A stretch of 64,000 nt of DNA from Alphaproteobacteria bacterium (GTDB lineage Bacteria > Pseudomonadota > Alphaproteobacteria > DSM-16000 > Inquilinaceae). Under the pieces are notes generated by a model that saw only the letters and a program-made list of their open reading frames with translations, searched no databases and was not told where the DNA came from. Both the position numbers and the translations under genes were made by a program. Below are positions 1 through 64,000 of this stretch, piece after piece. The stretch spans positions 62,001-126,000 of the forward strand of contig JANQIX010000006.1 in NCBI GenBank assembly GCA_028281925.1. The letters are read 5' to 3'. Within the stretch, counting starts at the first letter, position 1, and the number at the start of each line of letters is the position of its first letter.

Positions 1-241
1 CGGGCCGATTGTCATTGGTCGCCAAAGGCTGCTGCGCCGCGATTGCGGCCGATAGCCGCTGCCAGCCGGCGGCGCGCTCACCCGGCACGGTCTTGCTGCC
101 GAACTCCTGACGCACCGCCTTCAGGGCTGCGACCTCCGCCGCCAAGGCCGAATCCGACGCGATCTCCGCCTCAAACGCCGCACGGTCCGCCGGGTCGAGC
201 TTGTCCTGCATATAGGCCAAGAGACGATCCTCGCGATCCAT
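1..241 (-). CDS. Anti-sigma-factor-like protein, N-terminal part (truncated by window edge)
   Basis: The reading frame is open from an ATG at 241 to the left edge, giving about 80 residues. A good ribosome binding site (GGAGG, 7 bases before the ATG) fixes the start. The N-terminus (MDREDRLLAYMQDKLDPADR, then acidic and alanine-rich helices) resembles the cytoplasmic sigma-binding helices of anti-sigma factors, which typically hold a 'L-x-Y-x-x-G/D-x-L' segment. No zinc-binding HxxxCxxC motif appears in the visible part. The gene is divergent from the subtilase lipoprotein, which could belong to the same envelope-stress circuit. No sigma-factor gene is visible on the upstream side. The family call is an inference from about 80 residues. 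Confidence 0.55.
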   Translation of the reverse strand, partial: MDREDRLLAYMQDKLDPADRAAFEAEIASDSALAAEVAALKAVRQEFGSKTVPGERAAGWQRLSAAIAAQQPLATNDNRP

Positions 242-452
242 CTCCGATCCTCCATTCACCACTTCTTCGCCGCCTGCGAGGGCTGCGCCGCACCGTAGAT
301 CAGGGCCAACGGTCCGGGCGCGAGCCCCCACAAAGGCTTTGACGTCCGGCCCCGGACCGGGGTTCAAATTTTCCCGCGCGCCGACGGCGGAAAATGCCAA
401 CCGCAATCGGGGCGGGCGACCTGGTAAGCGCAGACCGGGAGGAGAAACCTCG

Positions 453-1619
453 ATGCGTCGCAGACCCCAACTCTTCCTCGCCCGATATTGGGCAGGGCTT
501 CTGTCGCTGATCCTTCTTTCCGCCTGCATGTCCGGTCCCGGAACGGACCGGCCCATCCGCGCCGAACTCGCCAACGACCGACAGGTGATCGCACTTGTGC
601 CCGACGCCGACTCCCGCCTGGCCCTTCTTCGTGCCGCCGAGGGGGCCGGTTACCGCCTGATCGATACCACGGATCTGCCAAGCCTGGATCTGATCATGCT
701 GACCTTCGACCTGCCCGAAGGTGTTACCGGACCGGAAGCCATTCAAGAGCTGGAAGCGGCTGAGCCCCTATCAACGGTCGGTGTCAATCACGCCTACAGG
801 CTGCGGCAGGCTGAGGGCGGCACGGGTGCCTTAGATTATGCCAATGAGCTGATGCGCTGGCCCTCGGAGGGCTGCGCAGCGCGCGCGCCGGTCGGGCTGA
901 TCGACACTGCCGTGGATTCCGGCGCGCCCGGGCTTGCCGGGGTCCGGGTGATCGGGCGCAGCTTCGTGCCCAACGGCGAGGCATCGGCCCGCCACGGCAC
1001 CGAGGTTGCCATGGTCCTGGCCGATCCGCGGAGATTGCGGGACGTGACGCTCTACAGTGCCGCCGTGGTAGGCAACACGCAGGCAGGCGAAGCCGCGGGG
1101 GTCGACACGCTGATCCGCGCGCTGGACTGGATGGCCGGCGAGGGCGTGCGGGTTGTCAACGTCTCGCTCGCCGGACCGTTCAACAAGCTTCTGGAACTTG
1201 CGGTCGGACAGGCGGCGTCGCGTGGCCTGATGATCGTCGCCGCCGTCGGCAATGACGGCCCGGGTGCCGATCCCCTTTATCCCGCAGCCTATCCCGAGGT
1301 CCTCGCGGTGACGGCGGTCGACGCGGACCGTCAGGTCTACAGGAACGCCGTCACCGGCCCGCATGTCGATCTCGCAGCCCCCGGAGTGGACGTGCTCGTT
1401 TCGCTAGGGGGGACAAGCCGCTTCGTCACCGGCACCTCGATCGCGGCTCCGTTCGTGTCCGCCAGGATCCTTGCCGATGCGGCCCTGCTTGCCGCCCCGG
1501 ACGCCGACGCGCTCCGGCGCGCCATCGCGGCAACCACGGAAGATCTCGGAAACACCGGCACGGACCAGGTCTTTGGCGCGGGCCTGTTGCGGGCGGAGGC
1601 TGCGTGCGGGGTGGTCTGA
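453..1619 (+). CDS. S8 family serine peptidase (subtilase) lipoprotein
   Basis: A 388-residue subtilisin-fold protease. The ATG at 453 was chosen because GGGAGGAG lies just upstream and a lipoprotein signal follows at once: a hydrophobic stretch ending in LLSAC, with Cys25 as the lipidation site. The catalytic triad is intact: Asp151 (GLIDTAVDSG), His181 (RHGTEV) and Ser329 (GTSIAAP). The oxyanion Asn267 lies in AAVGNDGPG. Residues 30-130 form an inhibitor-I9-like or unassigned N-terminal region. The enzyme is probably anchored to the inner or outer membrane facing the periplasm. It is divergent from an anti-sigma-like gene. The substrate is unknown. Confidence 0.9.
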   Translation: MRRRPQLFLARYWAGLLSLILLSACMSGPGTDRPIRAELANDRQVIALVPDADSRLALLRAAEGAGYRLIDTTDLPSLDLIMLTFDLPEGVTGPEAIQELEAAEPLSTVGVNHAYRLRQAEGGTGALDYANELMRWPSEGCAARAPVGLIDTAVDSGAPGLAGVRVIGRSFVPNGEASARHGTEVAMVLADPRRLRDVTLYSAAVVGNTQAGEAAGVDTLIRALDWMAGEGVRVVNVSLAGPFNKLLELAVGQAASRGLMIVAAVGNDGPGADPLYPAAYPEVLAVTAVDADRQVYRNAVTGPHVDLAAPGVDVLVSLGGTSRFVTGTSIAAPFVSARILADAALLAAPDADALRRAIAATTEDLGNTGTDQVFGAGLLRAEAACGVV

Positions 1620-1759
1620 CCCGCCACCGTCGCGCGTTCAGTGGCCCCCGCGACAGTCGGTGCGGCACTGCATCAGGACAAATTCATCGTTTGTAAAGAG
1701 ATCACACCTAGCGTAGCACCCACCCCAATATTCTCTCTGATTTCAGGAAGTTACGAGAA

Positions 1760-2956
1760 ATGGTGCTTTCGCAAGGAAATCTGCTCCCACAGAGTACCGA
1801 CAATACACTGGCTGAACGAGTGGCCCCGGCCGGGGCGGCTTGCGGCCCTGAGAACAGTGCGACCCCGCGCGATCGCATCCTTGTGGTGGCCACAGATACC
1901 GGCCCCATCGGCGGGCTGCTGAAATTCCTGGCCCATGACTACACGCTGAAAGCCGTCGACAGCCGTTGGGATGCCCTGGTTCCCGGCAACCTGAAATCCT
2001 GCTTCGCCCTGATTCTCGGCGAACGGCCGAACGAGCCCGGGATAGCCGACTTCCTGGAGAGGCTTAACCGGACCGAAGCGCGCCCCCCGCTTGTCATCGT
2101 CGCCGGACCGAAGAACGGCCCCTGGGCGCATTTCGTGGAGCGCCAGACGGACGCCGACGGCCTGGTCTTCACCGATGCCCCTGCCGAGCACCAGATCCAC
2201 ACGTTCCGGCTTCTCGCCGGCAACGCCGTCGACCGCAAGATAGCGCAATCGAATCCGGCGGTCGCCAAGATCTGGAGCCGGACCAAGGGTCTGCTCTACG
2301 ACCTGAGCGTGCGCATCCGCGCCGGCCAGCCGATCCCCCGCGCAGATGTGCAGGACCTTGCCGCCTCCGTCTTGGAGACTGTTGACAGTCCGGATCTATC
2401 GAACTTCCTAGCGCTGCTGCGTGACCACCATGCGGAGTTGATGGTGCACGCCCTGAATGTCGGCATCACCGCCTTGCGGCTGGGCCGGCATATCGGCGTG
2501 CGGCGACGGGACCACGAGCTGCGGCTGTTCGAGACCGGGTTCCTGCACGATGTCGGCAAGCTGGCCCTGCCCCTGCCGATCCTGCAGAAGCCCGGTAGGC
2601 TGACGGACGAAGAGATGGCGATCGTCGCGCAGCATCCCATCGAGAGCGAGAAGATCCTGCGGCAATCGGGTGCCTACGACGATCTGGTGATCTCGGCGGC
2701 CGTGCAGCATCACGAGAAGATGGACGGTACCGGGTATCCTTACCGCCTACCTGCAGAAAAGATTGCCGATATCAGCCGCCTGATCGCCGTCTGCGACGTC
2801 TTCTGCGCACTGACCGAGCACAGATCGTACCGCCCGAAACGATCGCCCGAAGAAGCCCTGCCCGTCCTCCGGGAAATGTCCGGCGACCACCTGGACCCGG
2901 TCTATGTGGACCGGCTGACGGAGCTGCTAACAGGCGCCCCGCCGTCGCAGAGCTGA
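1760..2956 (+). CDS. HD-GYP domain protein with degenerate receiver-like N-terminus
   Basis: A 398-residue putative cyclic-di-GMP phosphodiesterase. The C-terminal half carries a complete HD-GYP core: the first His in MVHALNVG, FLHDVGKLALP (HD pair), AQHPIESEKIL, the HH pair in AAVQHHEKMDGTGYP, and a downstream ISRLIAVCDVFCALTEHRSY segment. Residues about 35-160 look like a CheY-type receiver (RILVVATD opening). The expected phospho-acceptor region reads FALILGERP, with no Asp in place, so phosphorylation is doubtful. The gene is monocistronic and its stop is followed within 30 bases by the next frame. Hydrolysis of c-di-GMP is inferred from the family. Confidence 0.88.
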   Translation: MVLSQGNLLPQSTDNTLAERVAPAGAACGPENSATPRDRILVVATDTGPIGGLLKFLAHDYTLKAVDSRWDALVPGNLKSCFALILGERPNEPGIADFLERLNRTEARPPLVIVAGPKNGPWAHFVERQTDADGLVFTDAPAEHQIHTFRLLAGNAVDRKIAQSNPAVAKIWSRTKGLLYDLSVRIRAGQPIPRADVQDLAASVLETVDSPDLSNFLALLRDHHAELMVHALNVGITALRLGRHIGVRRRDHELRLFETGFLHDVGKLALPLPILQKPGRLTDEEMAIVAQHPIESEKILRQSGAYDDLVISAAVQHHEKMDGTGYPYRLPAEKIADISRLIAVCDVFCALTEHRSYRPKRSPEEALPVLREMSGDHLDPVYVDRLTELLTGAPPSQS

Positions 2957-2986
2957 TGGTGCGAAGAGCACCGTCCCGTTTCCGAT

Positions 2987-3646
2987 GTGCGCCGACTGCA
3001 GAAGTCCGGACCGTCCACACGGCCTCTGCAAGGCAGGCTCCCGCTGGAGCTAAGGCCTGGCGCGAGGTACCATTCGACTTGGGCCACCACCGGGGGCTTG
3101 CCATTTCCCAACGCTGCTCAAGACATCGCAAACTTGGACACGTCCGATCAGCACGCTCTGAATATGCTGCGCGATAGCTTGGCAGAAGCGCAGATGACCG
3201 TCCGTGCCTATGACACCAAGGCGCAGATTATAGGTGTCGGTTATATCTTTGCCCTCGGCGTCGTTGCGCGGATAGATGAACTGCTGCCGCAAACGACCCA
3301 TATCTCAGTATTAGCCGTGCTGATTGCTTGGGGCGTAATCCTATTGCCGATCTTTCTCTTTGGATATGTGCTCTATCCCACGCGCAAGACCGCGCCGGAG
3401 ATCAGTCAGGAAGTTCGATCGAAGCTGGAACACGTCCTCTATATTGATCCAGCGAGACATACTAACGTCGCTGAACTCCGAACATCCATCTCACGCTGCG
3501 ACGCCATTGACGAATACGCCTTCGAATTGCTTAAGGTGACGAAACTTCGCGAACTCAAGAGAAAGCGTTTCTTGCGAGCGCTATTCGCCACGGCGACAGC
3601 TTTCATTATCTTGTTCATCGGTCATCTAGAGAAGATACTCTCGTAG
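2987..3646 (+). CDS. Pycsar effector-like (PycTM/DUF5706-type) membrane protein, orphan
   Basis: The frame is 219 codons from a GTG at 2987. That start has no ribosome binding site, and the first 45-60 residues look non-coding. TTG 3134 or ATG 3164 (about 160 residues) is more likely. From there the protein shows an amphipathic helix with RAYDTKAQ, a TM helix (IIGVGYIFALGVVA), a second TM (ISVLAVLIAWGVILLPIFLF) ending YPTRK, a soluble stretch with DEYAFELLKVTKLRELKRKR, and a last TM (ALFATATAFIILFIG). This DxKA / TM-TM / K-rich helix / TM layout matches the family of membrane effectors used by Pycsar anti-phage systems. No cyclase gene is adjacent. The bases here are clearly more AT-rich than in the neighbours, suggesting transfer. 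The family call comes from pattern recognition only. Confidence 0.5.
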   Translation: MRRLQKSGPSTRPLQGRLPLELRPGARYHSTWATTGGLPFPNAAQDIANLDTSDQHALNMLRDSLAEAQMTVRAYDTKAQIIGVGYIFALGVVARIDELLPQTTHISVLAVLIAWGVILLPIFLFGYVLYPTRKTAPEISQEVRSKLEHVLYIDPARHTNVAELRTSISRCDAIDEYAFELLKVTKLRELKRKRFLRALFATATAFIILFIGHLEKILS

Positions 3647-3732
3647 CGAGTTTTGTATTGCCTATTGGGAGCCCACATCGACCGCTCTCGTCAATGTGAC
3701 CGACCGGATCGGGCACTTGTGAGGCAGGCCTC

Positions 3733-3759
3733 AAGGAAAGGGGGCCGCGAAGGCGGCCC
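3733..3759 (-). terminator. Rho-independent terminator of the dehalogenase gene
   Basis: On the minus strand a 7-bp perfect GC stem (GGGCCGC/GCGGCCC, loop of 4) lies 30 bases after the stop codon at 3789. It is followed by CCTTTCCTT. Position, stem and pyrimidine run fit an intrinsic terminator. Confidence 0.6.
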
Positions 3760-3788
3760 TCCGAAGGTGAACCGGAAGGCTGGTTGCG

Positions 3789-4793
3789 TCACTCCGGCAG
3801 GCGGCGGAACCAGTCGGCAACGGCGCGGCCGATGGCTTCCGGCTGGTCCTCCTGCACATAGTGCAGGCCCTGGCCGATAAACACGGTTTCGATGTTCGGC
3901 ACGTTGGCAGCCAGCCATTCCGCCACGATCGGTGGGTTCAGCGCACCGGGCGAGGCGTAGAGGTGCAGCTTCGGCACCTCACTCTCGGCCAGCCAGGCGT
4001 TGTAGGCCTCGACCACCTCCACCACATCCGCCGGCTCGCCATCGATCGGGATCTGGTTGGGCCAGACCAACACGGGCGTGCGCGTCTCTTCCGTCGGGAA
4101 GGGCTCGCGGTAGAAGTCCATCTCAGCCTCCGTCAGAAGCCGCGCGACATTGCCGGGGATCACCTGCTCAATGAAGGCGTTCTGCACGATCACCGCCTCG
4201 TGCCCGGAGGCCGGATCACGCATCGCCTGGAAGAAGCCCGCCCATTCCGGCGGCATGGCGTCATAGGTGGCCGGCATGGCCGGGGCCACGATGGCCTCCA
4301 TGAACGCCACGCCGCGCACATTGTCCTCATGCCGGGCGGCATAATGCAGGCCGAGGGCTGAGCCCCAGTCATGCATCACCAGCGTGACGTCGGTGAGTTC
4401 CAGCGCCTCGATGAAGCCGTCGATGTAGCGGCTGTGGTCGGCGAAGGTGTAGTCGATCTCAGGCTTGTCCGACCGGCCGAAACCGATGTTGTCGACCGCG
4501 ATCACCCGCGCCTGAGACGAGAGGTAGGGGATCACGTTACGCCAAATATAGCTCCACGTCGGGTTGCCGTGCAGCAGCAGGATGACATCGCCTTCCCCCT
4601 CGTCGAGATAGTGGAGCTGAGAGCCCAGCACCTCGACGAACTGCCCTTCAAAAGCATAGTCAGCGGGGATCTCAACGGGCGGAAGATCCGTCGCGCTCGC
4701 CGATCCGGCGGCGACAGATAGCACCAAGCCCGCCACAGCAGAGGCGCGCAGAACCTGCTTACAATTTATATCTATAGTTGTGCTCGACGTCAT
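3789..4793 (-). CDS. dhaA: Haloalkane dehalogenase (HLD-II type), exported
   Basis: A 334-residue alpha/beta hydrolase that would hydrolyse carbon-halogen bonds to alcohol and halide. All signature residues of haloalkane dehalogenases are visible: oxyanion and halide-binding Asn in HGNPTWSYIW, nucleophile Asp plus halide-binding Trp in MHDWGSALG, the subfamily-II acid Glu in FMEAIV, and the catalytic His in GQGLHYVQEDQP. The ATG at 4793 is preferred over an upstream frame because GAGGG precedes it. A Sec signal peptide follows, with cleavage likely after SASA near residue 35, so the enzyme is probably periplasmic, unlike the cytoplasmic LinB/DhaA. It is monocistronic. The substrate range cannot be read from sequence. 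Confidence 0.87.
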   Translation of the reverse strand: MTSSTTIDINCKQVLRASAVAGLVLSVAAGSASATDLPPVEIPADYAFEGQFVEVLGSQLHYLDEGEGDVILLLHGNPTWSYIWRNVIPYLSSQARVIAVDNIGFGRSDKPEIDYTFADHSRYIDGFIEALELTDVTLVMHDWGSALGLHYAARHEDNVRGVAFMEAIVAPAMPATYDAMPPEWAGFFQAMRDPASGHEAVIVQNAFIEQVIPGNVARLLTEAEMDFYREPFPTEETRTPVLVWPNQIPIDGEPADVVEVVEAYNAWLAESEVPKLHLYASPGALNPPIVAEWLAANVPNIETVFIGQGLHYVQEDQPEAIGRAVADWFRRLPE

Positions 4794-5364
4794 GATCGAT
4801 CCCTCGTTCCGTCCCCGCCCTGTCTCGATATGCGGAAGATCCAAGCAGGGGCAATCTGGACGAAGGTTGGAGGTCAGGCAACCGGCAGGCGCGCAGGGGC
4901 GCCGGCTGCGCTGCTCGGACGACTACTCAGATTGCCTGTGAGCCAGCCGGCAAGAGGGATTGCGTCCGAAATCGAATATCACGGGGCCATGCAAGTAATG
5001 ATCTAGAGAGACCTCCACTGCACTTGAACGCAACTTCACCCGAGCGGCGCGTCCATTCCGGTCGCGAACGCATTGCATCACTGTTCGCGATGTACGCCAC
5101 TCCTGCAAGACTGTCGGAACTGGAGATAGCTGTGCTTCTCGGTGAAACTCAATGAGGGCCAGCCGCAATCGGGAAGCGCTCGTGCCGTGGATGGGCGAGC
5201 TGCCGATCCCCAATTCGCGGTACTTCCAGACAGCCGGGACCGACCCTTGTTGGAGATCGTGTTTCTGGGGGTGGTGCAGCGTTCGGGAGCCGGCAGTGCG
5301 CCCCGGCGCACGGGCGCATGACGGCCCTCGCCCGCCGACACTAGGATTGGCCGTATCGGCATGT
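4794..5364. other. Intergenic stretch without a credible gene
   Basis: About 570 bases between the dehalogenase start and a duplicated acyl-CoA dehydrogenase leader. Frames on both strands are short, lack ribosome binding sites and show no family motifs. Two broken stretches in different plus-strand frames (around 5060-5150 and 5155-5270) read somewhat protein-like, so the stretch may be decayed coding sequence. No identity can be given. Confidence 0.4.
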
Positions 5365-5484
5365 CATGTAGTGTTTGTGACGACCGACCATGGCGGACGT
5401 CCATGACGGCCGTTGAGCCGTGCAGAACACGCCGCCGATGACCGCCTACGCCGCCCCCGTCGAAGACATCCGCTTCGTCTTGAC
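5365..5484 (+). repeat. Degenerate direct repeat of the acyl-CoA dehydrogenase leader (copy A)
   Basis: This segment matches 8108-8220 over about 100 aligned bases with roughly ten mismatches. It covers the leader (GTGACGACCGACCATG, then ACGGCCGTTGAGCCG) and the first codons of the acyl-CoA dehydrogenase gene. Copy A holds an extra 13 bases (5391-5403) bounded by CCATG repeats. Confidence 0.8.
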
Positions 5485-5602
5485 CGGGTCGACCATGGAC
5501 GCGCACTTCCTGGCCAATCTCTATTTTCTGCACGCCAGAAGAGTAGCTCTGCGGGTTGACGCCGTCGAAAAGACCCTTTCCACTCGATCACTAGTGCCAT
5601 AA
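5438..5602 (+). pseudogene. 5' fragment of a DmdC-type acyl-CoA dehydrogenase gene
   Basis: The ATG at 5438 begins MTAYAAPVEDIRFVLT, nearly identical to the start of the intact gene at 8172 (MTAYAAPVDDMRFVLT). Homology stops after about 16 codons, and the frame then runs into unrelated sequence to a stop at 5602. It is a leftover of a partial duplication or recombination and is not expected to make a functional protein. Confidence 0.7.
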
Positions 5603-5653
5603 AGTGCACTCGCCAAAAGACAGAGCACCCTGTTTTTGCAATGGAGTGCGGTT

Positions 5654-6295
5654 ATGGCGCCCGATCTACCCGAGGCGGCACGCGTGACGTGCTTTTCACG
5701 TGTAGCGATCCTGCTGTCCGCCGCGCGGACGGTGGGCGCGTGCCAGTCAAACAATGCGACGGGGGGCAGCGTTGTTGGCGCCCTCGCGGGCACGGCCGTT
5801 GGGGCCGCCGTCGACGGCGAGCACGCCGGGGAAAGGCTGGTCGAACCGCTGGTACCGATGGTGCCCGAATTCATCACAGGCGAGAACCGCATGATTCCTA
5901 ATCAACCCGGTTCCTGCGCCGGCATCACCGGCGGCAATACCAATCCAAGGCCGCCATCGTTGCAGGCGAATGTGAGTGCCCCCGTCGGTTCCCGGGTGGT
6001 GTTGATGGAAGAAGCCAACGCCATTGGCCTGGACCGGTTTTCCAGCGCCCTGATGACACGAGAGAATTGGACACCGCATCAGGTGTACGAAGCACTACAT
6101 CCGATCGGTTTTGTCGACAGCGATGGGCACCGCAACGGTGCCGTGCGGTCGGAATGGATCCGCTATGGGACCCATGCCGGCTATGTCGACACGTACGAAG
6201 ACGTTGACCATCAGAGCCTTAGCGGGCGGGCGAGCGTACTGGCGAGCTACTGCGGGGAACCGCAGACACTCGAATACACACTGCAACGGATCTGA
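5654..6295 (+). CDS. Putative glycine-zipper lipoprotein
   Basis: A 213-residue protein from the ATG at 5654; a longer TTG start exists at 5636. A hydrophobic segment ends in VGAC, a possible lipobox with Cys near residue 30. A small-residue stretch follows (GGSVVGALAGTAVGAAVDGE), resembling the glycine-zipper of surface-antigen and SlyB-type lipoproteins. The rest (residues 60-213) is hydrophilic, with several Trp and Tyr and no recognised domain. The signal sequence is weak (an Arg lies in the hydrophobic core), so export is uncertain. It sits 190 bases before the heme peroxidase gene. Function is unknown. Confidence 0.55.
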   Translation: MAPDLPEAARVTCFSRVAILLSAARTVGACQSNNATGGSVVGALAGTAVGAAVDGEHAGERLVEPLVPMVPEFITGENRMIPNQPGSCAGITGGNTNPRPPSLQANVSAPVGSRVVLMEEANAIGLDRFSSALMTRENWTPHQVYEALHPIGFVDSDGHRNGAVRSEWIRYGTHAGYVDTYEDVDHQSLSGRASVLASYCGEPQTLEYTLQRI

Positions 6296-6482
6296 GACGG
6301 AGCGCGACGAACCGGGGTGGCGAGGGTCGCGCACCGTCGCGACCGGGCGTTGCGGCCGAGGCGTTGCGTGCGGGGGCCATGCAGCCGAGCTGGGATCGGC
6401 CAAGCCAAGCGTAGCCCCATGGGCGATGCCGACCAAGCGTGGTCGAGCGTCAAAACGAAGGGCGAAATTGGAGGATATAGGG

Positions 6483-7904
6483 ATGCTTCATCATGGCACG
6501 GTTAGCCTTTCCGGGAAACTCGAACGGGTTAAGGAACGGGCACGTATACATCTCGACGAAAACCCGTTCGGCAAACTCTTTACGGATGTTGGTGCCGAAA
6601 TCGGCCGGGACGAGTTGAACGACTTGCAGGTCCTGTTGACCGACCGGGACCGCGACGATGATGCGAGCGTCGAGACCCCGGCCGGCTTCACCTTTTTTGG
6701 TCAGTTCATCGACCACGACATCACGCTTGCGGCGTTGATGTGCGGCGTCGACGATTTGCGGTGCTTCACGCCAATCGAAGACTTCCGGAACCTCCGGTCG
6801 CCGCAACTGGACCTCGATTCCGTGTTCGGCCTTGGGCCGGAGGAACCGAAGAGCAAGGCGCTCTTTCGTCCAGATCTGACCCTGAAGACGGGCGAAGATA
6901 CCGGCGGTAGCGCCTGGGACCTGCCGCGCACCGAAGACCAGGTCGCGATCATCGGCGATCCGCGCAATGACGAAAACAAGATCCTCGCGCAAATCCACGC
7001 CGGCTTCATCCATGCCTACAACCGCATGTTTAGCGAGGAGACCGCATCGTCCCCGACGGAGCGCTATGTCCGGGCCCGGCTGCGGCTCTACACCACCTAT
7101 CAGTACATCTTGCTGAACGACTATCTGGCGCGGTTTGTCGACCCCGGCATCATGAAGACCATGCTGGATCATGGTGCGCAGCGCTTCGCCGCCATGATGC
7201 AGGCTAATGGCGGCAAGATCGTCATGCCGATGGAGTTTGCCGTCGCCGCCTTCCGCTTCGGCCATAGTCAGGTCCGGTCGCGCTATCTCATGAATATCGG
7301 CCCGAACGGCCCGAGCGCTGCCCGCCTCTTCAGCGATGACGGTCGAGACCTGAACGGCGGCGCTCTGATCGATGCCAGCCTGCGCCTTAACCATGAACTG
7401 TTCTTCAGCGACACGCTGCCGGTGCAAGGTCCGTTCAACATGGCGCGAAAGATCGATGCCAAGCTGGCGCTGCCCCTGTTCTCGCTGGAGCCGCCGTCGA
7501 TCCCGTCGCCCGAAGGCGGCCATCCGCACGGGATCGGCACGCCGGCCAACCCGCGATCTCTCGGCCATCGCAATCTGCTGCGAAGCCGCCAGGTTCACCT
7601 GCTCGACGGCTTCCAGGCGGCGAGCGCCCTGGGCATTCAGCCGCTAACGGTGCAGGAACTGGATCTTGTGGGTTTCCGCCAACTCAGCCAAAGCCCGCCG
7701 CTTTGGTACTACATTCTCAGGGAAGCCGAGATCGCCGGCGGTCGCGAGCGGCTGGGGCCGGTTGGCAGCCATATACTCTGCGAAACCTTCATCGGCCTGA
7801 TGGAGCATGCGACCAACAGCTACTTCCGGCTGTACGGACGGGATTGGACCCCGCCGGGCGACCTCAAAACCATGGCCAAGCTGATGGAATATGCTGACAT
7901 GTAG
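6483..7904 (+). CDS. Animal-type heme peroxidase family protein
   Basis: A 473-residue member of the peroxidase-cyclooxygenase superfamily (An_peroxidase). The ATG at 6483 follows GGAGG by 9 bases; the frame is open further upstream but without signals. The distal His78 lies in FFGQFIDHDITL, the equivalent of the QFxDHD motif of myeloperoxidase. The proximal His261 lies in FRFGHSQVRSRY. Between them lie HAGFIHAYNRM and long alpha-helical segments. No signal peptide or TM is seen, so the product is probably cytosolic or exported by another route. It would oxidise halides or organic substrates with H2O2. It is followed by a hairpin at 7920. Confidence 0.88.
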   Translation: MLHHGTVSLSGKLERVKERARIHLDENPFGKLFTDVGAEIGRDELNDLQVLLTDRDRDDDASVETPAGFTFFGQFIDHDITLAALMCGVDDLRCFTPIEDFRNLRSPQLDLDSVFGLGPEEPKSKALFRPDLTLKTGEDTGGSAWDLPRTEDQVAIIGDPRNDENKILAQIHAGFIHAYNRMFSEETASSPTERYVRARLRLYTTYQYILLNDYLARFVDPGIMKTMLDHGAQRFAAMMQANGGKIVMPMEFAVAAFRFGHSQVRSRYLMNIGPNGPSAARLFSDDGRDLNGGALIDASLRLNHELFFSDTLPVQGPFNMARKIDAKLALPLFSLEPPSIPSPEGGHPHGIGTPANPRSLGHRNLLRSRQVHLLDGFQAASALGIQPLTVQELDLVGFRQLSQSPPLWYYILREAEIAGGRERLGPVGSHILCETFIGLMEHATNSYFRLYGRDWTPPGDLKTMAKLMEYADM

Positions 7905-7919
7905 ACCATTGCATGATCC

Positions 7920-7967
7920 GATCAGGTCGGACCTTCGCTCGGTTCGACCTGATCTGCCATGCGCTTT
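7920..7967 (+). terminator. Hairpin after the peroxidase gene
   Basis: A perfect 10-bp inverted repeat, GATCAGGTCG (7920-7929) and CGACCTGATC (7945-7954), with a 15-base loop, starts 16 bases after the stop codon. A CTTTT run follows at 7963-7967. It is likely a transcription terminator, though the T-run is displaced from the stem. Confidence 0.5.
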
Positions 7968-8107
7968 TGCATCGCCGCTATAGAGCAGCTTCACTCGATC
8001 AGATTTGGTCGGCTGAGCGCTTCAGGCCGATCGGGATCTCCTTTACACGAACACGACTTCACCCCAGCCCTACTCATTGAATTTCGCGATCGCATCCACC
8101 GAATCCA

Positions 8108-8220
8108 GCGTAATGTAATGCGTGTGACGACCGACCATGACGGCCGTTGAGCCGCTCGGAACACGCTGACGATGACCGCCTACGCCGCCCCCGTCGACGA
8201 CATGCGCTTCGTCCTCACCC
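8108..8220 (+). repeat. Direct repeat, intact copy B at the acyl-CoA dehydrogenase start
   Basis: This is the partner of 5365-5484. It spans the leader and the first 16 codons of the intact acyl-CoA dehydrogenase and lacks the 13-base insertion of copy A. Confidence 0.8.
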
Positions 8221-9968
8221 GCATCGTCGGCCTCGACCGGATCGCCGCCCTGCCCGGCTATGGCGATGTGTCGACGGATCTTGTCGATGCGATCCTGGAC
8301 GAAGCCGCCAAGCTGGCGGGCGACGTGCTGGCCCCGCTCAATTCCGTCGGCGACCGGGAGCACTGCCACTTCGAAAACGGGGTGGTCCGCCTGCCTGCCG
8401 GGTTTGCGGACGCCTACGCGGTCTACCGCGAGGGCGCCTGGAACAGCCTGCCCTTCGATCCGGACTATGGCGGCCAGGGCCTGCCGTGGTGCCTGGCCTT
8501 CGCCGTGCAGGAGATGTGGCAGGCCGCCAACGTGTCCTTCGGCAACTGTCCGCTCTTGAACCAAGGTGCGGTGGAGCTGCTGCAGTCCCACGGTACGGCG
8601 CAGCAGAAAGCTACCTATCTGCCCCGGCTGATCTCCGGTGAGTGGACCGGGACCATGAATCTGACGGAGCCGCAGGCGGGTTCTGACCTCTCCGCCGTAC
8701 GGTGCCGGGCGGACCGGCAGGCAGACGGCACCTACCGGATCCACGGCCAGAAGATCTTCATCACCTATGGGGAACACGACCTGGCCGCCAACATCGTCCA
8801 TATGGTGTTGGCGCGCCTGCCGGACGCTCCGGCAGGCACAAGGGGCCTCAGCCTCTTCCTGGTGCCCAAATTCATCCCCGGCGAAGACGGCGGCGTGGGC
8901 CCGCGCAACGATGTGCGCTGCGTGTCGATCGAGCACAAGCTGGGCATCCACGCTAGCCCGACCTGCACGATGTCCTTCGGCGACGAGGACGGCGCCGTCG
9001 GATACCTGGTGGGGGCAGAGAACCAGGGCCTGCCGGCGATGTTCACGATGATGAACAACGCACGCCTCAGCATCGGTCTGCAGGGCGTTGCCATGGCCGA
9101 GCGGGCTTACCAGCAGGCGCGCGCCTTCGCCCGCGAACGCGTCCAGGGCCACGCGATCGGGGATCCGCCCGACGAGATGGGCCCCATCATCCGGCATGCC
9201 GATGTGCGCCGCATGCTGCTGGACATGAAGGCCCGCACAGAGGCCGCCCGCGCCCTGACCTATCTCGCAGCCTCACAGCTCGACCTTGCCAAGCATGCCG
9301 AGACCGAGGTGGAGCGGGCGCATGCACAAGGGACCGCCGACCTGCTGACGCCGGTGGTCAAGGCCTGGAGCACGGATATCGGGTGGACCGTCGCCTCCAC
9401 CGGCATCCAGGTGCACGGCGGCATGGGCTATATCGAAGAGACCGGGGCGGCACAGCATTTGCGCGATGCCCGCATCTCCTCAATCTACGAGGGCACGAAC
9501 GGCGTCCAGGCGGCCGACCTGGTTTTCCGCAAAGTGGCGCGCGACAACGGCGCGTCGGCCCGACGGTTCATCGCGGAGATCGCCGATTTTGACGGTAAGT
9601 TGAGCCGGGCCGAAGGTGACGAGATTGCGGATATCCGCCTGCGCCTGGCTGCCGGTGTCGATGCCTTGAGCGAGGCGACGGAATGGGTCGCCGCGACGGC
9701 CGGAACCGAGCCGGCGGCGGCCGCCGCCGCTGCGGCCCCCTATCTGGAGCTGTTCGGCACCGTAGCGGGCGGCTTCATGATGGCGAGAGGGGCCGTCGAA
9801 GCGGTCAGGGCCGCATCCCGGGGTGAGGGCGACCAAGCATTCCTGAGCGGAAAGATCACCACGGCACGCTTCTACGCCGACCACATACTGGCCCGGGCGC
9901 AGGCGATGATCGTCCCCATCACCGCGGGCCACGAGGCAACCCTTTCGCTGGCCGAAGAGTTGTTCTGA
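8172..9968 (+). CDS. Acyl-CoA dehydrogenase, DmdC-type (large, with C-terminal extension)
   Basis: A 598-residue FAD enzyme oxidising acyl-CoA thioesters to enoyl-CoA. It follows the layout of 3-methylmercaptopropionyl-CoA dehydrogenases: N-terminal cap, helical N-domain, middle beta-domain (MNLTEPQAGSDLSAVRC), C-terminal helical domain with the IYEGTNGVQ motif (Glu near residue 440, the usual catalytic-base position), and the extra C-terminal domain from about 470. DmdC acts in DMSP degradation, but many paralogues act on other acyl chains and no other DMSP genes are here. The start codon is supported by the family N-terminus. The gene's 5' end is duplicated at 5365-5484. Confidence 0.92.
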   Translation: MTAYAAPVDDMRFVLTRIVGLDRIAALPGYGDVSTDLVDAILDEAAKLAGDVLAPLNSVGDREHCHFENGVVRLPAGFADAYAVYREGAWNSLPFDPDYGGQGLPWCLAFAVQEMWQAANVSFGNCPLLNQGAVELLQSHGTAQQKATYLPRLISGEWTGTMNLTEPQAGSDLSAVRCRADRQADGTYRIHGQKIFITYGEHDLAANIVHMVLARLPDAPAGTRGLSLFLVPKFIPGEDGGVGPRNDVRCVSIEHKLGIHASPTCTMSFGDEDGAVGYLVGAENQGLPAMFTMMNNARLSIGLQGVAMAERAYQQARAFARERVQGHAIGDPPDEMGPIIRHADVRRMLLDMKARTEAARALTYLAASQLDLAKHAETEVERAHAQGTADLLTPVVKAWSTDIGWTVASTGIQVHGGMGYIEETGAAQHLRDARISSIYEGTNGVQAADLVFRKVARDNGASARRFIAEIADFDGKLSRAEGDEIADIRLRLAAGVDALSEATEWVAATAGTEPAAAAAAAAPYLELFGTVAGGFMMARGAVEAVRAASRGEGDQAFLSGKITTARFYADHILARAQAMIVPITAGHEATLSLAEELF

Positions 9969-10213
9969 TCGGAGCTAGGTCGCCAACGCGAACGCCGTCC
10001 GGTGCCGGTGCGAGGGAGTTCGGCTATCCATCTGTTTCTCCGCCGAAGGCGGACCATATACACGGTCGCGGCGCTGTTCGGCGCTGACGGGCGGGCCGGG
10101 TTGCGACGGCTCCGTAAGTCCGCCCGGTCCACCTCCACCGGGCCGCCCCGGTTCGGACGTCTTTTGCGGCTATTCACAACTGTTCAGCAGGACATCTTGG
10201 GAAGGAGACATCG

Positions 10214-10537
10214 ATGAAGCCATCGGGCACGGCGGGTAAGCACCACGAAGATCGCCACGCGCGGGACAGCGAGCTGGAATTCAAGATCGTGGCACGGCGC
10301 AACCGGTTGCTGGGCCTATGGGCGGCCGACAAGCTGGGTCTGTCCGGCGAAGATGCCCAAGCCTACGCCAAGGAAGTCATCAAAGCCGATTTCGAAGAGC
10401 CGGGCGACGAAGACGTGATCCGCAAGATCATGACGGACTTCGCCGAAAGGAATGTTGCGGTGGAGGAAGAGCAGGTCCGGAGAGGCATTGTGGAGCTTCT
10501 CAGCATCGCGCGCGAAGAGGTCCTGGCCGAGCAATAG
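10214..10537 (+). CDS. ATPase inhibitor subunit zeta family (DUF1476) protein
   Basis: A 107-residue protein with GAAGGAGA before the ATG. Residues about 20-105 match the alphaproteobacterial F1-ATPase zeta subunit closely: ELEFKIVARRNRLLGLWAA, a four-helix layout, ADFEEPGDEDVIRKI, and a C-terminal VELLSIAREEV helix. Zeta binds F1 and blocks reverse ATP hydrolysis through its N-terminal segment. Here that segment (KHHEDRHARDS) is unlike the usual DREKAFENKFAHD and appears shortened, so inhibition may be altered or lost. It is monocistronic, 245 bases after the acyl-CoA dehydrogenase. The domain assignment is secure; the inhibitory role is not. Confidence 0.88.
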   Translation: MKPSGTAGKHHEDRHARDSELEFKIVARRNRLLGLWAADKLGLSGEDAQAYAKEVIKADFEEPGDEDVIRKIMTDFAERNVAVEEEQVRRGIVELLSIAREEVLAEQ

Positions 10538-10766
10538 GACAGCCAGTCGGCGGACCGTCGTCCGGGCGTCTTGAGCGCCGCCGGCGGCCGCCGCCACATC
10601 CCCCGACAGGCTCTAACTGGTGCCGGCGGTTCCGCAATTGGATCCGATCGGCGACGCATTGCATGCGACGGCCGGCGCATGACAAATTGACTTCGTTCCG
10701 TGAGGAAAGTTTGGCAAACTGTTAGAAACATTGCCGACCGACCCGCCGTCGGAGTGAACCTGCAGC

Positions 10767-12053
10767 GTGGCCGATCGCCCCGGTCTCATTCTTGCTCTGG
10801 TGCTGGCCCTTGCGGCCTGCGGACAGACCGGTGGCCCGCCGCCTGTGACAGCGGACCCACCGACGGCCTTGCAGCAGGCCGTGCCGCCCGAACCCGTGGT
10901 GGCAAGCGCCTGCTTGCCGCAAGAGGGATCGACCATGCTGCGCTTCGACAACCCCGTCCTGCCCGATACCGAAGTCGTCGTTGCCGCCGTGGGCGACGTG
11001 CTGCTGCACGACGTCGTCCAGCGTGAGGCCTTTGCCAGCCCCACCGGCTTTGCCGGCCTCTGGCAGCCGGTGGCCGACCTGTTGCGCGCTGCCGACGTGA
11101 CCTATGCGAACCTGGAAGGGCCGGTGGCCCCGGACATCGGCACTGACGGCCGGGTTGTCGAGGCCGCCGTGGAGGGCTTCGACGGATATGTCTACAGCGG
11201 CTATCCGATGTTCAACTATCCGCCCGCCGTGCTTTCGGCGCTGGCGCAGGCCGGCGTCGATGTGGTGTCGACCGCCAACAACCATTCGCTGGACCGCTAC
11301 GCCATCGGCATCGACCGCACGATCGAAGGCCTGCGCGCGACCGGCATCGCCCATACCGGCACGCGCAAGAGCGACGCGCCCGCCGACAATTGGTATGCCG
11401 TGACCGAGGCGCGCGGCTATCGCATCGCGTGGCTTGCCTGTACCTACGGTACCAACGGGATCGAGGATCGCGATCGGCAGGTCCTGATGTGCTATGAGCA
11501 CCGCGACCTGATCCTGGACGAGCTGGCGCGCCTCAGCGCCCGGCCGGATATCGACGCCGTGATCTTCACCCCCCATTGGGGCGAGGAATATGCGCAATCG
11601 CCGCTGTCGCGGCAGCGCGAACTGGCCCATCAGGCGATCGAGGCGGGCGCTACGGCGGTGCTGGGCAGCCATCCGCACGTCGTCCAACCGTTCGAGCGAT
11701 ACCGCAGCGGCGATGGCCGCGACCGGTTCATCGCCTATTCCCTTGGCAACTTCGTCAGCAATCAGCGCACGCTGGACCGACGGTCGTCGCTGATCCTTCT
11801 GCTCAGCCTGGCGGAAAGCCCGGAAGGCGACCTGTCGGTTGCCGGCGTCCGTTGGGTTCCCATTCGCGTCAACTTCGCCGCCGGCGCGGACGGCACCGGC
11901 ATCGCCGTCGAGGCGATCGACCGCACCGGCCAGGGCGGCGACAGCCGCGCCCTGCTCGTCGACCTGCTTGGTGAAGAGGACATCGCTCCGCCGCGGGTTC
12001 CGTTCACCGTGCTCGACAACTGCCCCACCGGCCCTGTGGCGATGGCGCCGTAG
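10767..12053 (+). CDS. CapA family (PGA_cap) metallophosphatase-like lipoprotein
   Basis: A 428-residue protein starting at GTG. A short signal with LALAAC (Cys18) predicts a lipoprotein. From residue 70 the CapA/PgsA fold is clear: AAVGDVLLHDVV, YANLEGPVAP, STANNHSLDRY, a Tyr- and Cys-containing core, FTPHWGEEY, GSHPHVVQPFERY and YSLGNFVSNQ. These match the metal-site motifs of calcineurin-like CapA proteins. In Bacillus the homologue acts in poly-gamma-glutamate capsule assembly; proteobacterial homologues without capB/capC, as here, have unknown roles at the cell envelope. Confidence 0.87.
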   Translation: MADRPGLILALVLALAACGQTGGPPPVTADPPTALQQAVPPEPVVASACLPQEGSTMLRFDNPVLPDTEVVVAAVGDVLLHDVVQREAFASPTGFAGLWQPVADLLRAADVTYANLEGPVAPDIGTDGRVVEAAVEGFDGYVYSGYPMFNYPPAVLSALAQAGVDVVSTANNHSLDRYAIGIDRTIEGLRATGIAHTGTRKSDAPADNWYAVTEARGYRIAWLACTYGTNGIEDRDRQVLMCYEHRDLILDELARLSARPDIDAVIFTPHWGEEYAQSPLSRQRELAHQAIEAGATAVLGSHPHVVQPFERYRSGDGRDRFIAYSLGNFVSNQRTLDRRSSLILLLSLAESPEGDLSVAGVRWVPIRVNFAAGADGTGIAVEAIDRTGQGGDSRALLVDLLGEEDIAPPRVPFTVLDNCPTGPVAMAP

Positions 12054-12206
12054 GCGGCGCCTCCCCCCGCGCATCTTCGCAATCACGGCCAGTGTGTTTT
12101 CTGCGCTGAGCACGCACAGGGCGGCCGCCCTGGACAATCTGCATCTTGTCGGTCAGCTGACGGGGCGCAAGGATCACGGCTTGCGCAACGATCCGGAGAC
12201 ACGACG

Positions 12207-12701
12207 ATGCATAGCCGGCGGCCGATCCTGAACGTCGACGATGTGCCGCTGCAGCAACACGGACACGGCGATACCTTTGCTGCACAGCTGGGGGCGATCG
12301 GAGAACTGATCGGCACGCAGAAACTGGGCTGCCGGCTGACCGTCGTACCGCCGGGCAAGAAAGCGTGGCCTTACCACCTTCACCACGTCAATGAAGAGTT
12401 GTTCGTTGTCCTTCAGGGCGAAGGCACGCTTCGGTACGGTGGGCGAAGCTACCCTATCCGGCAGGGCGACTGCATCGCAGCCCCACCAGGCCGCGGCACC
12501 GCCCACCAGATCATCAACACCTCACAGGACGAGCTGCGCTATCTCGCTATCAGCACCATGGAGCATCCGGACACCTTCGAGTACCCCGACAGCAACAAAC
12601 GGGGACTGGTCGTCGGGGCTCCGCCCGGGCGCCGGCCTTATGACGTGCGGCTCTGGTTTCGCGACGACTCGGCGGTGGACTACTGGGACGGCGAGACCTG
12701 A
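12207..12701 (+). CDS. Cupin domain protein
   Basis: A 164-residue single-domain beta-barrel. Cupin motif 1 is HLHHVNEELFVVLQGEG, with metal-ligand His and Glu in the usual places. Motif 2 is GDCIAAPPGRGTAHQIIN. GGAGACACGACG precedes the ATG. The C-terminal part (PDTFEYPDSNK, RPYDVRLWFR) resembles cupins annotated as mannose-6-phosphate-isomerase-like or sugar-binding, but no substrate can be assigned. It is convergent with the DUF882 gene 21 bases downstream. Confidence 0.85.
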   Translation: MHSRRPILNVDDVPLQQHGHGDTFAAQLGAIGELIGTQKLGCRLTVVPPGKKAWPYHLHHVNEELFVVLQGEGTLRYGGRSYPIRQGDCIAAPPGRGTAHQIINTSQDELRYLAISTMEHPDTFEYPDSNKRGLVVGAPPGRRPYDVRLWFRDDSAVDYWDGET

Positions 12702-12722
12702 GGCCCCGCTTCGTTTCGGGAC

Positions 12723-13253
12723 TTACCAGTCGCGAACCGGGCCGGTGTCGACGTGGACGAAGTCTGAACGCGGATAGTATCCGACGCCGCCAGACTGCAG
12801 GTCCATGGCCAGATTGCGCAGAGACCGCAGACCGACGCCCGGAATCCGCATATCGGCCGCCTGGCCGCGCATGTGGTAGCTGTTGCGGGCGACATTGCGG
12901 CTGCGCGAACGCAGCATCGCGTTGGTGGCAGCCGTGCGATAACCGGAAATGATGTGAACCGGTTCGCCCCTGCCCAGTTCGCTCTGCAGCGTGTAAAGGA
13001 TGTCCAGCAGGCCCGGGTCGATGCGGCGCGTTTCATCCGTGCGCCAGTCACGCATCAGCCAGTCCACCTGCGCCATCACATCGGGATTGTACCAACCATC
13101 GACATAGTATTCGGCGGCAAGGTACTGATCGTGATGGGTGTCCATCAGCGGAAGTACCCGGCTGTTGGTGGTCGCCAAGCTTAACCGCGGCGCCGCGACA
13201 ACACCGACCGTAGCGGCCGCGCCGAGCTTGAGAAGCTGTCTCCGCTTAACCAA
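12723..13253 (-). CDS. DUF882 / YcbK-like protein with Tat signal
   Basis: A 176-residue protein from the TTG at 13253. That start is chosen because GAGGAG lies 9 bases upstream and it places the twin-arginine motif KRRQLLKLG at the very N-terminus; a GTG at 13304 would add 17 residues. After the Tat signal the DUF882 domain (peptidase M15 fold) is complete: IISGYRTAATNAMLR, NSYHMRGQAADMRI (His and Asp metal ligands) and a final FVHVDTGPVRDW. The family is related to murein endopeptidases, so a periplasmic cell-wall role is likely, unproven here. It is convergent with the cupin gene. Confidence 0.88.
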   Translation of the reverse strand: MVKRRQLLKLGAAATVGVVAAPRLSLATTNSRVLPLMDTHHDQYLAAEYYVDGWYNPDVMAQVDWLMRDWRTDETRRIDPGLLDILYTLQSELGRGEPVHIISGYRTAATNAMLRSRSRNVARNSYHMRGQAADMRIPGVGLRSLRNLAMDLQSGGVGYYPRSDFVHVDTGPVRDW

Positions 13254-14040
13254 TTTCGCCTTCTCCTCGCCACTAGCTCTAAGGTCCGTTACTTTCTTGG
13301 GCACGGAGCTGAACTCATTTTGGACCTGTCAAAACTCTCCCGAGCCCACTTCTCTAACATGACAAGGTAAAAATCAAGCCGAATATCAGACTTATTCCAA
13401 ACTGAGCCGATGAAAATAAGGCAATCTCTATCTTGCCGCGAGAATCCACTCGCTGCCGCCGCTTTGCGACGCCCATTCGGCTCTTGTGATCTTGCTGCCA
13501 TCCCGGAGAACGGGACGTGAGGCTTCACAGAAGGGTCTTGCCGATACTCGTTTGGTCACGGCGGCATCGCATTGATTCGCGTCAATCCTTAGTGGTAACT
13601 CCTCCTTCTCATCGCGATCCTCCAAAAGGTCGCTGTCATCCTTCCTTCCGGCACACTTCGTCGCATCCGATTCCGTCTCATGTCCAGCGCATCGCGCATG
13701 CCGTCGCCCATCGTCGTCGGGCGAGCCCTGCAGTCGCAGCCCAATCCCCGCCTGTCCCTTGCTCGCCGGTCCGCGAGGGGACGAGGCCCAATGCGTCGGT
13801 GGACGCTGTCCTCAGGCCGTCATCTTCGCGCCGACATTTCCGCGTACCCATTACAGGTTCGTGATGAAAGAACCGGACACACTTGGTACAAGCAGAGCGG
13901 AGTACTACCAATATTTGTGGCAAAATCCGCATTTCACTGCTTAGTAACGGTTTGGCATCACGATGGTCCACGGGCACACCCTTCAAAATCAATCATTTCG
14001 GCCAAATATCTACGGCTGTTAGTTAAGGATCCGTGAAAGG
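13254..14040. other. Long intergenic region, AT-richer than surroundings
   Basis: About 790 bases with no convincing gene on either strand. It holds an FNR/FixK-like box TTGATTCGCGTCAA at 13572-13585 with no gene close enough to be an obvious target. A short 26-codon frame at 13864-13944 (MKEPDTLGTSRAEYYQYLWQ...) has protein-like composition but only a weak ribosome binding site. The last 200 bases may hold the promoter of the pentapeptide gene. Confidence 0.4.
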
Positions 14041-15324
14041 ATGGCCGGGGAAGACCTGGAGCTCATACTGGAACGCCATCGGCTATGGGTGGAGGGCGCG
14101 GGCGGCGGCGCGCGCGCCGATCTGTCTTTCGCCGATCTGTCCGAGCGGGAACTCATCGGGCGGGAACTGAGCGGCGCCAAGCTGACCGGGGCCAGCCTGG
14201 TTTCGGCTCGGCTCACAGAGAGCCGACTGAAGGGCGCCGACCTCTTCGGCGCCGATCTGCAGGATTGCGACCTCCAGCGCACCGACCTGTCCGAGGCCGA
14301 CCTGCGCGGCGCACATCTCGCGGGTGCCAACTTCCGGCACGCGAAGATGCGCCGCACGGACCTCCGCGCCGGTACGCTGATGGGCGCAAAGCTGCCCGGC
14401 GAGAAGATCCTGCCATCACCCGCCGACGGCCGCGGCGTCCAGATCCTGGCCGCAGACATGGCCCACGCCAATCTGACGGGCGCGCGACTCTCCCATGCCA
14501 GCATCACCGGCAGCGACCTCACCGGTGCGCGCCTGCAGCGCGTGGACCTTCGCTATTCCGACGTGAGCGAGAGCGTCCTGCAGAATGCGGACCTCAGCAG
14601 CGCCGATCTTCGCGGCGCGAATTTCTCCGGCGCGCGGCTGGTCGGCGCCGTGCTTGACGACGCGCAGGTCGAGGGATGCTCGTTCCGCGACGCCGATCTG
14701 ATCGGCATCGATCTCTGGCGTTGCGACCTTTCGCGGGCGGACACCACGGGCGCACGGTTCACCAAGCGGCTGGATACCTTGGCGGGCGAACTGCACCGGG
14801 CGGTCTTCGATCACGAACGGTGGATCGAGAGCTTCGGCCGCAAGGGTGCCCGTGCAGTGCTGGAGGGCGTGGACCTCAGCGATGTGGATCTGCGCAATGC
14901 CAATCTGGCGGGCGCCGTGCTGCGGGGCGCGCGCCTCAACCGCGCCATGCTCAACGGGGCCCATCTGATGCTGGCGGACCTGGCAGGCGCCAGTCTGGAG
15001 GGCGCCAGCCTGCGGGGGGCCGATCTGGCCGGCGCCAATCTCAGCTATGCCAATTTGTCCGGCGCCGACATGACCGGGGCGCTTCTCAACCCCGCCCCCT
15101 TGAGGGCGGCGGACGGCTCCCCTTCGGGCCGGTTCTGGTCGACCAACCTGCACGGCGCCGATCTGAAGCGCGCCCATTTGCCCGACTGTTCGCTGGTCGG
15201 TGCCAATCTCAGCGATGCGGATCTTTCCTGGGCCGACTTCCATGGCGCGGATCTGCGGTCGGCCAACCTTTCGGGTGCGCGCCTGCACGGCAGCGACCTC
15301 GCCCACGCCATCATGCCCAACTGA
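14041..15324 (+). CDS. Pentapeptide-repeat protein
   Basis: A 427-residue protein made almost wholly of A(D/N)LxG-type pentapeptides in several blocks: about 25-110, 130-225, 270-345 and 365-425. They predict right-handed quadrilateral beta-helices. A short helical N-cap (LELILERHRLWVEG) is common in alphaproteobacterial members. A break around residues 226-275, with a helical LAGELHRAVFDHERW segment, separates the main helices. The ATG follows AAAGG. Roles in this family range from gyrase protection to scaffolding, and none can be chosen here. It is convergent with the sulfatase gene. Confidence 0.9.
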   Translation: MAGEDLELILERHRLWVEGAGGGARADLSFADLSERELIGRELSGAKLTGASLVSARLTESRLKGADLFGADLQDCDLQRTDLSEADLRGAHLAGANFRHAKMRRTDLRAGTLMGAKLPGEKILPSPADGRGVQILAADMAHANLTGARLSHASITGSDLTGARLQRVDLRYSDVSESVLQNADLSSADLRGANFSGARLVGAVLDDAQVEGCSFRDADLIGIDLWRCDLSRADTTGARFTKRLDTLAGELHRAVFDHERWIESFGRKGARAVLEGVDLSDVDLRNANLAGAVLRGARLNRAMLNGAHLMLADLAGASLEGASLRGADLAGANLSYANLSGADMTGALLNPAPLRAADGSPSGRFWSTNLHGADLKRAHLPDCSLVGANLSDADLSWADFHGADLRSANLSGARLHGSDLAHAIMPN

Positions 15325-15341
15325 CCTCCCCGACCGCCGGG

Positions 15342-16880
15342 CTATCCTCGCGGCCCTCTCCACTCCACCAAACCGCCCTCACCTGCCGACATATTTGCAA
15401 ACTCTCGGTCCGCATGTGTCATTCGCCATGACATCATGCGCCGCAGGCAGTCGAGCTGTTCGAGCTTCAGCGCGGCGTCGTCGGTCCGGTCGACCAGTTC
15501 GGTAGGATCTTCCTCCAGGTCGAAGAACAGCGGCTTCAATCCGGCAAAGTGGACGTATTTGAAGCGCTCCCCACGCAAGACCGCCAATGAGCATTGGTCG
15601 GGCGCGAGACCGAGCGCCTTCTCCGCCGCGAAGGTCCGCACGTCGCGGAAGTCGTGCTCCCAATGCACCTCCCGTCGCCAGTCGGACGGCGTATCTCCGG
15701 CCAGGAACGGCGCAAGCGACACCCCGTCCACCGTGACCGGGACGCTCAGGCCCAGCCATTGGAGGATGGTCGGCATGATGTCGACCGATTCCGTGAAGGC
15801 ATCGACGACACGGCTGCGCGCCGCGCCGGACCCGGCGAAGGGATCGCGGATGATCAGGGGGATGTGGAACGCCTGGTCGAAATAGCCGTCCTTGCCCAGC
15901 AGGTGATGGTCGCCCAGCATTTCCCCATGATCGCTGGTGAAGATGACCAGCGTCCGGTCGAGATCCCCTGTCGCCCGCAAGAGATCGAAAAGGCGGCCCA
16001 GGTGATAGTCGACCTCAGCCATCAGTCCGCAATAGGTCGCCCGCGCCAAGCGCAGATCCTCCGGGGCCAGCCGACTGACGGGACCGGGGGCGCCGACGAT
16101 GAAGCTGCTAAGGGCGACGCTGGACAGCAGATGGGCAAGATAAGGGTGCAGTACAGCTTCCGCCTCCAGAGAGGCGGCTCGCTTCGGCGCTGGCAGGGCA
16201 TCCGGATCGATCAGGCGATCGTAAGGTTCGGGGGCCACCCACGGTGGATGCGGGCGCAACAGGCTCAGATGCAGGAACCAGGGACGATCGCCGTGGGCCT
16301 CCAGCCATGAGGTCGCCTGACCGGTCACGAAGGCGGTGTCGCTGAGCTCCGCAGCATACTGCGCCGTGAAGGCCGGCCAGCCTCGGATGCGATAGATATC
16401 GGGATGGGTGAGCGGCCCCTCGAACCCTTTGGACCGAAGCCAGGCGAGCCAGGGTCGGGGGTCTTCCGGCACCACGAGGCCCGGCGTGAAGCCGGGCAGC
16501 ACACCCTCGTAGGTCTCAAGCCGCGGGTCGGCCGGGTCCAGACCGGTGGGATCCGACGTCGTGTCGGTATAGCCGAACAGGACGGGATCGTAGCCGCCCC
16601 GCCGCACCTCGCGCGCAAGGTTGGGATGCCGGCTCGCCAAGGGGGTTCCGTTGCGCACCGACCGGTGGTTCATCAGATATCGGCCGGTATGAAGGCACGC
16701 CCGTGATGGGCCGCAGGGGCTCGCCTGTGCGAAATGGCGGCGGAACAGGACGCCTTGGGCGGCCAGAGCATCCAGCGCAGGCGTCCGTACCGCCGGATGC
16801 CCCAGCGCTCCGAGGCAGTCGCCACGCCACTGGTCGGCGGTGATCAGAAGAACGTTGCGACGCCCGGCGGACGGCTCCAT
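15342..16880 (-). CDS. Phosphonate monoester hydrolase / sulfatase family enzyme
   Basis: A 512-residue alkaline-phosphatase-superfamily hydrolase. The ATG at 16880 is chosen because the family N-terminus NVLLITADQWRGD follows directly, with GGAG upstream; the longer open frame to 17189 is non-family sequence. Cys56 in SPCGPSRA is the C-x-P-x-R site converted to formylglycine. Metal ligands are Asp16 and the SDHGEMLGDHHLLGK block. The motifs TGRYLMNHRSVRNGTPL, ATYCGLMAEVD and a C-terminal FKYVHFAGLKPLFFDLEEDP match Rhizobium/Burkholderia phosphonate monoester hydrolases closely. It would hydrolyse phosphonate or phosphate diesters and possibly sulfates. No signal peptide is seen, so it is cytosolic. 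No maturase (FGE) gene is adjacent. Confidence 0.88.
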   Translation of the reverse strand: MEPSAGRRNVLLITADQWRGDCLGALGHPAVRTPALDALAAQGVLFRRHFAQASPCGPSRACLHTGRYLMNHRSVRNGTPLASRHPNLAREVRRGGYDPVLFGYTDTTSDPTGLDPADPRLETYEGVLPGFTPGLVVPEDPRPWLAWLRSKGFEGPLTHPDIYRIRGWPAFTAQYAAELSDTAFVTGQATSWLEAHGDRPWFLHLSLLRPHPPWVAPEPYDRLIDPDALPAPKRAASLEAEAVLHPYLAHLLSSVALSSFIVGAPGPVSRLAPEDLRLARATYCGLMAEVDYHLGRLFDLLRATGDLDRTLVIFTSDHGEMLGDHHLLGKDGYFDQAFHIPLIIRDPFAGSGAARSRVVDAFTESVDIMPTILQWLGLSVPVTVDGVSLAPFLAGDTPSDWRREVHWEHDFRDVRTFAAEKALGLAPDQCSLAVLRGERFKYVHFAGLKPLFFDLEEDPTELVDRTDDAALKLEQLDCLRRMMSWRMTHADREFANMSAGEGGLVEWRGPRG

Positions 16881-17160
16881 CGACACGCGCTCCGGCAGAT
16901 TGAACCCGACAGTACTCCTGGGTCTGCCTAGCACAATAAGCGCGACGGGGTGATGACGTCGCGATGTCGGATTACCCGATGCACAAGCCGCGGACCGGAG
17001 CCGCGCGCCCCTTAGACGGAAGCCCCCTCCAACTTGAAAAGTTCTGACAAGTCCCGCCCGAACAGGCGAGGGCATACCTTCGTTCTCGTCGAGGCGAGAA
17101 ACACGGGCATCGCTCGGAAGCCTCAAACCCCGCAAACCACGACGAGAAGGACCGAAGACA

Positions 17161-17331
17161 ATGTTCGACAAGATCAACGAAGCCAACACCGAGGCCCAGA
17201 GCGAGCAGATTGAAGCCGTCGCTTACGAGGCACCCACTTTGCGCCGGGCCGGCACAGCGGTCGACCTGGTGCAGGGCCACAGCTTCCTGTCCGGCTACGA
17301 CTGGTGCCAGAACGGCCTCTACACCTGCTGA
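17161..17331 (+). CDS. Putative lasso-peptide precursor
   Basis: A 56-residue frame with GAAGGA 9 bases before the ATG. The leader (residues 1-38) contains Y22-x2-P25-x-L27-x3-G31, the signature bound by lasso B1 proteins. Counting back from the core these fall at -17, -14, -12 and -8, the canonical register. The usual penultimate Thr (-2) is Val. The core would be GHSFLSGYDWCQNGLYTC (18 residues): Gly1 and Asp9 can form a nine-membered macrolactam, and Cys11 and Cys18 lie in the tail and could form a disulfide, like class IV lasso peptides. The cyclase-like gene follows at 17584. No B1/B2 genes are seen. The product identity is inference, but the motif register is strong. Confidence 0.82.
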   Translation: MFDKINEANTEAQSEQIEAVAYEAPTLRRAGTAVDLVQGHSFLSGYDWCQNGLYTC

Positions 17332-17413
17332 TCCGGGTCTCGCGCTCGCCGGACCGGCAAGGTGAGGTACCCACACCCAACTGTCACCCCGAGCAGTCAC
17401 ACCTATCCCAGCG

Positions 17414-17456
17414 AAAGGCCATCCTTGCCGCCGACGGCGATCGAGGGTGGCCCTTT
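17414..17456 (+). terminator. Attenuator hairpin between precursor and cyclase genes
   Basis: AAAGGCCATCCTTG (17414-17427) pairs with CGAGGGTGGCCCTTT (17442-17456) through about 14 pairs with one bulged C. It ends in CCCTTTCGC. It lies 82 bases after the precursor stop and 127 before the cyclase start. A partial terminator here would give more precursor than enzyme transcript. Confidence 0.6.
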
Positions 17457-17583
17457 CGCATCTCCCGTGCCGGACGCAAGGTTGCGGGTCGGCTAAAGGG
17501 CCGAATGCTCGAAGTCGTTCATTCAAGTCATTGCCTTCGCGTAGGATCGCCGGCCATTGCCGGCAATGCGGTGGAACAGCACG

Positions 17584-19488
17584 ATGGCAACGGGATTTGC
17601 CCTGACGGTGGCCGATGGCATGGCCGAATGGCGCCTCCTCGGAACGGAGGCCGGGCGCCGCCTGGTGGCAACGGCGGCGACGGGCGGCGTGCGTCTGGTG
17701 CTGTACGGCCGCCTTACCTATCGCGAGGATCTGCGCGCGGCCCTCGGCGCCGACGCACTGCCTGCCGATCAGACCCCGCAATACACATCTACGCCGGACA
17801 ACGGCGGTGATGCGGCGTTGGCCCTCGCCGCCTATCTCCGCTGGGATGTGGACGGTCTGACGCGCCTTGAGGGCGACTTCGCCCTCGCGGTCGTCGACCA
17901 GGACCGCGGCCGTGTGCTGGCCACCCGTGACCCCATGGGTGGCTACCCTCTCTACTGGACTTGGCGTGGCGACACATTCGCCCTGGCGACGGCTCTGCGC
18001 CCCTTGGATGACCTGCTGGGTGCTGCGGCGCCCGATATCGGCTTCCTCGGTGAGATCCAGATGATGCCGTTCTTCGAGATCGATCATCTGGAAGAGACTG
18101 CGCTAACCGGGATCAATCGCCTCTTGCCGGGAACGCACCTTGAGGCCGAGATCGTCCGGCCCGAGCCACGGATCACGCGCTTTTGGTCGTGGCCGGACCG
18201 CATGGACGACGGCGCGACGGGCACTCTCGACATTGCTGCCGAGCGGTATGGGGAGCTCTTGGACGCAGCGGTCGCCCAGCGGCTGCGCGGCACGGTCGGC
18301 GCCCATCTCTCCGGCGGTATGGATTCGACCTCGGTCGCCCTCTTGGCGCAGCGGCATCTGTCGGCGGAGAACAGGCCGCTGCATGCCCTGACCATGGTCT
18401 ATGAGCGCCTGTTCGGTTTGGCCAGTGAGGCGCCTTATGTCCTGGCGGTCCAGGGACGGACAGGCCTCGTCTCGCATCACGTGGCCGGCGACGATGTTCT
18501 CGACTTCGACCATTTCGCCGGCGACCTCGACCACGACGAACCCTATCCCGGGTTCTTCCGCGTGCCCTCGGCGAAGTGCATGGCCGACGCGGCGCTCAAT
18601 GTCGGTGCTGATACGGTTATGACGGGGCTTGGGGCCGACGAGTTGGCCGCCGACATGCCCCACTACCTCGCCGACGAACTGGCCCGCGGGCGCTTGGCCA
18701 CGGCCTGGCTGGAGGCGGCGCGCTGGGCCAAGGCCTCAAGCCGTAGCCCGTGGAACACGTTCCGTCCTTTCGCGCTCGACCCCTTGATGCCCGTCTGGCT
18801 ACGGCCCGGCCTTCGAGCCCTGTTCACCGCCGGCTATGCCCCGCTCAACAGGCGCAACGGCTGGACCATCCCGCCCTGGGTCCAACGCGATTTCGCGCGG
18901 CAGGGGGCGCTGCGTGACCGTGTACTCGGCAGCTGGCGACGGGCCACACGCAGCGCCGACACCGTGGTTCTCTCCTATGCGCTGGAGGCGCTCGCCACCA
19001 CGGCCGGCGATTGGGTGCGCGCCACTCTGGCGGCCCCCCGGGGCCTGCACATCACCCATCCCTTCCGCGATCCCAGGCTGATTGCCCATGCGCTTGCCAG
19101 CCGGGTCCGACTGAGGCCGGTGCCCGGCGAGCAGAAGGCCATCCTGGGCCGGGCCATGCGTGATGTGCTGCCCGAGGCCATCGTCCGTCGGCGCGACAAG
19201 GGGAACTTCAACGCGGTCTACTACAAGGGACTGACCCGGAACCGTCCGACGCTGAACCGTCTCGTCGACCGCGCCGAAGACCTGGGGGAATGGCTCTTCG
19301 ACCGCGCCCTCCTGAAGGACTGCATTCTCCAGGCATCGCTGGGCACCGATAGCGTGCAACGGACGCACGGTATCAACAATTCGCTGGCCATCCTCTACTG
19401 GCTCGACCGGCTGCCCCGATGGCGAGCAACGCCCCTGACCGCGTCGTCGCTGGGCGCAACATCACCGGCAGATCGGGTTCAAGCTTAG
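17584..19488 (+). CDS. Asparagine synthetase-like lasso-peptide cyclase (C protein)
   Basis: A 634-residue two-domain protein. Residues 1-200 form a class-II glutaminase-like domain (GDFALAVVDQDRGRVLATRD, with PLYW) but lack the N-terminal Cys2 nucleophile, as in lasso cyclases. Residues 220-600 form the ATP-pyrophosphatase domain with HLSGGMDSTSVALLAQ (SGGxDS loop), TGLGADELAADMP, VPGEQKAIL and a C-terminal RRRDKGNFNAVYYKGL. Lasso C proteins activate the Asp/Glu side chain by adenylation and close the ring on Gly1. The length fits that family. ATG 17584 is chosen; ATG 17566 is possible. It lies 252 bases after the precursor, probably in one transcript. An ordinary glutamine-dependent asparagine synthetase is unlikely without Cys2. 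Confidence 0.82.
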   Translation: MATGFALTVADGMAEWRLLGTEAGRRLVATAATGGVRLVLYGRLTYREDLRAALGADALPADQTPQYTSTPDNGGDAALALAAYLRWDVDGLTRLEGDFALAVVDQDRGRVLATRDPMGGYPLYWTWRGDTFALATALRPLDDLLGAAAPDIGFLGEIQMMPFFEIDHLEETALTGINRLLPGTHLEAEIVRPEPRITRFWSWPDRMDDGATGTLDIAAERYGELLDAAVAQRLRGTVGAHLSGGMDSTSVALLAQRHLSAENRPLHALTMVYERLFGLASEAPYVLAVQGRTGLVSHHVAGDDVLDFDHFAGDLDHDEPYPGFFRVPSAKCMADAALNVGADTVMTGLGADELAADMPHYLADELARGRLATAWLEAARWAKASSRSPWNTFRPFALDPLMPVWLRPGLRALFTAGYAPLNRRNGWTIPPWVQRDFARQGALRDRVLGSWRRATRSADTVVLSYALEALATTAGDWVRATLAAPRGLHITHPFRDPRLIAHALASRVRLRPVPGEQKAILGRAMRDVLPEAIVRRRDKGNFNAVYYKGLTRNRPTLNRLVDRAEDLGEWLFDRALLKDCILQASLGTDSVQRTHGINNSLAILYWLDRLPRWRATPLTASSLGATSPADRVQA

Positions 19489-19560
19489 GTAGGCCGAAGG
19501 CTTACTCCAGCGCGAACGCGCACGGGCCCATCATGGGCTCGCACGTCACTCCTCGGCTCG

Positions 19561-20118
19561 TCAGGCGATGATCACCTTGACGGCCACCGGGCCCTTCGTG
19601 CCGTTGCGGGTCACCACCTGAACGCGCTGGCGGTCTTCCAGTGCGGGCAGCCGTGCTGCTTGCAGCGTACGATAGTCGACATAGATGTCGCGACCGCCGC
19701 CGTCCGGCGCTACGAACCCGAAGCCGCGCCAGGGGTCGTAGAACTTCACGGTACCCGTGGTGACCGGCCCGCCGGCCGGTGAATGCCCCTCACGGACGGA
19801 GCCTACAGCCCGGCTGCGCCGCGCGGCCGGCGCGCCGGCAACACCGCGATGCCTTGCCGTATCGCCGGATCGAACGGCGATAACCTCACTCACTTGACGG
19901 CCGTTGCTGGTGTCGGAGATCCGGCAATTCACGGAGTCCCCCGGCGCTATACGCGCCGCGCCCAGCATCAGCAGCGCAGACTTCCGAAGCACTGCGTCGC
20001 CAAGGCCGTCATGCGGGGTCACCACGCCAACACCCTTGTTGTTGCTGTACCATTTAACCGTCGCGTCAGTCGAGCAGCCGTTCTGGCCGCCTGTTCCCAC
20101 GATCGTGGTATCGGACAT
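19561..20118 (-). CDS. Cold-shock protein with two CSD domains
   Basis: A 185-residue RNA/DNA-binding protein. The first domain, residues about 17-80 (ATVKWYSNNKGVGVVTP), is divergent; its second RNP motif lacks the usual FVH. The second, residues about 118-184 (TGTVKFYDPWRGFGFVAPDGGGRDIYVD), is better conserved. A low-complexity Ala/Arg linker joins them. Double-CSD proteins are typical of alphaproteobacteria. GAGGAAGA precedes the ATG. It is convergent with the cyclase gene. A role in RNA chaperoning or stationary-phase adaptation is inferred from the family. Confidence 0.87.
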   Translation of the reverse strand: MSDTTIVGTGGQNGCSTDATVKWYSNNKGVGVVTPHDGLGDAVLRKSALLMLGAARIAPGDSVNCRISDTSNGRQVSEVIAVRSGDTARHRGVAGAPAARRSRAVGSVREGHSPAGGPVTTGTVKFYDPWRGFGFVAPDGGGRDIYVDYRTLQAARLPALEDRQRVQVVTRNGTKGPVAVKVIIA

Positions 20119-20429
20119 AGAGCGATTCTTCCTCGATTGAGTGCGCTTAATACCGCACCGGTCCGCTTCAGTTGGCCATTCGCCCGCAGATGGTCAAGAC
20201 CTCGTCCCGAATTAACCGGCTTTGTCTTGACGATTTTGTTCGTGAGCAAGATTTGACCATTGTGAATTAGCTACAATGCGAGACAATTCTCTAAGAGTCT
20301 GACCGAGTCTCGGCGGAAAGGAACCGCCTGAAACTCCATCAAGAATGTCGGCGGCACCAGGATTCACGCGGCGTCACCTTGCCTCCGCGCCACGCCGACA
20401 CGAATCGACTAACGTTGTTGCTGTCGGCA
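20119..20429. other. Upstream region of the cold-shock gene
   Basis: About 310 bases, AT-richer near 20220-20300. It should contain the promoter and 5' leader of the leftward cold-shock gene. No gene or clear hairpin was found. Confidence 0.4.
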
Positions 20430-20639
20430 TTACATGTGGTCGGCGGACTGCTCTTCGGTACCGGCCATCTCGTCCGGCTCGGTGCCGTCCCGGCGATGCA
20501 GCGTCTCCCACCAAGTCTTCGCCTCGTCGGACCCTCGGGCCACCAGCGGAACGACGACGTCGCGGGCCACGCGATACCCAAGCGCCGCCCCGAACCCCGC
20601 CACGGTGGCAACCGCTAACACCCCTACCAGAGGCGCCAT
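20430..20639 (-). CDS. Small single-TM membrane protein (paralogue 1)
   Basis: A 69-residue protein with GGGAGA before the ATG. One N-terminal TM helix (residues 3-22, APLVGVLAVATVAGFGAALG) is followed by YRVARDVVVP, then a hydrophilic acidic tail. Its first 28 residues are clearly related to those of the gene at 20890 (same PLVGV...AG.GA..G.R.AR pattern), so the two are paralogues 250 bases apart. Function is unknown. Confidence 0.6.
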   Translation of the reverse strand: MAPLVGVLAVATVAGFGAALGYRVARDVVVPLVARGSDEAKTWWETLHRRDGTEPDEMAGTEEQSADHM

Positions 20640-20889
20640 GATGCTTCTCCCGCCGGCTGACGCTCAGACATGGCTCGGCCACACCACCAAGTCGTCAGAT
20701 TAGGCACACGCGCTCCGCCTCAAACGTTTATGTCGTCCCGCCCCCGTCCGACCGCAAGCCTGCACCCGACTTTCGGACCAGCAAAGTCAGGAAATAGAAG
20801 CCGCAGCCGTCGCTACACAAACAACCCTGGATCGTAGCCGGGCATGTGGTCCGGGCGGCGATCGGAATGCTGCCGTGAACCGAGCGGAC

Positions 20890-21117
20890 TCAATCTGACC
20901 GTCGGCGCCTACCTTTGGCCGTTGATGGCTGATCGTCAGTGAGGTCGACATAATCACCTTCAATCACTTTGGCCGAACGCTCTTGTCCATCTCCACCGGA
21001 TGTCCTCTTCGGCCCAAGGTTAGGCAGCAGGTACTCACGCGCAAGTCGCCAGCCCACCAGCGCCCCTGCCCCTGCGATCGCGGCCGCGGCAAAAACTCCT
21101 ACGAGCGGTACCATCAT
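20890..21117 (-). CDS. Small single-TM membrane protein (paralogue 2)
   Basis: 75 residues from ATG 21117, or 74 from the next codon, also ATG. An N-terminal TM helix (VPLVGVFAAAAIAGAGALVG) is followed by WRLAREYLLPN and a charged tail ending KGRRRRSD. It is related to the protein at 20430 in the TM region and the following xR(V/L)AR segment, while the tails differ. It could be a small envelope stress or regulatory protein. No named family is recognised. Confidence 0.6.
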   Translation of the reverse strand: MMVPLVGVFAAAAIAGAGALVGWRLAREYLLPNLGPKRTSGGDGQERSAKVIEGDYVDLTDDQPSTAKGRRRRSD

Positions 21118-21345
21118 CCCACCCCACTCATCCGTGCGGCACGCGATCGTCCACCGAACCGCGCAATGGACAACCGTTAGAAGCCGATTATGGTGCCATT
21201 ATGCCAGATTGTCTTCACAGGGGAGAACCGGTCCGTACCTTAAGTGTCGACATCTGCAGCGGTGGGACGCGACGGATATCGGGTGCCTCTTCCCCTCGGA
21301 CCTTTCGTTATACCTCGGGCAGCGCATGGCCAAGCTTGCCCAACC

Positions 21346-22476
21346 TCAATCCTGGCGCGTCAGCAGAGATGAGTCGTACAACCAAATCTGTGCTGCCGCC
21401 ACGTCCGTTGACTCCCAATAGCCAGCGATCGCTGCCGCTAACCCGTCGTCATAGGGCACCAGCCTATACACCCATTCCCACTTGCCCGGCGGCGGCGCCC
21501 GAGCCTCCATTGGGCGCCCTAGATCAGTCCATCCGTGTTCGCCCCGTCGCCATACGCTCGCCTGCTGCCCGTCGTCGGCTGGTCCACCCACGCCGACATA
21601 CAGTTCACCACGGTACGAGACGAGATGGTTTGCGAGTGTAGCGGTCGACCATTCAAGCGCGTCGGGAAGCGCCGTCCATGTCATTCCGTCCCATAAATAG
21701 ATAAGCGAGACGGGCGTGGTCGCCGGTTGGCGCAGCAATCCAGTGACGATATCTCCTTCGTGCTCGTTAATCGCAATCACGGACTTGATGTGGGGTTCGT
21801 CCCATGAGCCATTGAGCCCGTCGCCGCCGATCTGCATCCAGGTCACACCATCGAACCGCCAGACGTCGCCATCATAATCGTCCCGGCCGGTCGTCACGAC
21901 ATAGAGCGCATCGTCAGTGCCTAGCATGTCATAGACGCCGTTATACATGCGGTCCCAGCTACCGTTCTGCCCGTCGCCAGCGACAGCCTGCCAGTGCGGC
22001 CCGATCCACCGATAGACCCTAGCCATGTCGCCAGTGTCCTCGTTGGCCACGCCGATATAGAGTTCGTCATCAAGAAAGGCGATCGCGGTAACGTTGTGGT
22101 AGATCGGCGGGATGCCGGCCATCCCGACATTCTGCCAAATGTCATCAGATTGCAGTGCCCAGATCTGTGCGGCACCTGGCACATGGTGTGCTAGCAACCC
22201 AACGTAGAGTGTCTCCGACGGCTCGTGAAAATGCAGGTGCTGCACCTGGGTATGCGAAGACCAAGTTCGCATCAGATCCCACCGTAGCCCGTCATGACAC
22301 CAGACCTGTGCTGGCTGTGATGTGTTGTAGTGGCTGGTCCCGACGCACAGATCGTCGCCGCGCAGCGCCGCCGAACGCAGACCGTAATTGTCTGGCCAAC
22401 GACCAAGTAACTCTTGTGCGGTGGATTGAGTGGACGCGCAGGATAGCAAGCACGCAAGAAAAAATGCCTTCATCAT
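21346..22476 (-). CDS. Secreted beta-propeller-like protein at the end of the phage operon
   Basis: A 376-residue protein whose ATG (22476) overlaps the stop of the tail-fibre gene in TGATGATG, so it is translationally coupled to it. The N-terminus is a Sec signal peptide (MMKAFFLACLLSCASTQSTAQ), either type I or a lipobox ending LLSC. The rest is 6-7 repeats of about 50 residues with patterns such as ELYVGVxxE...ARVYRW and GDGxNGSWD, typical of beta-propeller or sialidase-like folds. A signal peptide is unusual for a virion protein. It may be a host-surface or lysogenic-conversion factor, or a fibre-associated protein. Function is not known. Confidence 0.65.
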   Translation of the reverse strand: MMKAFFLACLLSCASTQSTAQELLGRWPDNYGLRSAALRGDDLCVGTSHYNTSQPAQVWCHDGLRWDLMRTWSSHTQVQHLHFHEPSETLYVGLLAHHVPGAAQIWALQSDDIWQNVGMAGIPPIYHNVTAIAFLDDELYIGVANEDTGDMARVYRWIGPHWQAVAGDGQNGSWDRMYNGVYDMLGTDDALYVVTTGRDDYDGDVWRFDGVTWMQIGGDGLNGSWDEPHIKSVIAINEHEGDIVTGLLRQPATTPVSLIYLWDGMTWTALPDALEWSTATLANHLVSYRGELYVGVGGPADDGQQASVWRRGEHGWTDLGRPMEARAPPPGKWEWVYRLVPYDDGLAAAIAGYWESTDVAAAQIWLYDSSLLTRQD

Positions 22477-23576
22477 CAACCCATGACTAGATAGTAGACA
22501 TTGATGGTTCCGGTTATTGTTCCGATTTTTGTCCAACCGATTTCGAAGGAACCGTTCGACCAGCTATTGACGTCGCCTTCATAGGCGTTTCCGCTCTCTT
22601 GAAACACGCTAATCGCGTTGATGCCGACAGCGGACCATGTATCTGGCGTCACGGAATGCCGATCATTTGCTGCGTAGTTGTTCGTTCCGTCAGATAGCCC
22701 GATCGAAAACTTGCTGGCGCCAGCTACCACTGAGATAAACAGGCCAACTTTCGGTGTAAAACTATTAGCCATGGTCACGGTCTGATTGCCACTGGCCAAA
22801 CTGGCATCGCGCGTGAAGGTGCCGATCTCATAGTTCGGTGTTGGCGCCAATGCGGCGATGGCCTGCGCCACCCGCAATGGTGACATCGACCGCAACGCGG
22901 CTTCGCTGCCGGCCTCCATCTCTGCTTGGGACGCGGCTGCTGTGGGAATGTCGGCATCGTAAGCCTGGACATCAACGCCTACCTCGACACCCAGCGTGGC
23001 TCGTGCCGCCGCGGCGTCGGCGTCGTCAAGAAGGCTCTCAGCAAAGGCGGTGATCGTAACCGCGCTGGAATTGACGACAGTTATGGAGACCGCCTCCAAT
23101 GCTGTTCCCACACTGTTCCACCTCAGAAACTGGTTCGCACCCTCTGCCATCTCGACATCCACAAGAGTCGACGACTTGGCGAGCCTGACCGAGCGCCCCA
23201 GCTGCTCGTCGATCTGTTGCGTGATCATCGTCAGCTTGTCCAGCGCCGTTTCCAACGTGGCGGCGGGCAGCGGGTCGCCTTCCGTCAAGTCGGTGTCCTG
23301 GGTCAGGGCCACGTCGCGCAGGATCGTCAGGGTCTCGCCTGAGGCCGGCGTGTAGTCCGTCGGCGACGTGTTGACGGTAAGCGTGCCGCCGGCCAAGCTG
23401 CCGGCGCCTGACAGCGTGTAGTGCACGCCGTTCGCCCAAGTCGTCTCCACGCCGCCCGCATCCTTGTGGATGGCCTTCAGGTCCGCGTCGGCAAGGAAAT
23501 AGAAGGGTACGGCGAACGCGATCGACGCCCCGTCTCCAGCATAGCTTACCCGTGCGGTGCTGCTTGCTACCGTCAT
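22476..23576 (-). CDS. Phage tail fibre protein (T7 gp17-like N-terminus)
   Basis: 366 residues from ATG 23576 (GGAG upstream); the open frame extends further but only with low-complexity residues. Residues 1-150 resemble the T7-type fibre N-terminal domain that docks to the tail: STARVSYAGDGASIAFAVPFYFL...DLKAIH, then a TLTILRDVALTQDTDLTEGD-type strand and an ALDKLTMITQQIDEQL helix. The middle is Ala-rich coiled coil; the C-terminus (250-366) is beta-rich with NGSFEIGW and is probably the receptor-binding tip. It overlaps the next gene. Confidence 0.8.
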   Translation of the reverse strand: MTVASSTARVSYAGDGASIAFAVPFYFLADADLKAIHKDAGGVETTWANGVHYTLSGAGSLAGGTLTVNTSPTDYTPASGETLTILRDVALTQDTDLTEGDPLPAATLETALDKLTMITQQIDEQLGRSVRLAKSSTLVDVEMAEGANQFLRWNSVGTALEAVSITVVNSSAVTITAFAESLLDDADAAAARATLGVEVGVDVQAYDADIPTAAASQAEMEAGSEAALRSMSPLRVAQAIAALAPTPNYEIGTFTRDASLASGNQTVTMANSFTPKVGLFISVVAGASKFSIGLSDGTNNYAANDRHSVTPDTWSAVGINAISVFQESGNAYEGDVNSWSNGSFEIGWTKIGTITGTINVYYLVMG

Positions 23577-23761
23577 GTTTCGATGCTCCGATGATGGTGA
23601 GCCGCCTGAGGGCGGTGATCCCGACTTGGGCCGCCCCCCCAAAAGGCGGCCGACCACATCTCAGCCGGATCGGTACGGCTGCCGGAAACCCAGCCTTGTG
23701 CGCGCCTCTGCCGACTGCCGATCTCGCTCCGTACCGACTGCGACGATTGCTCGTCGCCGTT

Positions 23762-24058
23762 CTAGCCGCCAATGTGCTCTGGCGGCGGCTGCGGGCTGGG
23801 CGCACACGGCGCGTACAGCCGGTCGACGAGGCGCTCGACGTGATCGATCCGCCGGGCCAGGTCGGCCACACGGTCGTGGCTGGCGAACCGCGCGTCCAGC
23901 CGGCCATCGACCTCATGCCGATATTTGGTCAAAAGATCGCCGGTGCGGTCCAGCCGGCGCATCATCGTGCGCCAGACGAAGCCGAGCATCCCGGTCACGG
24001 CGCTGACGACGGCGCCGAGGCCGGCGATCAGCTCACCCAGGGTTGCCGGGTTGTCCAT
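23762..24058 (-). CDS. Small phage membrane protein, possible holin or spanin-like
   Basis: 98 residues from ATG 24058, with GGAG 9 bases upstream. An N-terminal hydrophobic helix (LGELIAGLGAVVSAVTGMLGFVW) is followed by a basic-acidic helix (RHEVDGRLDARF...DLARRIDHVERLVDRL) that predicts a coiled coil. It lies between tail tubular B and the fibre gene, where lysis genes often sit in T7-like phages. A lysis role is an inference from position and topology. Confidence 0.5.
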   Translation of the reverse strand: MDNPATLGELIAGLGAVVSAVTGMLGFVWRTMMRRLDRTGDLLTKYRHEVDGRLDARFASHDRVADLARRIDHVERLVDRLYAPCAPSPQPPPEHIGG

Positions 24059-24189
24059 GAACAAAAACTCCAGTTGACGTCGGCGCGGCGGCCGGCATGA
24101 CGGCGCAGGCGGCCGCCGCACCCGCATGGCGGGCAGCCTTGCGTTCAATCGACTGACTTCGGCGTACCGCGACGCACTGCGAGACCTGC

Positions 24190-26316
24190 TCAGCCTGTGG
24201 TTCGCACTTCGGGCATCAGCGCGATCACGGTGGCCGGAAACGGTCCTTTGCCGCTGATCTCCAGAATCCCGTCGGTGTCCCAGCCGTGGGGAAAGCTGAT
24301 TTCCATATCGCCGCTGTAGAGCGACGGCGGCGAGCCCAGCGGCGTCTTGGTCGTACGGAAATGGATGGTATCGGGGGGCTGGCCTGGCGCCCCCACCTCG
24401 ACACCGAGGGTCCGGTAGATGCGCGCGGTCACACGGGCAATGCGCTTGGCCCGCCCCTGCGCCGTGCCCGCGGCCGCTGCGGCCTCGACACGCATGGGCG
24501 ACAACACCCAGCCATAACCAAGGCCGGCATGCACGATGCTCGCTGCGGGGTCGATCGAGATCCGCCCGGCGGAGACGGAGGCAGGCGGTCGCCGGGCGCC
24601 ATCGGCCAGCACCTCTAAGGTCTCGCCCTCCAGATGGTCGAGGCCCGAGATCACCGTGGCCGGCGCGCCATTGTAGCTCAGCCCACTATCCACGTAGAAC
24701 GCGTCGGCCTGCTCGTCTTCCGCACTCAAGCCCGGCTGCATCACCTCAACATATCGCCGCGTGTTGCCGTCGATGGTGCGCCGGACGACCAGCCAGAGCT
24801 CATCGCGCCCGTCACCTGGAATGACGGCGGTGCTCTCCACCGCCGCGGGCCCGCTGCCGTCGCTCCCGCCCAGAATGTGGCGATGCCAGGCCACCACGTC
24901 CTGGTCGCGCTGATAAGTGCATCCCAACAACGTGCCGTCGCTGCGTACGGCCCAGACGATGCTGTCTGGCTCCTGCTGATAGGCCAACTGCACGATGCCG
25001 CCGACGGAGATGTGCTCGGCGAGCAGCGTCAGGTCGGGCGACACATGGCTGTCCACCTCGAAGCTGTAGACCATCTCGCGCAGCTTGCGCCGGGCCGCCT
25101 GCATGAACAGCACCGCATTGCCGATGCGCAAAGGCAGTTGCATGGCACTGCCGAACGTCGTCTCCGGCACGATGCGCACGCTGTTAGGGCTGATCGCTTG
25201 GTCCGGCCCCGCGCCACCGGCCACGAACTCCGCGCCGACAGTGCCAAGCACCAGCTGCTTGCCCGGCGACATCCAGGCAATCGCGTTCACCTGGCCCGAT
25301 GCGATCGTGTAGCTCAGCGCATCGTCGTCCACGACCGGCGACGAGACGCCATGGTTCTCATAGTTTCCGGATTTGGAGAACCATAGCCGTTGCGGGTGGG
25401 AGGGCGAACGCGCCCAGACCAGCCGTTGCTCAAAGAAGCCGACCACGCCGGGATAGTCGCTGTCTGTCCATTCCGCCGGGGGGTCGGTGAAGGCGATGTC
25501 CACCAGCGACCAGGCGTCATGGGCAAAGCGCAGCAGCTTGCGCGGCGGGTGCGCCTCATGCGCCAGGTACAGCACATCGGCCGACTGCGTGTAGTAAAGG
25601 GATGCGATCTCGCTCTGCTGATAGGGCGTCGGCAGCTCAACCGGTGCATCATCCAGAAAGGCCACGTCGTCGAGTGCCGGCGTCCCGCCCTTACGCGCGA
25701 AGTGTATGTAGAAGCTGGCGTTGCCTGCACCCGGCGTGAACGCGTGGGCATGCCAGCCGACGCCGAAATCCTTGCTGCCGATTTCCGTGCCGCCGTCCGT
25801 GGTCCCGAGCTTAAGCGTCAGCTCGTCAGTGCTGGCGGTGCCGGTGATGGCGAAGACTAGAACCAGCCCGACCTCGGGATCCGTTACCGACACCGCCTGG
25901 CTCAATGTCCCGCCGGCGGCGAACGACGCGCGTCCGGCCGACTGCGTCACGCTGGCCGCCGTCCAACTGCTGAGATCACTGTCAAAGCTGCCATTGACGA
26001 TGACTGCATCCGTATCCGCAGCCACCACCCGCCCTTGGTCCCTGAAAAAGCGGAAGGCGCTGGCCGCCGCTTCGATCACATAAGCCTGGGTGGTGGAGAA
26101 GCGGAAGGGCAGCAGCCGCGATACCGCATCATGGTCTCTGACGCTGCCGACGAACCGGGTGCCGCCGCGCCGCGTTGCCGCTCCATGCGGCAGAACGATC
26201 ATGTTCTCTAGCCTGCGGCAGCCGTTGAAGTACTTGGCGATATCGACGCGCCCGTCCAGGCGTGGGCTCAGCTCGCCGGCGGTGAAATTGGTGAGGATCG
26301 GGTTGGCCTTCGGCAT
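24190..26316 (-). CDS. Phage tail tubular protein B-like (nozzle / stabilisation) protein
   Basis: A 708-residue protein. The start at 26316 is fixed by the family N-terminus NPILTNFTAGELSPRLDGRV and a GAGGG upstream, 4 bases after the preceding gene's stop. Other typical segments are LENMIVLPHGAATRRGGTRFV, LLPFRFSTTQAYVIEA, LIYLAHEAHPP-like repeats and WAVRSDGTLLGCTYQRDQDVVAWHRH. These match the T7 gp12-like proteins of podoviruses. In the virion it would form the tail nozzle below tail tubular A. It is beta-rich, without TM segments. Confidence 0.82.
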   Translation of the reverse strand: MPKANPILTNFTAGELSPRLDGRVDIAKYFNGCRRLENMIVLPHGAATRRGGTRFVGSVRDHDAVSRLLPFRFSTTQAYVIEAAASAFRFFRDQGRVVAADTDAVIVNGSFDSDLSSWTAASVTQSAGRASFAAGGTLSQAVSVTDPEVGLVLVFAITGTASTDELTLKLGTTDGGTEIGSKDFGVGWHAHAFTPGAGNASFYIHFARKGGTPALDDVAFLDDAPVELPTPYQQSEIASLYYTQSADVLYLAHEAHPPRKLLRFAHDAWSLVDIAFTDPPAEWTDSDYPGVVGFFEQRLVWARSPSHPQRLWFSKSGNYENHGVSSPVVDDDALSYTIASGQVNAIAWMSPGKQLVLGTVGAEFVAGGAGPDQAISPNSVRIVPETTFGSAMQLPLRIGNAVLFMQAARRKLREMVYSFEVDSHVSPDLTLLAEHISVGGIVQLAYQQEPDSIVWAVRSDGTLLGCTYQRDQDVVAWHRHILGGSDGSGPAAVESTAVIPGDGRDELWLVVRRTIDGNTRRYVEVMQPGLSAEDEQADAFYVDSGLSYNGAPATVISGLDHLEGETLEVLADGARRPPASVSAGRISIDPAASIVHAGLGYGWVLSPMRVEAAAAAGTAQGRAKRIARVTARIYRTLGVEVGAPGQPPDTIHFRTTKTPLGSPPSLYSGDMEISFPHGWDTDGILEISGKGPFPATVIALMPEVRTTG

Positions 26317-26320
26317 GCGG

Positions 26321-26887
26321 TCAGGCCCTCGCCGCCAACCAGGCGGATTCAGGGTGCCGTTCGGCCGATCCTTCCTGCGCGTCGATCCGCCTCGCCTCCG
26401 CCAGCTTGTCTCGATAGAGCCGCCACATGCGCTCGGTGGTCGTCGTCTCGTCGACGATGTCGGTGGCGATCTCGGCGGCCAGACGGGCGCTGAATGCCTC
26501 GGCAAAGCCTGCATCCCAATCGGCCGGATTGTCGGCGCGGCGGATATAGCGGACGTTCAGGGGGGCCGAAGCATCGGTCAGCACCGTGCGGCCCTCTACG
26601 GTCCACTCTTCGTCCCTCAGTGCCTCGACCGACCAGAGGCGCACCGCGTCGGAGGGCAGCTGGAACGCACGCGCCCATCCCCAGACTGCCGAGCCGGCAA
26701 GTGCCGGGAGCGTCGCCCGCGCCATGGCGAAGTTCCAGGGATGGGCGCGCAACAGCGCGTCGCGCACCGCATCGAAACGGGCATTGCAGATGCGCGCCTC
26801 TTTGCTGTCTTCCGTCAGCGTGGTGATGCGCCGCGCGCCGATCGCGCTCAGGGCCGCGTTGGCGCGCTCGACCTGGCTGAAGGCCAT
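26321..26887 (-). CDS. Phage tail tubular protein A-like (adaptor)
   Basis: 188 residues. The opening VERANAALSAIGARRITTLTEDSKEA...CNARFDAVRDALLRAHPWNFA is the classic T7 gp11-type adaptor N-terminus, with the LLRxHPWNFA helix. Residues 90-150 (LNVRYIRRADNPADWDAGFAEAFSARLAAEIA) are the second conserved block. It would sit between portal and nozzle. It is co-transcribed with the nozzle gene, with a 4-base gap. Confidence 0.83.
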   Translation of the reverse strand: MAFSQVERANAALSAIGARRITTLTEDSKEARICNARFDAVRDALLRAHPWNFAMARATLPALAGSAVWGWARAFQLPSDAVRLWSVEALRDEEWTVEGRTVLTDASAPLNVRYIRRADNPADWDAGFAEAFSARLAAEIATDIVDETTTTERMWRLYRDKLAEARRIDAQEGSAERHPESAWLAARA

Positions 26888-26891
26888 GGGT

Positions 26892-27083
26892 TCACGGTGC
26901 CGGCGGGAAGGCGTCGAGATCGACGATCGCCATCTCGAAGGCCTTCAGCTGCAAGAGCAGGTCGTAGCGGTCGACGGTGTCGGCCACCGCCAGCATGATC
27001 GAATTGGTTTTGGTCGCACCACTTGCCGCGGCGACGTCTCCGGCCACGGTGCCGGCGTTCACGTCGAACTTCCAATCGGCCAT
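26892..27083 (-). CDS. Small phage protein of unknown function
   Basis: 63 residues with a very strong ribosome binding site (GGAGGGG, 3-9 bases before ATG 27083). The N-terminus (MADWKFDVNAGTVAGDVAA) is beta-like, followed by an amphipathic helix (DTVDRYDLLLQLKAFEMAIV). It ends 4 bases before the tail tubular A start. Co-expression with virion genes suggests a structural or assembly role. No family is recognised. Confidence 0.65.
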   Translation of the reverse strand: MADWKFDVNAGTVAGDVAAASGATKTNSIMLAVADTVDRYDLLLQLKAFEMAIVDLDAFPPAP

Positions 27084-27240
27084 AATCCCCTCCATGCGCA
27101 CATGGGGCCGCCGCGATGGGCGCGCGCGACTGGTGCCGCCGCCCCGCGGTTGCCTTGCGTCTCTTCCGTCATTGCTGTCGTGGGTGGGGCGGGCCGACGT
27201 CCCGCGCTGGAACGCCGGCCCGAGAGGTCGATTGATCCCG

Positions 27241-27723
27241 TCAGTCGACCGTGAAATAGACGTCGAACACCAGCGTACCGCCGGTAGACGCCGCCGCTGT
27301 TGCCAGCGTTGCCACAAGATCGATGGTGCCGCCGGGGTCCGCCGTGTGGCCCAGCATCTGCCACAACGGCTGGCCATAGGTTTCGATGCCTTTGGCCTCC
27401 AGCAGCGCCGCATTGCCGGCGGCCGCGTCTATGGCGACGTCTGTTGCCAGCCCGTCGGCGTTCGCCGCGTCCCCGACGTCAAGCGTCGCCCCACCCGTCC
27501 CGACATCGTCCCAATGCACGGTGCTGAGCGGCGAGATCGTACAGGCGGACGGCAACCGGGCGAAGGTATAGGTCGAGCCGACGGATGCCGCAGCACTAAC
27601 CTCCACCATGTCGACCCATCGGCGCAGCCGCCCGCCTGCGAGCGACGCCTTGGCGGGGGAAAACGCCGTGATCGACGTGATCCCCGCCATGGTCAGCGTC
27701 CCATTCAAGTGCTCCACAGCCAT
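27241..27723 (-). CDS. Putative phage structural protein downstream of the capsid gene
   Basis: 160 residues from ATG 27723 (GGAGGGAC upstream). It is beta-rich and Gly/Ala/Thr-rich, with no TM and no cysteine-rich motif; the ending GGTLVFDVYFTVD is typical of a beta-sandwich. Its place 16 bases after the capsid gene suits a capsid decoration or head-fibre protein. The family is not recognised. Confidence 0.6.
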   Translation of the reverse strand: MAVEHLNGTLTMAGITSITAFSPAKASLAGGRLRRWVDMVEVSAAASVGSTYTFARLPSACTISPLSTVHWDDVGTGGATLDVGDAANADGLATDVAIDAAAGNAALLEAKGIETYGQPLWQMLGHTADPGGTIDLVATLATAAASTGGTLVFDVYFTVD

Positions 27724-27739
27724 ATCCGGTCCCTCCCCA

Positions 27740-28612
27740 TCAGCTCTCGGTGCACAAGACTTCGACGACGCGCTTTTCATCCAGGCGTGCCGCGCCGCAG
27801 GTGACGCGGGCATAGACTTGGATGGCATTGCGCTTGTCGCGGCGGGGCGCGATGTCGACGACGATGTCGTCCCACAGCCCCAGATGCATGCCGGACTTCG
27901 CCCAGACCGGAACGCGTCTGGCGCTGGCGCCGTCCACGCCCAACCGCTCAGTATGGATGAACTGGATGCCCAGGAACGCAGTCAGGCGACCGTCCGTCAG
28001 CACCGGCCGGTTGGTGAAGTCCAGCGACGTCACCTCGATCTGGTTCAGCAGATCGTCGTGCTGCGCCGCCGTGATCGCGCAATAGACCGGGTCGAAGTCG
28101 AGATCGACTTCGTTGGCCATCAGCGTCTTCTTTGCCTCTTTCAGCTTGGCCACGGTCAGGCCCGTTGACCCGGTGGCGATCTGCTGGCCGGATGTGTCGA
28201 ACGCGGTATCCGTCGACCCGTTCTCGCCGGTCTTGGCGGTGCCGAAGAAGGCGGCGATGATCTCGTCATCGATCGCCCGGCCCAGCGCATAGGCGCCGTT
28301 CATGGTATAGGCACCGGTCAGTTCCACGCCGACGCGCAGCTGGTCGAACGTGTCGACCAGGTCGGCCCAGTCATAGTCGACCGGATAGACCCAGCGCGCG
28401 TCATGCGGCGTTGAGATCAGCGGCGTGTCGGCATGACGCGCTGTCACGCGCTGTGCGGTCACCGGTGCGACGCGTTCGACCGCCTTGCCGGCTTTGCCGC
28501 GATAGGGCGCAGTGGTGACCGCACCGCGCAGCTTAGAGCCACGCTGTTGCAGCGCGATATCCAGGTTGTTGCGGTACTCCTGGATCCGCGCGGTTTCGAC
28601 TTCGAAACTCAC
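27740..28612 (-). CDS. Phage major capsid protein
   Basis: 290 residues starting at GTG 28612, chosen because GGAGGACATC lies directly upstream and the protein then begins VSFEVETARIQEYRNNLDIALQQRGSK. This matches the capsid proteins of many proteobacterial podo-like phages: PYRGKAGKAVERV, PLISTPHDARWVYPVDYDWADLVDTFDQLR, GRAIDDEIIAAFFGTA (the usual exposed-loop region), and a C-terminal RRVPVWAKSGMHLGLWDDI followed by RDKRNAIQVYARVTCGA. It would form the HK97-fold shell. It is separated from the scaffold gene by about 8.5 kb of internal-protein genes. Confidence 0.85.
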   Translation of the reverse strand: MSFEVETARIQEYRNNLDIALQQRGSKLRGAVTTAPYRGKAGKAVERVAPVTAQRVTARHADTPLISTPHDARWVYPVDYDWADLVDTFDQLRVGVELTGAYTMNGAYALGRAIDDEIIAAFFGTAKTGENGSTDTAFDTSGQQIATGSTGLTVAKLKEAKKTLMANEVDLDFDPVYCAITAAQHDDLLNQIEVTSLDFTNRPVLTDGRLTAFLGIQFIHTERLGVDGASARRVPVWAKSGMHLGLWDDIVVDIAPRRDKRNAIQVYARVTCGAARLDEKRVVEVLCTES

Positions 28613-28654
28613 GGGGATGTCCTCCGTTCCGTGTTGCGAGTGTGCGTGCGGCAC

Positions 28655-28688
28655 GGGGGTTGTCTGGCCCTGATGTCGCCAGACCCCG
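28655..28688 (-). terminator. Hairpin upstream of the capsid gene
   Basis: A perfect 7-bp stem, GTCTGGC (28662-28668) and GCCAGAC (28678-28684), is extended outward by G/C pairs. It lies about 45 bases before the capsid start on the minus strand. It could be a terminator or an RNA-processing stem giving the capsid its own message level. Confidence 0.4.
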
Positions 28689-28905
28689 CCTAGCGTTTCA
28701 CTTCCGCTCGAAGGCCGTCTGTTCCGAGCAGTCACCGGGGTGGGTGAGAACCCGCTTGTCCGGCAAGTCGATGGTTTCGCCCGTTGGGCGGTCGAACGTC
28801 ATGCTGGCGCGTCACGTCGTCGATCTTTCGACGCGGTAGCTTGACGCGCGCTCGATCCTGCGTCAGCGTGCGAGAAACACACTTGACACGAATGGGGGAA
28901 CGCAT

Positions 28906-29331
28906 ATGGCGCAGAGCAAGATCGACGAAATCTTGGCGGAGCGCGACGCGCTCGCAGCACAGATCCGCAGCCTGCAGGATCAACTGGCCGGCCTCGACCG
29001 TGCGCTCGCCATCTTGCGGCGAGAAGACGCCGAGGTGCGGCCAAGATCCGTCGCCAAGCCCCCTAAGCCTCTGGTCAAGGACGCAAAGCCGCCGACCCCG
29101 CGGCGGGCCAAGCGTGCCGGCGGCCCGCGCCCGCGCAACCAGGCCCTCGTGCTGGAGCTGCTGGGCGAAGCCGGCGGCGACGGCCTGTCGGTGACCGACG
29201 TGCTGGCGGCCGGCGCCTCCCGCGGCACGCCCATGGCGCGCGCCAGTATCTCCAGTCTGCTATCCCGCCTCAAACGCCAGGGCCAAGTTGAAAGCCGCGA
29301 CGGCCGCTACATCCTGATCCACGGCGGTTAG
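28906..29331 (+). CDS. Coiled-coil plus winged-helix protein, opposite strand in the phage cluster
   Basis: 141 residues; GGGGGAA lies 5 bases before the ATG. Residues 1-40 are a strongly predicted coiled coil (KIDEILAERDALAAQIRSLQ...). Residues 45-80 are a Lys/Pro/Arg-rich linker, and 82-140 a winged-helix fold (LVLELLGEAGGDGLSVTDVL...ASISSLLSRLKRQGQVESRDGRYIL). The layout suits a DNA-binding regulator. It is the only plus-strand gene between terminase and fibre and has its own promoter region, so it looks like a moron expressed independently of the virion operon. Its target is unknown. Confidence 0.7.
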   Translation: MAQSKIDEILAERDALAAQIRSLQDQLAGLDRALAILRREDAEVRPRSVAKPPKPLVKDAKPPTPRRAKRAGGPRPRNQALVLELLGEAGGDGLSVTDVLAAGASRGTPMARASISSLLSRLKRQGQVESRDGRYILIHGG

Positions 29332-29389
29332 CAGCCGCAGAGGCGCACGTTCCAGTTCGTCGCGTTACGCTGTCCCCTGGCGTCGAATG

Positions 29390-29752
29390 CTATTCTTCGG
29401 CCTGAGCTTGCTCAGGGTCGCGGCGCCACCAAATCTCGCCAACGAAGTCGCCGACGAAGGCCCAGAACACCATAGCCGCTATCGTGAACACGGTCCCGGC
29501 TCCCTGACCCAGCAGCAGCCCGATCACAACGGCGATGCCTGCGGCGATTGGCACACCCAAGTACCAGCGCTTGCCAAGCACACCGGCGCTCATAGAGAGC
29601 GCGATGCTGATCGGATCGATTCCGGCGCCGGCGACGCCGGCAAGCAGGATCAAGAGCGCCGGCGCGTCGCCGGCAAAGGCTGCGGCGCAGGCGACCAGTA
29701 CGATAGCGAGCACCGCCCCGAAAAAGACCTTGTGTGGCATGAGGCGTGGCAC
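29390..29752 (-). CDS. Small polytopic membrane protein in the phage cluster
   Basis: 120 residues from GTG 29752 (AGGAGA, 8 bases upstream). It has about four hydrophobic helices (VFFGAVLAIVLVACAAAFAG; LLILLAGVAGAGI; YLGVPIAAGIAVVIGLLLG; TVFTIAAMVFWAFVGDFVG) and ends in an acidic tail, DPEQAQAEE. The size and topology allow a holin or a chaperone-like membrane factor. The position between internal virion and capsid genes does not decide it. Confidence 0.6.
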   Translation of the reverse strand: MPRLMPHKVFFGAVLAIVLVACAAAFAGDAPALLILLAGVAGAGIDPISIALSMSAGVLGKRWYLGVPIAAGIAVVIGLLLGQGAGTVFTIAAMVFWAFVGDFVGEIWWRRDPEQAQAEE

Positions 29753-29927
29753 GGTTCATTCTCCTGTTGCGATCTTCGCAGCAGGATATCATTCCGATCA
29801 TAAGATGAAAATCTCTAAATCGGGTTGTAGGCTGTGCGACCCAGCCGTTGATCTCCAGCATCGGACATACGACCGCCGTTACGGAGCGGCTCCGCGCCTC
29901 GTGGAAAGCGATGCCCCTGGCCGAGCC

Positions 29928-32360
29928 CTACCAACTCCGCATTTGTCCGATGTCGTGCTGAGGCGGCCTTCCGGCGCGGCGCAGCGAGCCGGGCATTACC
30001 TCGTCTTGGATCAGAAGCAGTGCCAGCAGGTCCAGCGCCGACTGGCTGTCGAGCAGCTCGAGGATCGCCGTTTCGGATTTGACGAAACGCAAGAGCTGAC
30101 GCCAGCTGCCATCGCCTCGACGGATCCTGCCGTATAGCCGATCCAATCCGGACAACCGCTCGCGGTCCGCCCCGTAGCCGCGACCGCTGACGTCCTGTCC
30201 CAGGCGGCGAACCTCGTCGAAGATATAGTCACCGTAAATCCCTGCTGCGCCGCCGTGGACGAACGCGTCTTTCCACGTCTGCGGATCGACGGTGTCCGGT
30301 GGAGCACGCCCCTCCGACAACTCGCGTCCAGCCAACGCCACGTATCCAAGGATCGTCATTGCGATCACCAGATCGGCCAGCTGCCAAAGGTCGCCGCCAG
30401 CGCCACTGGACCGCGTCGGTCCGAGTTTATGTCGCCTCATCACCGACGGAAACCGCTTGAACTGCCAGAGAAATCGGCTGACCCTGCCGAGTGCCGTCCC
30501 CGGATGCGTGCCGAGAGCCGACCGGGTCAGATCCCGCGCTCCCGGAAACAGCACCAGAGCCCCGCCACGGCCGGCATAGTAGGCCTGCAAGCGCGTCTCA
30601 AGGCCATCCCGCAACGCCTGGCAGCTGGCGCCGACCTTCTCGCCGGCCCACTGCATGAGAGCCGCGTCGCCCACGTCCCGCAGCGCGCCCGGCAAGATGA
30701 ACTCCGTGCCATCAGGTCCGGCGCGTACGGCATGCTGCCGATAGATCTCCCATTCCGGGCTACCGATTTCGAACTGCGGCAGAACGCGGCGCGTATCCTC
30801 GTCGAGGCCGTCCCAATCGGCATCCTTCTGCTGCGCAAGCCGCCGGCTCAGCATCAGGCTGACGCCAGTCCTGTGAGCTTCATCCCACCATTGGTGCTGG
30901 CTCAAGCGAAGGTACAGCCGTGCGAGCCTGGATGCCGTCCCCGGCACGTCGTCATTTGCAGTCACCCGCGCGGCAACGCTGCCGATCATGCCGTCTATGG
31001 CCACGCGGATCAGGTCAGTCGCCGCGCGTCGTTCCGGTCCGTCGGGCGATATCAGACGCATCTCGTCGGCATAGCGGTCGAGCAGCCCCCTGTTGCGCGG
31101 ACGCAGCTTGGCGGCTCTCACCGGCATGTCGGTGATGGGACCGATGACCTTTGCGCCCAATTTGGCGAGCGCTGCATGGGCACGCCAACCATGACAGATC
31201 GTCGCCAGACGAGCGCTCGGCAGCGCCGTCGTCCCGTCGACTTCACGAAGGTGGCCTTCGAGCTCACGTCGCGTGGCCGTGTCGCCTCCACGTTCGGCAG
31301 GACCATCAGAAACTCCGATTTCGCGCAGTTTGCGGTCAAACATGGTCTGCGGATGCGTGCCCAAGCCCTGCATAATCGCAGTGTTGCGCGCAGCGTGGCG
31401 AAGCCCGACGCAGACCACATCCATCAGGGATCCCTGACCGAACCAACGATGGTAAGCATACCAGGCGTCGGCGCTGACGAACTGCAGCATCCGCTCGCCC
31501 GCCGCCCGCACGATCAGCTCCGACCGTTCACCGGAGGCTCTTGTCGCCCAGCCCGCTGTCCGAAGGTGTACGCCAGCTATGATTTCATCATAGGCCTCAC
31601 GCATTATCTTCTGGGGATCGGCGATGCCGAAGCTCGTGCACCCCTCCAGCCGCGGCAGGATGAAGGCGCGCCACGCCTCAAAGCCCTCTTGCCGCAGCCG
31701 TACCGGATCATGACCGAAGCGAAGGATGGATCCGGGGGCCCTTCGGATCTTCGCGCCGGCTCTGTTCTGCAGCCGTCGCACAGCCTCCTGATAGCGGTCA
31801 ATGATCGCTGCAATCTGCCGCGCCTCGGGAATTCCTGTGAGCCCAGGCTCGCCGTCTTCGCGTCCAATCTCCCAAAGCTCCAGTGCGATCTCGCGATCCA
31901 GCACCCCTGTTTCGTGAGGGCGGTAATCGACGCGTCGCGTGACGAATGGGATCAGATTCTCCCGATCCAACTCGGCCACCAGGCCACCCAACAGCTTCGC
32001 TTCGATCGCCAGTGCACGAGCCGCGATCGACCTGCCGCGGCTGGGGGCATCTGCGTCGCCCGCCAGCAACGCCAGCAGAGCGTGCGCTGGTTCTCCGGAA
32101 GCCTTGAACTCGCGAGAGATTGTCGCGCTGACAATAGCGTTGAGAGCCGCTGCGCGGCGTTCGGTATCGGCCGCAGCATCCAGCTCGCTTGCAGCTTCCT
32201 CGGCCGCTTCCAACAGCGCGGATCGCTTATCCTCAAAGGGTCGCAAAGCGACCCGTTGATCCGCACGCCGCTTCAGGTCCCGCAGGATCGCTCCCAACTC
32301 CTCGTCATTGAGCTGAGCCTGACAGGGCAGTTGCTCGCGGAGGCAATCCAAGGGGGTCAT
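29928..32360 (-). CDS. Large internal virion / DNA ejection-like protein (810 aa)
   Basis: 810 residues, mostly alpha-helical, Arg- and Ala-rich. Its ATG overlaps the stop of the 104-residue gene (ATGA). Segments such as RFLWQFKRFPSVMRRH followed by DLVIAMTILGYVALAGREL resemble the C-terminal part of podoviral internal core proteins, where a FxxFP motif precedes membrane-active helices. Together with the 1262-residue and gp14-like proteins it would form the ejected inner core. The call rests on position, size and composition rather than a full-length match. Confidence 0.65.
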   Translation of the reverse strand: MTPLDCLREQLPCQAQLNDEELGAILRDLKRRADQRVALRPFEDKRSALLEAAEEAASELDAAADTERRAAALNAIVSATISREFKASGEPAHALLALLAGDADAPSRGRSIAARALAIEAKLLGGLVAELDRENLIPFVTRRVDYRPHETGVLDREIALELWEIGREDGEPGLTGIPEARQIAAIIDRYQEAVRRLQNRAGAKIRRAPGSILRFGHDPVRLRQEGFEAWRAFILPRLEGCTSFGIADPQKIMREAYDEIIAGVHLRTAGWATRASGERSELIVRAAGERMLQFVSADAWYAYHRWFGQGSLMDVVCVGLRHAARNTAIMQGLGTHPQTMFDRKLREIGVSDGPAERGGDTATRRELEGHLREVDGTTALPSARLATICHGWRAHAALAKLGAKVIGPITDMPVRAAKLRPRNRGLLDRYADEMRLISPDGPERRAATDLIRVAIDGMIGSVAARVTANDDVPGTASRLARLYLRLSQHQWWDEAHRTGVSLMLSRRLAQQKDADWDGLDEDTRRVLPQFEIGSPEWEIYRQHAVRAGPDGTEFILPGALRDVGDAALMQWAGEKVGASCQALRDGLETRLQAYYAGRGGALVLFPGARDLTRSALGTHPGTALGRVSRFLWQFKRFPSVMRRHKLGPTRSSGAGGDLWQLADLVIAMTILGYVALAGRELSEGRAPPDTVDPQTWKDAFVHGGAAGIYGDYIFDEVRRLGQDVSGRGYGADRERLSGLDRLYGRIRRGDGSWRQLLRFVKSETAILELLDSQSALDLLALLLIQDEVMPGSLRRAGRPPQHDIGQMRSW

Positions 32361-32671
32361 GCGATCCTGCCGACGAGACAGAAGGCCGCCGCTCGGTAGG
32401 TATCGCCATATCGATGCGCTCGCTCGGCCTGATCATTCGCCGTTGCAAGGGAAGCCTCGTCTGTCCGGTGCAGTTCGCCAGCTTGACGCAGCGCGACGAC
32501 GAGATGCTTGAGGTGCCCCAGATCATCTGGCTCGACTTCGTCGGCAACAATCTGATCGATCGCCGGCGCAGCGATGAGTTCCGCAGCTCTTGCTCCTCCC
32601 TGCCTCGCGGTTGCGTGACGCTGCAAGCGCCGGACCGGACGGCTTCCGGCAACGGCCGCACTGTTCTTCAT
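32357..32671 (-). CDS. Small phage protein between the two giant virion genes
   Basis: 104 residues, with AGGG before the ATG at 32671. The stop overlaps the next ATG by ATGA, supporting that it is real. It is helical: the residues AAELIAAPAIDQIVADE and DLGHLKHLVVALRQAGELH suggest helical hairpins. The C-terminus RAHRYGDTYRAAAFCLVGRIA is amphipathic. Function is unknown, possibly a core-assembly factor. Confidence 0.6.
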   Translation of the reverse strand: MKNSAAVAGSRPVRRLQRHATARQGGARAAELIAAPAIDQIVADEVEPDDLGHLKHLVVALRQAGELHRTDEASLATANDQAERAHRYGDTYRAAAFCLVGRIA

Positions 32672-32685
32672 GTGTTGATACCCTG

Positions 32686-35600
32686 TTACGGCGTGCCGAG
32701 ATTGCCGGCGTCGTCGATTGTGATTGCGTCGAGAGCGTTGGCTGGTCGCTGCGCTGTATCCTGAACCAGGATGGCCACATGCAGATCGATATCGCCTCTT
32801 CCTCGGAATGCGATGTATACGAGCTCTCGTTGATCGCGCTGCACTCGCCAGAGCGCGGCGTCGATACCCACGTCCAATGTCATCTGCTGACGATTCGGGT
32901 TATCCAGGACATGCGGAACGGCGGCGATATCGTCCAAAGTCACTGCAGCTGGGTCGTTCCCCTCCGCCAGTCGTCCGTGCAGAACTTCGATTCTAATCGT
33001 GTCCGGCAAAGACGACGATCTTCCGGCCAGAGGTCCGGCAGTCGAACTTCGGACGAGAGTCAAAGAGGACGTTTCGCCCGATGTCTGAATTGTGATCTCA
33101 CCACCACCAACGATTTCACGGACATCTGCTGAGGGCATTTGGGCGAGGTCATCTGCGCCGGACCCAACACTCGTCGGGTCAGAGCTGGGAGATTGATCCG
33201 GTATTCGCCTTGATGGATCCACGCGGGGCCAAACGAAATCACTGACTCTGGAAAGGGGAATATTGAGAAACCCACCCAAAATACTGGATACAATGACGTT
33301 TTGCGCACTCTCACTTAAACTGATTTCACTCTGCTCTCTCCTTCTGACGGAACTGACAAATATTTCGCTGGCCGTACCAGTCACAGCCGAACCATAGACT
33401 CCCTGAACGAATCTCTCTGCTGTCCTGCCAAATTGTCGAAAGCGGTTCGCGACTCTTGCCTGCCCGTACACTGGGATGAAGCTGGCTGCGAGATTGATCG
33501 GGTCAAAGATCCCGGCACCCAATTGGGCTCCGATCATGCCGACACGCGTCAACGGTCCTTCGGCTCGACGCATGAGCCAGTCATGCGTCAGCTCTTCTAT
33601 CCTCCTTTGCGCCAGAAGCTCGGCGTAGACTTCGAACACGCCCTCGTCGAAGTTCAGCCCAAGATGGCCATACCGCCTGTTGGCAGTCTCGGCATCCAGC
33701 CAGACAGGCTCTGGCGGCGGCGCCATCCCACCACCGCCCCCCCCCGGCAGATCGGCAGGATCGATCATGAATCCGGGCATCTGCCGCGGTCCGCCGCCAC
33801 TTTCCGCGTGGTGCATATCCGCAGACCGCCGCAGCGAGTCTGTGGGGGCGGATCTCCTCCCCTCGATCAACGCCGCTTCAATCGCCTCGTTGAATGGAGT
33901 GCGGATGATGTCGAGATTGAGAAACCTCCAACCCGCAGGGGTCTCGATGATTCCGCCCTGGGTGCTCACGATCGGACCGAGCCCCAATACGGGCAGCCCC
34001 ATCGCCGTGGCCCCATCTCCCCTCTGCCTGCCCTCAAGTTCATCCCAACTCATGGTGATCGGGACGCCGAACCGGTCCGGGACCATCGTGGCTCCCCCAC
34101 CGAGGGTCTCGATCATCAGCACCAAGCCACTGTCGTCGGGCGCCGTGACCCAGAACCCGGAATCTGCCAGTCGGCTGCGAAACAGTTGCCGCAGTTGTTC
34201 GGGTGTCTGTTCCGGTACCTCCGCCGTGACCGGCACCGGACCAAACGCGTCAGGGTTTCCAAGCAGCGCATTTGCGCGTTCTTCAATCAGCTGCGCGTCA
34301 CGGCGAACCGGGACGCGTATGACGTGCCCATCTATGTCGAAGTAGTTGTATCGCGCATTGGCTATGCCGTCGGCGGCCAACGCCGTAGCCTCTTCGGGTT
34401 CCAGTCCTATCTGATCCCCAACATAGTAGTGGGTGAGGCGCACGGCCTGCGACAGATAGGATTCGTCCCCCAGCCGATCACGGCGATACAGGAGGGTCGA
34501 GGCATGAAACTCCGTAAGCGCCTCCTCGACCCCCTCTCGGAGTCCATCAAGATCTACATTGGCAGGTACGCCCAACCTCAGGTCCGATGCCTCGTCACCG
34601 GCAATGATCGCCAGCTCATATGCGGCACGCGCCTGGAACTGCGGATCCAGCGTGGCGATCGTCAGTGCAGCCCACGGCAGACCCGCTTCAGCGAGCTGTG
34701 CAAACGCACCTTCGGCGCCGGCAGCATCGTCGAAGCCACTTGCGAACCTCCGCAGGTAGTCGACCCTCGCCTGGGGCTCAAGGCTCCCCCAAGCCCGAAG
34801 AAACGTATCGACCAAGGCCCGTGGCATCGGGCGGGGATCGGAGATGCCAATCCGCTGCTGCTCGCCCAATAGGCCCTGCGCGATGCGCGCCAGAAGTTCG
34901 GAATCGGGAGAATCCGGCGCAACCCTGTCGACCGCGTCGTTCAGCACGCCGTGATAGCTGAGCACGTATGCCACTGGGTCTTCAGTTCGTAGGTGGCGGT
35001 CGCGGTCGATTGCCGCCTGCAGAACCTCCCTCTCCGTCGCATCTGTCTGGGCCACCAGCAGAGCCGTCTGCTCCTGCGGCGTCAGGCCCCGCACCTCGCG
35101 CATCCGGGCGCCGATAGCTCGCCAGCGGAGCAAATACTCCCAACGCTCTTCTGCGTCATCCGGCTGGAAAGCGGCATCGATCTCCTCGCGCTGCACTTCG
35201 GCTTCAGCGTCGACGGTCTGGCCGTTTTGCAGCAGCCTGACTTCGTCCTCGATCCGCTGGCTCGCCCTGGCAATAGTTTCTATGGATGTCTGCCACGCTG
35301 CGTCTCTGGCGACCTCAACCACGCGCTGTTGGCCCTCTGGATCCAGAGCCTGGAAGTCGGGATCGTCCTCTAGATCCGCCGTCGGCGCGATGCCTGTTGA
35401 CTGCTCAGGTGTCGGCAGCCCCTGGTCTTGGTTGCTCGCCGAGCTCACTCGCGAAGTGTCGGGAGTGGTCGATGCGTCCACTGGCGGGAAATGTCTTCTC
35501 CGTAAGACCTCGATGGCCGGTTCGTAGATGCTGGACGGCAGCTGCCATTCAGCAGGCGCCAGAGATGCCGCTTGCGTCGGCGCGACACTCGTCGACTGCC

Positions 35601-36474
35601 CAGGTGCTGGCGCCCCCTGATCCTGGCTGCTCGCCTGGCTCCCTGAAGGAGCTTCGGGACTGGGCGACACGTCTGCCGGCGGGAAATACCTTCTCCGCAA
35701 CACCTCTATGACCGGCTGGTCGATGCTGGACGGCAGCTGCCAATCGGCCGTCACCAGGGATGACGCTTCGGCCGGGGTGCCACTGGCGCTTACCCGTTCC
35801 ACATACCGCCAAGGCTCGACCTGCACCCTGGCCGTCAGCCGCCCCTCGGCTGCCGACACTTCCTCTTGGCGAAACAGCCCCTCCCGTCGCGCCCGCCAGT
35901 CGCTCACCGCTTCGGGCAGCATCCACGTCCTGTCCGCTCCGGCCAGGTCGCCATCGAACTGCGCCAATGCCGCTTCCCGCGACATCACGCCGGTACGCAC
36001 GGCTTCGGCCAGCCGGTCAACCGTCAGTCCGAAATCCGTTGTCCGCTGGGCGGTGACGGCACCGTGCTGAAACGTGACGGCACGTGACCTCAGTGACGAT
36101 CGGAGGTCGCCCAGCCGTTCCGTCAGCATCTCCCTGGCGAGGTCGTTGGGCGCCTCTTCCAGCATCTGCCCGAACCACTGGTCCCATTCGACGCCCATTT
36201 GCTGGGTGTGCCCCGGCGCACCTTCGCCGGCACCACTTCTCAATTCGGCCTCACGACGCGCCCAGTGCACCTGTGCATCGGCCGTCACCCGTGAGACCCA
36301 GGAAACGGCGTCGGCTTCGGCCTCCTGCTCGATGATGGTCCCAACCTGCTCCAGACCGTCTGCCAACGCCTGCATACCGGCACCGGCCGTTGGGTCGTCG
36401 CTGGCCCGGTGATCCAGCCGCGGTTTGGGGACGGTTGTGCTCTCACCGTACCGGGGAACGCGACCGATCTGCAT
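32686..36474 (-). CDS. Giant internal virion protein (1262 aa) with tandem repeat
   Basis: A 1262-residue protein whose ATG overlaps the gp14-like stop (TGATG). The N-terminal 230 residues are helical. Around residues 235-370 two copies of a 65-residue unit follow each other, each with WQLPSSI-x2-PxIEVLRRRxFPP and a Ser/Pro/Gln-rich tail. Residues 370-800 are helical with TPR-like periodicity; 960-1060 hold GPLTRVGMIGAQLGAGIFDPINLAAS, a hydrophobic segment seen in large podoviral ejection proteins. The C-terminus is polar. By position it corresponds to the T7 gp15/gp16 internal-core class. No lysozyme or polymerase motif was recognised. Confidence 0.7.
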   Translation of the reverse strand: MQIGRVPRYGESTTVPKPRLDHRASDDPTAGAGMQALADGLEQVGTIIEQEAEADAVSWVSRVTADAQVHWARREAELRSGAGEGAPGHTQQMGVEWDQWFGQMLEEAPNDLAREMLTERLGDLRSSLRSRAVTFQHGAVTAQRTTDFGLTVDRLAEAVRTGVMSREAALAQFDGDLAGADRTWMLPEAVSDWRARREGLFRQEEVSAAEGRLTARVQVEPWRYVERVSASGTPAEASSLVTADWQLPSSIDQPVIEVLRRRYFPPADVSPSPEAPSGSQASSQDQGAPAPGQSTSVAPTQAASLAPAEWQLPSSIYEPAIEVLRRRHFPPVDASTTPDTSRVSSASNQDQGLPTPEQSTGIAPTADLEDDPDFQALDPEGQQRVVEVARDAAWQTSIETIARASQRIEDEVRLLQNGQTVDAEAEVQREEIDAAFQPDDAEERWEYLLRWRAIGARMREVRGLTPQEQTALLVAQTDATEREVLQAAIDRDRHLRTEDPVAYVLSYHGVLNDAVDRVAPDSPDSELLARIAQGLLGEQQRIGISDPRPMPRALVDTFLRAWGSLEPQARVDYLRRFASGFDDAAGAEGAFAQLAEAGLPWAALTIATLDPQFQARAAYELAIIAGDEASDLRLGVPANVDLDGLREGVEEALTEFHASTLLYRRDRLGDESYLSQAVRLTHYYVGDQIGLEPEEATALAADGIANARYNYFDIDGHVIRVPVRRDAQLIEERANALLGNPDAFGPVPVTAEVPEQTPEQLRQLFRSRLADSGFWVTAPDDSGLVLMIETLGGGATMVPDRFGVPITMSWDELEGRQRGDGATAMGLPVLGLGPIVSTQGGIIETPAGWRFLNLDIIRTPFNEAIEAALIEGRRSAPTDSLRRSADMHHAESGGGPRQMPGFMIDPADLPGGGGGGMAPPPEPVWLDAETANRRYGHLGLNFDEGVFEVYAELLAQRRIEELTHDWLMRRAEGPLTRVGMIGAQLGAGIFDPINLAASFIPVYGQARVANRFRQFGRTAERFVQGVYGSAVTGTASEIFVSSVRRREQSEISLSESAQNVIVSSILGGFLNIPLSRVSDFVWPRVDPSRRIPDQSPSSDPTSVGSGADDLAQMPSADVREIVGGGEITIQTSGETSSLTLVRSSTAGPLAGRSSSLPDTIRIEVLHGRLAEGNDPAAVTLDDIAAVPHVLDNPNRQQMTLDVGIDAALWRVQRDQRELVYIAFRGRGDIDLHVAILVQDTAQRPANALDAITIDDAGNLGTP

Positions 36475-37028
36475 CAGGTTCCCCCTCCTGCAACACCAGT
36501 GTTCCCAACAATCAACCGCCCACTGCCGGTGGCACCATAGCCGCCGACCGATGGCTTGCTCGCCGGTGTTGAAAGGGACTTGTACGCCCCATGACCGATC
36601 CTTCCGGCCGATGTCAGCAGTGACGTTCCGGCTCCGAACATCGCGCTACGCTCCGCCGATCGTGCCTGGCTGCGCAGCAGATTGGCCCTGGCCATGTAAT
36701 CCGTCGCTTCCACCTCACCGCTGTATCGGGCCGTCAGGGCGTCCAGTTCGACGCTCGCTGCTGTGTCTCCCAGCACCTCCAGAGGTGTGCCTTCTGCAGT
36801 CACGCCGGCTGCGGCAAACGCCGTGCGTTGCTGGCCCAGCGCCCGGGCACCGGCATCGCGGATGCGTCGCGCCTCTTCCGCTGCCTGCTGTCGCGCGATC
36901 ACGGCGTTACGGTCGGCGATGGCGGCGTTGTACCTGGCGGACGCCGCCTGCGCCCGGCCCTGCTGAATCGTGCTGATCGCACCGACGACCGCAGTTACGG
37001 CCGCCACAATCGTCATGGGTTCGCACAT
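36474..37028 (-). CDS. Internal virion protein, T7 gp14-like
   Basis: 184 residues opening MCEPMTIVAAVTAVVGAIST, then QQGRAQAASARYNAAIADRNAVIARQQAAEEARR. This hydrophobic start followed by a long Ala/Gln/Arg helix is typical of gp14-like core proteins of T7-type and related phages. The middle has AAAGVTAEGTPLEVLGDTA, matching the conserved 'AA-GV-x3-GS' block. It is coupled to the 1262-residue gene. In the virion it would form the outer-membrane part of the ejection channel. Confidence 0.78.
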   Translation of the reverse strand: MCEPMTIVAAVTAVVGAISTIQQGRAQAASARYNAAIADRNAVIARQQAAEEARRIRDAGARALGQQRTAFAAAGVTAEGTPLEVLGDTAASVELDALTARYSGEVEATDYMARANLLRSQARSAERSAMFGAGTSLLTSAGRIGHGAYKSLSTPASKPSVGGYGATGSGRLIVGNTGVAGGGT

Positions 37029-37120
37029 TACCCGCTTGCCTTCACGTCAGACGCCCGCGCAATGCCGGCAACACACATCGCTCACACCCCCGCACAGCCT
37101 GTCCATGGCCGCCCGCGCCG

Positions 37121-37924
37121 TCAGGCGCCGACGACCCCCGGATATCCGACCTCATGCAGACGCCGCCACTTGGCCTTGGCATCCGCATGGCCGAGATGTC
37201 CCGCATCGGCCAGCGACGCCATGAAACCCGGATCCTGCTTCAGCGATCCGATTTCCGTGCGCGCTTCGGCGGCGCTGGCGGCAAATCGGCCTTCGCCTTG
37301 CCCCACCAGGGTGTCTTCGTCGAAATGCTCGCCGATGCGGGCGAACAGCCGCACCAGTGTGGGGCTGCCGATGGAAGCCTCCAGTGCATCCAGTTCCTCC
37401 GCGCCGCTGAAATGCAGCGCGGCCCGCCGCGCCAACTCCAGCTTGCGGTCGTAGTCCGCGCCCCAGTCAGCCCTCAGCTCTTGGTCGAGCTGCGCGTGCG
37501 TCCGGGCTGTCGCCGCCATCTGTTGCTGTTCGGTCTCCAGCAGACCACCGACCCAGCCGTCGTGCAGGACCCGCGCCTGCACCGGCGTCAGGTTGGCCTT
37601 GTGGGCAAGGGTACGAAAGCTGTCTGCCGCATCCTCCCGGTACCATCCCTTTGGCGCCCCCTGGGGCGGCGCCAGCGCATAGTCCTTCGCCTCCTCCGGC
37701 GCGCCCAGCTTCCGCATCACGGCGCGGAACCCGTCTTCGTCACCGGCCTTCGGCACGGCGATCCTGTCGGTTCCCACCAAGCGCTCCAGATGGGCATAGC
37801 TCTTGACTACATCCGCCGGGCTCTTCCAGCCCTTGGCTGCCACCAGTTCGGCATGCTCACCCAGATCGGTCGCCCAGCCGGCGTCTGCCGGCTCGGCGCC
37901 CACGTCGGGCATAGTGTCGGTCAT
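37121..37924 (-). CDS. Capsid assembly scaffolding-like protein
   Basis: 267 residues, acidic and helical, with AAAGGAG before the ATG. The ATG overlaps the previous stop (ATGA). Residues 25-70 (AELVAAKGWKSPADVVKSYAHLERLVG) and the following VPKAGDED...RKLGAPEEAKDYAL segment are typical of phage scaffold-like proteins annotated near portals. The C-terminal helix-turn (AKAKWRRLHEVGYPG) could bind the capsid. It is placed directly after portal genes as in T7, but the capsid gene is far away. Confidence 0.68.
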   Translation of the reverse strand: MTDTMPDVGAEPADAGWATDLGEHAELVAAKGWKSPADVVKSYAHLERLVGTDRIAVPKAGDEDGFRAVMRKLGAPEEAKDYALAPPQGAPKGWYREDAADSFRTLAHKANLTPVQARVLHDGWVGGLLETEQQQMAATARTHAQLDQELRADWGADYDRKLELARRAALHFSGAEELDALEASIGSPTLVRLFARIGEHFDEDTLVGQGEGRFAASAAEARTEIGSLKQDPGFMASLADAGHLGHADAKAKWRRLHEVGYPGVVGA

Positions 37925-38202
37925 TGGTCGCTCCTTTCCATCAGCTCCGACAGGCGCTCGGGTTGCAGTGCCAACATGTCTTGCAGATGCAGCCAGACCG
38001 CCCGCTTGCCTTCATTGAACGCCGTGCCATGCGGGTCGCCCGGCACCACGCTGGATTGCGTGGCACAGCAGATCTGGGCCAGGTCGGCCAGCACCAGGCG
38101 GGCAGCAGCGTCGTCCGGCGCCAACCGCTGGCGATAGGCGGCCGCAACATCGGCTGCCTCTCGTGCCCAGGTGCGGCTCAACCAGCTTGGTCCGCTAAGC
38201 AC
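37921..38202 (-). CDS. Small phage protein, Bbp19-like
   Basis: 93 residues from GTG 38202, overlapping the portal stop by 8 bases and the scaffold start by ATGA. The pattern LVLADLAQICCATQSSVVPGDPHGTAFNEGKRAVWLHLQDML matches a recurrent small phage protein ('DL...fvpgDp..TAFxEGxR.vxLhI') found between portal and scaffold genes in podoviruses such as Bordetella BPP-1. Function is unknown. The start codon is chosen by overlap logic. Confidence 0.62.
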   Translation of the reverse strand: MLSGPSWLSRTWAREAADVAAAYRQRLAPDDAAARLVLADLAQICCATQSSVVPGDPHGTAFNEGKRAVWLHLQDMLALQPERLSELMERSDQ

Positions 38203-39859
38203 CGGCCTGGCCCATTGCTCCGGCGATGCCCTGAACCAGCTCTGCCCCGCCCTCGGTTGCGGCCAGGCGCTGTGCAGCGCCAGCCCCTTGCTCCGCCGCC
38301 TTGGCCGCCTGCTGCAGCATTGCCATCTGCTGTTGTGCGGCCTGAGCCTGAGCCCGTTGTTGGCGCAGCTCAGCCACCTCATCCTGCCCGCGCAGGATCG
38401 CGGCCGGCGCTCCCCAGGCCTCGGCCAGGCGCCGAGCCAGGGCATCGGGATCGAAATTGTCGACCACCGTCGGCTCGATCTGGGCCAAGGGCGCAATGCT
38501 CTCCAGCGCACGCAGCATCGCCTGCCCGTCCGCCGCCTTCTGCGCCTTGGCCAGCGGCGAGACATAGTCGACCTTCAACTCCCGCCCTTCCAGTTCCGGC
38601 GGTGGCTCCGGCAGTTGCCGGTTGCGCTGCATCACGGCGAACACCCGGTCGATCAGCGGATCCAGGAACTCCGACTGCAGCCGACCCAGGTGCGGGCCCA
38701 GCAGGCGCAGCTTTTCTTCCTGCCGCGCCATCACCTCGGTCGCGGTCATGTCGGCCCGGCCGACCATCTGCATCAGCGAGAAGTAGAAGGCCTCACGAAT
38801 TGCGCCGCGCCGTTGCTCCTCCATCTCCAGGCCGATATCGACCCGAGTGCCGGTCAACAGCGGCTGCACCAGCGGCCTGCCATCCTGGTTGACACCGCCA
38901 AAGTTGACGCTGCCCGGATAGAGTCGCATCGGCCGATAGACGCCGTCGTCGAACGCAATCAAGGGCGGATTGACCGCCTTGTGCGCCGCCTCGATGGTGC
39001 TGCGCGCCATCTGGTTCAGCATCTTCACGTCGGCCAGCGCCAGCATTGCGGGCGAGCGGCCATAGACTTCCCCGGCAGCCGTCGACCACCGCGGCACCTG
39101 GAACGGAAACTCGGCAAAGCCGCCTCGACGCAAAACCTTGCGCCCGGTCACATCGACATAGAGTGAGGCCCAGGGCTTACCCCGCTCCGCCTTACCCTCG
39201 ACTTCCTTGGCAGGCAGGACGGCATGCAGGAACGGAAAGGCGCGGTCGGGCTGCTTCTCCGCAGCGTCCCGCAGCTTACCCTCCAATTGCCCGTCGCCGA
39301 ACCGCTGCACCGCCTGGCGCGCCGTCATCTCGAAACTGCGGAAGACGGTGTCGACGGTTCCTCCGTCATCCTCAGCCACGCAGGTTTCAGCCAAGGGCCG
39401 GGTTGAAAACCGCAGATACCCTTCCCCGACTACATCCTCGCTGTAGAAGACGCCGGTGCCGAAGGTCGCGAGGTCGGCATAGAGCTCGAACACACGGGCG
39501 TAGAACTGCCCTCCGTTGTGGGCGAACAGGCTGCGCATGTGCTCCGCCGCCAGGTCCAGCCATTCCTTGACCGGCTGGAATCCTGCCAGATCGGGATCGT
39601 CGATGGTCAGCGCAAACCATTGATTGGCAGCGTTGGTGACCATGCCCCACAGACCGGCGGCCAGCGCTTCGACCGCATGGCCGGGCGTGCCGTCATAGAT
39701 TTCGCGGCTGCGCTTCTCCCCCGGCGATCGCGGGCCGGTGAAGTCTGCCCGCAGCGGGCGCACGAAGTCGGCCAGCTCCTGCCAATGTGCCTCCCAGGTG
39801 CCGCGTGCGGCCTTCAGTTCGCCGTGACGCCGGATCAGCTCATGCGCCAGGTCGTCCAT
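38195..39859 (-). CDS. Phage portal (head-to-tail connector) protein
   Basis: 554 residues of the podoviral head-tail connector family. Typical blocks are RRHGELKAARGTWEAHWQEL at the N-terminus, REIYDGTPGHAVEALAAGLWG, TFGTGVFYSED, VPRWSTAAGEVYGRSPAM, and a C-terminal DMTATEVMARQEEKLRLLGP. A Gln/Ala-rich helix ends the protein. ATG 39859 overlaps the preceding stop (TGATG); a GTG one codon earlier is possible. It forms the dodecameric DNA channel. Confidence 0.88.
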   Translation of the reverse strand: MDDLAHELIRRHGELKAARGTWEAHWQELADFVRPLRADFTGPRSPGEKRSREIYDGTPGHAVEALAAGLWGMVTNAANQWFALTIDDPDLAGFQPVKEWLDLAAEHMRSLFAHNGGQFYARVFELYADLATFGTGVFYSEDVVGEGYLRFSTRPLAETCVAEDDGGTVDTVFRSFEMTARQAVQRFGDGQLEGKLRDAAEKQPDRAFPFLHAVLPAKEVEGKAERGKPWASLYVDVTGRKVLRRGGFAEFPFQVPRWSTAAGEVYGRSPAMLALADVKMLNQMARSTIEAAHKAVNPPLIAFDDGVYRPMRLYPGSVNFGGVNQDGRPLVQPLLTGTRVDIGLEMEEQRRGAIREAFYFSLMQMVGRADMTATEVMARQEEKLRLLGPHLGRLQSEFLDPLIDRVFAVMQRNRQLPEPPPELEGRELKVDYVSPLAKAQKAADGQAMLRALESIAPLAQIEPTVVDNFDPDALARRLAEAWGAPAAILRGQDEVAELRQQRAQAQAAQQQMAMLQQAAKAAEQGAGAAQRLAATEGGAELVQGIAGAMGQAGA

Positions 39860-40158
39860 CACCCCTTCCCCAAACGTACCGCAACGCTGCCGCTGGTGTA
39901 GCCACCGGCCTTGATGCCGATGCGCAGGAAGCCGGTCTCATCGCCGTCGTAGGAAGTCTCGGCATCACTGGTATGGCTCTCGACATCGCGCCAGTTGGTG
40001 CCATCCAGCATCCGCTGCAGCGTTACGGTGCCGTTGAAGGCGGTCCCGGCAACGCTGACGGAAGCGCGCTCGAGCTGTTGGACCACCAGCGGGTCCGTCC
40101 ACGTGTCTTCAGCATTGATGGTCGCGGCGACGGCGCCGCGAGTTGCCGGCTTGGCCAT
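39859..40158 (-). CDS. Small phage protein upstream of portal
   Basis: 99 residues with GGGAG before the ATG. It is beta-rich: TDPLVVQQLERASVSVAGTAFNGTVTLQR...DGTNWRDVES...ETGFLRIGIKAGGYTSGSVAVRL. This alternating-strand pattern resembles small virion or head-completion proteins seen in the same position in podo-like prophages. Its stop overlaps the portal ATG. Function is inferred from context only. Confidence 0.65.
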   Translation of the reverse strand: MAKPATRGAVAATINAEDTWTDPLVVQQLERASVSVAGTAFNGTVTLQRMLDGTNWRDVESHTSDAETSYDGDETGFLRIGIKAGGYTSGSVAVRLGKG

Positions 40159-40162
40159 GGCG

Positions 40163-40366
40163 TCATTCTCCCAGAAGAGTCTTGCGGCCGACCGGCGCGG
40201 CCGTCAGATCGCCGCGGCCGCCGGTCAGGATGGTGGATGAGCGGCCCGCCGCGGCGGAGCGCCGGCGGCGTTCCTCCAACGCGGCCTGCTGCACGGCTGC
40301 GTCATCGCGTGTCGGCGGTGGCGGCGGCGGCGGTGGCGGCGGTTTCGGTGAGCTGAAGATGCACAT
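40163..40366 (-). CDS. Small proline-stretch phage protein
   Basis: 67 residues with GAGGAG directly before ATG 40366. It opens MCIFSSPK, then a run of ten prolines, then AAVQQAALEERRRRSAAAG and a C-terminal SSTILTGGRGDLTAAPVGRKTLLGE. The same design (short N-term, Pro run, charged helix, STILTG...KTLLG ending) recurs as a small protein near portal genes in many podo- and siphoviruses. It overlaps the 3' end of the upstream gp13-like gene by 65 bases in another frame. Confidence 0.75.
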   Translation of the reverse strand: MCIFSSPKPPPPPPPPPPTRDDAAVQQAALEERRRRSAAAGRSSTILTGGRGDLTAAPVGRKTLLGE

Positions 40367-40841
40367 GGCTCCTCGTCCAGGCGTAGGTGATGAAGGCTTC
40401 GTTGTTGCGTCCCTCGTGTGCGTGGACGCCTTCGGCCCGCGCGCCGAGATGCACGAGCCAGCGGTGCGCCGCGTGATGGGTGGCCATCGACCGGACCTCG
40501 CAGCGCCGGCACCCAAGTCCGACCAGCAGGGGCATAGCCTCCTCGCGCACGAAGCGCGTGACAGGGCGCGCAACCGTCGGCCACTCGTCGGTGGCGAACA
40601 TCATCGCGGACCACCGCCCCGGCCAGAGCTCCACCGCGCCGCACACCGCCACGGGCCGCTCGCGCCCAGCGGTCCAGGCGCATCCGCAAGCCCCAACGGC
40701 CGCGGTCAGCTCAAGGGCCAACGCAGCAGGGTCCTCCTCCCAACGGCATGCGAAGATCTCTCGCGCATCGGCAGCGCGCATGTTCAGCGCCACATACGTG
40801 GCCGCATCGAAGCTGAGCGGCCGAATCCATTCGTCAGCCAT
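40302..40841 (-). CDS. T7 gp13-like / DUF2833 protein (GNAT-like fold)
   Basis: 179 residues from ATG 40841, with GGAAG upstream and an 8-base overlap of the terminase stop. The pattern IRPLSFDAATYVALNMRAADAREIFACRW, followed by the strand PVAVCGAVELWPGRWSAMMFATDEWPTVARPVTRFV and CEVRSMATHHAAHRWLVHLGA, fits the acetyltransferase-like family that includes T7 gp13. The HRWLVHLGA helix is the usual acyl-CoA-binding end. In T7 the protein is needed for internal-core assembly. Enzymatic activity is uncertain. Confidence 0.75.
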   Translation of the reverse strand: MADEWIRPLSFDAATYVALNMRAADAREIFACRWEEDPAALALELTAAVGACGCAWTAGRERPVAVCGAVELWPGRWSAMMFATDEWPTVARPVTRFVREEAMPLLVGLGCRRCEVRSMATHHAAHRWLVHLGARAEGVHAHEGRNNEAFITYAWTRSHVHLQLTETAATAAAATADTR

Positions 40842-42147
40842 TGCGGACATCTTCCGGGTCCGTTGACGGATCTCCGTCAAAGTCCAGCGGCGAATAGCCG
40901 ACGATTGCGCGTGCCGGGGGCGCTGTCGCGCTGTCTTCGCGCCGCGTCACCGCGCCGTATCGGAACGCATCCGCGGCGTGCGAGGCCCAGTTGTGAAGGG
41001 GCGTCGTCTTGAACGTCCCAAGCCGCTCGTCATAGTCCGTTCGGTATTGACGCAACGCGTCCAGCCCTCGCGCGCAGCGTTCGGCATCGAACCAGCAGCG
41101 CGGCAACAGCAGGCGAACCGCGTTGATTCCGTCTTCCAGAGATTGCTGACGCGCGACAGTCGCGCGCAGGCCCAGGCCGGCGAGCGTCTCCACGCGGCTC
41201 CGCCCTGTGCCGAGTTCGCGCACCTTGGCGTCATGCGGCAGGATGTGGCGGCCATACACGTAAGCGCGCTCACCCAAGACCTTCGCGTAATGGTCCAGTC
41301 CCACCCCGCTTGCCTCGTAGTAGTCGATCAGCCGTACCTCACGGCCGACCGACTGGGCGAACCAGATGGCTGTCGCATCGTCGATGCCCAGGTCCCACCA
41401 TGTGTCCACCGGCGCGGCCGGTTCCCACGGCACGCGGGTGATGCGGTCCGCCGCCTCTGCCGCGGCCATCTCGCGCCCGTAATAGGCACCCTGTATCGCG
41501 ACCTGGAACGAGCACTCGAATTCCTGCGCGAACTGCTCAGCCGTCATTTGCTGGCGCGCCGCGTCCAGTTCCGCCGCCGGAATGATCCCCGTCTCGCTGG
41601 CGCGGTAGAGGGCGGCGTGCCAGTCCGGGTCGCGCTCGGCGGCCGTATAGACTTCCCAGAACTGGTTCCGTCCCTTGGGCGTGCCGATGAAGATCGCGCC
41701 GCCTTCCCGGTCGGCGAGCGCCGGGCGGATCACCTCGCCCCACAGGCCGGGCCGCATCTGGGCGTATTCGTCCAGCACCACCCAGTCCAGATAGAGGCCG
41801 CGCAGGCTGTCCGGATTGTCAGCGCCGTAAAGCGTAATCCGTGCCCCGCCGGGCAGGTCGACCCGCAATTCCGCTTCGCGCACACGGCGGCGGGGGACGG
41901 CGACGGTGTAGGCCTTCAGATAGTCCCAGGCCACTGCCTTGGCCTGGCGATAGAACGGCGCGATGTAGGCCAGCCGCGGCTTCGACACGCCCGCCGACGC
42001 AAGCCTCAGTGCGCGATCGATCAACTCGTTGACGCACAGCACCGTCTTGCCGAAGCGGCGATGGCAGACCAGCACGTTGAAACGCTTCAGCGCGCGATGC
42101 ACCTCAGCCTGATGCTGCCGCGGCCGATACCCGGTATCGATACGCAT
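40834..42147 (-). CDS. terL: Phage terminase large subunit
   Basis: 437 residues. The ATPase domain has a Walker-A-like CHRRFGKT, a Walker B (WVVLDEYAQM) and coupling motif IGTPKGRNQFWEVY. The nuclease domain has WWDLGIDDATAIWF and the C-terminal NWASHAADAFRYGA, giving the Asp residues of the RNase-H fold. It cuts and packages DNA into proheads. It overlaps the next gene, and the small subunit lies 288 bases upstream. The length is complete for this class. Confidence 0.9.
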   Translation of the reverse strand: MRIDTGYRPRQHQAEVHRALKRFNVLVCHRRFGKTVLCVNELIDRALRLASAGVSKPRLAYIAPFYRQAKAVAWDYLKAYTVAVPRRRVREAELRVDLPGGARITLYGADNPDSLRGLYLDWVVLDEYAQMRPGLWGEVIRPALADREGGAIFIGTPKGRNQFWEVYTAAERDPDWHAALYRASETGIIPAAELDAARQQMTAEQFAQEFECSFQVAIQGAYYGREMAAAEAADRITRVPWEPAAPVDTWWDLGIDDATAIWFAQSVGREVRLIDYYEASGVGLDHYAKVLGERAYVYGRHILPHDAKVRELGTGRSRVETLAGLGLRATVARQQSLEDGINAVRLLLPRCWFDAERCARGLDALRQYRTDYDERLGTFKTTPLHNWASHAADAFRYGAVTRREDSATAPPARAIVGYSPLDFDGDPSTDPEDVRNG

Positions 42148-42340
42148 TCAAACCCGTCGCTGTTGCGGAAGATCAAGCCGGCTGCCGCCAGCAAACATCC
42201 GGCCGCCGCATCGACTGAGGCACCGAACATGAAAACGCCCGCTCACGGACCCAGGTCCTGGCGGGCGCGATCTGCATCAAATGTCGGTATTGATGGGCGC
42301 CGGCCATCCAACAGGCGCGCAATCCCTCATCGTCTCTGCC

Positions 42341-42371
42341 AAAGTGTCCAAATTGGCTCAATTTGTCCAGA
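42341..42371 (+). repeat. 31-bp regulatory-like repeat, copy 1
   Basis: The pattern is AAAGTGTCC-N10-12-TTGTCCAGA in a 31-base window between the small and large terminase genes. Copy 2 is at 43042-43072. The ends are identical while the middle has diverged, which suits a bound site rather than a coding remnant. Confidence 0.55.
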
Positions 42372-42435
42372 TTTATTTCCTATGACCATTGTGTTGCGGG
42401 CGTCGCACGCACCATGCCGTTATGCGCGCCGACCC

Positions 42436-42726
42436 TCAGGCTTCCGGCGCCGTATCGTCCGGGCCTCGGTCGATCCCCGTGACAACCTCGAACGACGCAT
42501 CGTCCGCCTCGGTCTTAGTGGCAGCAGTGGCCATCGCTTTTCCCCATCCCCGCTCCAGCAGGGCGTTGGCGGCGGCGATGCGCACAGTTTCCTTGTCGCT
42601 GGTCCGGGCGATCTCGGCGAGCGTCTCGATCGCCAGCTTCGTATGCTTGCGGGCCAGTTCCTGCACCTCAGCCATGGTGCGACTGCGCCCACGGCGGCTC
42701 AGCGCACGTTTTTTGGTCTCAGTCAT
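42436..42726 (-). CDS. Putative phage terminase small subunit
   Basis: 96 residues: a basic N-terminus (KKRALSRRGRSR) followed by helices (MAEVQELARKHTKLAIETLAEIARTSDKETVRIAAANALLERGWGKA), with an acidic tail. This helix pattern recurs in proteins encoded just before large terminases of proteobacterial prophages. DNA recognition by the basic N-terminus is an inference. The ribosome binding site is weak. Confidence 0.65.
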   Translation of the reverse strand: MTETKKRALSRRGRSRTMAEVQELARKHTKLAIETLAEIARTSDKETVRIAAANALLERGWGKAMATAATKTEADDASFEVVTGIDRGPDDTAPEA

Positions 42727-43548
42727 GTCTGCGCTTGGTCCCGTCTGTCTGCTCGAATGCGAGCCGGAGCCGCTTCACGATGGGCGAATCCGGCCAGTGC
42801 AGCCCAAGGATTAGGATCCTGAAAGAACTAAGGGGTCCAGGGGCGGTGCCGGAAATCGGATCGACGTTCGCGTCCTGCTAACGATTGCCAGGCTGACAGC
42901 CGCATCCGCTTCCCAAGTATGTTCCGGTAGGGCCGCGAGATGCCTGGCATCTCTGCACATTGGTCAGGCACTGGCCGGTCACATCGGCACGCTTGCGTTG
43001 TGCATACTCTGCGCACATGGCCTGCAGGCAGCGTCACCGCAAAAGTGTCCGAAATCAGTCCGATTGTCCAGAACAAAGTCCTAGAACCGTCATCAATGCC
43101 GTTCGTGGCGAATGGGCTGTCGGTGCGGCCACACCCACGATCGGGCCCACGCTGACACCGGTGACCGCAATCACTGCGACGGCCGCCAAACCGCGTCCAC
43201 AGTGCCTTGGAGACAAAGCGGCAAGCGTCCTCGTTTCCGCTAGCAAGGTGAAGATGATGCCCACAACACGGCCCAAGCGCCCCATCCGAGATGTCAAGAC
43301 GGCACCCAAGGTTCTCGTTGCTCGCCGCGATCCAAAGGCCATCCGCGCGTTGCCGAAGATCGTGAAGAGCGTCAAGCGAACCGCGTCCATGGGCCCCGGA
43401 GCTTCCGCCCCTTCCACCGTGCAGGGCGCGAAAGGCAAGAAACGCCGCTAGGCGTCGGTCACGAAACACGGAACCGGTGCGAGGCGTCGACCGGGCACGC
43501 GTCTGACGAGGCTGTGCGACTACGGCTACTGAAGAGAGGGCTGCTCTG
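42727..43548. other. Phage regulatory-like region, no confident gene
   Basis: About 820 bases upstream of the terminase genes. A plus frame at 42960-43451 ends in a Lys/Arg-rich tail (KTAPKVLVARRDP...KGKKRR), and a minus frame at 43055-43438 reads as a hydrophobic protein. Neither has a good start or ribosome binding site, so neither is called. The second 31-bp repeat lies here. The stretch probably contains the promoter of the leftward packaging and virion operon. Confidence 0.4.
43042..43072 (+). repeat. 31-bp regulatory-like repeat, copy 2
   Basis: Identical to copy 1 at the outer nine bases on each side (AAAGTGTCC and TTGTCCAGA); 22 of 31 positions match overall by eye. It lies about 315 bases upstream of the small terminase start. 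Confidence 0.55.
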
Positions 43549-44025
43549 ATGGCAGGTTCAACACCGCGTGGGAACACGTCATCCAACAAGCTGGTCATCG
43601 CCCTGACCATCGTCGTCGGCAGCCTGGGGCTGGCAGCGTTTCAGATCGACTGGCGGTCCGAAACCGAGCGCTTGATTGATGAGATCGACAGGCATGCCCT
43701 CGAAAGAACCGACAGCACCACTGCCTACAATCACCTGATCCCGGCCGATCTGGACCAGCGCCATCCTTCGATCGAATTCATCCAAGATCTTTCGCCGCAG
43801 ATCGATGGCGAAGAGACCACGATGACGAGCTATTATCTGAGCAGCGGTCTCGCGGTCGGCAAATTCTCCTATGATGACCTTGTCTGGGGCTATCTGCTGA
43901 CAACTGAGAACGGCTCGGTGGCCATTGTCGACAGGAACCGTGACGGCGACTATGACCGGATGTACCGCGCCAACGAGCCAATCTACATCCCCGACTGGAT
44001 CGTCGCCATTGCTGAAGGCTCGTAG
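43549..44025 (+). CDS. Membrane-anchored protein of unknown function
   Basis: 158 residues with GAGAGGG before the ATG. One N-terminal TM helix (LVIALTIVVGSLGLAAFQI, residues 15-33) leaves a periplasmic domain of about 120 residues with DRNRDGDYDRMYRANEPIYIPDW, an Asp-rich loop of Ca-binding appearance. Its plus orientation opposite the virion genes and position in the regulatory end suggest a lysogenic-conversion or superinfection-exclusion role. That is inference. Confidence 0.6.
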   Translation: MAGSTPRGNTSSNKLVIALTIVVGSLGLAAFQIDWRSETERLIDEIDRHALERTDSTTAYNHLIPADLDQRHPSIEFIQDLSPQIDGEETTMTSYYLSSGLAVGKFSYDDLVWGYLLTTENGSVAIVDRNRDGDYDRMYRANEPIYIPDWIVAIAEGS

Positions 44026-44217
44026 CCCGACACGGCGTCCACCGCGAACAAGCCTCCGAACCGAAGACAATTCAGGTCACAGGCGGGGTCAGGTCTTTCT
44101 TAATCACATCGGCTTCGGGCCAGTCCGCCGTTCCCCGATATGGCAGCAACTCTCGACGACGATCCGGCTGCCTCGGCAGGCAGTCAAAGACGACAAGTGC
44201 GGCAAAGGCGCCGGACC

Positions 44218-44706
44218 TCAACGCCTCCCGTCACCCTGCCGGTTTGTCGGCCCGACGCTCGTCCCCCATTGCGCGGCATTCAACCGTGCCGCTATCGCTT
44301 CGATCGCGGTCGCTTCCCAGCTCCGAACCGTCTCGGGGCTCGAGACACCAACGGCCCGCGCCACGCGCCGCCAGGAAAGCCCGACCGCGCGCAGGCAGAC
44401 CGCCTTCCTATGCCGGGCTGCGTCCACCCAGAGCAGCCACGGCAGCGTCTCGTCAAGCCGGCGGATGGCCTTCGGACTCGGCGCCGATTTATGCGGCCGC
44501 TCGTCATCCCAGCCATAGGCCGACCAGTCGGCGGGTGGCAGCGGCATGGCGCTGCGCAAGCGCCCTGGTGCTCCGTTTTCCGGAAACTTCAAGCGCCGCA
44601 ACGTATCCATCGCCTCAGCGATGCGCGCCCGCACCATCGGCACCGTCCAAGAGCCGCCTGCGACGGGGGCTGCGGCCGTACCGTCATCGAAGCAATCCAC
44701 GCCCAT
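44218..44706 (-). CDS. DUF6362-like phage-associated protein
   Basis: 162 residues from ATG 44706 (GGGAGAG upstream). The conserved pattern RARIAEAMDTLRRLKFPE...PADWSAYGWDDERPHKSAPSPKAIRRLDETLPWLLWVDAARHRKAVCLRAVGLSWRRVARAVGVSSPETVRSWEATAIEAIAARLN corresponds to DUF6362. Its second half is a helix-turn-helix resembling small terminase or regulator DNA-binding domains (WRRVARAVGVSSPETVRSW). It lies between repressor and terminase genes, so it may act in packaging or control of late genes. Confidence 0.68.
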   Translation of the reverse strand: MGVDCFDDGTAAAPVAGGSWTVPMVRARIAEAMDTLRRLKFPENGAPGRLRSAMPLPPADWSAYGWDDERPHKSAPSPKAIRRLDETLPWLLWVDAARHRKAVCLRAVGLSWRRVARAVGVSSPETVRSWEATAIEAIAARLNAAQWGTSVGPTNRQGDGRR

Positions 44707-44789
44707 GACCCATTCTCTCCCTGATAGCGATCGCACTCATGCCCTGCCGCGCCACGCAAACGCCCTTCGCGGGGCCGGCCCGGACGGTC

Positions 44790-45158
44790 TCACGCTTCGT
44801 TTTCCAACAGAGCTGTGGCGCAGCCTTGGGCCGACCTCGCGGCCACCGGCTCGCCGCGCCAGGGCGCCTCGCGTCGGCACGCCCGGGGATCGTCTTCGAA
44901 CCGCAGCCAGTCGGGCCACTGCGGCTCCGACAGTTCACGACGCCGCTGACGCTCGCGCGGCTCGATCCCCAGCACGCGCATGCGGCAGCCAACCGAGGAC
45001 GCACGGCGGCCCAGCAGCGCCGCGATTGCACGCTGGCTCAGCCCCTGCGCGCACAGCCGGTGCAGATCTTCGTCCTCATCCGCCGTCCAGGCGCGTCGCG
45101 TGGCGGTCGGTGTCGCGTCGGTGACATCTGTCGCGGGCGATGGGGCGTCTGCGGTCAT
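44790..45158 (-). CDS. SANT/Myb-like helix-turn-helix protein
   Basis: 122 residues from ATG 45158 (GAGAGG upstream). Residues about 20-70, RRAWTADEDEDLHRLCAQGLSQRAIAALLGRRASSVGCRMRVLGI, form a Myb/SANT-like or GcrA-like helix-turn-helix. The C-terminus is basic and Trp-rich. It is divergent from the CI-like repressor across the palindromic operator region, the position of Cro/CII-type early regulators. It probably controls the leftward phage genes. Confidence 0.62.
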   Translation of the reverse strand: MTADAPSPATDVTDATPTATRRAWTADEDEDLHRLCAQGLSQRAIAALLGRRASSVGCRMRVLGIEPRERQRRRELSEPQWPDWLRFEDDPRACRREAPWRGEPVAARSAQGCATALLENEA

Positions 45159-45184
45159 GGGACCCTCTCGAATGTCGGTCGAAT

Positions 45185-45230
45185 GCATGGGAAAACATGC
45201 CTAGTATGGGGAGTGCATGCCAATTTGGCA
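45185..45230. promoter_or_regulatory. Phage operator region with palindromes
   Basis: Between the divergent repressor and HTH genes lie GCATGGGAAAACATGC (45185-45200; 5-bp arms) and the perfect 13-bp palindrome TGCCAATTTGGCA (45218-45230). A third GCATGC overlaps at 45215-45220. These suit dimeric repressor binding. The repressor ATG 45281 has no ribosome binding site but has a TACACT -10-like box at 45268, so its message may be leaderless. Confidence 0.6.
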
Positions 45231-45280
45231 ATACCATAATGTCATTAGACGCCGAATTCCGAGCCGCTACACTCTTCGCC

Positions 45281-45919
45281 ATGAACAGAATTCGAGAGCT
45301 GCGAGAGGCGCATGGCTGGTCGCAGGCCCAACTGGCACAGGCCGTCGACACCTCGCAGCCCCAGATCGACAGGCTGGAAAAGGGAGAGCGGCGCCTCACC
45401 GAGCAATGGATGAGGCGCCTCGCCCAAGCGCTCGGCGTGGAGCCGGCGGCTCTTCTCGCCGAAGCTACGGCACAAAGGCACAACATAGATACCAAAACGG
45501 TGTTATCGGACAACCTTGTCGGCGACCGTGATCTGCCCGTCTACGGCGTCACCGAAGGTGGCCGTTTCGGCGCCGTTTCCATGACACCCGAACCCATCCA
45601 GTGGGTCCGCCGGCCGGAGCCGCTGTCCCGCGTGCCCGCCGGCTTCGGCCTCTATGTTGCAGGTGAATCCATGGAACCGGCATATCGCCAGGGGGACATC
45701 GTGCTGGTGCACCCCTCCATGCCGGCGCGGCGCGGCGACGACGTCGTATTGGTGCATGTCGACGCCCATAACGACCGTCACGCCCTGTTGAAGCGTCTCG
45801 TCGACTGGAGCGACGACAACTGGACAGTGCGCCAGTTCAACCCGGACGAAACGTTTGACCTGCATCGCCAGCACTGGCGCTGGACCCACGTCGTCGTCGG
45901 CCGCTACAGCCGCCGCTAG
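45281..45919 (+). CDS. CI-like phage repressor (XRE HTH plus S24 peptidase domain)
   Basis: 212 residues from ATG 45281; ATG 45239 would add 14. An HTH_XRE domain (IRELREAHGWSQAQLAQAVDTSQPQIDRLEKG) is followed by a LexA/CI-type autoprotease domain with the nucleophile Ser in YVAGESMEPAYRQGD and the general-base Lys in RHALLKRLV. The VYGVTEGGRFG segment would hold or precede the self-cleavage site. SOS-triggered self-cleavage is expected from the family. It is divergent from the phage early gene and reads toward the chromosome. Confidence 0.85.
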   Translation: MNRIRELREAHGWSQAQLAQAVDTSQPQIDRLEKGERRLTEQWMRRLAQALGVEPAALLAEATAQRHNIDTKTVLSDNLVGDRDLPVYGVTEGGRFGAVSMTPEPIQWVRRPEPLSRVPAGFGLYVAGESMEPAYRQGDIVLVHPSMPARRGDDVVLVHVDAHNDRHALLKRLVDWSDDNWTVRQFNPDETFDLHRQHWRWTHVVVGRYSRR

Positions 45920-46382
45920 GGCATCACGGTCCCATCGGCTCAGGGTCGCGGCATCGCTGCCTTACGTCTCCCCCACAGGCTCCCGGACCGACGGCACCCC
46001 ATGCCCGCAAGGTCCGCAAGGTCGGCCGTATCCGAAGCACACCAGATCCGGCGGCGCTCATTGCATAATGAATTCAATCTGAAGATCTCGTGCGGACACG
46101 ACTGACAGCATACGAGGCAACTGGCGGATATGCAGCGGTTCCTATCGATTCAAGTGCCGACCTGGATTGCATCTCGCATGCAATCTGATAAGCTCGATCT
46201 CTGTTGAGTGGATATCCCCACCTCCCCGGGGTGTCGCTCGCATGGCATGGTTCCGGCCGGCAATAGAGGACGCATTGGCATCTGCGACCGCATGCACTCC
46301 GATCGCCCAATCCATTGTTCGCCCCGCCGCGAAGCGTCCGGCCATCGGATCAACCAAAAGCAATGACCTCAGGAGGACATCC
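45920..46382. other. Phage-chromosome junction and TRAP promoter region
   Basis: About 460 bases between the phage repressor and dctP. It holds the palindrome listed at 46165. No tRNA or att-like repeat with the left end of the phage cluster could be found by eye, and no gene is supported. Confidence 0.45.
46165..46185. promoter_or_regulatory. Operator-like palindrome upstream of dctP
   Basis: GATTGCAT-N5-ATGCAATC, a perfect 8-bp inverted repeat, lies 198 bases before the dctP start. Such sites are typical of GntR- or LacI-type regulators of TRAP and sugar-acid operons. A weaker related sequence, ATTGCATAATGAATTCAAT, occurs at about 46059-46077. Confidence 0.5.
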
Positions 46383-47354
46383 ATGAAGGCTTCCGCCCTG
46401 TTCCTCGGCACCATGATCGCCGCCACCGCCCTGCCCGCCGCGGCGCAGGAAGAGATCGTGTTCGGCATCAGCGCCAATCCCGGATCGCTGCAGCACCTGA
46501 CGGCCGACGAATTCGCCCGCCTCGCCAACGAACGGTTGGGCGACAGCCACCAGGTGGTGGTCTATGGCGCCTCGCAGCTCGGCAACGATCGCGAACTCCT
46601 GCAGAAGCTCATCCTTGGCACCGTTCACATCACCCTGCCCTCTTCGATCATGTCGACGGTGTCGCCGCAGTTCGGCCTTTTCGACATGCCTTTCGTCATC
46701 GCCGACCGCGCCCATCTCGCCAGGGTGGAAGAAGAGGTGTTCTGGCCCGACATCGCCCCGACCGTGGAGGAACAGGGCTATCGCGTGATCGCGCTCTGGG
46801 AAAACGGCATCCGCCACATCACCAACAGCACGCGCCCCATCGACACCCCGGCCGATCTTGAAGGCATCAAGTTGCGCACGCCCCGCGGCGAATGGCGCAT
46901 CCGTATGTTCGAGGCCTGGGGCGCCAGCCCGACGCCGATGCCATTCTCCGAAGTCTTTGTCTCGCTGCAGACCGGCGTGATCGATGGCCAGGAAAACCCG
47001 CTCACCAACATCTCCGCGGCCAGCTTCCAAGAGGTGCAGGACTTCCTGTCGATCACCGGCCACGTCTATTCGCCGGCCTACCCCACCGTCGGCATCGATG
47101 CGTGGGAGGAACTGCCCGAAGACGTGCGGCAGGTGCTGGCGGACACGGCCCGGGAGGTCGCGTTGTGGGCCCGCGACCAGGGTGCGGCCGCCGACGAGAC
47201 ACTGCTGGCCGAATTGGAAGCGGCGGGCATGCAGGTCAATGTGGCCGACCGTGAGGCCTTCGTCTCGGCCAGCCAGCCGATCTATGAAGCCTTTGCTGAA
47301 GAGGTTGAAGGCGGCGGCGACCTGATCGACGGCGCGTTGTCGCTGGCCGAATAG
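46383..47354 (+). CDS. dctP: TRAP transporter substrate-binding protein DctP
   Basis: 323 residues; CAGGAGGACATCC precedes the ATG. A Sec signal (cleavage after PAAAQ) exports it to the periplasm. The DctP family residues are present: the Arg in GIKLRTP that binds the carboxylate, plus SLQTGVIDGQENPLTNI. It captures a carboxylic (often sugar-acid or keto-acid) substrate for the DctQM permease. It is the first gene of the operon, separated from dctQ by an attenuator hairpin so the binding protein can be made in excess. The adjacent dehydrogenase hints at a hydroxy-acid substrate, not a certain one. Confidence 0.9.
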   Translation: MKASALFLGTMIAATALPAAAQEEIVFGISANPGSLQHLTADEFARLANERLGDSHQVVVYGASQLGNDRELLQKLILGTVHITLPSSIMSTVSPQFGLFDMPFVIADRAHLARVEEEVFWPDIAPTVEEQGYRVIALWENGIRHITNSTRPIDTPADLEGIKLRTPRGEWRIRMFEAWGASPTPMPFSEVFVSLQTGVIDGQENPLTNISAASFQEVQDFLSITGHVYSPAYPTVGIDAWEELPEDVRQVLADTAREVALWARDQGAAADETLLAELEAAGMQVNVADREAFVSASQPIYEAFAEEVEGGGDLIDGALSLAE

Positions 47355-47369
47355 GCCCGACCAGGCATC

Positions 47370-47410
47370 GGAAGGCCGGCCGCCGGTCTGGCATCGCCGA
47401 CCGGCCTTCC
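47370..47410 (+). terminator. Attenuator hairpin between dctP and dctQ
   Basis: A perfect 10-bp stem, GGAAGGCCGG (47370-47379) and CCGGCCTTCC (47401-47410), begins 16 bases after the dctP stop and is followed by CTTACCCTTCTCC. It is probably a partial terminator or RNA stabiliser. Confidence 0.65.
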
Positions 47411-47470
47411 CTTACCCTTCTCCTGACATCACCCAACGGTCGCGACGGCGGCCAGGCCGAGCCTGCTCCG

Positions 47471-48013
47471 ATGAAGGCCCTGACACGCGCGCTGGACGCA
47501 CTCTTCCAGGTGATCACGATCGTGCTTCTGCTCAGCCTTGCGGTGCTGGTGGTCTACGCCGTCGTCAGCCGCAAGCTGGGTTCGCCGATCCCGTGGTATG
47601 ACGAAGTGGCGGTCGTCCTTTTGGCCTGGCTGACCTTCTATGGGGCCGGGCTGGCAGCACTGCGCCGCGCCCATCTAGGCTTCACCGGCCTGCTCTATGC
47701 CCTGCCCCTGCCGGTGCGCACGTCTCTCTTCATCTTTGCCGAGGCCGTCGTCTTCACCTTCCTCGCCGTCATGGCCTGGTATGGCTGGGATGTCCTGAAG
47801 GTCATGCGGTACGACGCGCTGATCACCCTGCCCTGGGTTCCGGTCGCGCTAGTCCAGTCGGTCATCCCCATCGGCTGCGCTCTGTTCATCCTCTCCCATG
47901 CCATCAGCCTGCCGGGCGCGTGGGTGGTCCTTCGTGCCGGACAGGATCCCGAGCGCCTGCACATCGAAGACGCGATCGCCGAGGCCGAGCGCGAACGGGA
48001 CCGCGCGTCATGA
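47471..48013 (+). CDS. dctQ: TRAP transporter small permease DctQ
   Basis: 180 residues with four hydrophobic segments, including LFQVITIVLLLSLAVLVVYAVV, WYDEVAVVLLAWLTFYGAGLAAL (the usual DctQ 'E...W..f.G...A.r...H' pattern continuing into RRAHLGFTG) and IFAEAVVFTFLAVMAWYG. It is the small membrane subunit of the tripartite importer. Its stop overlaps dctM by ATGA, so the two are translationally coupled. Confidence 0.9.
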   Translation: MKALTRALDALFQVITIVLLLSLAVLVVYAVVSRKLGSPIPWYDEVAVVLLAWLTFYGAGLAALRRAHLGFTGLLYALPLPVRTSLFIFAEAVVFTFLAVMAWYGWDVLKVMRYDALITLPWVPVALVQSVIPIGCALFILSHAISLPGAWVVLRAGQDPERLHIEDAIAEAERERDRAS

Positions 48014-49293
48014 CTCTGTTTCTGGTCGTCGCCGCGCTGATCGGCCTGGTTCTCATCAACGTTCCGATCGCGATTGCCATCGGCTCCGTCGCCATCGCCG
48101 GCATGGTGATCACCGACGGGCCCATCCGCCTCTACGACGCGGCACTGGCGCTCTATTCCGGCGCCACGAAGTTCCCGCTGCTGGCGATCCCTTTGTTTAT
48201 TCTCGCCGGTGCGCTGATGAACACCTCGGGCATCTCGCGCCGCCTCATCGCCTTCGTTTCCGCGCTGGTGGGCTTCGTACGCGGTGGTCTCTCCATGGTG
48301 AATGTCGGCGTGTCGCTGTTCTTTGCGGAGATCTCGGGCTCCGCCGTCGCCGATGTCGCTGCCACTGGCTCCGTCCTGATCCCAGCCATGAAGCGGCGCG
48401 GTTACCGCCCGGCCTTTGCCGCAGCCGTCACGTCGTCTTCCGCGTCGCTCGCCATCATCATCCCGCCGTCGATCCCGATGATCCTCTACGGCGCCATCGC
48501 AGACGCGTCGGTCATCCAGCTTTTCGTTGCGGGCATCATTCCGGGCCTCTTGGGCGGCTTCTCGCTGATGTTGCTCTGCTACTACTTCGCCCGGCGCTAT
48601 AACCTGCCGCGCGAAGAGGCGTTCGATCTCGGCCGGCTCGGTCGCGCGTTCCGTGAGGCGGCCTGGGCCCTGGTGCTGCCCGTGATCATCCTCGGCGGCA
48701 TCTTCGGCGGCGTGGTCACGGCGACAGAGGGTGCCGGCTTGGCCGTGGTGGCAGCGCTCGTGATCGGTGCCTTCATCTATCGCGAGCTGGACGTGCGTCT
48801 CTTCCACCGCTCTCTGGTGGAAGGCGTGGTGCAGACCGCGGTGGTGATGACACTGGTCGCCACCTCCGCGGTGCTCGGCCTCTTCCTGACGCAGACCCAG
48901 GTGCCGCAAGACCTGGCGCGCATGATCATAGAGCTGACGGACAACAAGTATGCCGTGCTCGGTCTTCTCAACCTGCTCTTGCTGGTCATGGGCATGTTCC
49001 TGCACGGGGCGGCCGCCATCATCCTGGTGGTGCCGATCGTCATGCCGCTGGTTCAGCAGGTCGGTATCGATCCGGTCCATTTCGGCCTCGTCGTCACGCT
49101 GAACCTGGCAATCGGCCAGCAGACACCGCCCGTCGCCAGCGTGCTTGTGACCGCTTGCTCCATCGCCAAGACGGATATCTGGGCGACCACGAAGACCAAC
49201 CTGCCCTTCATCGGCGTGCTGCTCTTCGTGCTCCTGCTGGTCACCTACGTGCCCGCCGTCCCTCTGTCGCTGGTCGAGGTCTTCTTCCGCTGA
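48010..49293 (+). CDS. dctM: TRAP transporter large permease DctM
   Basis: 427 residues, about 12 TM helices. The signature PLFILAGALMNTSGISRRL and the GSAVADVAATGSVLIPAMKRRGY block, with SSASLAIIIPPSIPMILYG, identify the DctM ion-coupling subunit. The ATG overlaps the dctQ stop; the frame is open upstream but that is not used. It uses the sodium or proton gradient to move the DctP-bound substrate inward. Confidence 0.93.
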   Translation: MTLFLVVAALIGLVLINVPIAIAIGSVAIAGMVITDGPIRLYDAALALYSGATKFPLLAIPLFILAGALMNTSGISRRLIAFVSALVGFVRGGLSMVNVGVSLFFAEISGSAVADVAATGSVLIPAMKRRGYRPAFAAAVTSSSASLAIIIPPSIPMILYGAIADASVIQLFVAGIIPGLLGGFSLMLLCYYFARRYNLPREEAFDLGRLGRAFREAAWALVLPVIILGGIFGGVVTATEGAGLAVVAALVIGAFIYRELDVRLFHRSLVEGVVQTAVVMTLVATSAVLGLFLTQTQVPQDLARMIIELTDNKYAVLGLLNLLLLVMGMFLHGAAAIILVVPIVMPLVQQVGIDPVHFGLVVTLNLAIGQQTPPVASVLVTACSIAKTDIWATTKTNLPFIGVLLFVLLLVTYVPAVPLSLVEVFFR

Positions 49294-49333
49294 CGCAGCC
49301 CCTTCAGCGGGCCTCAACGAAAGGAACCGGGGA

Positions 49334-50278
49334 ATGCGCATAGGCTTCATCGGTCTCGGCATGATGGGCCGCGGCATGGCGGCGAACATACGGCGCAAAG
49401 GCTTGCCCCTGACCGTCATGGCCCACCGCAGCCGCGCCGCGGTTGACGCTCTGATCGCTGAAGGCGCCGCAGAAGCCGCGAAACCGGCCGACCTGGCGCT
49501 GGCCAGCGACGTCGTGCTGATCTGCGTTACCGGCTCGCCGCAGGTCGAGACCCTGGTCGGCGGACCGGACGGGATCCTGCAGGCGGCCCGACCGGGACTG
49601 GTCGTGGTCGATTGCACCACGTCGGAGCCGGCCTCTACTCGGCGCGTTGCCGCAGCTCTGGCCGATAAGGGCGCTGACATGGCCGATGCGCCGGTCACCC
49701 GCGGCCCGCCCGATGCCGAGGCGGGCCGTCTGAATAGCCTGGTGGGCGGCAGCGACGAAACCGTTGCCAGGATCCGCCCGGTGCTAGAGGCCTATTCGGA
49801 AACGATCGTCCATTTCGGGCCTGTCGGCGCCGGGCATACGGCCAAGCTGATCAACAACATGATCACCATGGGCTATGCCGCCGTAATCGCTGAGGCGATC
49901 GGCACGGCCGCGGCGGCTGGCGTCGACCTGGGCAAGCTCTACCGGATCGTCTCCCAGGGCGCGGCTGCCAGCGGCGTCTTGGAGAAGATGCTGCCCAAGG
50001 CCCTCGAGGGCGACCTGACCGGCCACAAGTTCAGCATCGCCAATGCCTTGAAGGATGTCGGCTACTACCGGAACCTGGCGGAAGAATTGGGTCACGCTGG
50101 CACGGTTTCGGACGCGATGCACCAGACCTACCGGCTCGCCGACAATCTCGGCTTCGGCGATTGCTTGATGGCCTCCCTGTTCGAAGTGCAAGAGCGTCTG
50201 AACGGGATCGCCGTCGTCCCACGCCCGTCGCCGGAGCAGCCTTGCGAACCCATCTCAACGGGCGCAGAAAAAAGCTGA
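49334..50278 (+). CDS. NAD(P)-dependent beta-hydroxyacid dehydrogenase (HIBADH family)
   Basis: 314 residues with AAAGGAACCGGGGA before the ATG. The Rossmann motif is IGFIGLGMMGRGMAANI. The catalytic Lys171 lies in GAGHTAKLINNM, and the substrate-binding DAPVTRGPPDAEAG loop replaces the usual DAPVSGG. It would oxidise 3-hydroxyisobutyrate-, tartronate- or related beta-hydroxy acids. It is the last gene of the TRAP operon, so it probably acts on the imported acid. The C-terminal 25 residues (PRPSPEQPCEP...) are a non-conserved tail. Confidence 0.87.
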   Translation: MRIGFIGLGMMGRGMAANIRRKGLPLTVMAHRSRAAVDALIAEGAAEAAKPADLALASDVVLICVTGSPQVETLVGGPDGILQAARPGLVVVDCTTSEPASTRRVAAALADKGADMADAPVTRGPPDAEAGRLNSLVGGSDETVARIRPVLEAYSETIVHFGPVGAGHTAKLINNMITMGYAAVIAEAIGTAAAAGVDLGKLYRIVSQGAAASGVLEKMLPKALEGDLTGHKFSIANALKDVGYYRNLAEELGHAGTVSDAMHQTYRLADNLGFGDCLMASLFEVQERLNGIAVVPRPSPEQPCEPISTGAEKS

Positions 50279-50493
50279 CGGTTCAGGCGCTTACAGCCTT
50301 GCGCAAAGCCCACGATCCAGTCGACAATAATGGTTAACGGGGGTCGCACGAAAATTACCGGGCCGATGGTGTAAGGCGGGGCATCCGGTCGTGCATCGGA
50401 TGTTAACGCGATACCGCTAGCGTGCGGCGCCTTTGGGGTGCAGGCGAATTGTGTGCCTGCGCACGAAGAACCGCGGTCGTGGGAGGTATCGCC

Positions 50494-51039
50494 ATGGTCA
50501 CGCTCGGCGTTGCGACGCTGATGCTGGTAACCGTGCTGATCGGCGCCATTCTCTGGCGGATCGGGGTGATCGCCACTTTCCTGTTCGGCGGCGTGATCGC
50601 GGCTGAGCTGGCGTATCGCGCCCTGAATGGCCTGGTCGACAGCGGCATCGTCGTCTGGGGTGGGACGATTCTGTCCTACAGCATCGGCGCCAGCCTCTGT
50701 TTCGTGCTCCTGAAGCTGCTGACCCTCGTTCCGCGGCAACCCAGCCCTGGCTCGCGCCGTCTGCTCCTGGCAGGCGAGATCGCCGCTGTCGTCGGCATGC
50801 CGCTGGCCATGGGATGGGAGCTGACGGGGCTGATCATCGGCGCGCAGAGCGGCCTGTTCGATATCGGCCTGTCAACCAGTGCGATCGTGGTGGTCCAGAT
50901 CGCCATCGGTTTGCTCTTCGTCTTTGCGGCCCACCGCCAAATGCGGAAGCGCCATGCCGCCAACGACGACCGTCCGGTCGACCTGTCTCCGCAAGGCATC
51001 GCGCCGGATTCCGCGCGGCGTCGCGACCTCGCGGCCTGA
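50494..51039 (+). CDS. Polytopic membrane protein of unknown function
   Basis: 181 residues from ATG 50494, with GGGAGGTATC upstream. It has about four or five hydrophobic helices (TLGVATLMLVTVLIGAILW, VIATFLFGGVIAAELAYRAL, TILSYSIGASLCFVLLKLLTLV, ..., AIVVVQIAIGLLFVFAAH). A basic and polar tail (QMRKRHAANDDRPV) ends it. No family is recognised. It is monocistronic and convergent with the Cache-domain gene. Confidence 0.7.
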   Translation: MVTLGVATLMLVTVLIGAILWRIGVIATFLFGGVIAAELAYRALNGLVDSGIVVWGGTILSYSIGASLCFVLLKLLTLVPRQPSPGSRRLLLAGEIAAVVGMPLAMGWELTGLIIGAQSGLFDIGLSTSAIVVVQIAIGLLFVFAAHRQMRKRHAANDDRPVDLSPQGIAPDSARRRDLAA

Positions 51040-51099
51040 TCCCGGGGCCTGTGGCCGAAATCCCCCTTATCTGCCTTTCTTCTGCTTTGAACGACCGCA

Positions 51100-51119
51100 G
51101 GCGGGCCGACAAGCCCGCC
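51100..51119. terminator. Bidirectional terminator between convergent genes
   Basis: GGCGGGC-CGACAA-GCCCGCC (7-bp perfect stem) lies 60 bases after the membrane-protein stop and 20 bases past the Cache-gene stop. T-rich bases flank it on each reading direction. It probably ends both transcripts. Confidence 0.55.
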
Positions 51120-51140
51120 CACGGCGTTTAGGGTTTCCCG

Positions 51141-51593
51141 CTATTCGACGTAATAGCCGACGGCGCAGACATCGTCGCCGACCGCCTCAATGAAGGTGGA
51201 CTTGTCCTCGACCTCACCCGTGGTCGGATTGGCCCAGCGATAGTCCAGCGTGCCCGATCCCGACTCGCGGCCGATCGAGATGATGTGGTTGCCGATCTCC
51301 AGCCCGTCGGCATCGGCCAGCGTGGTCACATCGGTGCCGACGATTGTCGGATGGGCAACCATGGAGTCATCCGGCCCGACACAGAAGACGTACAGATCCC
51401 GATCCCGGAACCCCCCATCCGCATCGTTGAAATCGGCAAGGGCCTGGTCGCGTCCAACATCCTCATAATGCGCAATGGCCCCGGCCAGCATCGTCTCGGC
51501 CTCTTCTGCCGTGGCGCGCTCCTGGGCCTGTAATGCGGTGGTTGCGGCAAAGGTCAGCAATGACGCAGCCGTAAAGGTCTTCAGCGTCCTCAT
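51141..51593 (-). CDS. Single Cache domain (sCache_2) periplasmic protein
   Basis: 150 residues from ATG 51593 (GGAGGA upstream). A signal peptide (MRTLKTFTAASLLTFAATTALQAQ) is followed by a sCache_2 domain: AIAHYEDVGRDQALADFNDADGGFRDRDLYVFCVG...MVAHPTIVG and a final SGTLDYRWANPTTGEVEDKSTFIEAV. Freestanding Cache proteins bind small molecules in the periplasm and feed chemotaxis or sensor proteins. The ligand cannot be read. Confidence 0.85.
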   Translation of the reverse strand: MRTLKTFTAASLLTFAATTALQAQERATAEEAETMLAGAIAHYEDVGRDQALADFNDADGGFRDRDLYVFCVGPDDSMVAHPTIVGTDVTTLADADGLEIGNHIISIGRESGSGTLDYRWANPTTGEVEDKSTFIEAVGDDVCAVGYYVE

Positions 51594-51915
51594 GGTGTCG
51601 AGTCCTCCGGTTCTCAGAGTTTTCATCAAGTTTTACGCAAATTTCGATCATAAGTCTTTATGATCGACTACCAATGATAGTGAATAGAGAGCGGGCTGGG
51701 CAACGCGAATTCGGGCCGGAGAACTAAAGATCGACTATGCGATTTCTTTGCGAAGAGTTTGCGTAAAATGCCGACCGGTTCAAGGCGATGGCCTTGGCTA
51801 CTCTCGGCGTGGTAACGGGGCAAGATCGAGTTCACCTGAGGGCGTAACAGGGGGAACCCGGATCAGACCTAGCGCCGTCCCCGCCGTGGTACGGGGACGG
51901 CGACCGTCTAGCTGG
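51594..51915. other. Intergenic region with a strong hairpin
   Basis: About 320 bases. The right end holds a perfect 10-bp stem, GCCGTCCCCG (51874-51883) and CGGGGACGGC (51892-51901), just past the YHS gene stop at 51916; it is likely its terminator though no clear T-run follows. The AT-richer left part (51640-51770) should hold the Cache gene promoter. Confidence 0.5.
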
Positions 51916-52347
51916 TCAGAACGGATGGATCCGGGGCCAATTCTCCTCGCCGTCCGCTATGTGCTGCGGGATGTCGGCCTCCCACAGCTCTTGCGCACGC
52001 TCGTGCACCTGCAGAAACAGCTGACCATCGACAACAGCGTACACCAGCGGATCGCCGGGGGCCTTGTAGCCCTGGCTTGCCGCCCAGGCGCAATAGCCGT
52101 CGAAGGCCGGCGCATAGGCTTCCGGGTCCTCACGGAAGGCGTCGCGGTTGGCCTCGCTGCTGAAGAACCAGATGGCGCCGTTCCAGAAATGATTGTACCG
52201 GGCCTCGCCACGCACCGGCTCGTCACTCTGATAGGAAACGGCGTCATAGCCGCCGATCGCCGTGGAAAGCTGGTTGCCGGCCAGCGCAGGTGCGGCAGTG
52301 ACCCCGGCAAGCAGGGCGCCACCAGCAAGAATACCAATAAGCTTCAT
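51916..52347 (-). CDS. YHS domain-containing exported protein
   Basis: 143 residues from ATG 52347 (GGAGGAAGGG directly upstream). The signal peptide ends TAAPALA. A YHS-like domain follows: IGGYDAVSYQSDEPVRGEARYNHFWNGAIWFFSSEANRDAFREDPEAYAPAFDGYCAWA. The YHS motif is found in heavy-metal ATPases and copper proteins; here it is a stand-alone periplasmic version and may bind a metal. It is monocistronic, before the dpp operon end. Confidence 0.85.
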   Translation of the reverse strand: MKLIGILAGGALLAGVTAAPALAGNQLSTAIGGYDAVSYQSDEPVRGEARYNHFWNGAIWFFSSEANRDAFREDPEAYAPAFDGYCAWAASQGYKAPGDPLVYAVVDGQLFLQVHERAQELWEADIPQHIADGEENWPRIHPF

Positions 52348-52588
52348 CCCTTCCTCCATGTCGTTGCGCGCCGCGGTCTCCAAATCGCCACTGACGCTGT
52401 TCTGGAATTTAGGGAGAAGCGTACCGAGTCCTGGCATCAACAAAGATAACGCTTTGTCATTCATTTGATGCAGTGTGACTGGCCAAAAAGTGAAGACGAC
52501 TAGGGGGTCCTGCTGCCTTCTGTCACTTGTAGAATCTCAGGTGCATCACCAACAAGCCCTGAGCCGAAGCCACTTGGTAGGACGCATC

Positions 52589-53557
52589 CTATCCAATCCG
52601 CTCCGCATGATGGCACGCCACATCCCGCCCCTCCAGCGGCCGCAGTTGCGGCCGGTCGGAGGTGCAGATGTCGGTCGCATGCGGGCAGCGGCTGTGGAAG
52701 GCGCAACCCGGCGGCGGCTTCAAAGGGGACGGCATCTCGCCCTTGATCAGCGAGCGACGGCTGCGCTGCTTGGGGTCGACCGACGGCGTGCTGGCCAAGA
52801 GGCCGCGCGTATAGGGGTGCAGCGGGCGCTCGAACAGCCGTTCCTTCGGCCCCTGCTCCACCGGACGGCCGAGATACAGCACCAACACCTCGTCGGCGAT
52901 GTGGCGCACCACGCTCAGGTCATGGCTGATGAACACATAGGCCAGGCGGAATTCCTCCTGTAGGTCCATCATCATGTTCAGCACTTGGGCCTGCACCGAG
53001 ACGTCCAGCGCCGACACCGGCTCATCCGCCACCAGGATCTCCGGGTTCAGCATCAACGCCCGGGCAATGGCGATGCGCTGGCGCTGACCGCCGGAAAACA
53101 TGTGCGGATAGCGCGCGTAGTGCTCCGGCCGCAGGCCCACCTTCGCCATCATCGTGCGGGCCTTGTCTTCCCGCTCCACGGCGCCAAGGTCGGTGTTGAT
53201 CACCAGCGGCTCTTCCAGGATCGTGCCCACCTTCTTGCGCGGGTTCAAAGACCCGTACGGGTCCTGGAATACCATCTGGATGGCGCGGCGCATGGCCCGC
53301 CGCTTCTCCTTGGCCGGATCGACGGCGTCGATGCCGTTGATGAACAGACCGCCGTAGGTCGGCTCCTCGATCAGCGTCACCAGCCGCGCCAGCGTCGATT
53401 TGCCGGATCCGCTCTCGCCGACCACGGCCAATGTGCGCTGCGCCGCGAGGGTGAACGAGATGCCATCCAGCGCCTTCAGCACTCCGGCGCGCTGGAACAG
53501 TCCGCCGCCGACGGCGTAGTGACGCGCCAGATCCTGCCCGACCAGAACGTCCGTCAT
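52589..53557 (-). CDS. dppF: Dipeptide ABC transporter ATP-binding protein DppF
   Basis: 322 residues. Walker [15 protein letters not shown], signature FSGGQRQRIAIARAL, Walker B ILVADEPVSALD, and the C-terminal oligopeptide/dipeptide ABC extension with a Cys-rich site (CAFHSRCPHATDIC) for an iron-sulfur cluster. It overlaps the dppD stop by ATGA. It forms the second ATPase subunit of the peptide importer. Confidence 0.93.
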   Translation of the reverse strand: MTDVLVGQDLARHYAVGGGLFQRAGVLKALDGISFTLAAQRTLAVVGESGSGKSTLARLVTLIEEPTYGGLFINGIDAVDPAKEKRRAMRRAIQMVFQDPYGSLNPRKKVGTILEEPLVINTDLGAVEREDKARTMMAKVGLRPEHYARYPHMFSGGQRQRIAIARALMLNPEILVADEPVSALDVSVQAQVLNMMMDLQEEFRLAYVFISHDLSVVRHIADEVLVLYLGRPVEQGPKERLFERPLHPYTRGLLASTPSVDPKQRSRRSLIKGEMPSPLKPPPGCAFHSRCPHATDICTSDRPQLRPLEGRDVACHHAERIG

Positions 53558-54561
53558 GCCTGATCCGCCTCAGCAAGGTGCATGCCGGTGGGTGTGCCGT
53601 CGGCATCCAGCGGATAGTGGCAACGTGCCCGGCCGCTACCGATGTCCGCCACATCCGGCGGGTCAGAACGGCAATGCTCATCGGCGAACCGGCAGCGAGG
53701 GTTGAACAGGCATCCCGACGGCCGGTCGAAGGCACCGGGCACGACGCCGGGGATGGTCGGCAGCCGGTTGCGGCCGGGGCTGCGCTCCGGTAGTGCGTCT
53801 AGAAGGGCCGCGGTATAGGGGTGGCTGGGTGTTTCGAACAGGCCCTCCACATCGCGCTGCTCGACCATCTGGCCGGCATACATCACGGCAACGTTGCGTG
53901 CGGTTTCCGCCACCACGCCCATGTCGTGGGTAACCAGCACCAGCGCCATGCCCTTGTCCTCCTGCAGGCGCACCAGCAGGTCCAGGATCTGGGCCTGGAT
54001 GGTCACGTCCAAGGCCGTGCTCGGTTCGTCGGCCAGCAGCAGGCGCGGGTTGCACGCAATCGCCATGGCGATCATCACACGCTGGTTCATGCCGCCCGAC
54101 AGCTGGTGGGGAAAGGCGTTCAGCCGCGTTTCCGGTGCCGGGATACCCACCTGGTCCAACAGCTCGGTCGCGCGCTGCCGCCGCCAAGCGCGGGTCCCGC
54201 CCTCATGCACCTTCAGTGCCTCGGTGATCTGAAAGCCAACGGTGAAGCAGGGATTCAGGCTGGTCATCGGCTCCTGAAAGATCATGCCGATATCCTTGCC
54301 GATCAGCCGGCGCCGCTGCCGACCGCTAAGGCCCAAAAGATCGATATCGGAGAACCGCAGCACATCGGCGGTGACCTCACCGGGGAACGGTACCAAGCCC
54401 ATCACGGCCAGCATGGTCAGGCTCTTGCCTGAACCGCTTTCGCCCACGATGCCGACCAGCTCGCCCGGCTCGATGGTCATGTCGACGGCATCGACCGCGC
54501 GGAACCGCCCCCGGCCCGTGGGGAACGTGACGCTGAGATTGCGGATCTCCAACAGCGGCAT
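53554..54561 (-). CDS. dppD: Dipeptide ABC transporter ATP-binding protein DppD
   Basis: 335 residues. Walker [17 protein letters not shown], signature [16 protein letters not shown], Walker [13 protein letters not shown], and C-terminal [14 protein letters not shown] for the 4Fe-4S site of peptide ABC ATPases. It is coupled to dppC (TGATG) and dppF (ATGA). It pairs with DppF on the DppBC permease. Confidence 0.93.
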
Positions 54562-55475
54562 CAGCGTTTCAGCTTCGGGTCAAGGGCGTCACGCAGGCCG
54601 TCGCCCAGCAGGTTGAAGGCCAGCACAGTGACCAGGATGGCAAGGCCCGGGAAGGTCACCACCCACCAAGCCCGCTGCACGAACTGCAGGGCGTTCGACA
54701 GCATCGTGCCCCATTCCGGCGTCGGCGGCTGCGCGCCCAGGCCCAGGAACCCCAGCGCGGCAGCATCCAAGACTGCGGTGGAAAAGCCTAAGGTCGCCTG
54801 GACGATCAGCGGCGGCATGCAATTGGGCAGAACGGTGATGACCATCAGCCGCAACAGCCCAGCGCCGCCGACGCGCGATGCGATCACATAGTCCTTAGAC
54901 CGTTCGTTCATCACCGCCGCTCGGGTCAGCCGCACATAGTGCGGCAGTGCCACGACGGCGACGGCCATGATGGCGTTGGTCAGGCTGGGGCCCAGGATGG
55001 CGACGATGACGATGGCCAACAGGATCGCCGGCAAGGCCAGCATGATGTCCATCGCCCGCATGATCAGGATCCCCAGCACGCCGGGGAAGAAGCCCGCGAT
55101 CAGCCCCAGGAAGATGCCGGTGACCAGCGCCAGCGTCACCACGATCACGCCGACGCTCATCGACAGCCGCGCCCCGTGGATCAGGCGAGAAAGAATGTCC
55201 CGGCCCAGATCGTCGGTGCCTAAGACGAACACGCCGTGATCCGGATGGGCACTGAACGGCTCCGCCAACAGGGCGTCGCGATACTGGTGGATCGGATCAT
55301 GCGGCGCGATGATGTCGGCGAAGATCGCCACGAAACAGATCGTCACGATCACCACTAGGCCGACCAGGGCACCGCGGCTCTGGCTGAAGTATCCCCAAAA
55401 CTCCCGGAACGGCCCCGGCGGCGCTCCGACATCGCCGGCATCCGTGGTGCCAAGGGTTTCGGTCTCGCTCGCCAT
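54561..55475 (-). CDS. dppC: Dipeptide ABC transporter permease DppC
   Basis: 304 residues from ATG 55475, with AGAGGTGA upstream; the frame runs open further but only through dppB's shadow. It has an N-terminal cytoplasmic segment and six TM helices. The EAA-like coupling motif is NERSKDYVIASRVGGAGLLRLMVITVLPN; FVLGTDDLGRDILSRLIHGARLS is the typical OppC/DppC block. Confidence 0.92.
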   Translation of the reverse strand: MASETETLGTTDAGDVGAPPGPFREFWGYFSQSRGALVGLVVIVTICFVAIFADIIAPHDPIHQYRDALLAEPFSAHPDHGVFVLGTDDLGRDILSRLIHGARLSMSVGVIVVTLALVTGIFLGLIAGFFPGVLGILIMRAMDIMLALPAILLAIVIVAILGPSLTNAIMAVAVVALPHYVRLTRAAVMNERSKDYVIASRVGGAGLLRLMVITVLPNCMPPLIVQATLGFSTAVLDAAALGFLGLGAQPPTPEWGTMLSNALQFVQRAWWVVTFPGLAILVTVLAFNLLGDGLRDALDPKLKR

Positions 55476-55480
55476 CCCGG

Positions 55481-56491
55481 TCACCTCTTGTGGCGGATGC
55501 GCGGGTTGATGACGCCGTAGAGCAGATCCACGGTCAGGTTCACCAGGATCACCGTCGTGGCAATCAAGAGAATACCACCTTGCAAAGTCGGATAGTCGCG
55601 CCGCCGGATGCTCTCCAGGATCCATTTGCCGACGCCGGGCCACGAGAAAATCGTCTCGGTCAGGATGGCGCCGGTCAGCAGCACGCCCACCTGCAGCCCG
55701 ATCACCGTGATCACCGGGATCAGGGCATTGCGCAGCCCGTGCAGACCGACCACGCGCAGCGGCGCCAGCCCCTTGGCCCGCGCAGTGCGGATATAGTCTT
55801 CGTGCAGCACCTCCAGCATGGACGACCGTGTCATGCGGGCGATCACCGCCAGTGGGATGGTGCCCAGCACGATCGCCGGCAGGATCAGGTGCGATACGGC
55901 CGAAGCGAACGCCCCGCGTTCGTTGGATAGAAGAGAGTCGATCAGCATGAAGCCGGTCACCGGCTCCAGCCAATAGGTCACGGCGATCCGGCCGGAGACG
56001 GGCGTCCACCCAAGATTGACCGAAAACAGGAGGATCAAAAGGATGGCCCACCAGAAGATCGGCATGGAATAGCCGGTCAGCGACACCCCCATGATCGTGT
56101 GGTCGAACGCCGAGCCGCGCCGGACCGCGGCGATGATCCCCGCCGGCAGGCCGACCAGCAGCGCAAACAGCATGGCGCAGAACGCAAGTTCGATCGTCGC
56201 CGGGAACAGGGCCAGGAACTCATCGATCACCGGCTTGCGGGTGACTATGGAGGTGCCGAGGTCACCGGACAGGACGTCGGTGATATAGATCCAGTATTGC
56301 TCCAACAGCGGCCGGTCGAGCCCCAGCTGGGCGCGCAACTCGGCATGCCGCTCGGGGTCGATGCCGCGCTCGCCCACCAGGATCTCGATGGGGTCGCCCG
56401 GCACCAGCCGGATCAACGCAAAGGTCAGCAGGGTCACCCCGATGAAGGTCGGGACGATCAGGCTGATCCGGGTGAAAAAGAAGCGCAGCAT
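55481..56491 (-). CDS. dppB: Dipeptide ABC transporter permease DppB
   Basis: 336 residues, six TM helices. The N-terminal RISLIVPTFIGVTLLTFALIRLVPGDP and the coupling motif EDYIRTARAKGLAPLRVVGLHGLRNALIPVITVIG identify the DppB/OppB subunit. It ends 5 bases before the dppC start. It forms the inner-membrane pore with DppC. Confidence 0.93.
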   Translation of the reverse strand: MLRFFFTRISLIVPTFIGVTLLTFALIRLVPGDPIEILVGERGIDPERHAELRAQLGLDRPLLEQYWIYITDVLSGDLGTSIVTRKPVIDEFLALFPATIELAFCAMLFALLVGLPAGIIAAVRRGSAFDHTIMGVSLTGYSMPIFWWAILLILLFSVNLGWTPVSGRIAVTYWLEPVTGFMLIDSLLSNERGAFASAVSHLILPAIVLGTIPLAVIARMTRSSMLEVLHEDYIRTARAKGLAPLRVVGLHGLRNALIPVITVIGLQVGVLLTGAILTETIFSWPGVGKWILESIRRRDYPTLQGGILLIATTVILVNLTVDLLYGVINPRIRHKR

Positions 56492-56504
56492 GGCTCGGAA
56501 AGGC

Positions 56505-56537
56505 GCGGGCGGCCGCCGATGAGGCGCTGCCGCCCGC
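56505..56537 (-). terminator. Attenuator hairpin between dppA and dppB
   Basis: On the minus strand a perfect 9-bp stem, GCGGGCGGC and GCCGCCCGC, lies between the dppA stop (56554) and the dppB start. It is followed by GCCTTTCC. It would keep permease expression below that of the binding protein. Confidence 0.6.
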
Positions 56538-56553
56538 TATTTCCCCAAAAAGA

Positions 56554-58143
56554 CTATTCGGCGAGGCTGACAGCGTAGAACTCGTGCCCGCCGAACGGAT
56601 CGATGCGATAGCCCTGCACCTCGTTGCGCATGGGCATGTAGACGACTGAATGGGCGATGGTGATCCAGGGCGCCTCTTCCTTGAAGATCACCTGCGCCTC
56701 TTCATAGAGCCGCGTGCGCTCCGCAACATCGATCGTCCGCTTGGCCTGCAGCAGCAGGTCGTTGAACGGATCAAAGCACCAGCGCGCCCGGTTAGAGCCA
56801 CTCACGGCCGCATCGCAGCCCAGCAGCACATAGAGGAAGTTGTCCGGATCGCCGTTGTCGCCGGTCCATCCCAACAGCACGGTCTCGTGCTCGCCGTCGC
56901 GAGAGCGGCTCAGATACTCGCCCCACTCATAGGTGACGATTTCCGCCGTCACGCCGACTGCGGCCCAGTCCGCCTGAATGATCTCAGCCATGCGCCGCGC
57001 ATTCGGGTTATACGGCCGTTGCACGGGCATCGCCCAGATGTCCGTCTCAAATCCGTCCGGGAAACCGGCCTCGGCCAACAGCGCGCGTGCTGCCTCGGGA
57101 TCGTACGGATAGTCCTCAATGTCCTCGTTGTACGACCAGATCGTCGGCGGGATTGGGTTGGTGGCGGCCCGCCCGGCCCCCTGGAAGATCGCGTCGATGA
57201 TCGCTTCCTTGTTCACCGCAAGGTTCAGCGCCTGACGCACGCGGGGGTCGTCGAAGGGCTCCCGCTCGGTGTTGAAGGCCAGATAGCCAACATTCAGGCC
57301 TTCCTGCTCCATCACGTTGACGTCGGGGTTGTCCTGCATCTCCGCGATGTCGGCCGGGTTGGGATATGGCATCACGTGGCATTCGCCCGCCAGCAGCTTG
57401 GCGTAGCGCACCGAGGCATCGGGCGTGATGGAGAAGATCAGCTGGTCGATCTGGGGCGCCCCTTCCCAGTAGTCTGCGAAGCCGCGATAGCGGATGGTCG
57501 CATCCAGCTGATAGTCGACGAGTTGGAACGGCCCCGTGCCGACCGGCCTCAGGTCGATCTCGTCCGGCGTGCCGGCCGCCATCATGGCTTCGGCATGCTC
57601 CAGCGACATGATCGACGCGAAGTCCATGGCCAGATTGGCCAGGAACGGCGCTTCGGGCTCGTTAAGCACGAAGCGGACCGTGTAGTCGTCCACCCGCTCG
57701 ATGGAGGCCAAGAGGTCGGGCATGCCCATGCCCTCGAAGTACTCGTACTGCCCGCCTGACATGTCGTGATACGGGTTGTCCGCCAGCAGCTGCCGCTCGA
57801 ACGTGTGGATCACGTCGTCGGCATTCATCGGCCGCGTCGGCGTGAAACTGTCGGTGCTGTGGAACTGGACGTCCTGGCGCAGGGTGAAGGTGTACTCCAA
57901 CCCGTCGTCGGAGACCTCCCAGCTCTCGGCCAGGCCCGGGATCAGGTTTGTGGTCCCGTATTCGAACTCAGTCAGCGTGTTGAACATCGCCCGTGACGAG
58001 GCGTCGAAGGTGGTGCCCGCCGTATAGAGCGACGGGTTGAAGCCCTCCGGGCTGCCTTCCGAGCAATAGACCAGGGTTGCAGCCTGCGCCGTCCCGGCGG
58101 AAATCGCCGTGGACATCAACAGTCCCAGGGTCAGACGTTTCAT
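56554..58143 (-). CDS. dppA: Dipeptide-binding protein DppA (periplasmic)
   Basis: 529 residues from ATG 58143 (GGGAGGCGCC upstream). The signal peptide ends SAGTAQA. The mature start TLVYCSEGSPEGFNPSLYTAGTTFDASSR is nearly that of E. coli DppA, and the SBP_bac_5 block with RPMNADDVIHTFERQL follows. DppA binds dipeptides and, in enterobacteria, also heme and 5-aminolevulinate. It is the first gene of the leftward operon and is divergent from the gamma-glutamyltransferase. Confidence 0.93.
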   Translation of the reverse strand: MKRLTLGLLMSTAISAGTAQAATLVYCSEGSPEGFNPSLYTAGTTFDASSRAMFNTLTEFEYGTTNLIPGLAESWEVSDDGLEYTFTLRQDVQFHSTDSFTPTRPMNADDVIHTFERQLLADNPYHDMSGGQYEYFEGMGMPDLLASIERVDDYTVRFVLNEPEAPFLANLAMDFASIMSLEHAEAMMAAGTPDEIDLRPVGTGPFQLVDYQLDATIRYRGFADYWEGAPQIDQLIFSITPDASVRYAKLLAGECHVMPYPNPADIAEMQDNPDVNVMEQEGLNVGYLAFNTEREPFDDPRVRQALNLAVNKEAIIDAIFQGAGRAATNPIPPTIWSYNEDIEDYPYDPEAARALLAEAGFPDGFETDIWAMPVQRPYNPNARRMAEIIQADWAAVGVTAEIVTYEWGEYLSRSRDGEHETVLLGWTGDNGDPDNFLYVLLGCDAAVSGSNRARWCFDPFNDLLLQAKRTIDVAERTRLYEEAQVIFKEEAPWITIAHSVVYMPMRNEVQGYRIDPFGGHEFYAVSLAE

Positions 58144-58521
58144 CGTTATGGCGCCTCCCGCGCGCTGAAATTGGATTTCGGATCCCTGCCGGTCTCGCGG
58201 CTCTACCGATGCCCGGAACTGATCGTAACGTCCAGAACCGGCCGCCGGCCCCAGGGCCGCGCAGCGCCGCACTGTGGACCCGCGTTCGAAGCTTTGGCAA
58301 GCGCCGCCGCCATTTTCGGACAAGGCTCCCAGCTGTACCGTGAACACCAACGCGCGATCATGATCGCATTAACAGTCTGTTAATAATTATTAATCAAATC
58401 CAAAGTATTTTTCAGAAAATGATGAATGAATTCAGACAAGTCCGCAATTCATTCACAGAATATTTACGAACAAAAGTCATTTCTGCTTGATTTTTCGGCT
58501 TTCTAGCGCTACCGTTATTGC
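58144..58521. other. Divergent promoter region, AT-rich
   Basis: About 380 bases. The segment 58360-58510 is strikingly AT-rich (TTAATAATTATTAATCAAAT, ATTTACGAAC) compared with the surroundings. It probably drives dppA leftward and may drive the rightward genes. No clear operator palindrome was recognised. Confidence 0.45.
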
Positions 58522-58722
58522 ATGCTACCTGCCGCACCGATAGTCCAGCCCCAGCCTATTGCGACCGTTGTCGCCCCTGCGCCGGTGCCGAAGCAGCCGC
58601 GCGGCAACCAGCCCGTCAAGACACTGACGCGGGAAGCCGTGGACTCCCCCGAAAAGGGCGAACGCAGTTCCGCCGCCAACCGCCATCGCCAGCGCGGCCT
58701 GGAACTGGACATCCAGGCCTGA
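58522..58722 (+). CDS. Possible small conserved protein
   Basis: 66 residues: a Pro/Ala-rich start and a polar tail, REAVDSPEKGERSSAANRHRQRGLELDI. The ending resembles small alphaproteobacterial proteins whose tail reads 'SP..GE.S......RG..LDI'. No ribosome binding site is clear. Function is unknown and the call is tentative. Confidence 0.38.
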   Translation: MLPAAPIVQPQPIATVVAPAPVPKQPRGNQPVKTLTREAVDSPEKGERSSAANRHRQRGLELDIQA

Positions 58723-58961
58723 CGGCGACCGTTTCCCGCTAGTTTCATTTCGACCTCGGCCCTTTGTCGTTCCTTGACGAAAGAGGCGCCGGGCCGTTGG
58801 CATAACCGTCACGCTTGTGAAATAGTCTTCCCCGTTTCGATCCCTTCCGGATGCCTGTCGATGTCCAAGGCCCATCCCACCAGCGCCTGGTTCAACGTTA
58901 CTTCGACGATACGCCGAGCGTCTGAGATCGCCGCCGGCCGGGTGATCGGGGCATCTCGCGG

Positions 58962-60557
58962 TTGACGACAGTATCGGGGGCGTCGACGCGGCAAGGGATT
59001 GTCGCCGCCGGTGATCCGGCGACGGTGCATGCCGCGATCGAGATCCTTCGCGATGGCGGCAACGCCTTCGATGCCGCAATTGCGGCCACTGCTGCAGCAT
59101 GTGTGGCTGAACCGGTCCTGGCCAGCCTCGGCGGCGGCGGATTCCTCTTGGCGTTACCGGTGGATCGACCGCCGGTGCTCTACGACTTCTTCGTGGAGAC
59201 GCCAAAGATCCCGCGCCCACCGGACGCGATCGACTTCCGGCCGATCATCGCCGATTTCGGCACGGCTACTCAGGAATTCCATATCGGCCTCGGTTCCGTC
59301 GCCGTTCCCGGAATGGTCGCCGGCATGTTCGCCGTGCACCGCGAACTGTGTCGGCTGACACCAGCGCACCTTTTCGGCCCGGCCATCGCGTTGGCCCGCG
59401 CTGGTGTGCCGCTGACGGCGATGCAGACCCGGATCATGGACGTGGTGCAACCCATCCTGCGGGCGACGCCGCAGAGCTTGGCGGTTTTCACCGATCCGGC
59501 CGAAGGGCACCGCCTGCCCGCACCCGGCGACCGTTTCCGGTGGCCGGCTCTGGCTGACGCACTGGAGGCGCTGGCGTCAGACGGCGAACGCCTGTTCTAC
59601 AAGGGCGATATCGCGGCTGCGATCCTTGAGGCGAGCAACAGCCTGGGCGGCCATCTCACCGCTGCGGACCTGCACGATTATACGGTGCACCGACGCGAGC
59701 CGCTCCGCTGCACGTACAGAGGGGCCACGATTCTGACCAACCCACCGCCCTCGGCGGGCGGCCCGCTGATCGCCTTTGGGCTTACGCTGGCAGACCATGA
59801 GCCCCCGTGCGCGGACGGGGCCAATGGCGCCGGCCATCTCGGCGCGCTGGCCCGTATCCTGGCTGTGACGGAGCAAGCCCGCCACGACAGCGACCTTGCC
59901 TCCGATGCAGTTGCCGGCGCGTCCTATCTGCAACATCCGGAATCCGTCGGCCGCTACCTATCGGCGCTGGATCCGGATCAGATCGTCAGCCGCGGCACGA
60001 CCCACATAAGCATCATCGACGCCGACGGTAATGCCGCATCCGTCACACTGTCGAATGGCGAGGGCTGCGGCGAGATCGTCGCGCCGGCCGGTTGCATGCT
60101 TAACAACATGCTGGGCGAACAGGATCTCAACCCCCAAGGCTTCCACCGCTGGCAGCCCGGACGGCGCCTGTCGTCCATGATGGCACCGACGATCGTGCGC
60201 GCCGCCGACGGCTCCGTGACCGCCCTTGGCAGCGGCGGATCGAACCGGATCCGGTCGGCAATCCTACAGGTGCTGTTCAATCTTCTGGATTTCGCCATGC
60301 CCCCGGACAGCGCCGTGGCGGCCCCGCGCCTGCATCTGGAAGGCGGCACACTCGACATCGAAGCCGGTCCGGCCCCGGACGCAATCGCAGCGGCGTCCCG
60401 GTGGTCCCAGAGACACGCCGTCTGGCCTGAGCCGAACTTCTTCTTCGGCGGCGTTCACGCTGTGCAACGGATGCCCGACGGTTCCGTAGCCGGAGCGGGC
60501 GATCACAGGCGCGGCGGCGTCGCCCGGTCCACGCTCGAACCCCCCGGCGCCCGATGA
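58962..60557 (+). CDS. ggt: Gamma-glutamyltransferase family protein
   Basis: 531 residues starting at TTG 58962, because the family start GIVAAGDPATVHAAIEILRDGGNAFDAAIA follows at once. The catalytic Thr346 lies in SRGTTHISIID, so the precursor should self-cleave into about 345 + 185 residues. The loop with LNNMLGEQDLNP and GSGGSNRIRSAILQV completes the active site. No signal peptide is seen, unlike E. coli Ggt, so it may be cytoplasmic. It hydrolyses or transfers gamma-glutamyl groups, e.g. from glutathione. It is divergent from dppA, fitting peptide uptake and breakdown. Confidence 0.87.
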   Translation: MTTVSGASTRQGIVAAGDPATVHAAIEILRDGGNAFDAAIAATAAACVAEPVLASLGGGGFLLALPVDRPPVLYDFFVETPKIPRPPDAIDFRPIIADFGTATQEFHIGLGSVAVPGMVAGMFAVHRELCRLTPAHLFGPAIALARAGVPLTAMQTRIMDVVQPILRATPQSLAVFTDPAEGHRLPAPGDRFRWPALADALEALASDGERLFYKGDIAAAILEASNSLGGHLTAADLHDYTVHRREPLRCTYRGATILTNPPPSAGGPLIAFGLTLADHEPPCADGANGAGHLGALARILAVTEQARHDSDLASDAVAGASYLQHPESVGRYLSALDPDQIVSRGTTHISIIDADGNAASVTLSNGEGCGEIVAPAGCMLNNMLGEQDLNPQGFHRWQPGRRLSSMMAPTIVRAADGSVTALGSGGSNRIRSAILQVLFNLLDFAMPPDSAVAAPRLHLEGGTLDIEAGPAPDAIAAASRWSQRHAVWPEPNFFFGGVHAVQRMPDGSVAGAGDHRRGGVARSTLEPPGAR

Positions 60558-60907
60558 GGTTCTGCGACCCTATCGCCAGCGAACGGTTCGGCTGTCATTG
60601 CCGGCATTTGTCGTTATTTTGTGGCGCATTTATGGGTATCATCTTGCTCGAATTGGGTTTTTCCGGTAAGAGGTGGTCAACGTTTGCCAGGCTAAAGTGC
60701 TGCGGCGTGATCATCAGCGCCGGGTGTCGGCAGGGACACGGAACGAGGTAGATCAACCGTTTATCCTTGACCTAGCCACACCGGACCTTGATCATCCGAA
60801 GATAACAATAGGCTTCAAACGGCCGAAAATTCGTTCCGGCAAGGCGGGGATCAAATCAGGGGCTACGTCGCCTCTTTGCAATGCCGAAACTGGGGGCCAC
60901 GAAATAC
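60558..60907. other. Intergenic region upstream of the TolC-like gene
   Basis: About 350 bases with moderate AT content and no supported gene. It should carry the promoter of the type I secretion genes. A short plus frame (60554-60751) has no ribosome binding site and no family resemblance. Confidence 0.45.
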
Positions 60908-62335
60908 ATGCGGAATGGGAACATGCCACGGCGCTTCAGGGGACTCAGTGTCATTCCGGCAATCGCATTTGCCCTGCTCGCGCTGCCGCGGTCGGGCGAT
61001 GCCATAACGCTGGAAGAAGCCGTTGCCTATGCGGTGTCCACCAATCCTGAGATCCTCGAAGCCGCGTCCAACCGGTCGGCCATAGATTTCGAACTGCGGC
61101 AGGCGCGCGGCCTCTATCTGCCGCAAGTCGATTTCGAAGCCTCGGTCGGCCCCGGCTGGCGCGACGGACCGGGCCCCGACGACCGGGACGACCATACCTG
61201 GCTCGCCCGTCGGGAAGTGGCCGTCACGGTGCAGCAGATGGTTTTCGACGGCTTCGCCACCGATTCTGAAGTTGAACGGCAGGCCGCCCGTGTCGATGCC
61301 GCCGCTGCCCGCGTGATGGAGCGGTCTGAGTTCATCGGCCTTAATGTCGCGCAGTCCTATCTGGACGTGCTTCGTCGGGCGGAAGAGCGGGAACTCGCGC
61401 TGGCCAACATCCGCGTGCATGAGCAGACGCTGGCCGATGTCCGGGCCCGAGCCGGGGCCGGACGCAGCAGCGTCGCCGATGTGCAGCAGGCCGAAGAGCG
61501 GTTGCGTGCCGCTGAAGCAACGCTGGTGGAGATCGAGCGCGCCTATGAAGAGGCGCGCATTACTTATCAGCGCCTCGTCGGCATGCCGGCAGGCCAGTTC
61601 AGCCTGCCCGCCCCCATCGATGCGGCAGTACCCCTGAGCACCGATAGTGCGATCGAGATTGCCATCAACGCCAATCCGTCGTTGTCCCTGGCGCGTGCCG
61701 ACATTGATACGGCCTATGCCGAGTTCCGTTCGGCCAACGCCAATTTCTGGCCCACCGTCGATATCGAAGGCCGGGCCAGCTACGGCGTCGACGTCAATGG
61801 CGAACGCGGTGCGGACAGCGACGTCGAAGCGTTGCTGGTGCTTCGCTACAACCTCTACCGGGGCGGCATCGACACCGCCAACCGCGAAGAGCAGATCCGC
61901 CGGATCGACGAAACGCGCCAGCGCCTGCTGCGGTTCGAGCGCGAGGTGCAGGAACTGATCCGCCGCGCCTATAACGAGCTTGAGCAGGCGAACCGGCGCC
62001 TCGTGCTGCTGCGCGAACAGGCTGCTGTGTCTGAGCAGGTCCGCAACTCCTATCGTGAGCAGTTCAATATCGGCCAGCGGACCCTGCTGGACTTGTTGGA
62101 CGCGGAGAATGCGCTGTTCAACACGCGGCTCGGTGTGACGACGACGGAGTTCTCGGTGCTGTTCGCGCGGTATCAGATCGTCGCCGCCACCGGGCAGCTG
62201 CTAAACACGCTCGGGGTAGCGCCGCATCCGGCCTCGTCCGCCATCGCCCGCGGCGATGCCGGCGTTCCGCCAACGCCGGATTCCGAGACGATGGATCGCA
62301 GCGACACGCGCACGTCGCCGTCACTCAGCCGGTAG
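60908..62335 (+). CDS. TolC family outer-membrane channel of a type I secretion system
   Basis: 475 residues from ATG 60908; ATGs at 60881 and 60923 are alternatives. A signal peptide (GLSVIPAIAFALLALPRSGDA) is followed by the OEP repeats: ITLEEAVAYAVSTNPEIL, RQARGLYLPQVDFEA, NVAQSYLDVLRRAEERELA, and a second half with LLVLRYNLYRGGIDTANREEQIRRIDETRQ and FNIGQRTLLDLLDAENALFNTR. This class (LapE/AggA-like) trimerises in the outer membrane. It is followed, across a terminator, by the ABC exporter. Confidence 0.9.
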   Translation: MRNGNMPRRFRGLSVIPAIAFALLALPRSGDAITLEEAVAYAVSTNPEILEAASNRSAIDFELRQARGLYLPQVDFEASVGPGWRDGPGPDDRDDHTWLARREVAVTVQQMVFDGFATDSEVERQAARVDAAAARVMERSEFIGLNVAQSYLDVLRRAEERELALANIRVHEQTLADVRARAGAGRSSVADVQQAEERLRAAEATLVEIERAYEEARITYQRLVGMPAGQFSLPAPIDAAVPLSTDSAIEIAINANPSLSLARADIDTAYAEFRSANANFWPTVDIEGRASYGVDVNGERGADSDVEALLVLRYNLYRGGIDTANREEQIRRIDETRQRLLRFEREVQELIRRAYNELEQANRRLVLLREQAAVSEQVRNSYREQFNIGQRTLLDLLDAENALFNTRLGVTTTEFSVLFARYQIVAATGQLLNTLGVAPHPASSAIARGDAGVPPTPDSETMDRSDTRTSPSLSR

Positions 62336-62395
62336 GGATCGCCCGTAATCCCACCGATGTTACTGCTACATTAACTCTTGTGACTTTACTCTCCA

Positions 62396-62429
62396 GGGCG
62401 CCGGTCCCAGTTCGCTGGGTCCGGCGCCC
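62396..62429 (+). terminator. Strong hairpin with TTCG tetraloop
   Basis: A 15-bp stem (62396-62410 against 62415-62429, one T-T mismatch) closes on a TTCG tetraloop, an exceptionally stable RNA fold. GTTCTGTT follows. It lies 60 bases after the TolC-like stop and should terminate or attenuate before the exporter gene. Confidence 0.75.
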
Positions 62430-62516
62430 GTTCTGTTGGCCAAGATGGGGCTTAACGGTCGCAGCACTGTGCACGCCCCTGGCCCCGAGAGGCTGACAAC
62501 GCTTAGGATTAGGTGA

Positions 62517-64000
62517 ATGCTGGATCAGGCTGGGCAAGAAGTGCAGCAGCAAGTTCTTCCCGAAGACGACCCCGCGGTCGAGACCAAGGGGTGGGAGCTG
62601 GAGCCGGGCGACAGCGCCTCGGACCGGTTCGATCCGTTGCTCAGCTGTCTCATTGTCGTCACCAAGCATTATACGCGCGCCGTGTCACCGGCCGCGCTGG
62701 TCGCCGGTCTGCCTCTGGTCGAAGGGCTGGTCACGCCGACGCTGTTCATCCGCGCGGCGGCGCGCGCCGGGCTGACCGCCCGCCTCGTCAAGCGCCCGCT
62801 GGAGGCGATCGGCAATCTTGTGCTGCCGGCCGTGCTGTTGCTGAAGGACAGGCGTGCCTGTGTGCTGCTGAGCCGTGACGGCGACCATGTCCAGATCGTC
62901 ATCCCCGAGGCCGGAGAAGGCATCGCCCGCACGACGATTTCAGAACTCGCCGAGGATTATGACGGTTTCGCCCTGTTCGTCCGGCCGGAATACCAGTTCG
63001 ACGGCCGCGCGGACGAGGATCAGGCCCCCCGCGGCAAGCACTGGTTCTGGGGCACGGTCTCCAGGTTCTGGCCAACCTACATTGAGATCATCGTCGCGGC
63101 GGCCGTGATCAACTGCCTGGCGCTCGCGTCACCGCTGTTTGTCATGAACGTGTACGACCGCGTTGTTCCCAATCAGGCGATTTCGACCCTGTGGGTACTG
63201 GCACTCGGCGTGGGCATGGCGTTCTTCTTCGACTTCCTGCTGAAATGCCTGCGGGGTGCCCTCATCGACAACGCCGGCAAGCGGGCCGACGTGCTGCTGG
63301 CGAGCCGCCTGTTCGAACAGGTGCTCAACATCCAGATGCAGGCGCGCCCTCCCACCACCGGAGCGTTCGCCAACCAGCTCCGCGAATTCGAATCAGTTCG
63401 AGACTTCTTTACCTCCTCGACGCTGGCGACCCTCACCGATCTCTTGTTCGTCGGTCTGTTCGTGTTCGTCATCTACCTGATCGCGGGACCGCTGGCCTAT
63501 GTCCCCATGGCCGCGGTGCCGATCGTCATCATTATCGGCATCCTGATCCAGTTCCCGCTCAACAACGCCGTCAAGCAGACGCACCACGAGGCGGCTCAGA
63601 AGCACGCCATCCTTGTCGAAACCGTCAGCTCGCTGGACACGATCAAGAGCCTGGGGGCCGAGGCGAAGATGCAGCGCGCTTGGGAGCGCTTCGTTGGCCT
63701 GACCGCGCGCACCAGCCAGAAGTCGCGGTTCTACTCATCGCTGGGCATCAACCTCTCAGGCTTCGCACAACAGTCCGTCTCCGTCATTACGGTCGTGGCC
63801 GGCGTCTACCTGATCGCCGAAGGTGAGATGAGCATGGGCGGCCTGATCGCCGCGACCATTCTCAGCGGACGCGCCGTGGCGCCGCTGTCGGGCGTTGCGA
63901 ACACGCTGTCGCGGTTCCACCAGTCCCGCGTCGCGTTGAAGAGCTTGAACGAGCTGATGAAGCAGCCGGTGGAGCGGCCGGCCGACCATCAGTTCATCAG
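62517..64000 (+). CDS. Type I secretion ABC exporter, LapB/LssB-like (truncated at window edge)
   Basis: The frame is open from ATG 62517 (AGGTGA upstream) to the window end, about 494 residues. Residues 35-170 form a C39-peptidase-like domain (DPLLSCLIVVTKHY ... TARLVKRPLEAIGNLVLPAVLLLKD) of the type that binds substrate rather than cleaving. The TM domain starts near 185 (YIEIIVAAAVINCLALASPLFVMNVYDRVVPN) and has SLGAEAKMQRAWERF and GRAVAPLSGVANTLSRFHQ. The ATPase domain lies beyond the edge. It would export a large RTX-type protein together with the TolC-like channel; neither the membrane-fusion protein nor the substrate is in the window. Confidence 0.9.
   Translation, partial: MLDQAGQEVQQQVLPEDDPAVETKGWELEPGDSASDRFDPLLSCLIVVTKHYTRAVSPAALVAGLPLVEGLVTPTLFIRAAARAGLTARLVKRPLEAIGNLVLPAVLLLKDRRACVLLSRDGDHVQIVIPEAGEGIARTTISELAEDYDGFALFVRPEYQFDGRADEDQAPRGKHWFWGTVSRFWPTYIEIIVAAAVINCLALASPLFVMNVYDRVVPNQAISTLWVLALGVGMAFFFDFLLKCLRGALIDNAGKRADVLLASRLFEQVLNIQMQARPPTTGAFANQLREFESVRDFFTSSTLATLTDLLFVGLFVFVIYLIAGPLAYVPMAAVPIVIIIGILIQFPLNNAVKQTHHEAAQKHAILVETVSSLDTIKSLGAEAKMQRAWERFVGLTARTSQKSRFYSSLGINLSGFAQQSVSVITVVAGVYLIAEGEMSMGGLIAATILSGRAVAPLSGVANTLSRFHQSRVALKSLNELMKQPVERPADHQFI

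Follow-up and report, generated by a model that had tools for sequence, protein, structure and literature searches.

In lasso peptide biosynthesis the leader of the precursor (A) is bound by B1, which presents it to B2, and C closes the ring with ATP (e.g. PMC5067487, PMC10885120). The closest described systems differ in which part of this scheme they resemble: the class IV lasso peptides LP2006, pandonodin and the felipeptins (PMC9266682, PMC13352647) in the product; the precursors with Ile or Val at −2 of Bradymonadales, Acidobacteriaceae and Sphingomonadales (BsfA) in the leader, where experiments have validated the part played by Ile(−2) in removing the leader and the clusters all encode a kinase or phosphotransferase (PMC10368454); and the microcin J25 McjB-type systems in the enzymes. 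For the separation of genes there are the cebulassopins (J. Am. Chem. Soc. 2026, cited in PMC13352647 and PMC13381572), described in the title of that report as a split operon, and, in another class of peptides, the unclustered proteases of lanthipeptides (PMC8960859).

The locus described here lies in a 64,000-nt stretch of an Inquilinaceae genome (GCA_028281925.1, contig JANQIX010000006.1, positions 62,001 to 126,000), called the window below. Neither a B1 (RRE) nor a B2 (peptidase) gene was found at the locus, a point of context that the original prediction of a lasso precursor had overlooked. Its parts are:

16965 to 19560, no strand assigned: lineage-specific A-C island of 2.6 kb, absent in the sister species
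17035 to 17056, plus strand: regulatory box TGAAAAGTTCTGACAAGTCCCG, 22 bp
17075 to 17080, plus strand: −10-like hexamer TACCTT, 18 nt past the box, fitting the TAnnnT pattern of the site alignment
17161 to 17331, plus strand: lasso precursor A, 56 aa, leader in codons 1 to 38 (from translation, NF033521, alignment and profile search)
17275 to 17328, plus strand: precursor A core GHSFLSGYDWCQNGLYTC, codons 39 to 56
17411 to 17459, plus strand: strong hairpin GCGAAAGGCCA.../...TGGCCCTTTCGC between the precursor and cyclase genes (folding z −2.1 for the whole spacer)
17584 to 19488, plus strand: lasso-type cyclase C of the Asn-synthase fold, 634 aa from ATG 17584; an alternative upstream start, TTG 17557, is possible

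Precursor A translates as MFDKINEANTEAQSEQIEAVAYEAPTLRRAGTAVDLVQ/GHSFLSGYDWCQNGLYTC (leader/core). Counted from Gly39, the leader carries Y, P, L and G at −17, −14, −12 and −8, just as the original prediction had spaced them and as in the YxxPxL...G pattern at the positions bound by B1, and it ends in Val(−2) and Gln(−1). The core begins with Gly, where lasso cores have Gly (or Cys, Ser or Ala), and has Asp at 9, within the range (7 to 9) of the Asp or Glu that closes the ring; the nine-member ring foreseen between these two residues agrees with this, and the two tail cysteines foreseen are C11 and C18, both outside the ring, as in class IV. Recomputed monoisotopic masses of 2031.824 Da for the cyclised form and 2029.809 Da with a disulfide (difference 2.016 Da) match the earlier values of 2031.82 and 2029.81 Da. 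Precursor A scored 20.2 bits against the NCBIfam leader model NF033521 (lasso_leader_L3, cut-off 19) and was the sole match above cut-off when the whole 6.3-Mb genome was searched. A profile built from its relatives, with precursor A left out, recovered it from the six-frame window with E = 1.2e–14, the runner-up frame having 0.57.

Homologous precursors lie on another contig, C3, where three of them (L003:5704-5880, 6214-6393 and 6839-7015) are placed around a B gene; the cluster also encodes a cyclase and an ABC transporter for cyclic-peptide export (TIGR01194, cut-off 286, scored at 497 bits). All three precursors are missed by NF033521, yet they align full-length with precursor A. Across six aligned precursors the leader residues Y, P, L, R, A, G, A and V are invariant, as are G1, Y8, D9, C11 and C18 of the core, and both cysteines recur in two further precursor copies of the sister genome G001, beyond the six aligned cores. 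Val in place of the near-universal, though not absolute, Thr at −2 had been noted as a departure; it is no one-off, Val or Ile being the rule in all precursors of the family, a generality that had likewise escaped the original prediction. Two of the C3 precursors, A1 and A3, have the same core, with 6 synonymous and 0 nonsynonymous codon changes, and none of the C3-type cores is altered in the sister genome, although the leaders differ; on these codon comparisons, the C3-type cores are under strong constraint. The core DNA of the GYSWMSGYDMCGHGIYECE precursors (L003:6214-6393 compared with L011:1979-2158 and L038) is identical over 57 nt, both between copies and between species, and this identity despite differing leaders suggests gene conversion. 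In both genomes a gene for a GYF_2-domain protein (L003:7268-7984, minus strand) is interspersed with those for the precursors and B.

Searches of the entire genome with PF13471 and PF05402 gave one match above cut-off for each model, both in the same 289-codon ORF of contig C3. Taken from an internal ATG, this protein passes the lasso B2 model NF033537 (51.8 bits against a cut-off of 33) as well as both Pfam models, so that B1 and B2 are present at the level of the genome only, through one B1-B2 fusion remote from the window. No second B gene was found by the PF13471 and PF05402 searches of this 6.3-Mb, 122-contig draft, whose completeness is given as 100% and in which a missing second B is possible in principle.

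The original prediction had named a search for homologues and a lasso-cyclase relationship of the neighbouring gene as checks on its reading. Homologues with the conserved leader were found, among the C3 precursors and in the sister genome, and the neighbour proved to be related to lasso cyclases. It is an Asn-synthase-like protein (Asn_synthase PF00733, 103 bits, plus GATase_7) that carries the SGGMDST ATP-binding motif and lacks the Cys2 glutaminase nucleophile, motifs whose meaning is well established, and it is 64% identical to the C3 cyclase. Its best NCBIfam matches are the albusnodin/ikarugamycin macrolactam model and the lasso cyclase model, at 156 and 153 bits against cut-offs of 300 and 525. 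The nearest annotated relatives, in plasmid records, are from Nostoc sp. ATCC 53789 (37% identity) and Streptomyces sp. HUAS 14-6 (33%), and both adjoin genes named 'lasso peptide biosynthesis B2 protein'. We ruled out an asparagine synthase or other amidotransferase, on the missing Cys2, the best model matches and the neighbours of these relatives. A short Nostoc frame between the lasso B2 and cyclase genes (L039:6605-6760) has a leader-like part ending SVQ/G and no Asp or Glu at core positions 7 to 9. The Nostoc lasso cluster also has a pentapeptide-repeat protein between B2 and C; one is likewise encoded near the island, yet outside it, at 14041 to 15324 of the window (plus strand), and is common to the sister genome.

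Judged from its sequence, then, the 56-codon ORF at 17161 to 17331 is a real lasso precursor, since it matches the leader model, has homologous precursors with an equal ring and cysteine pattern, and adjoins a lasso-type cyclase; the lasso-precursor reading given earlier gains support from all three. As the two conserved cysteines both lie outside the ring, a class IV-like product with a tail-tail disulfide is a fair prediction.

The window locus and the C3 cluster share a rare promoter element: TGAAVANNYCTGACAANTSCCG precedes precursor A, two of the C3 precursors and the C3 B gene. The box occurs at five zero-mismatch sites in the 6.3-Mb genome, the reversed control giving none, and in the window there was one match at up to three mismatches (0.02 expected). 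Allowing two mismatches, we found seven sites each in this and the sister genome, and none in most other relatives. Of 13 distinct sites in the two species, most have a TAnnnT hexamer at a constant distance of 18 nt past the box, and the lasso genes keep it best. The remaining sites, few in number, precede genes for secreted proteins:

L012:1747-2193, minus strand: boxed non-lasso gene
L014:2076-2750, plus strand: boxed non-lasso gene
L015:3980-4624, minus strand: boxed non-lasso gene

Two of the products are secreted proteins of 148 and 224 aa, of unassigned family, whose sister orthologues are boxed too, and the third has a TAT-like signal and a Peptidase_C70 match. The box looks like the site of an activator or special sigma factor, and the hairpin between the two window genes possibly limits read-through into C.

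The A-C island is present in one of the two known genomes of the genus, so the window core has no orthologue for a direct test of selection. The sister species has a C3-type cluster (on its contigs C119 and C252) but not the island: the counterparts of window positions 11244 to 16964 and 19561 to 23598, the flanking sulfatase and cold-shock regions, lie about 150 bp apart there; the unrelated sequence of about 150 bp in this empty site prevented the reading of any target-site duplication. Between the window and C3 cyclases dN was 0.28 and dS 1.17 (dN/dS about 0.24). This dS is far above the value of about 0.36 between the C3 cyclase and its sister orthologue, which places the split between the cyclase paralogues before that between the species; the island may either have been lost in the sister or have been acquired from a relative. 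Among 192 relatives, 385 genomes of the class and 398 of the phylum there were no close members outside the genus, and the precursor profile had two weak class-level matches (E about 0.008) that look accidental. A scan of genome contigs gave one relative, JANQQD010000150.1 (the L011 locus above), labelled as an Anaerolineae MAG; its content is as in contig C119 of the sister, which belongs to the genus of the window, and the label is probably wrong. A prophage-like block with tail, major head, virion structural, head-tail adaptor and terminase proteins by PHROGs (22476 to 42147 of the window, minus strand) starts about 3 kb downstream of the lasso cyclase. That the island is prophage cargo was rejected: a viral-contig scan with the cyclase found nothing, and the sequence past the island, into the tail gene at 22476 to 23657, is common to the island-free sister.

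The sequences themselves show the parts and their homology, the presence of one B gene, the promoter element in common, and where the island occurs and where it does not. We think it quite probable that these make up a satellite A-C lasso unit whose precursor the C3 peptidase processes in trans to a class IV-like product. Precursor A and its own cyclase would be expressed from the same kind of promoter as the distant complete cluster. As there is no B1 or B2 at the locus and one B gene in the genome, maturation by the remote C3 peptidase is most likely: the B1-B2 fusion would bind the conserved leader (Y−17, P−14, L−12, G−8) in trans and cut after Val(−2)-Gln(−1). Val at −2 need not block this cleavage, since Val or Ile occupies this position in all homologous precursors, and for Ile(−2) a role in leader removal is validated (PMC10368454). 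The satellite cyclase, or its C3 paralogue, would then activate Asp9 with ATP and join it to Gly1, giving a nine-residue ring and a nine-residue tail that is predicted to be threaded. Pairing of Cys11 with Cys18 in an oxidising compartment would probably lead to class IV topology, and the C3-encoded exporter probably carries out the product, which may be biologically active. Against this reading stand the lack of a local B, the absence of Thr(−2), a cyclase below the equivalog cut-offs, the draft state of the genome and the confinement of the island to one of two genomes.

The same absence of B and exporter, together with the absence of the A-C pair from the sister species, would also fit a decaying remnant, a duplicated A-C pair that has lost its B and exporter and is now productless. 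We consider this quite unlikely, as neither ORF is disrupted, conservation extends to the promoter box and −10 element, every leader, ring and cysteine position is kept, and the cyclase dN/dS argues against decay. It is unlikely, too, that precursor A is cyclised only by the C3 cyclase, as one of several precursors of that enzyme, with the satellite cyclase serving another substrate or both sets. The leaders are indeed alike, the cyclases are 64% identical and one C3 cyclase already serves three precursors; nevertheless, no precursor other than A lies near the satellite cyclase, and the genomes compared have either both or neither.

Since the window cyclase scores higher with the albusnodin/ikarugamycin macrolactam model than with the core lasso cyclase model, though below cut-off with both, the product might be a macrolactam other than a lasso, i.e. 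a branched-cyclic unthreaded peptide or other amide. This we regard as very improbable: albusnodin is itself a lasso peptide, the nearest cyclase relatives adjoin lasso B2 genes and a ring from G1 to D9 has the usual lasso size. Only the shortness of the frame speaks for a chance ORF with a lasso-like motif, and its probability is next to nil given the independent profile match, the shared promoter and the adjoining cyclase; we rejected it on the six-precursor alignment and the relatives-only profile.

On the boldest reading, one leader peptidase would serve two cyclase-precursor pairs that are apart in the genome and evolve independently, and a dedicated regulon, with secreted proteins also under its control, would coordinate them; modular A-C 'cassettes' would be gained or lost as 2.6-kb islands plugging into a resident B and exporter; and the class IV-like family with Val/Ile(−2) leaders would have no kinase and form a new lasso clade. 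For all of this jointly we put the chances slightly above even. Genome-mining tools seek A, B and C together, so an A-C pair without B could be missed or discarded, and if satellite pairs do rely on a remote B, current counts of lasso repertoires are too low. Whether B or C controls substrate choice could then be tested on paralogues that occur naturally within a single genome. The family also provides further natural examples of Val/Ile(−2) leaders, with no recognised kinase among scanned neighbours, and of conserved class IV-type cysteines.

The peptide adds a new member to the lasso class, encoded in a split arrangement; published precedents exist for Val(−2), for class IV cysteines, for multi-precursor clusters and, to go by a title, for a 'split operon'. 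In the literature as far as it was readable, a search for a lasso A-C pair without B found no precedent apart from the cebulassopin title, and none for the variant seen here, in which a separate A-C island, present in one genome and absent from the other, is connected with a resident B through a common promoter. By that title, on which alone the likeness is judged, the cebulassopin genes are similarly divided between places in one genome. The lanthipeptide systems are alike in that the leader protease is supplied from elsewhere in the genome, and differ in RiPP class and protease. Like the class IV peptides, precursor A has one cysteine pair, both in the tail outside the macrolactam ring; it differs in core sequence, in the placing of Cys at 11 and 18 of an 18-residue core and in Val/Ile(−2), and its disulfide is predicted. 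With the BsfA-type precursors it shares a hydrophobic Ile/Val penultimate leader residue and the conserved YxxPxL leader; unlike in those clusters, B1 and B2 are fused here, and no kinase or phosphotransferase domain was recognised among the scanned neighbours (part of the ORFs) of the window and C3 loci. The McjB-type systems (PMC5067487) likewise have a fused B1-B2, an Asn-synthase-like C and several precursors per B, whereas here one precursor is found with its cyclase on a different contig from the cluster, to which the pair is linked by the promoter element they have in common.
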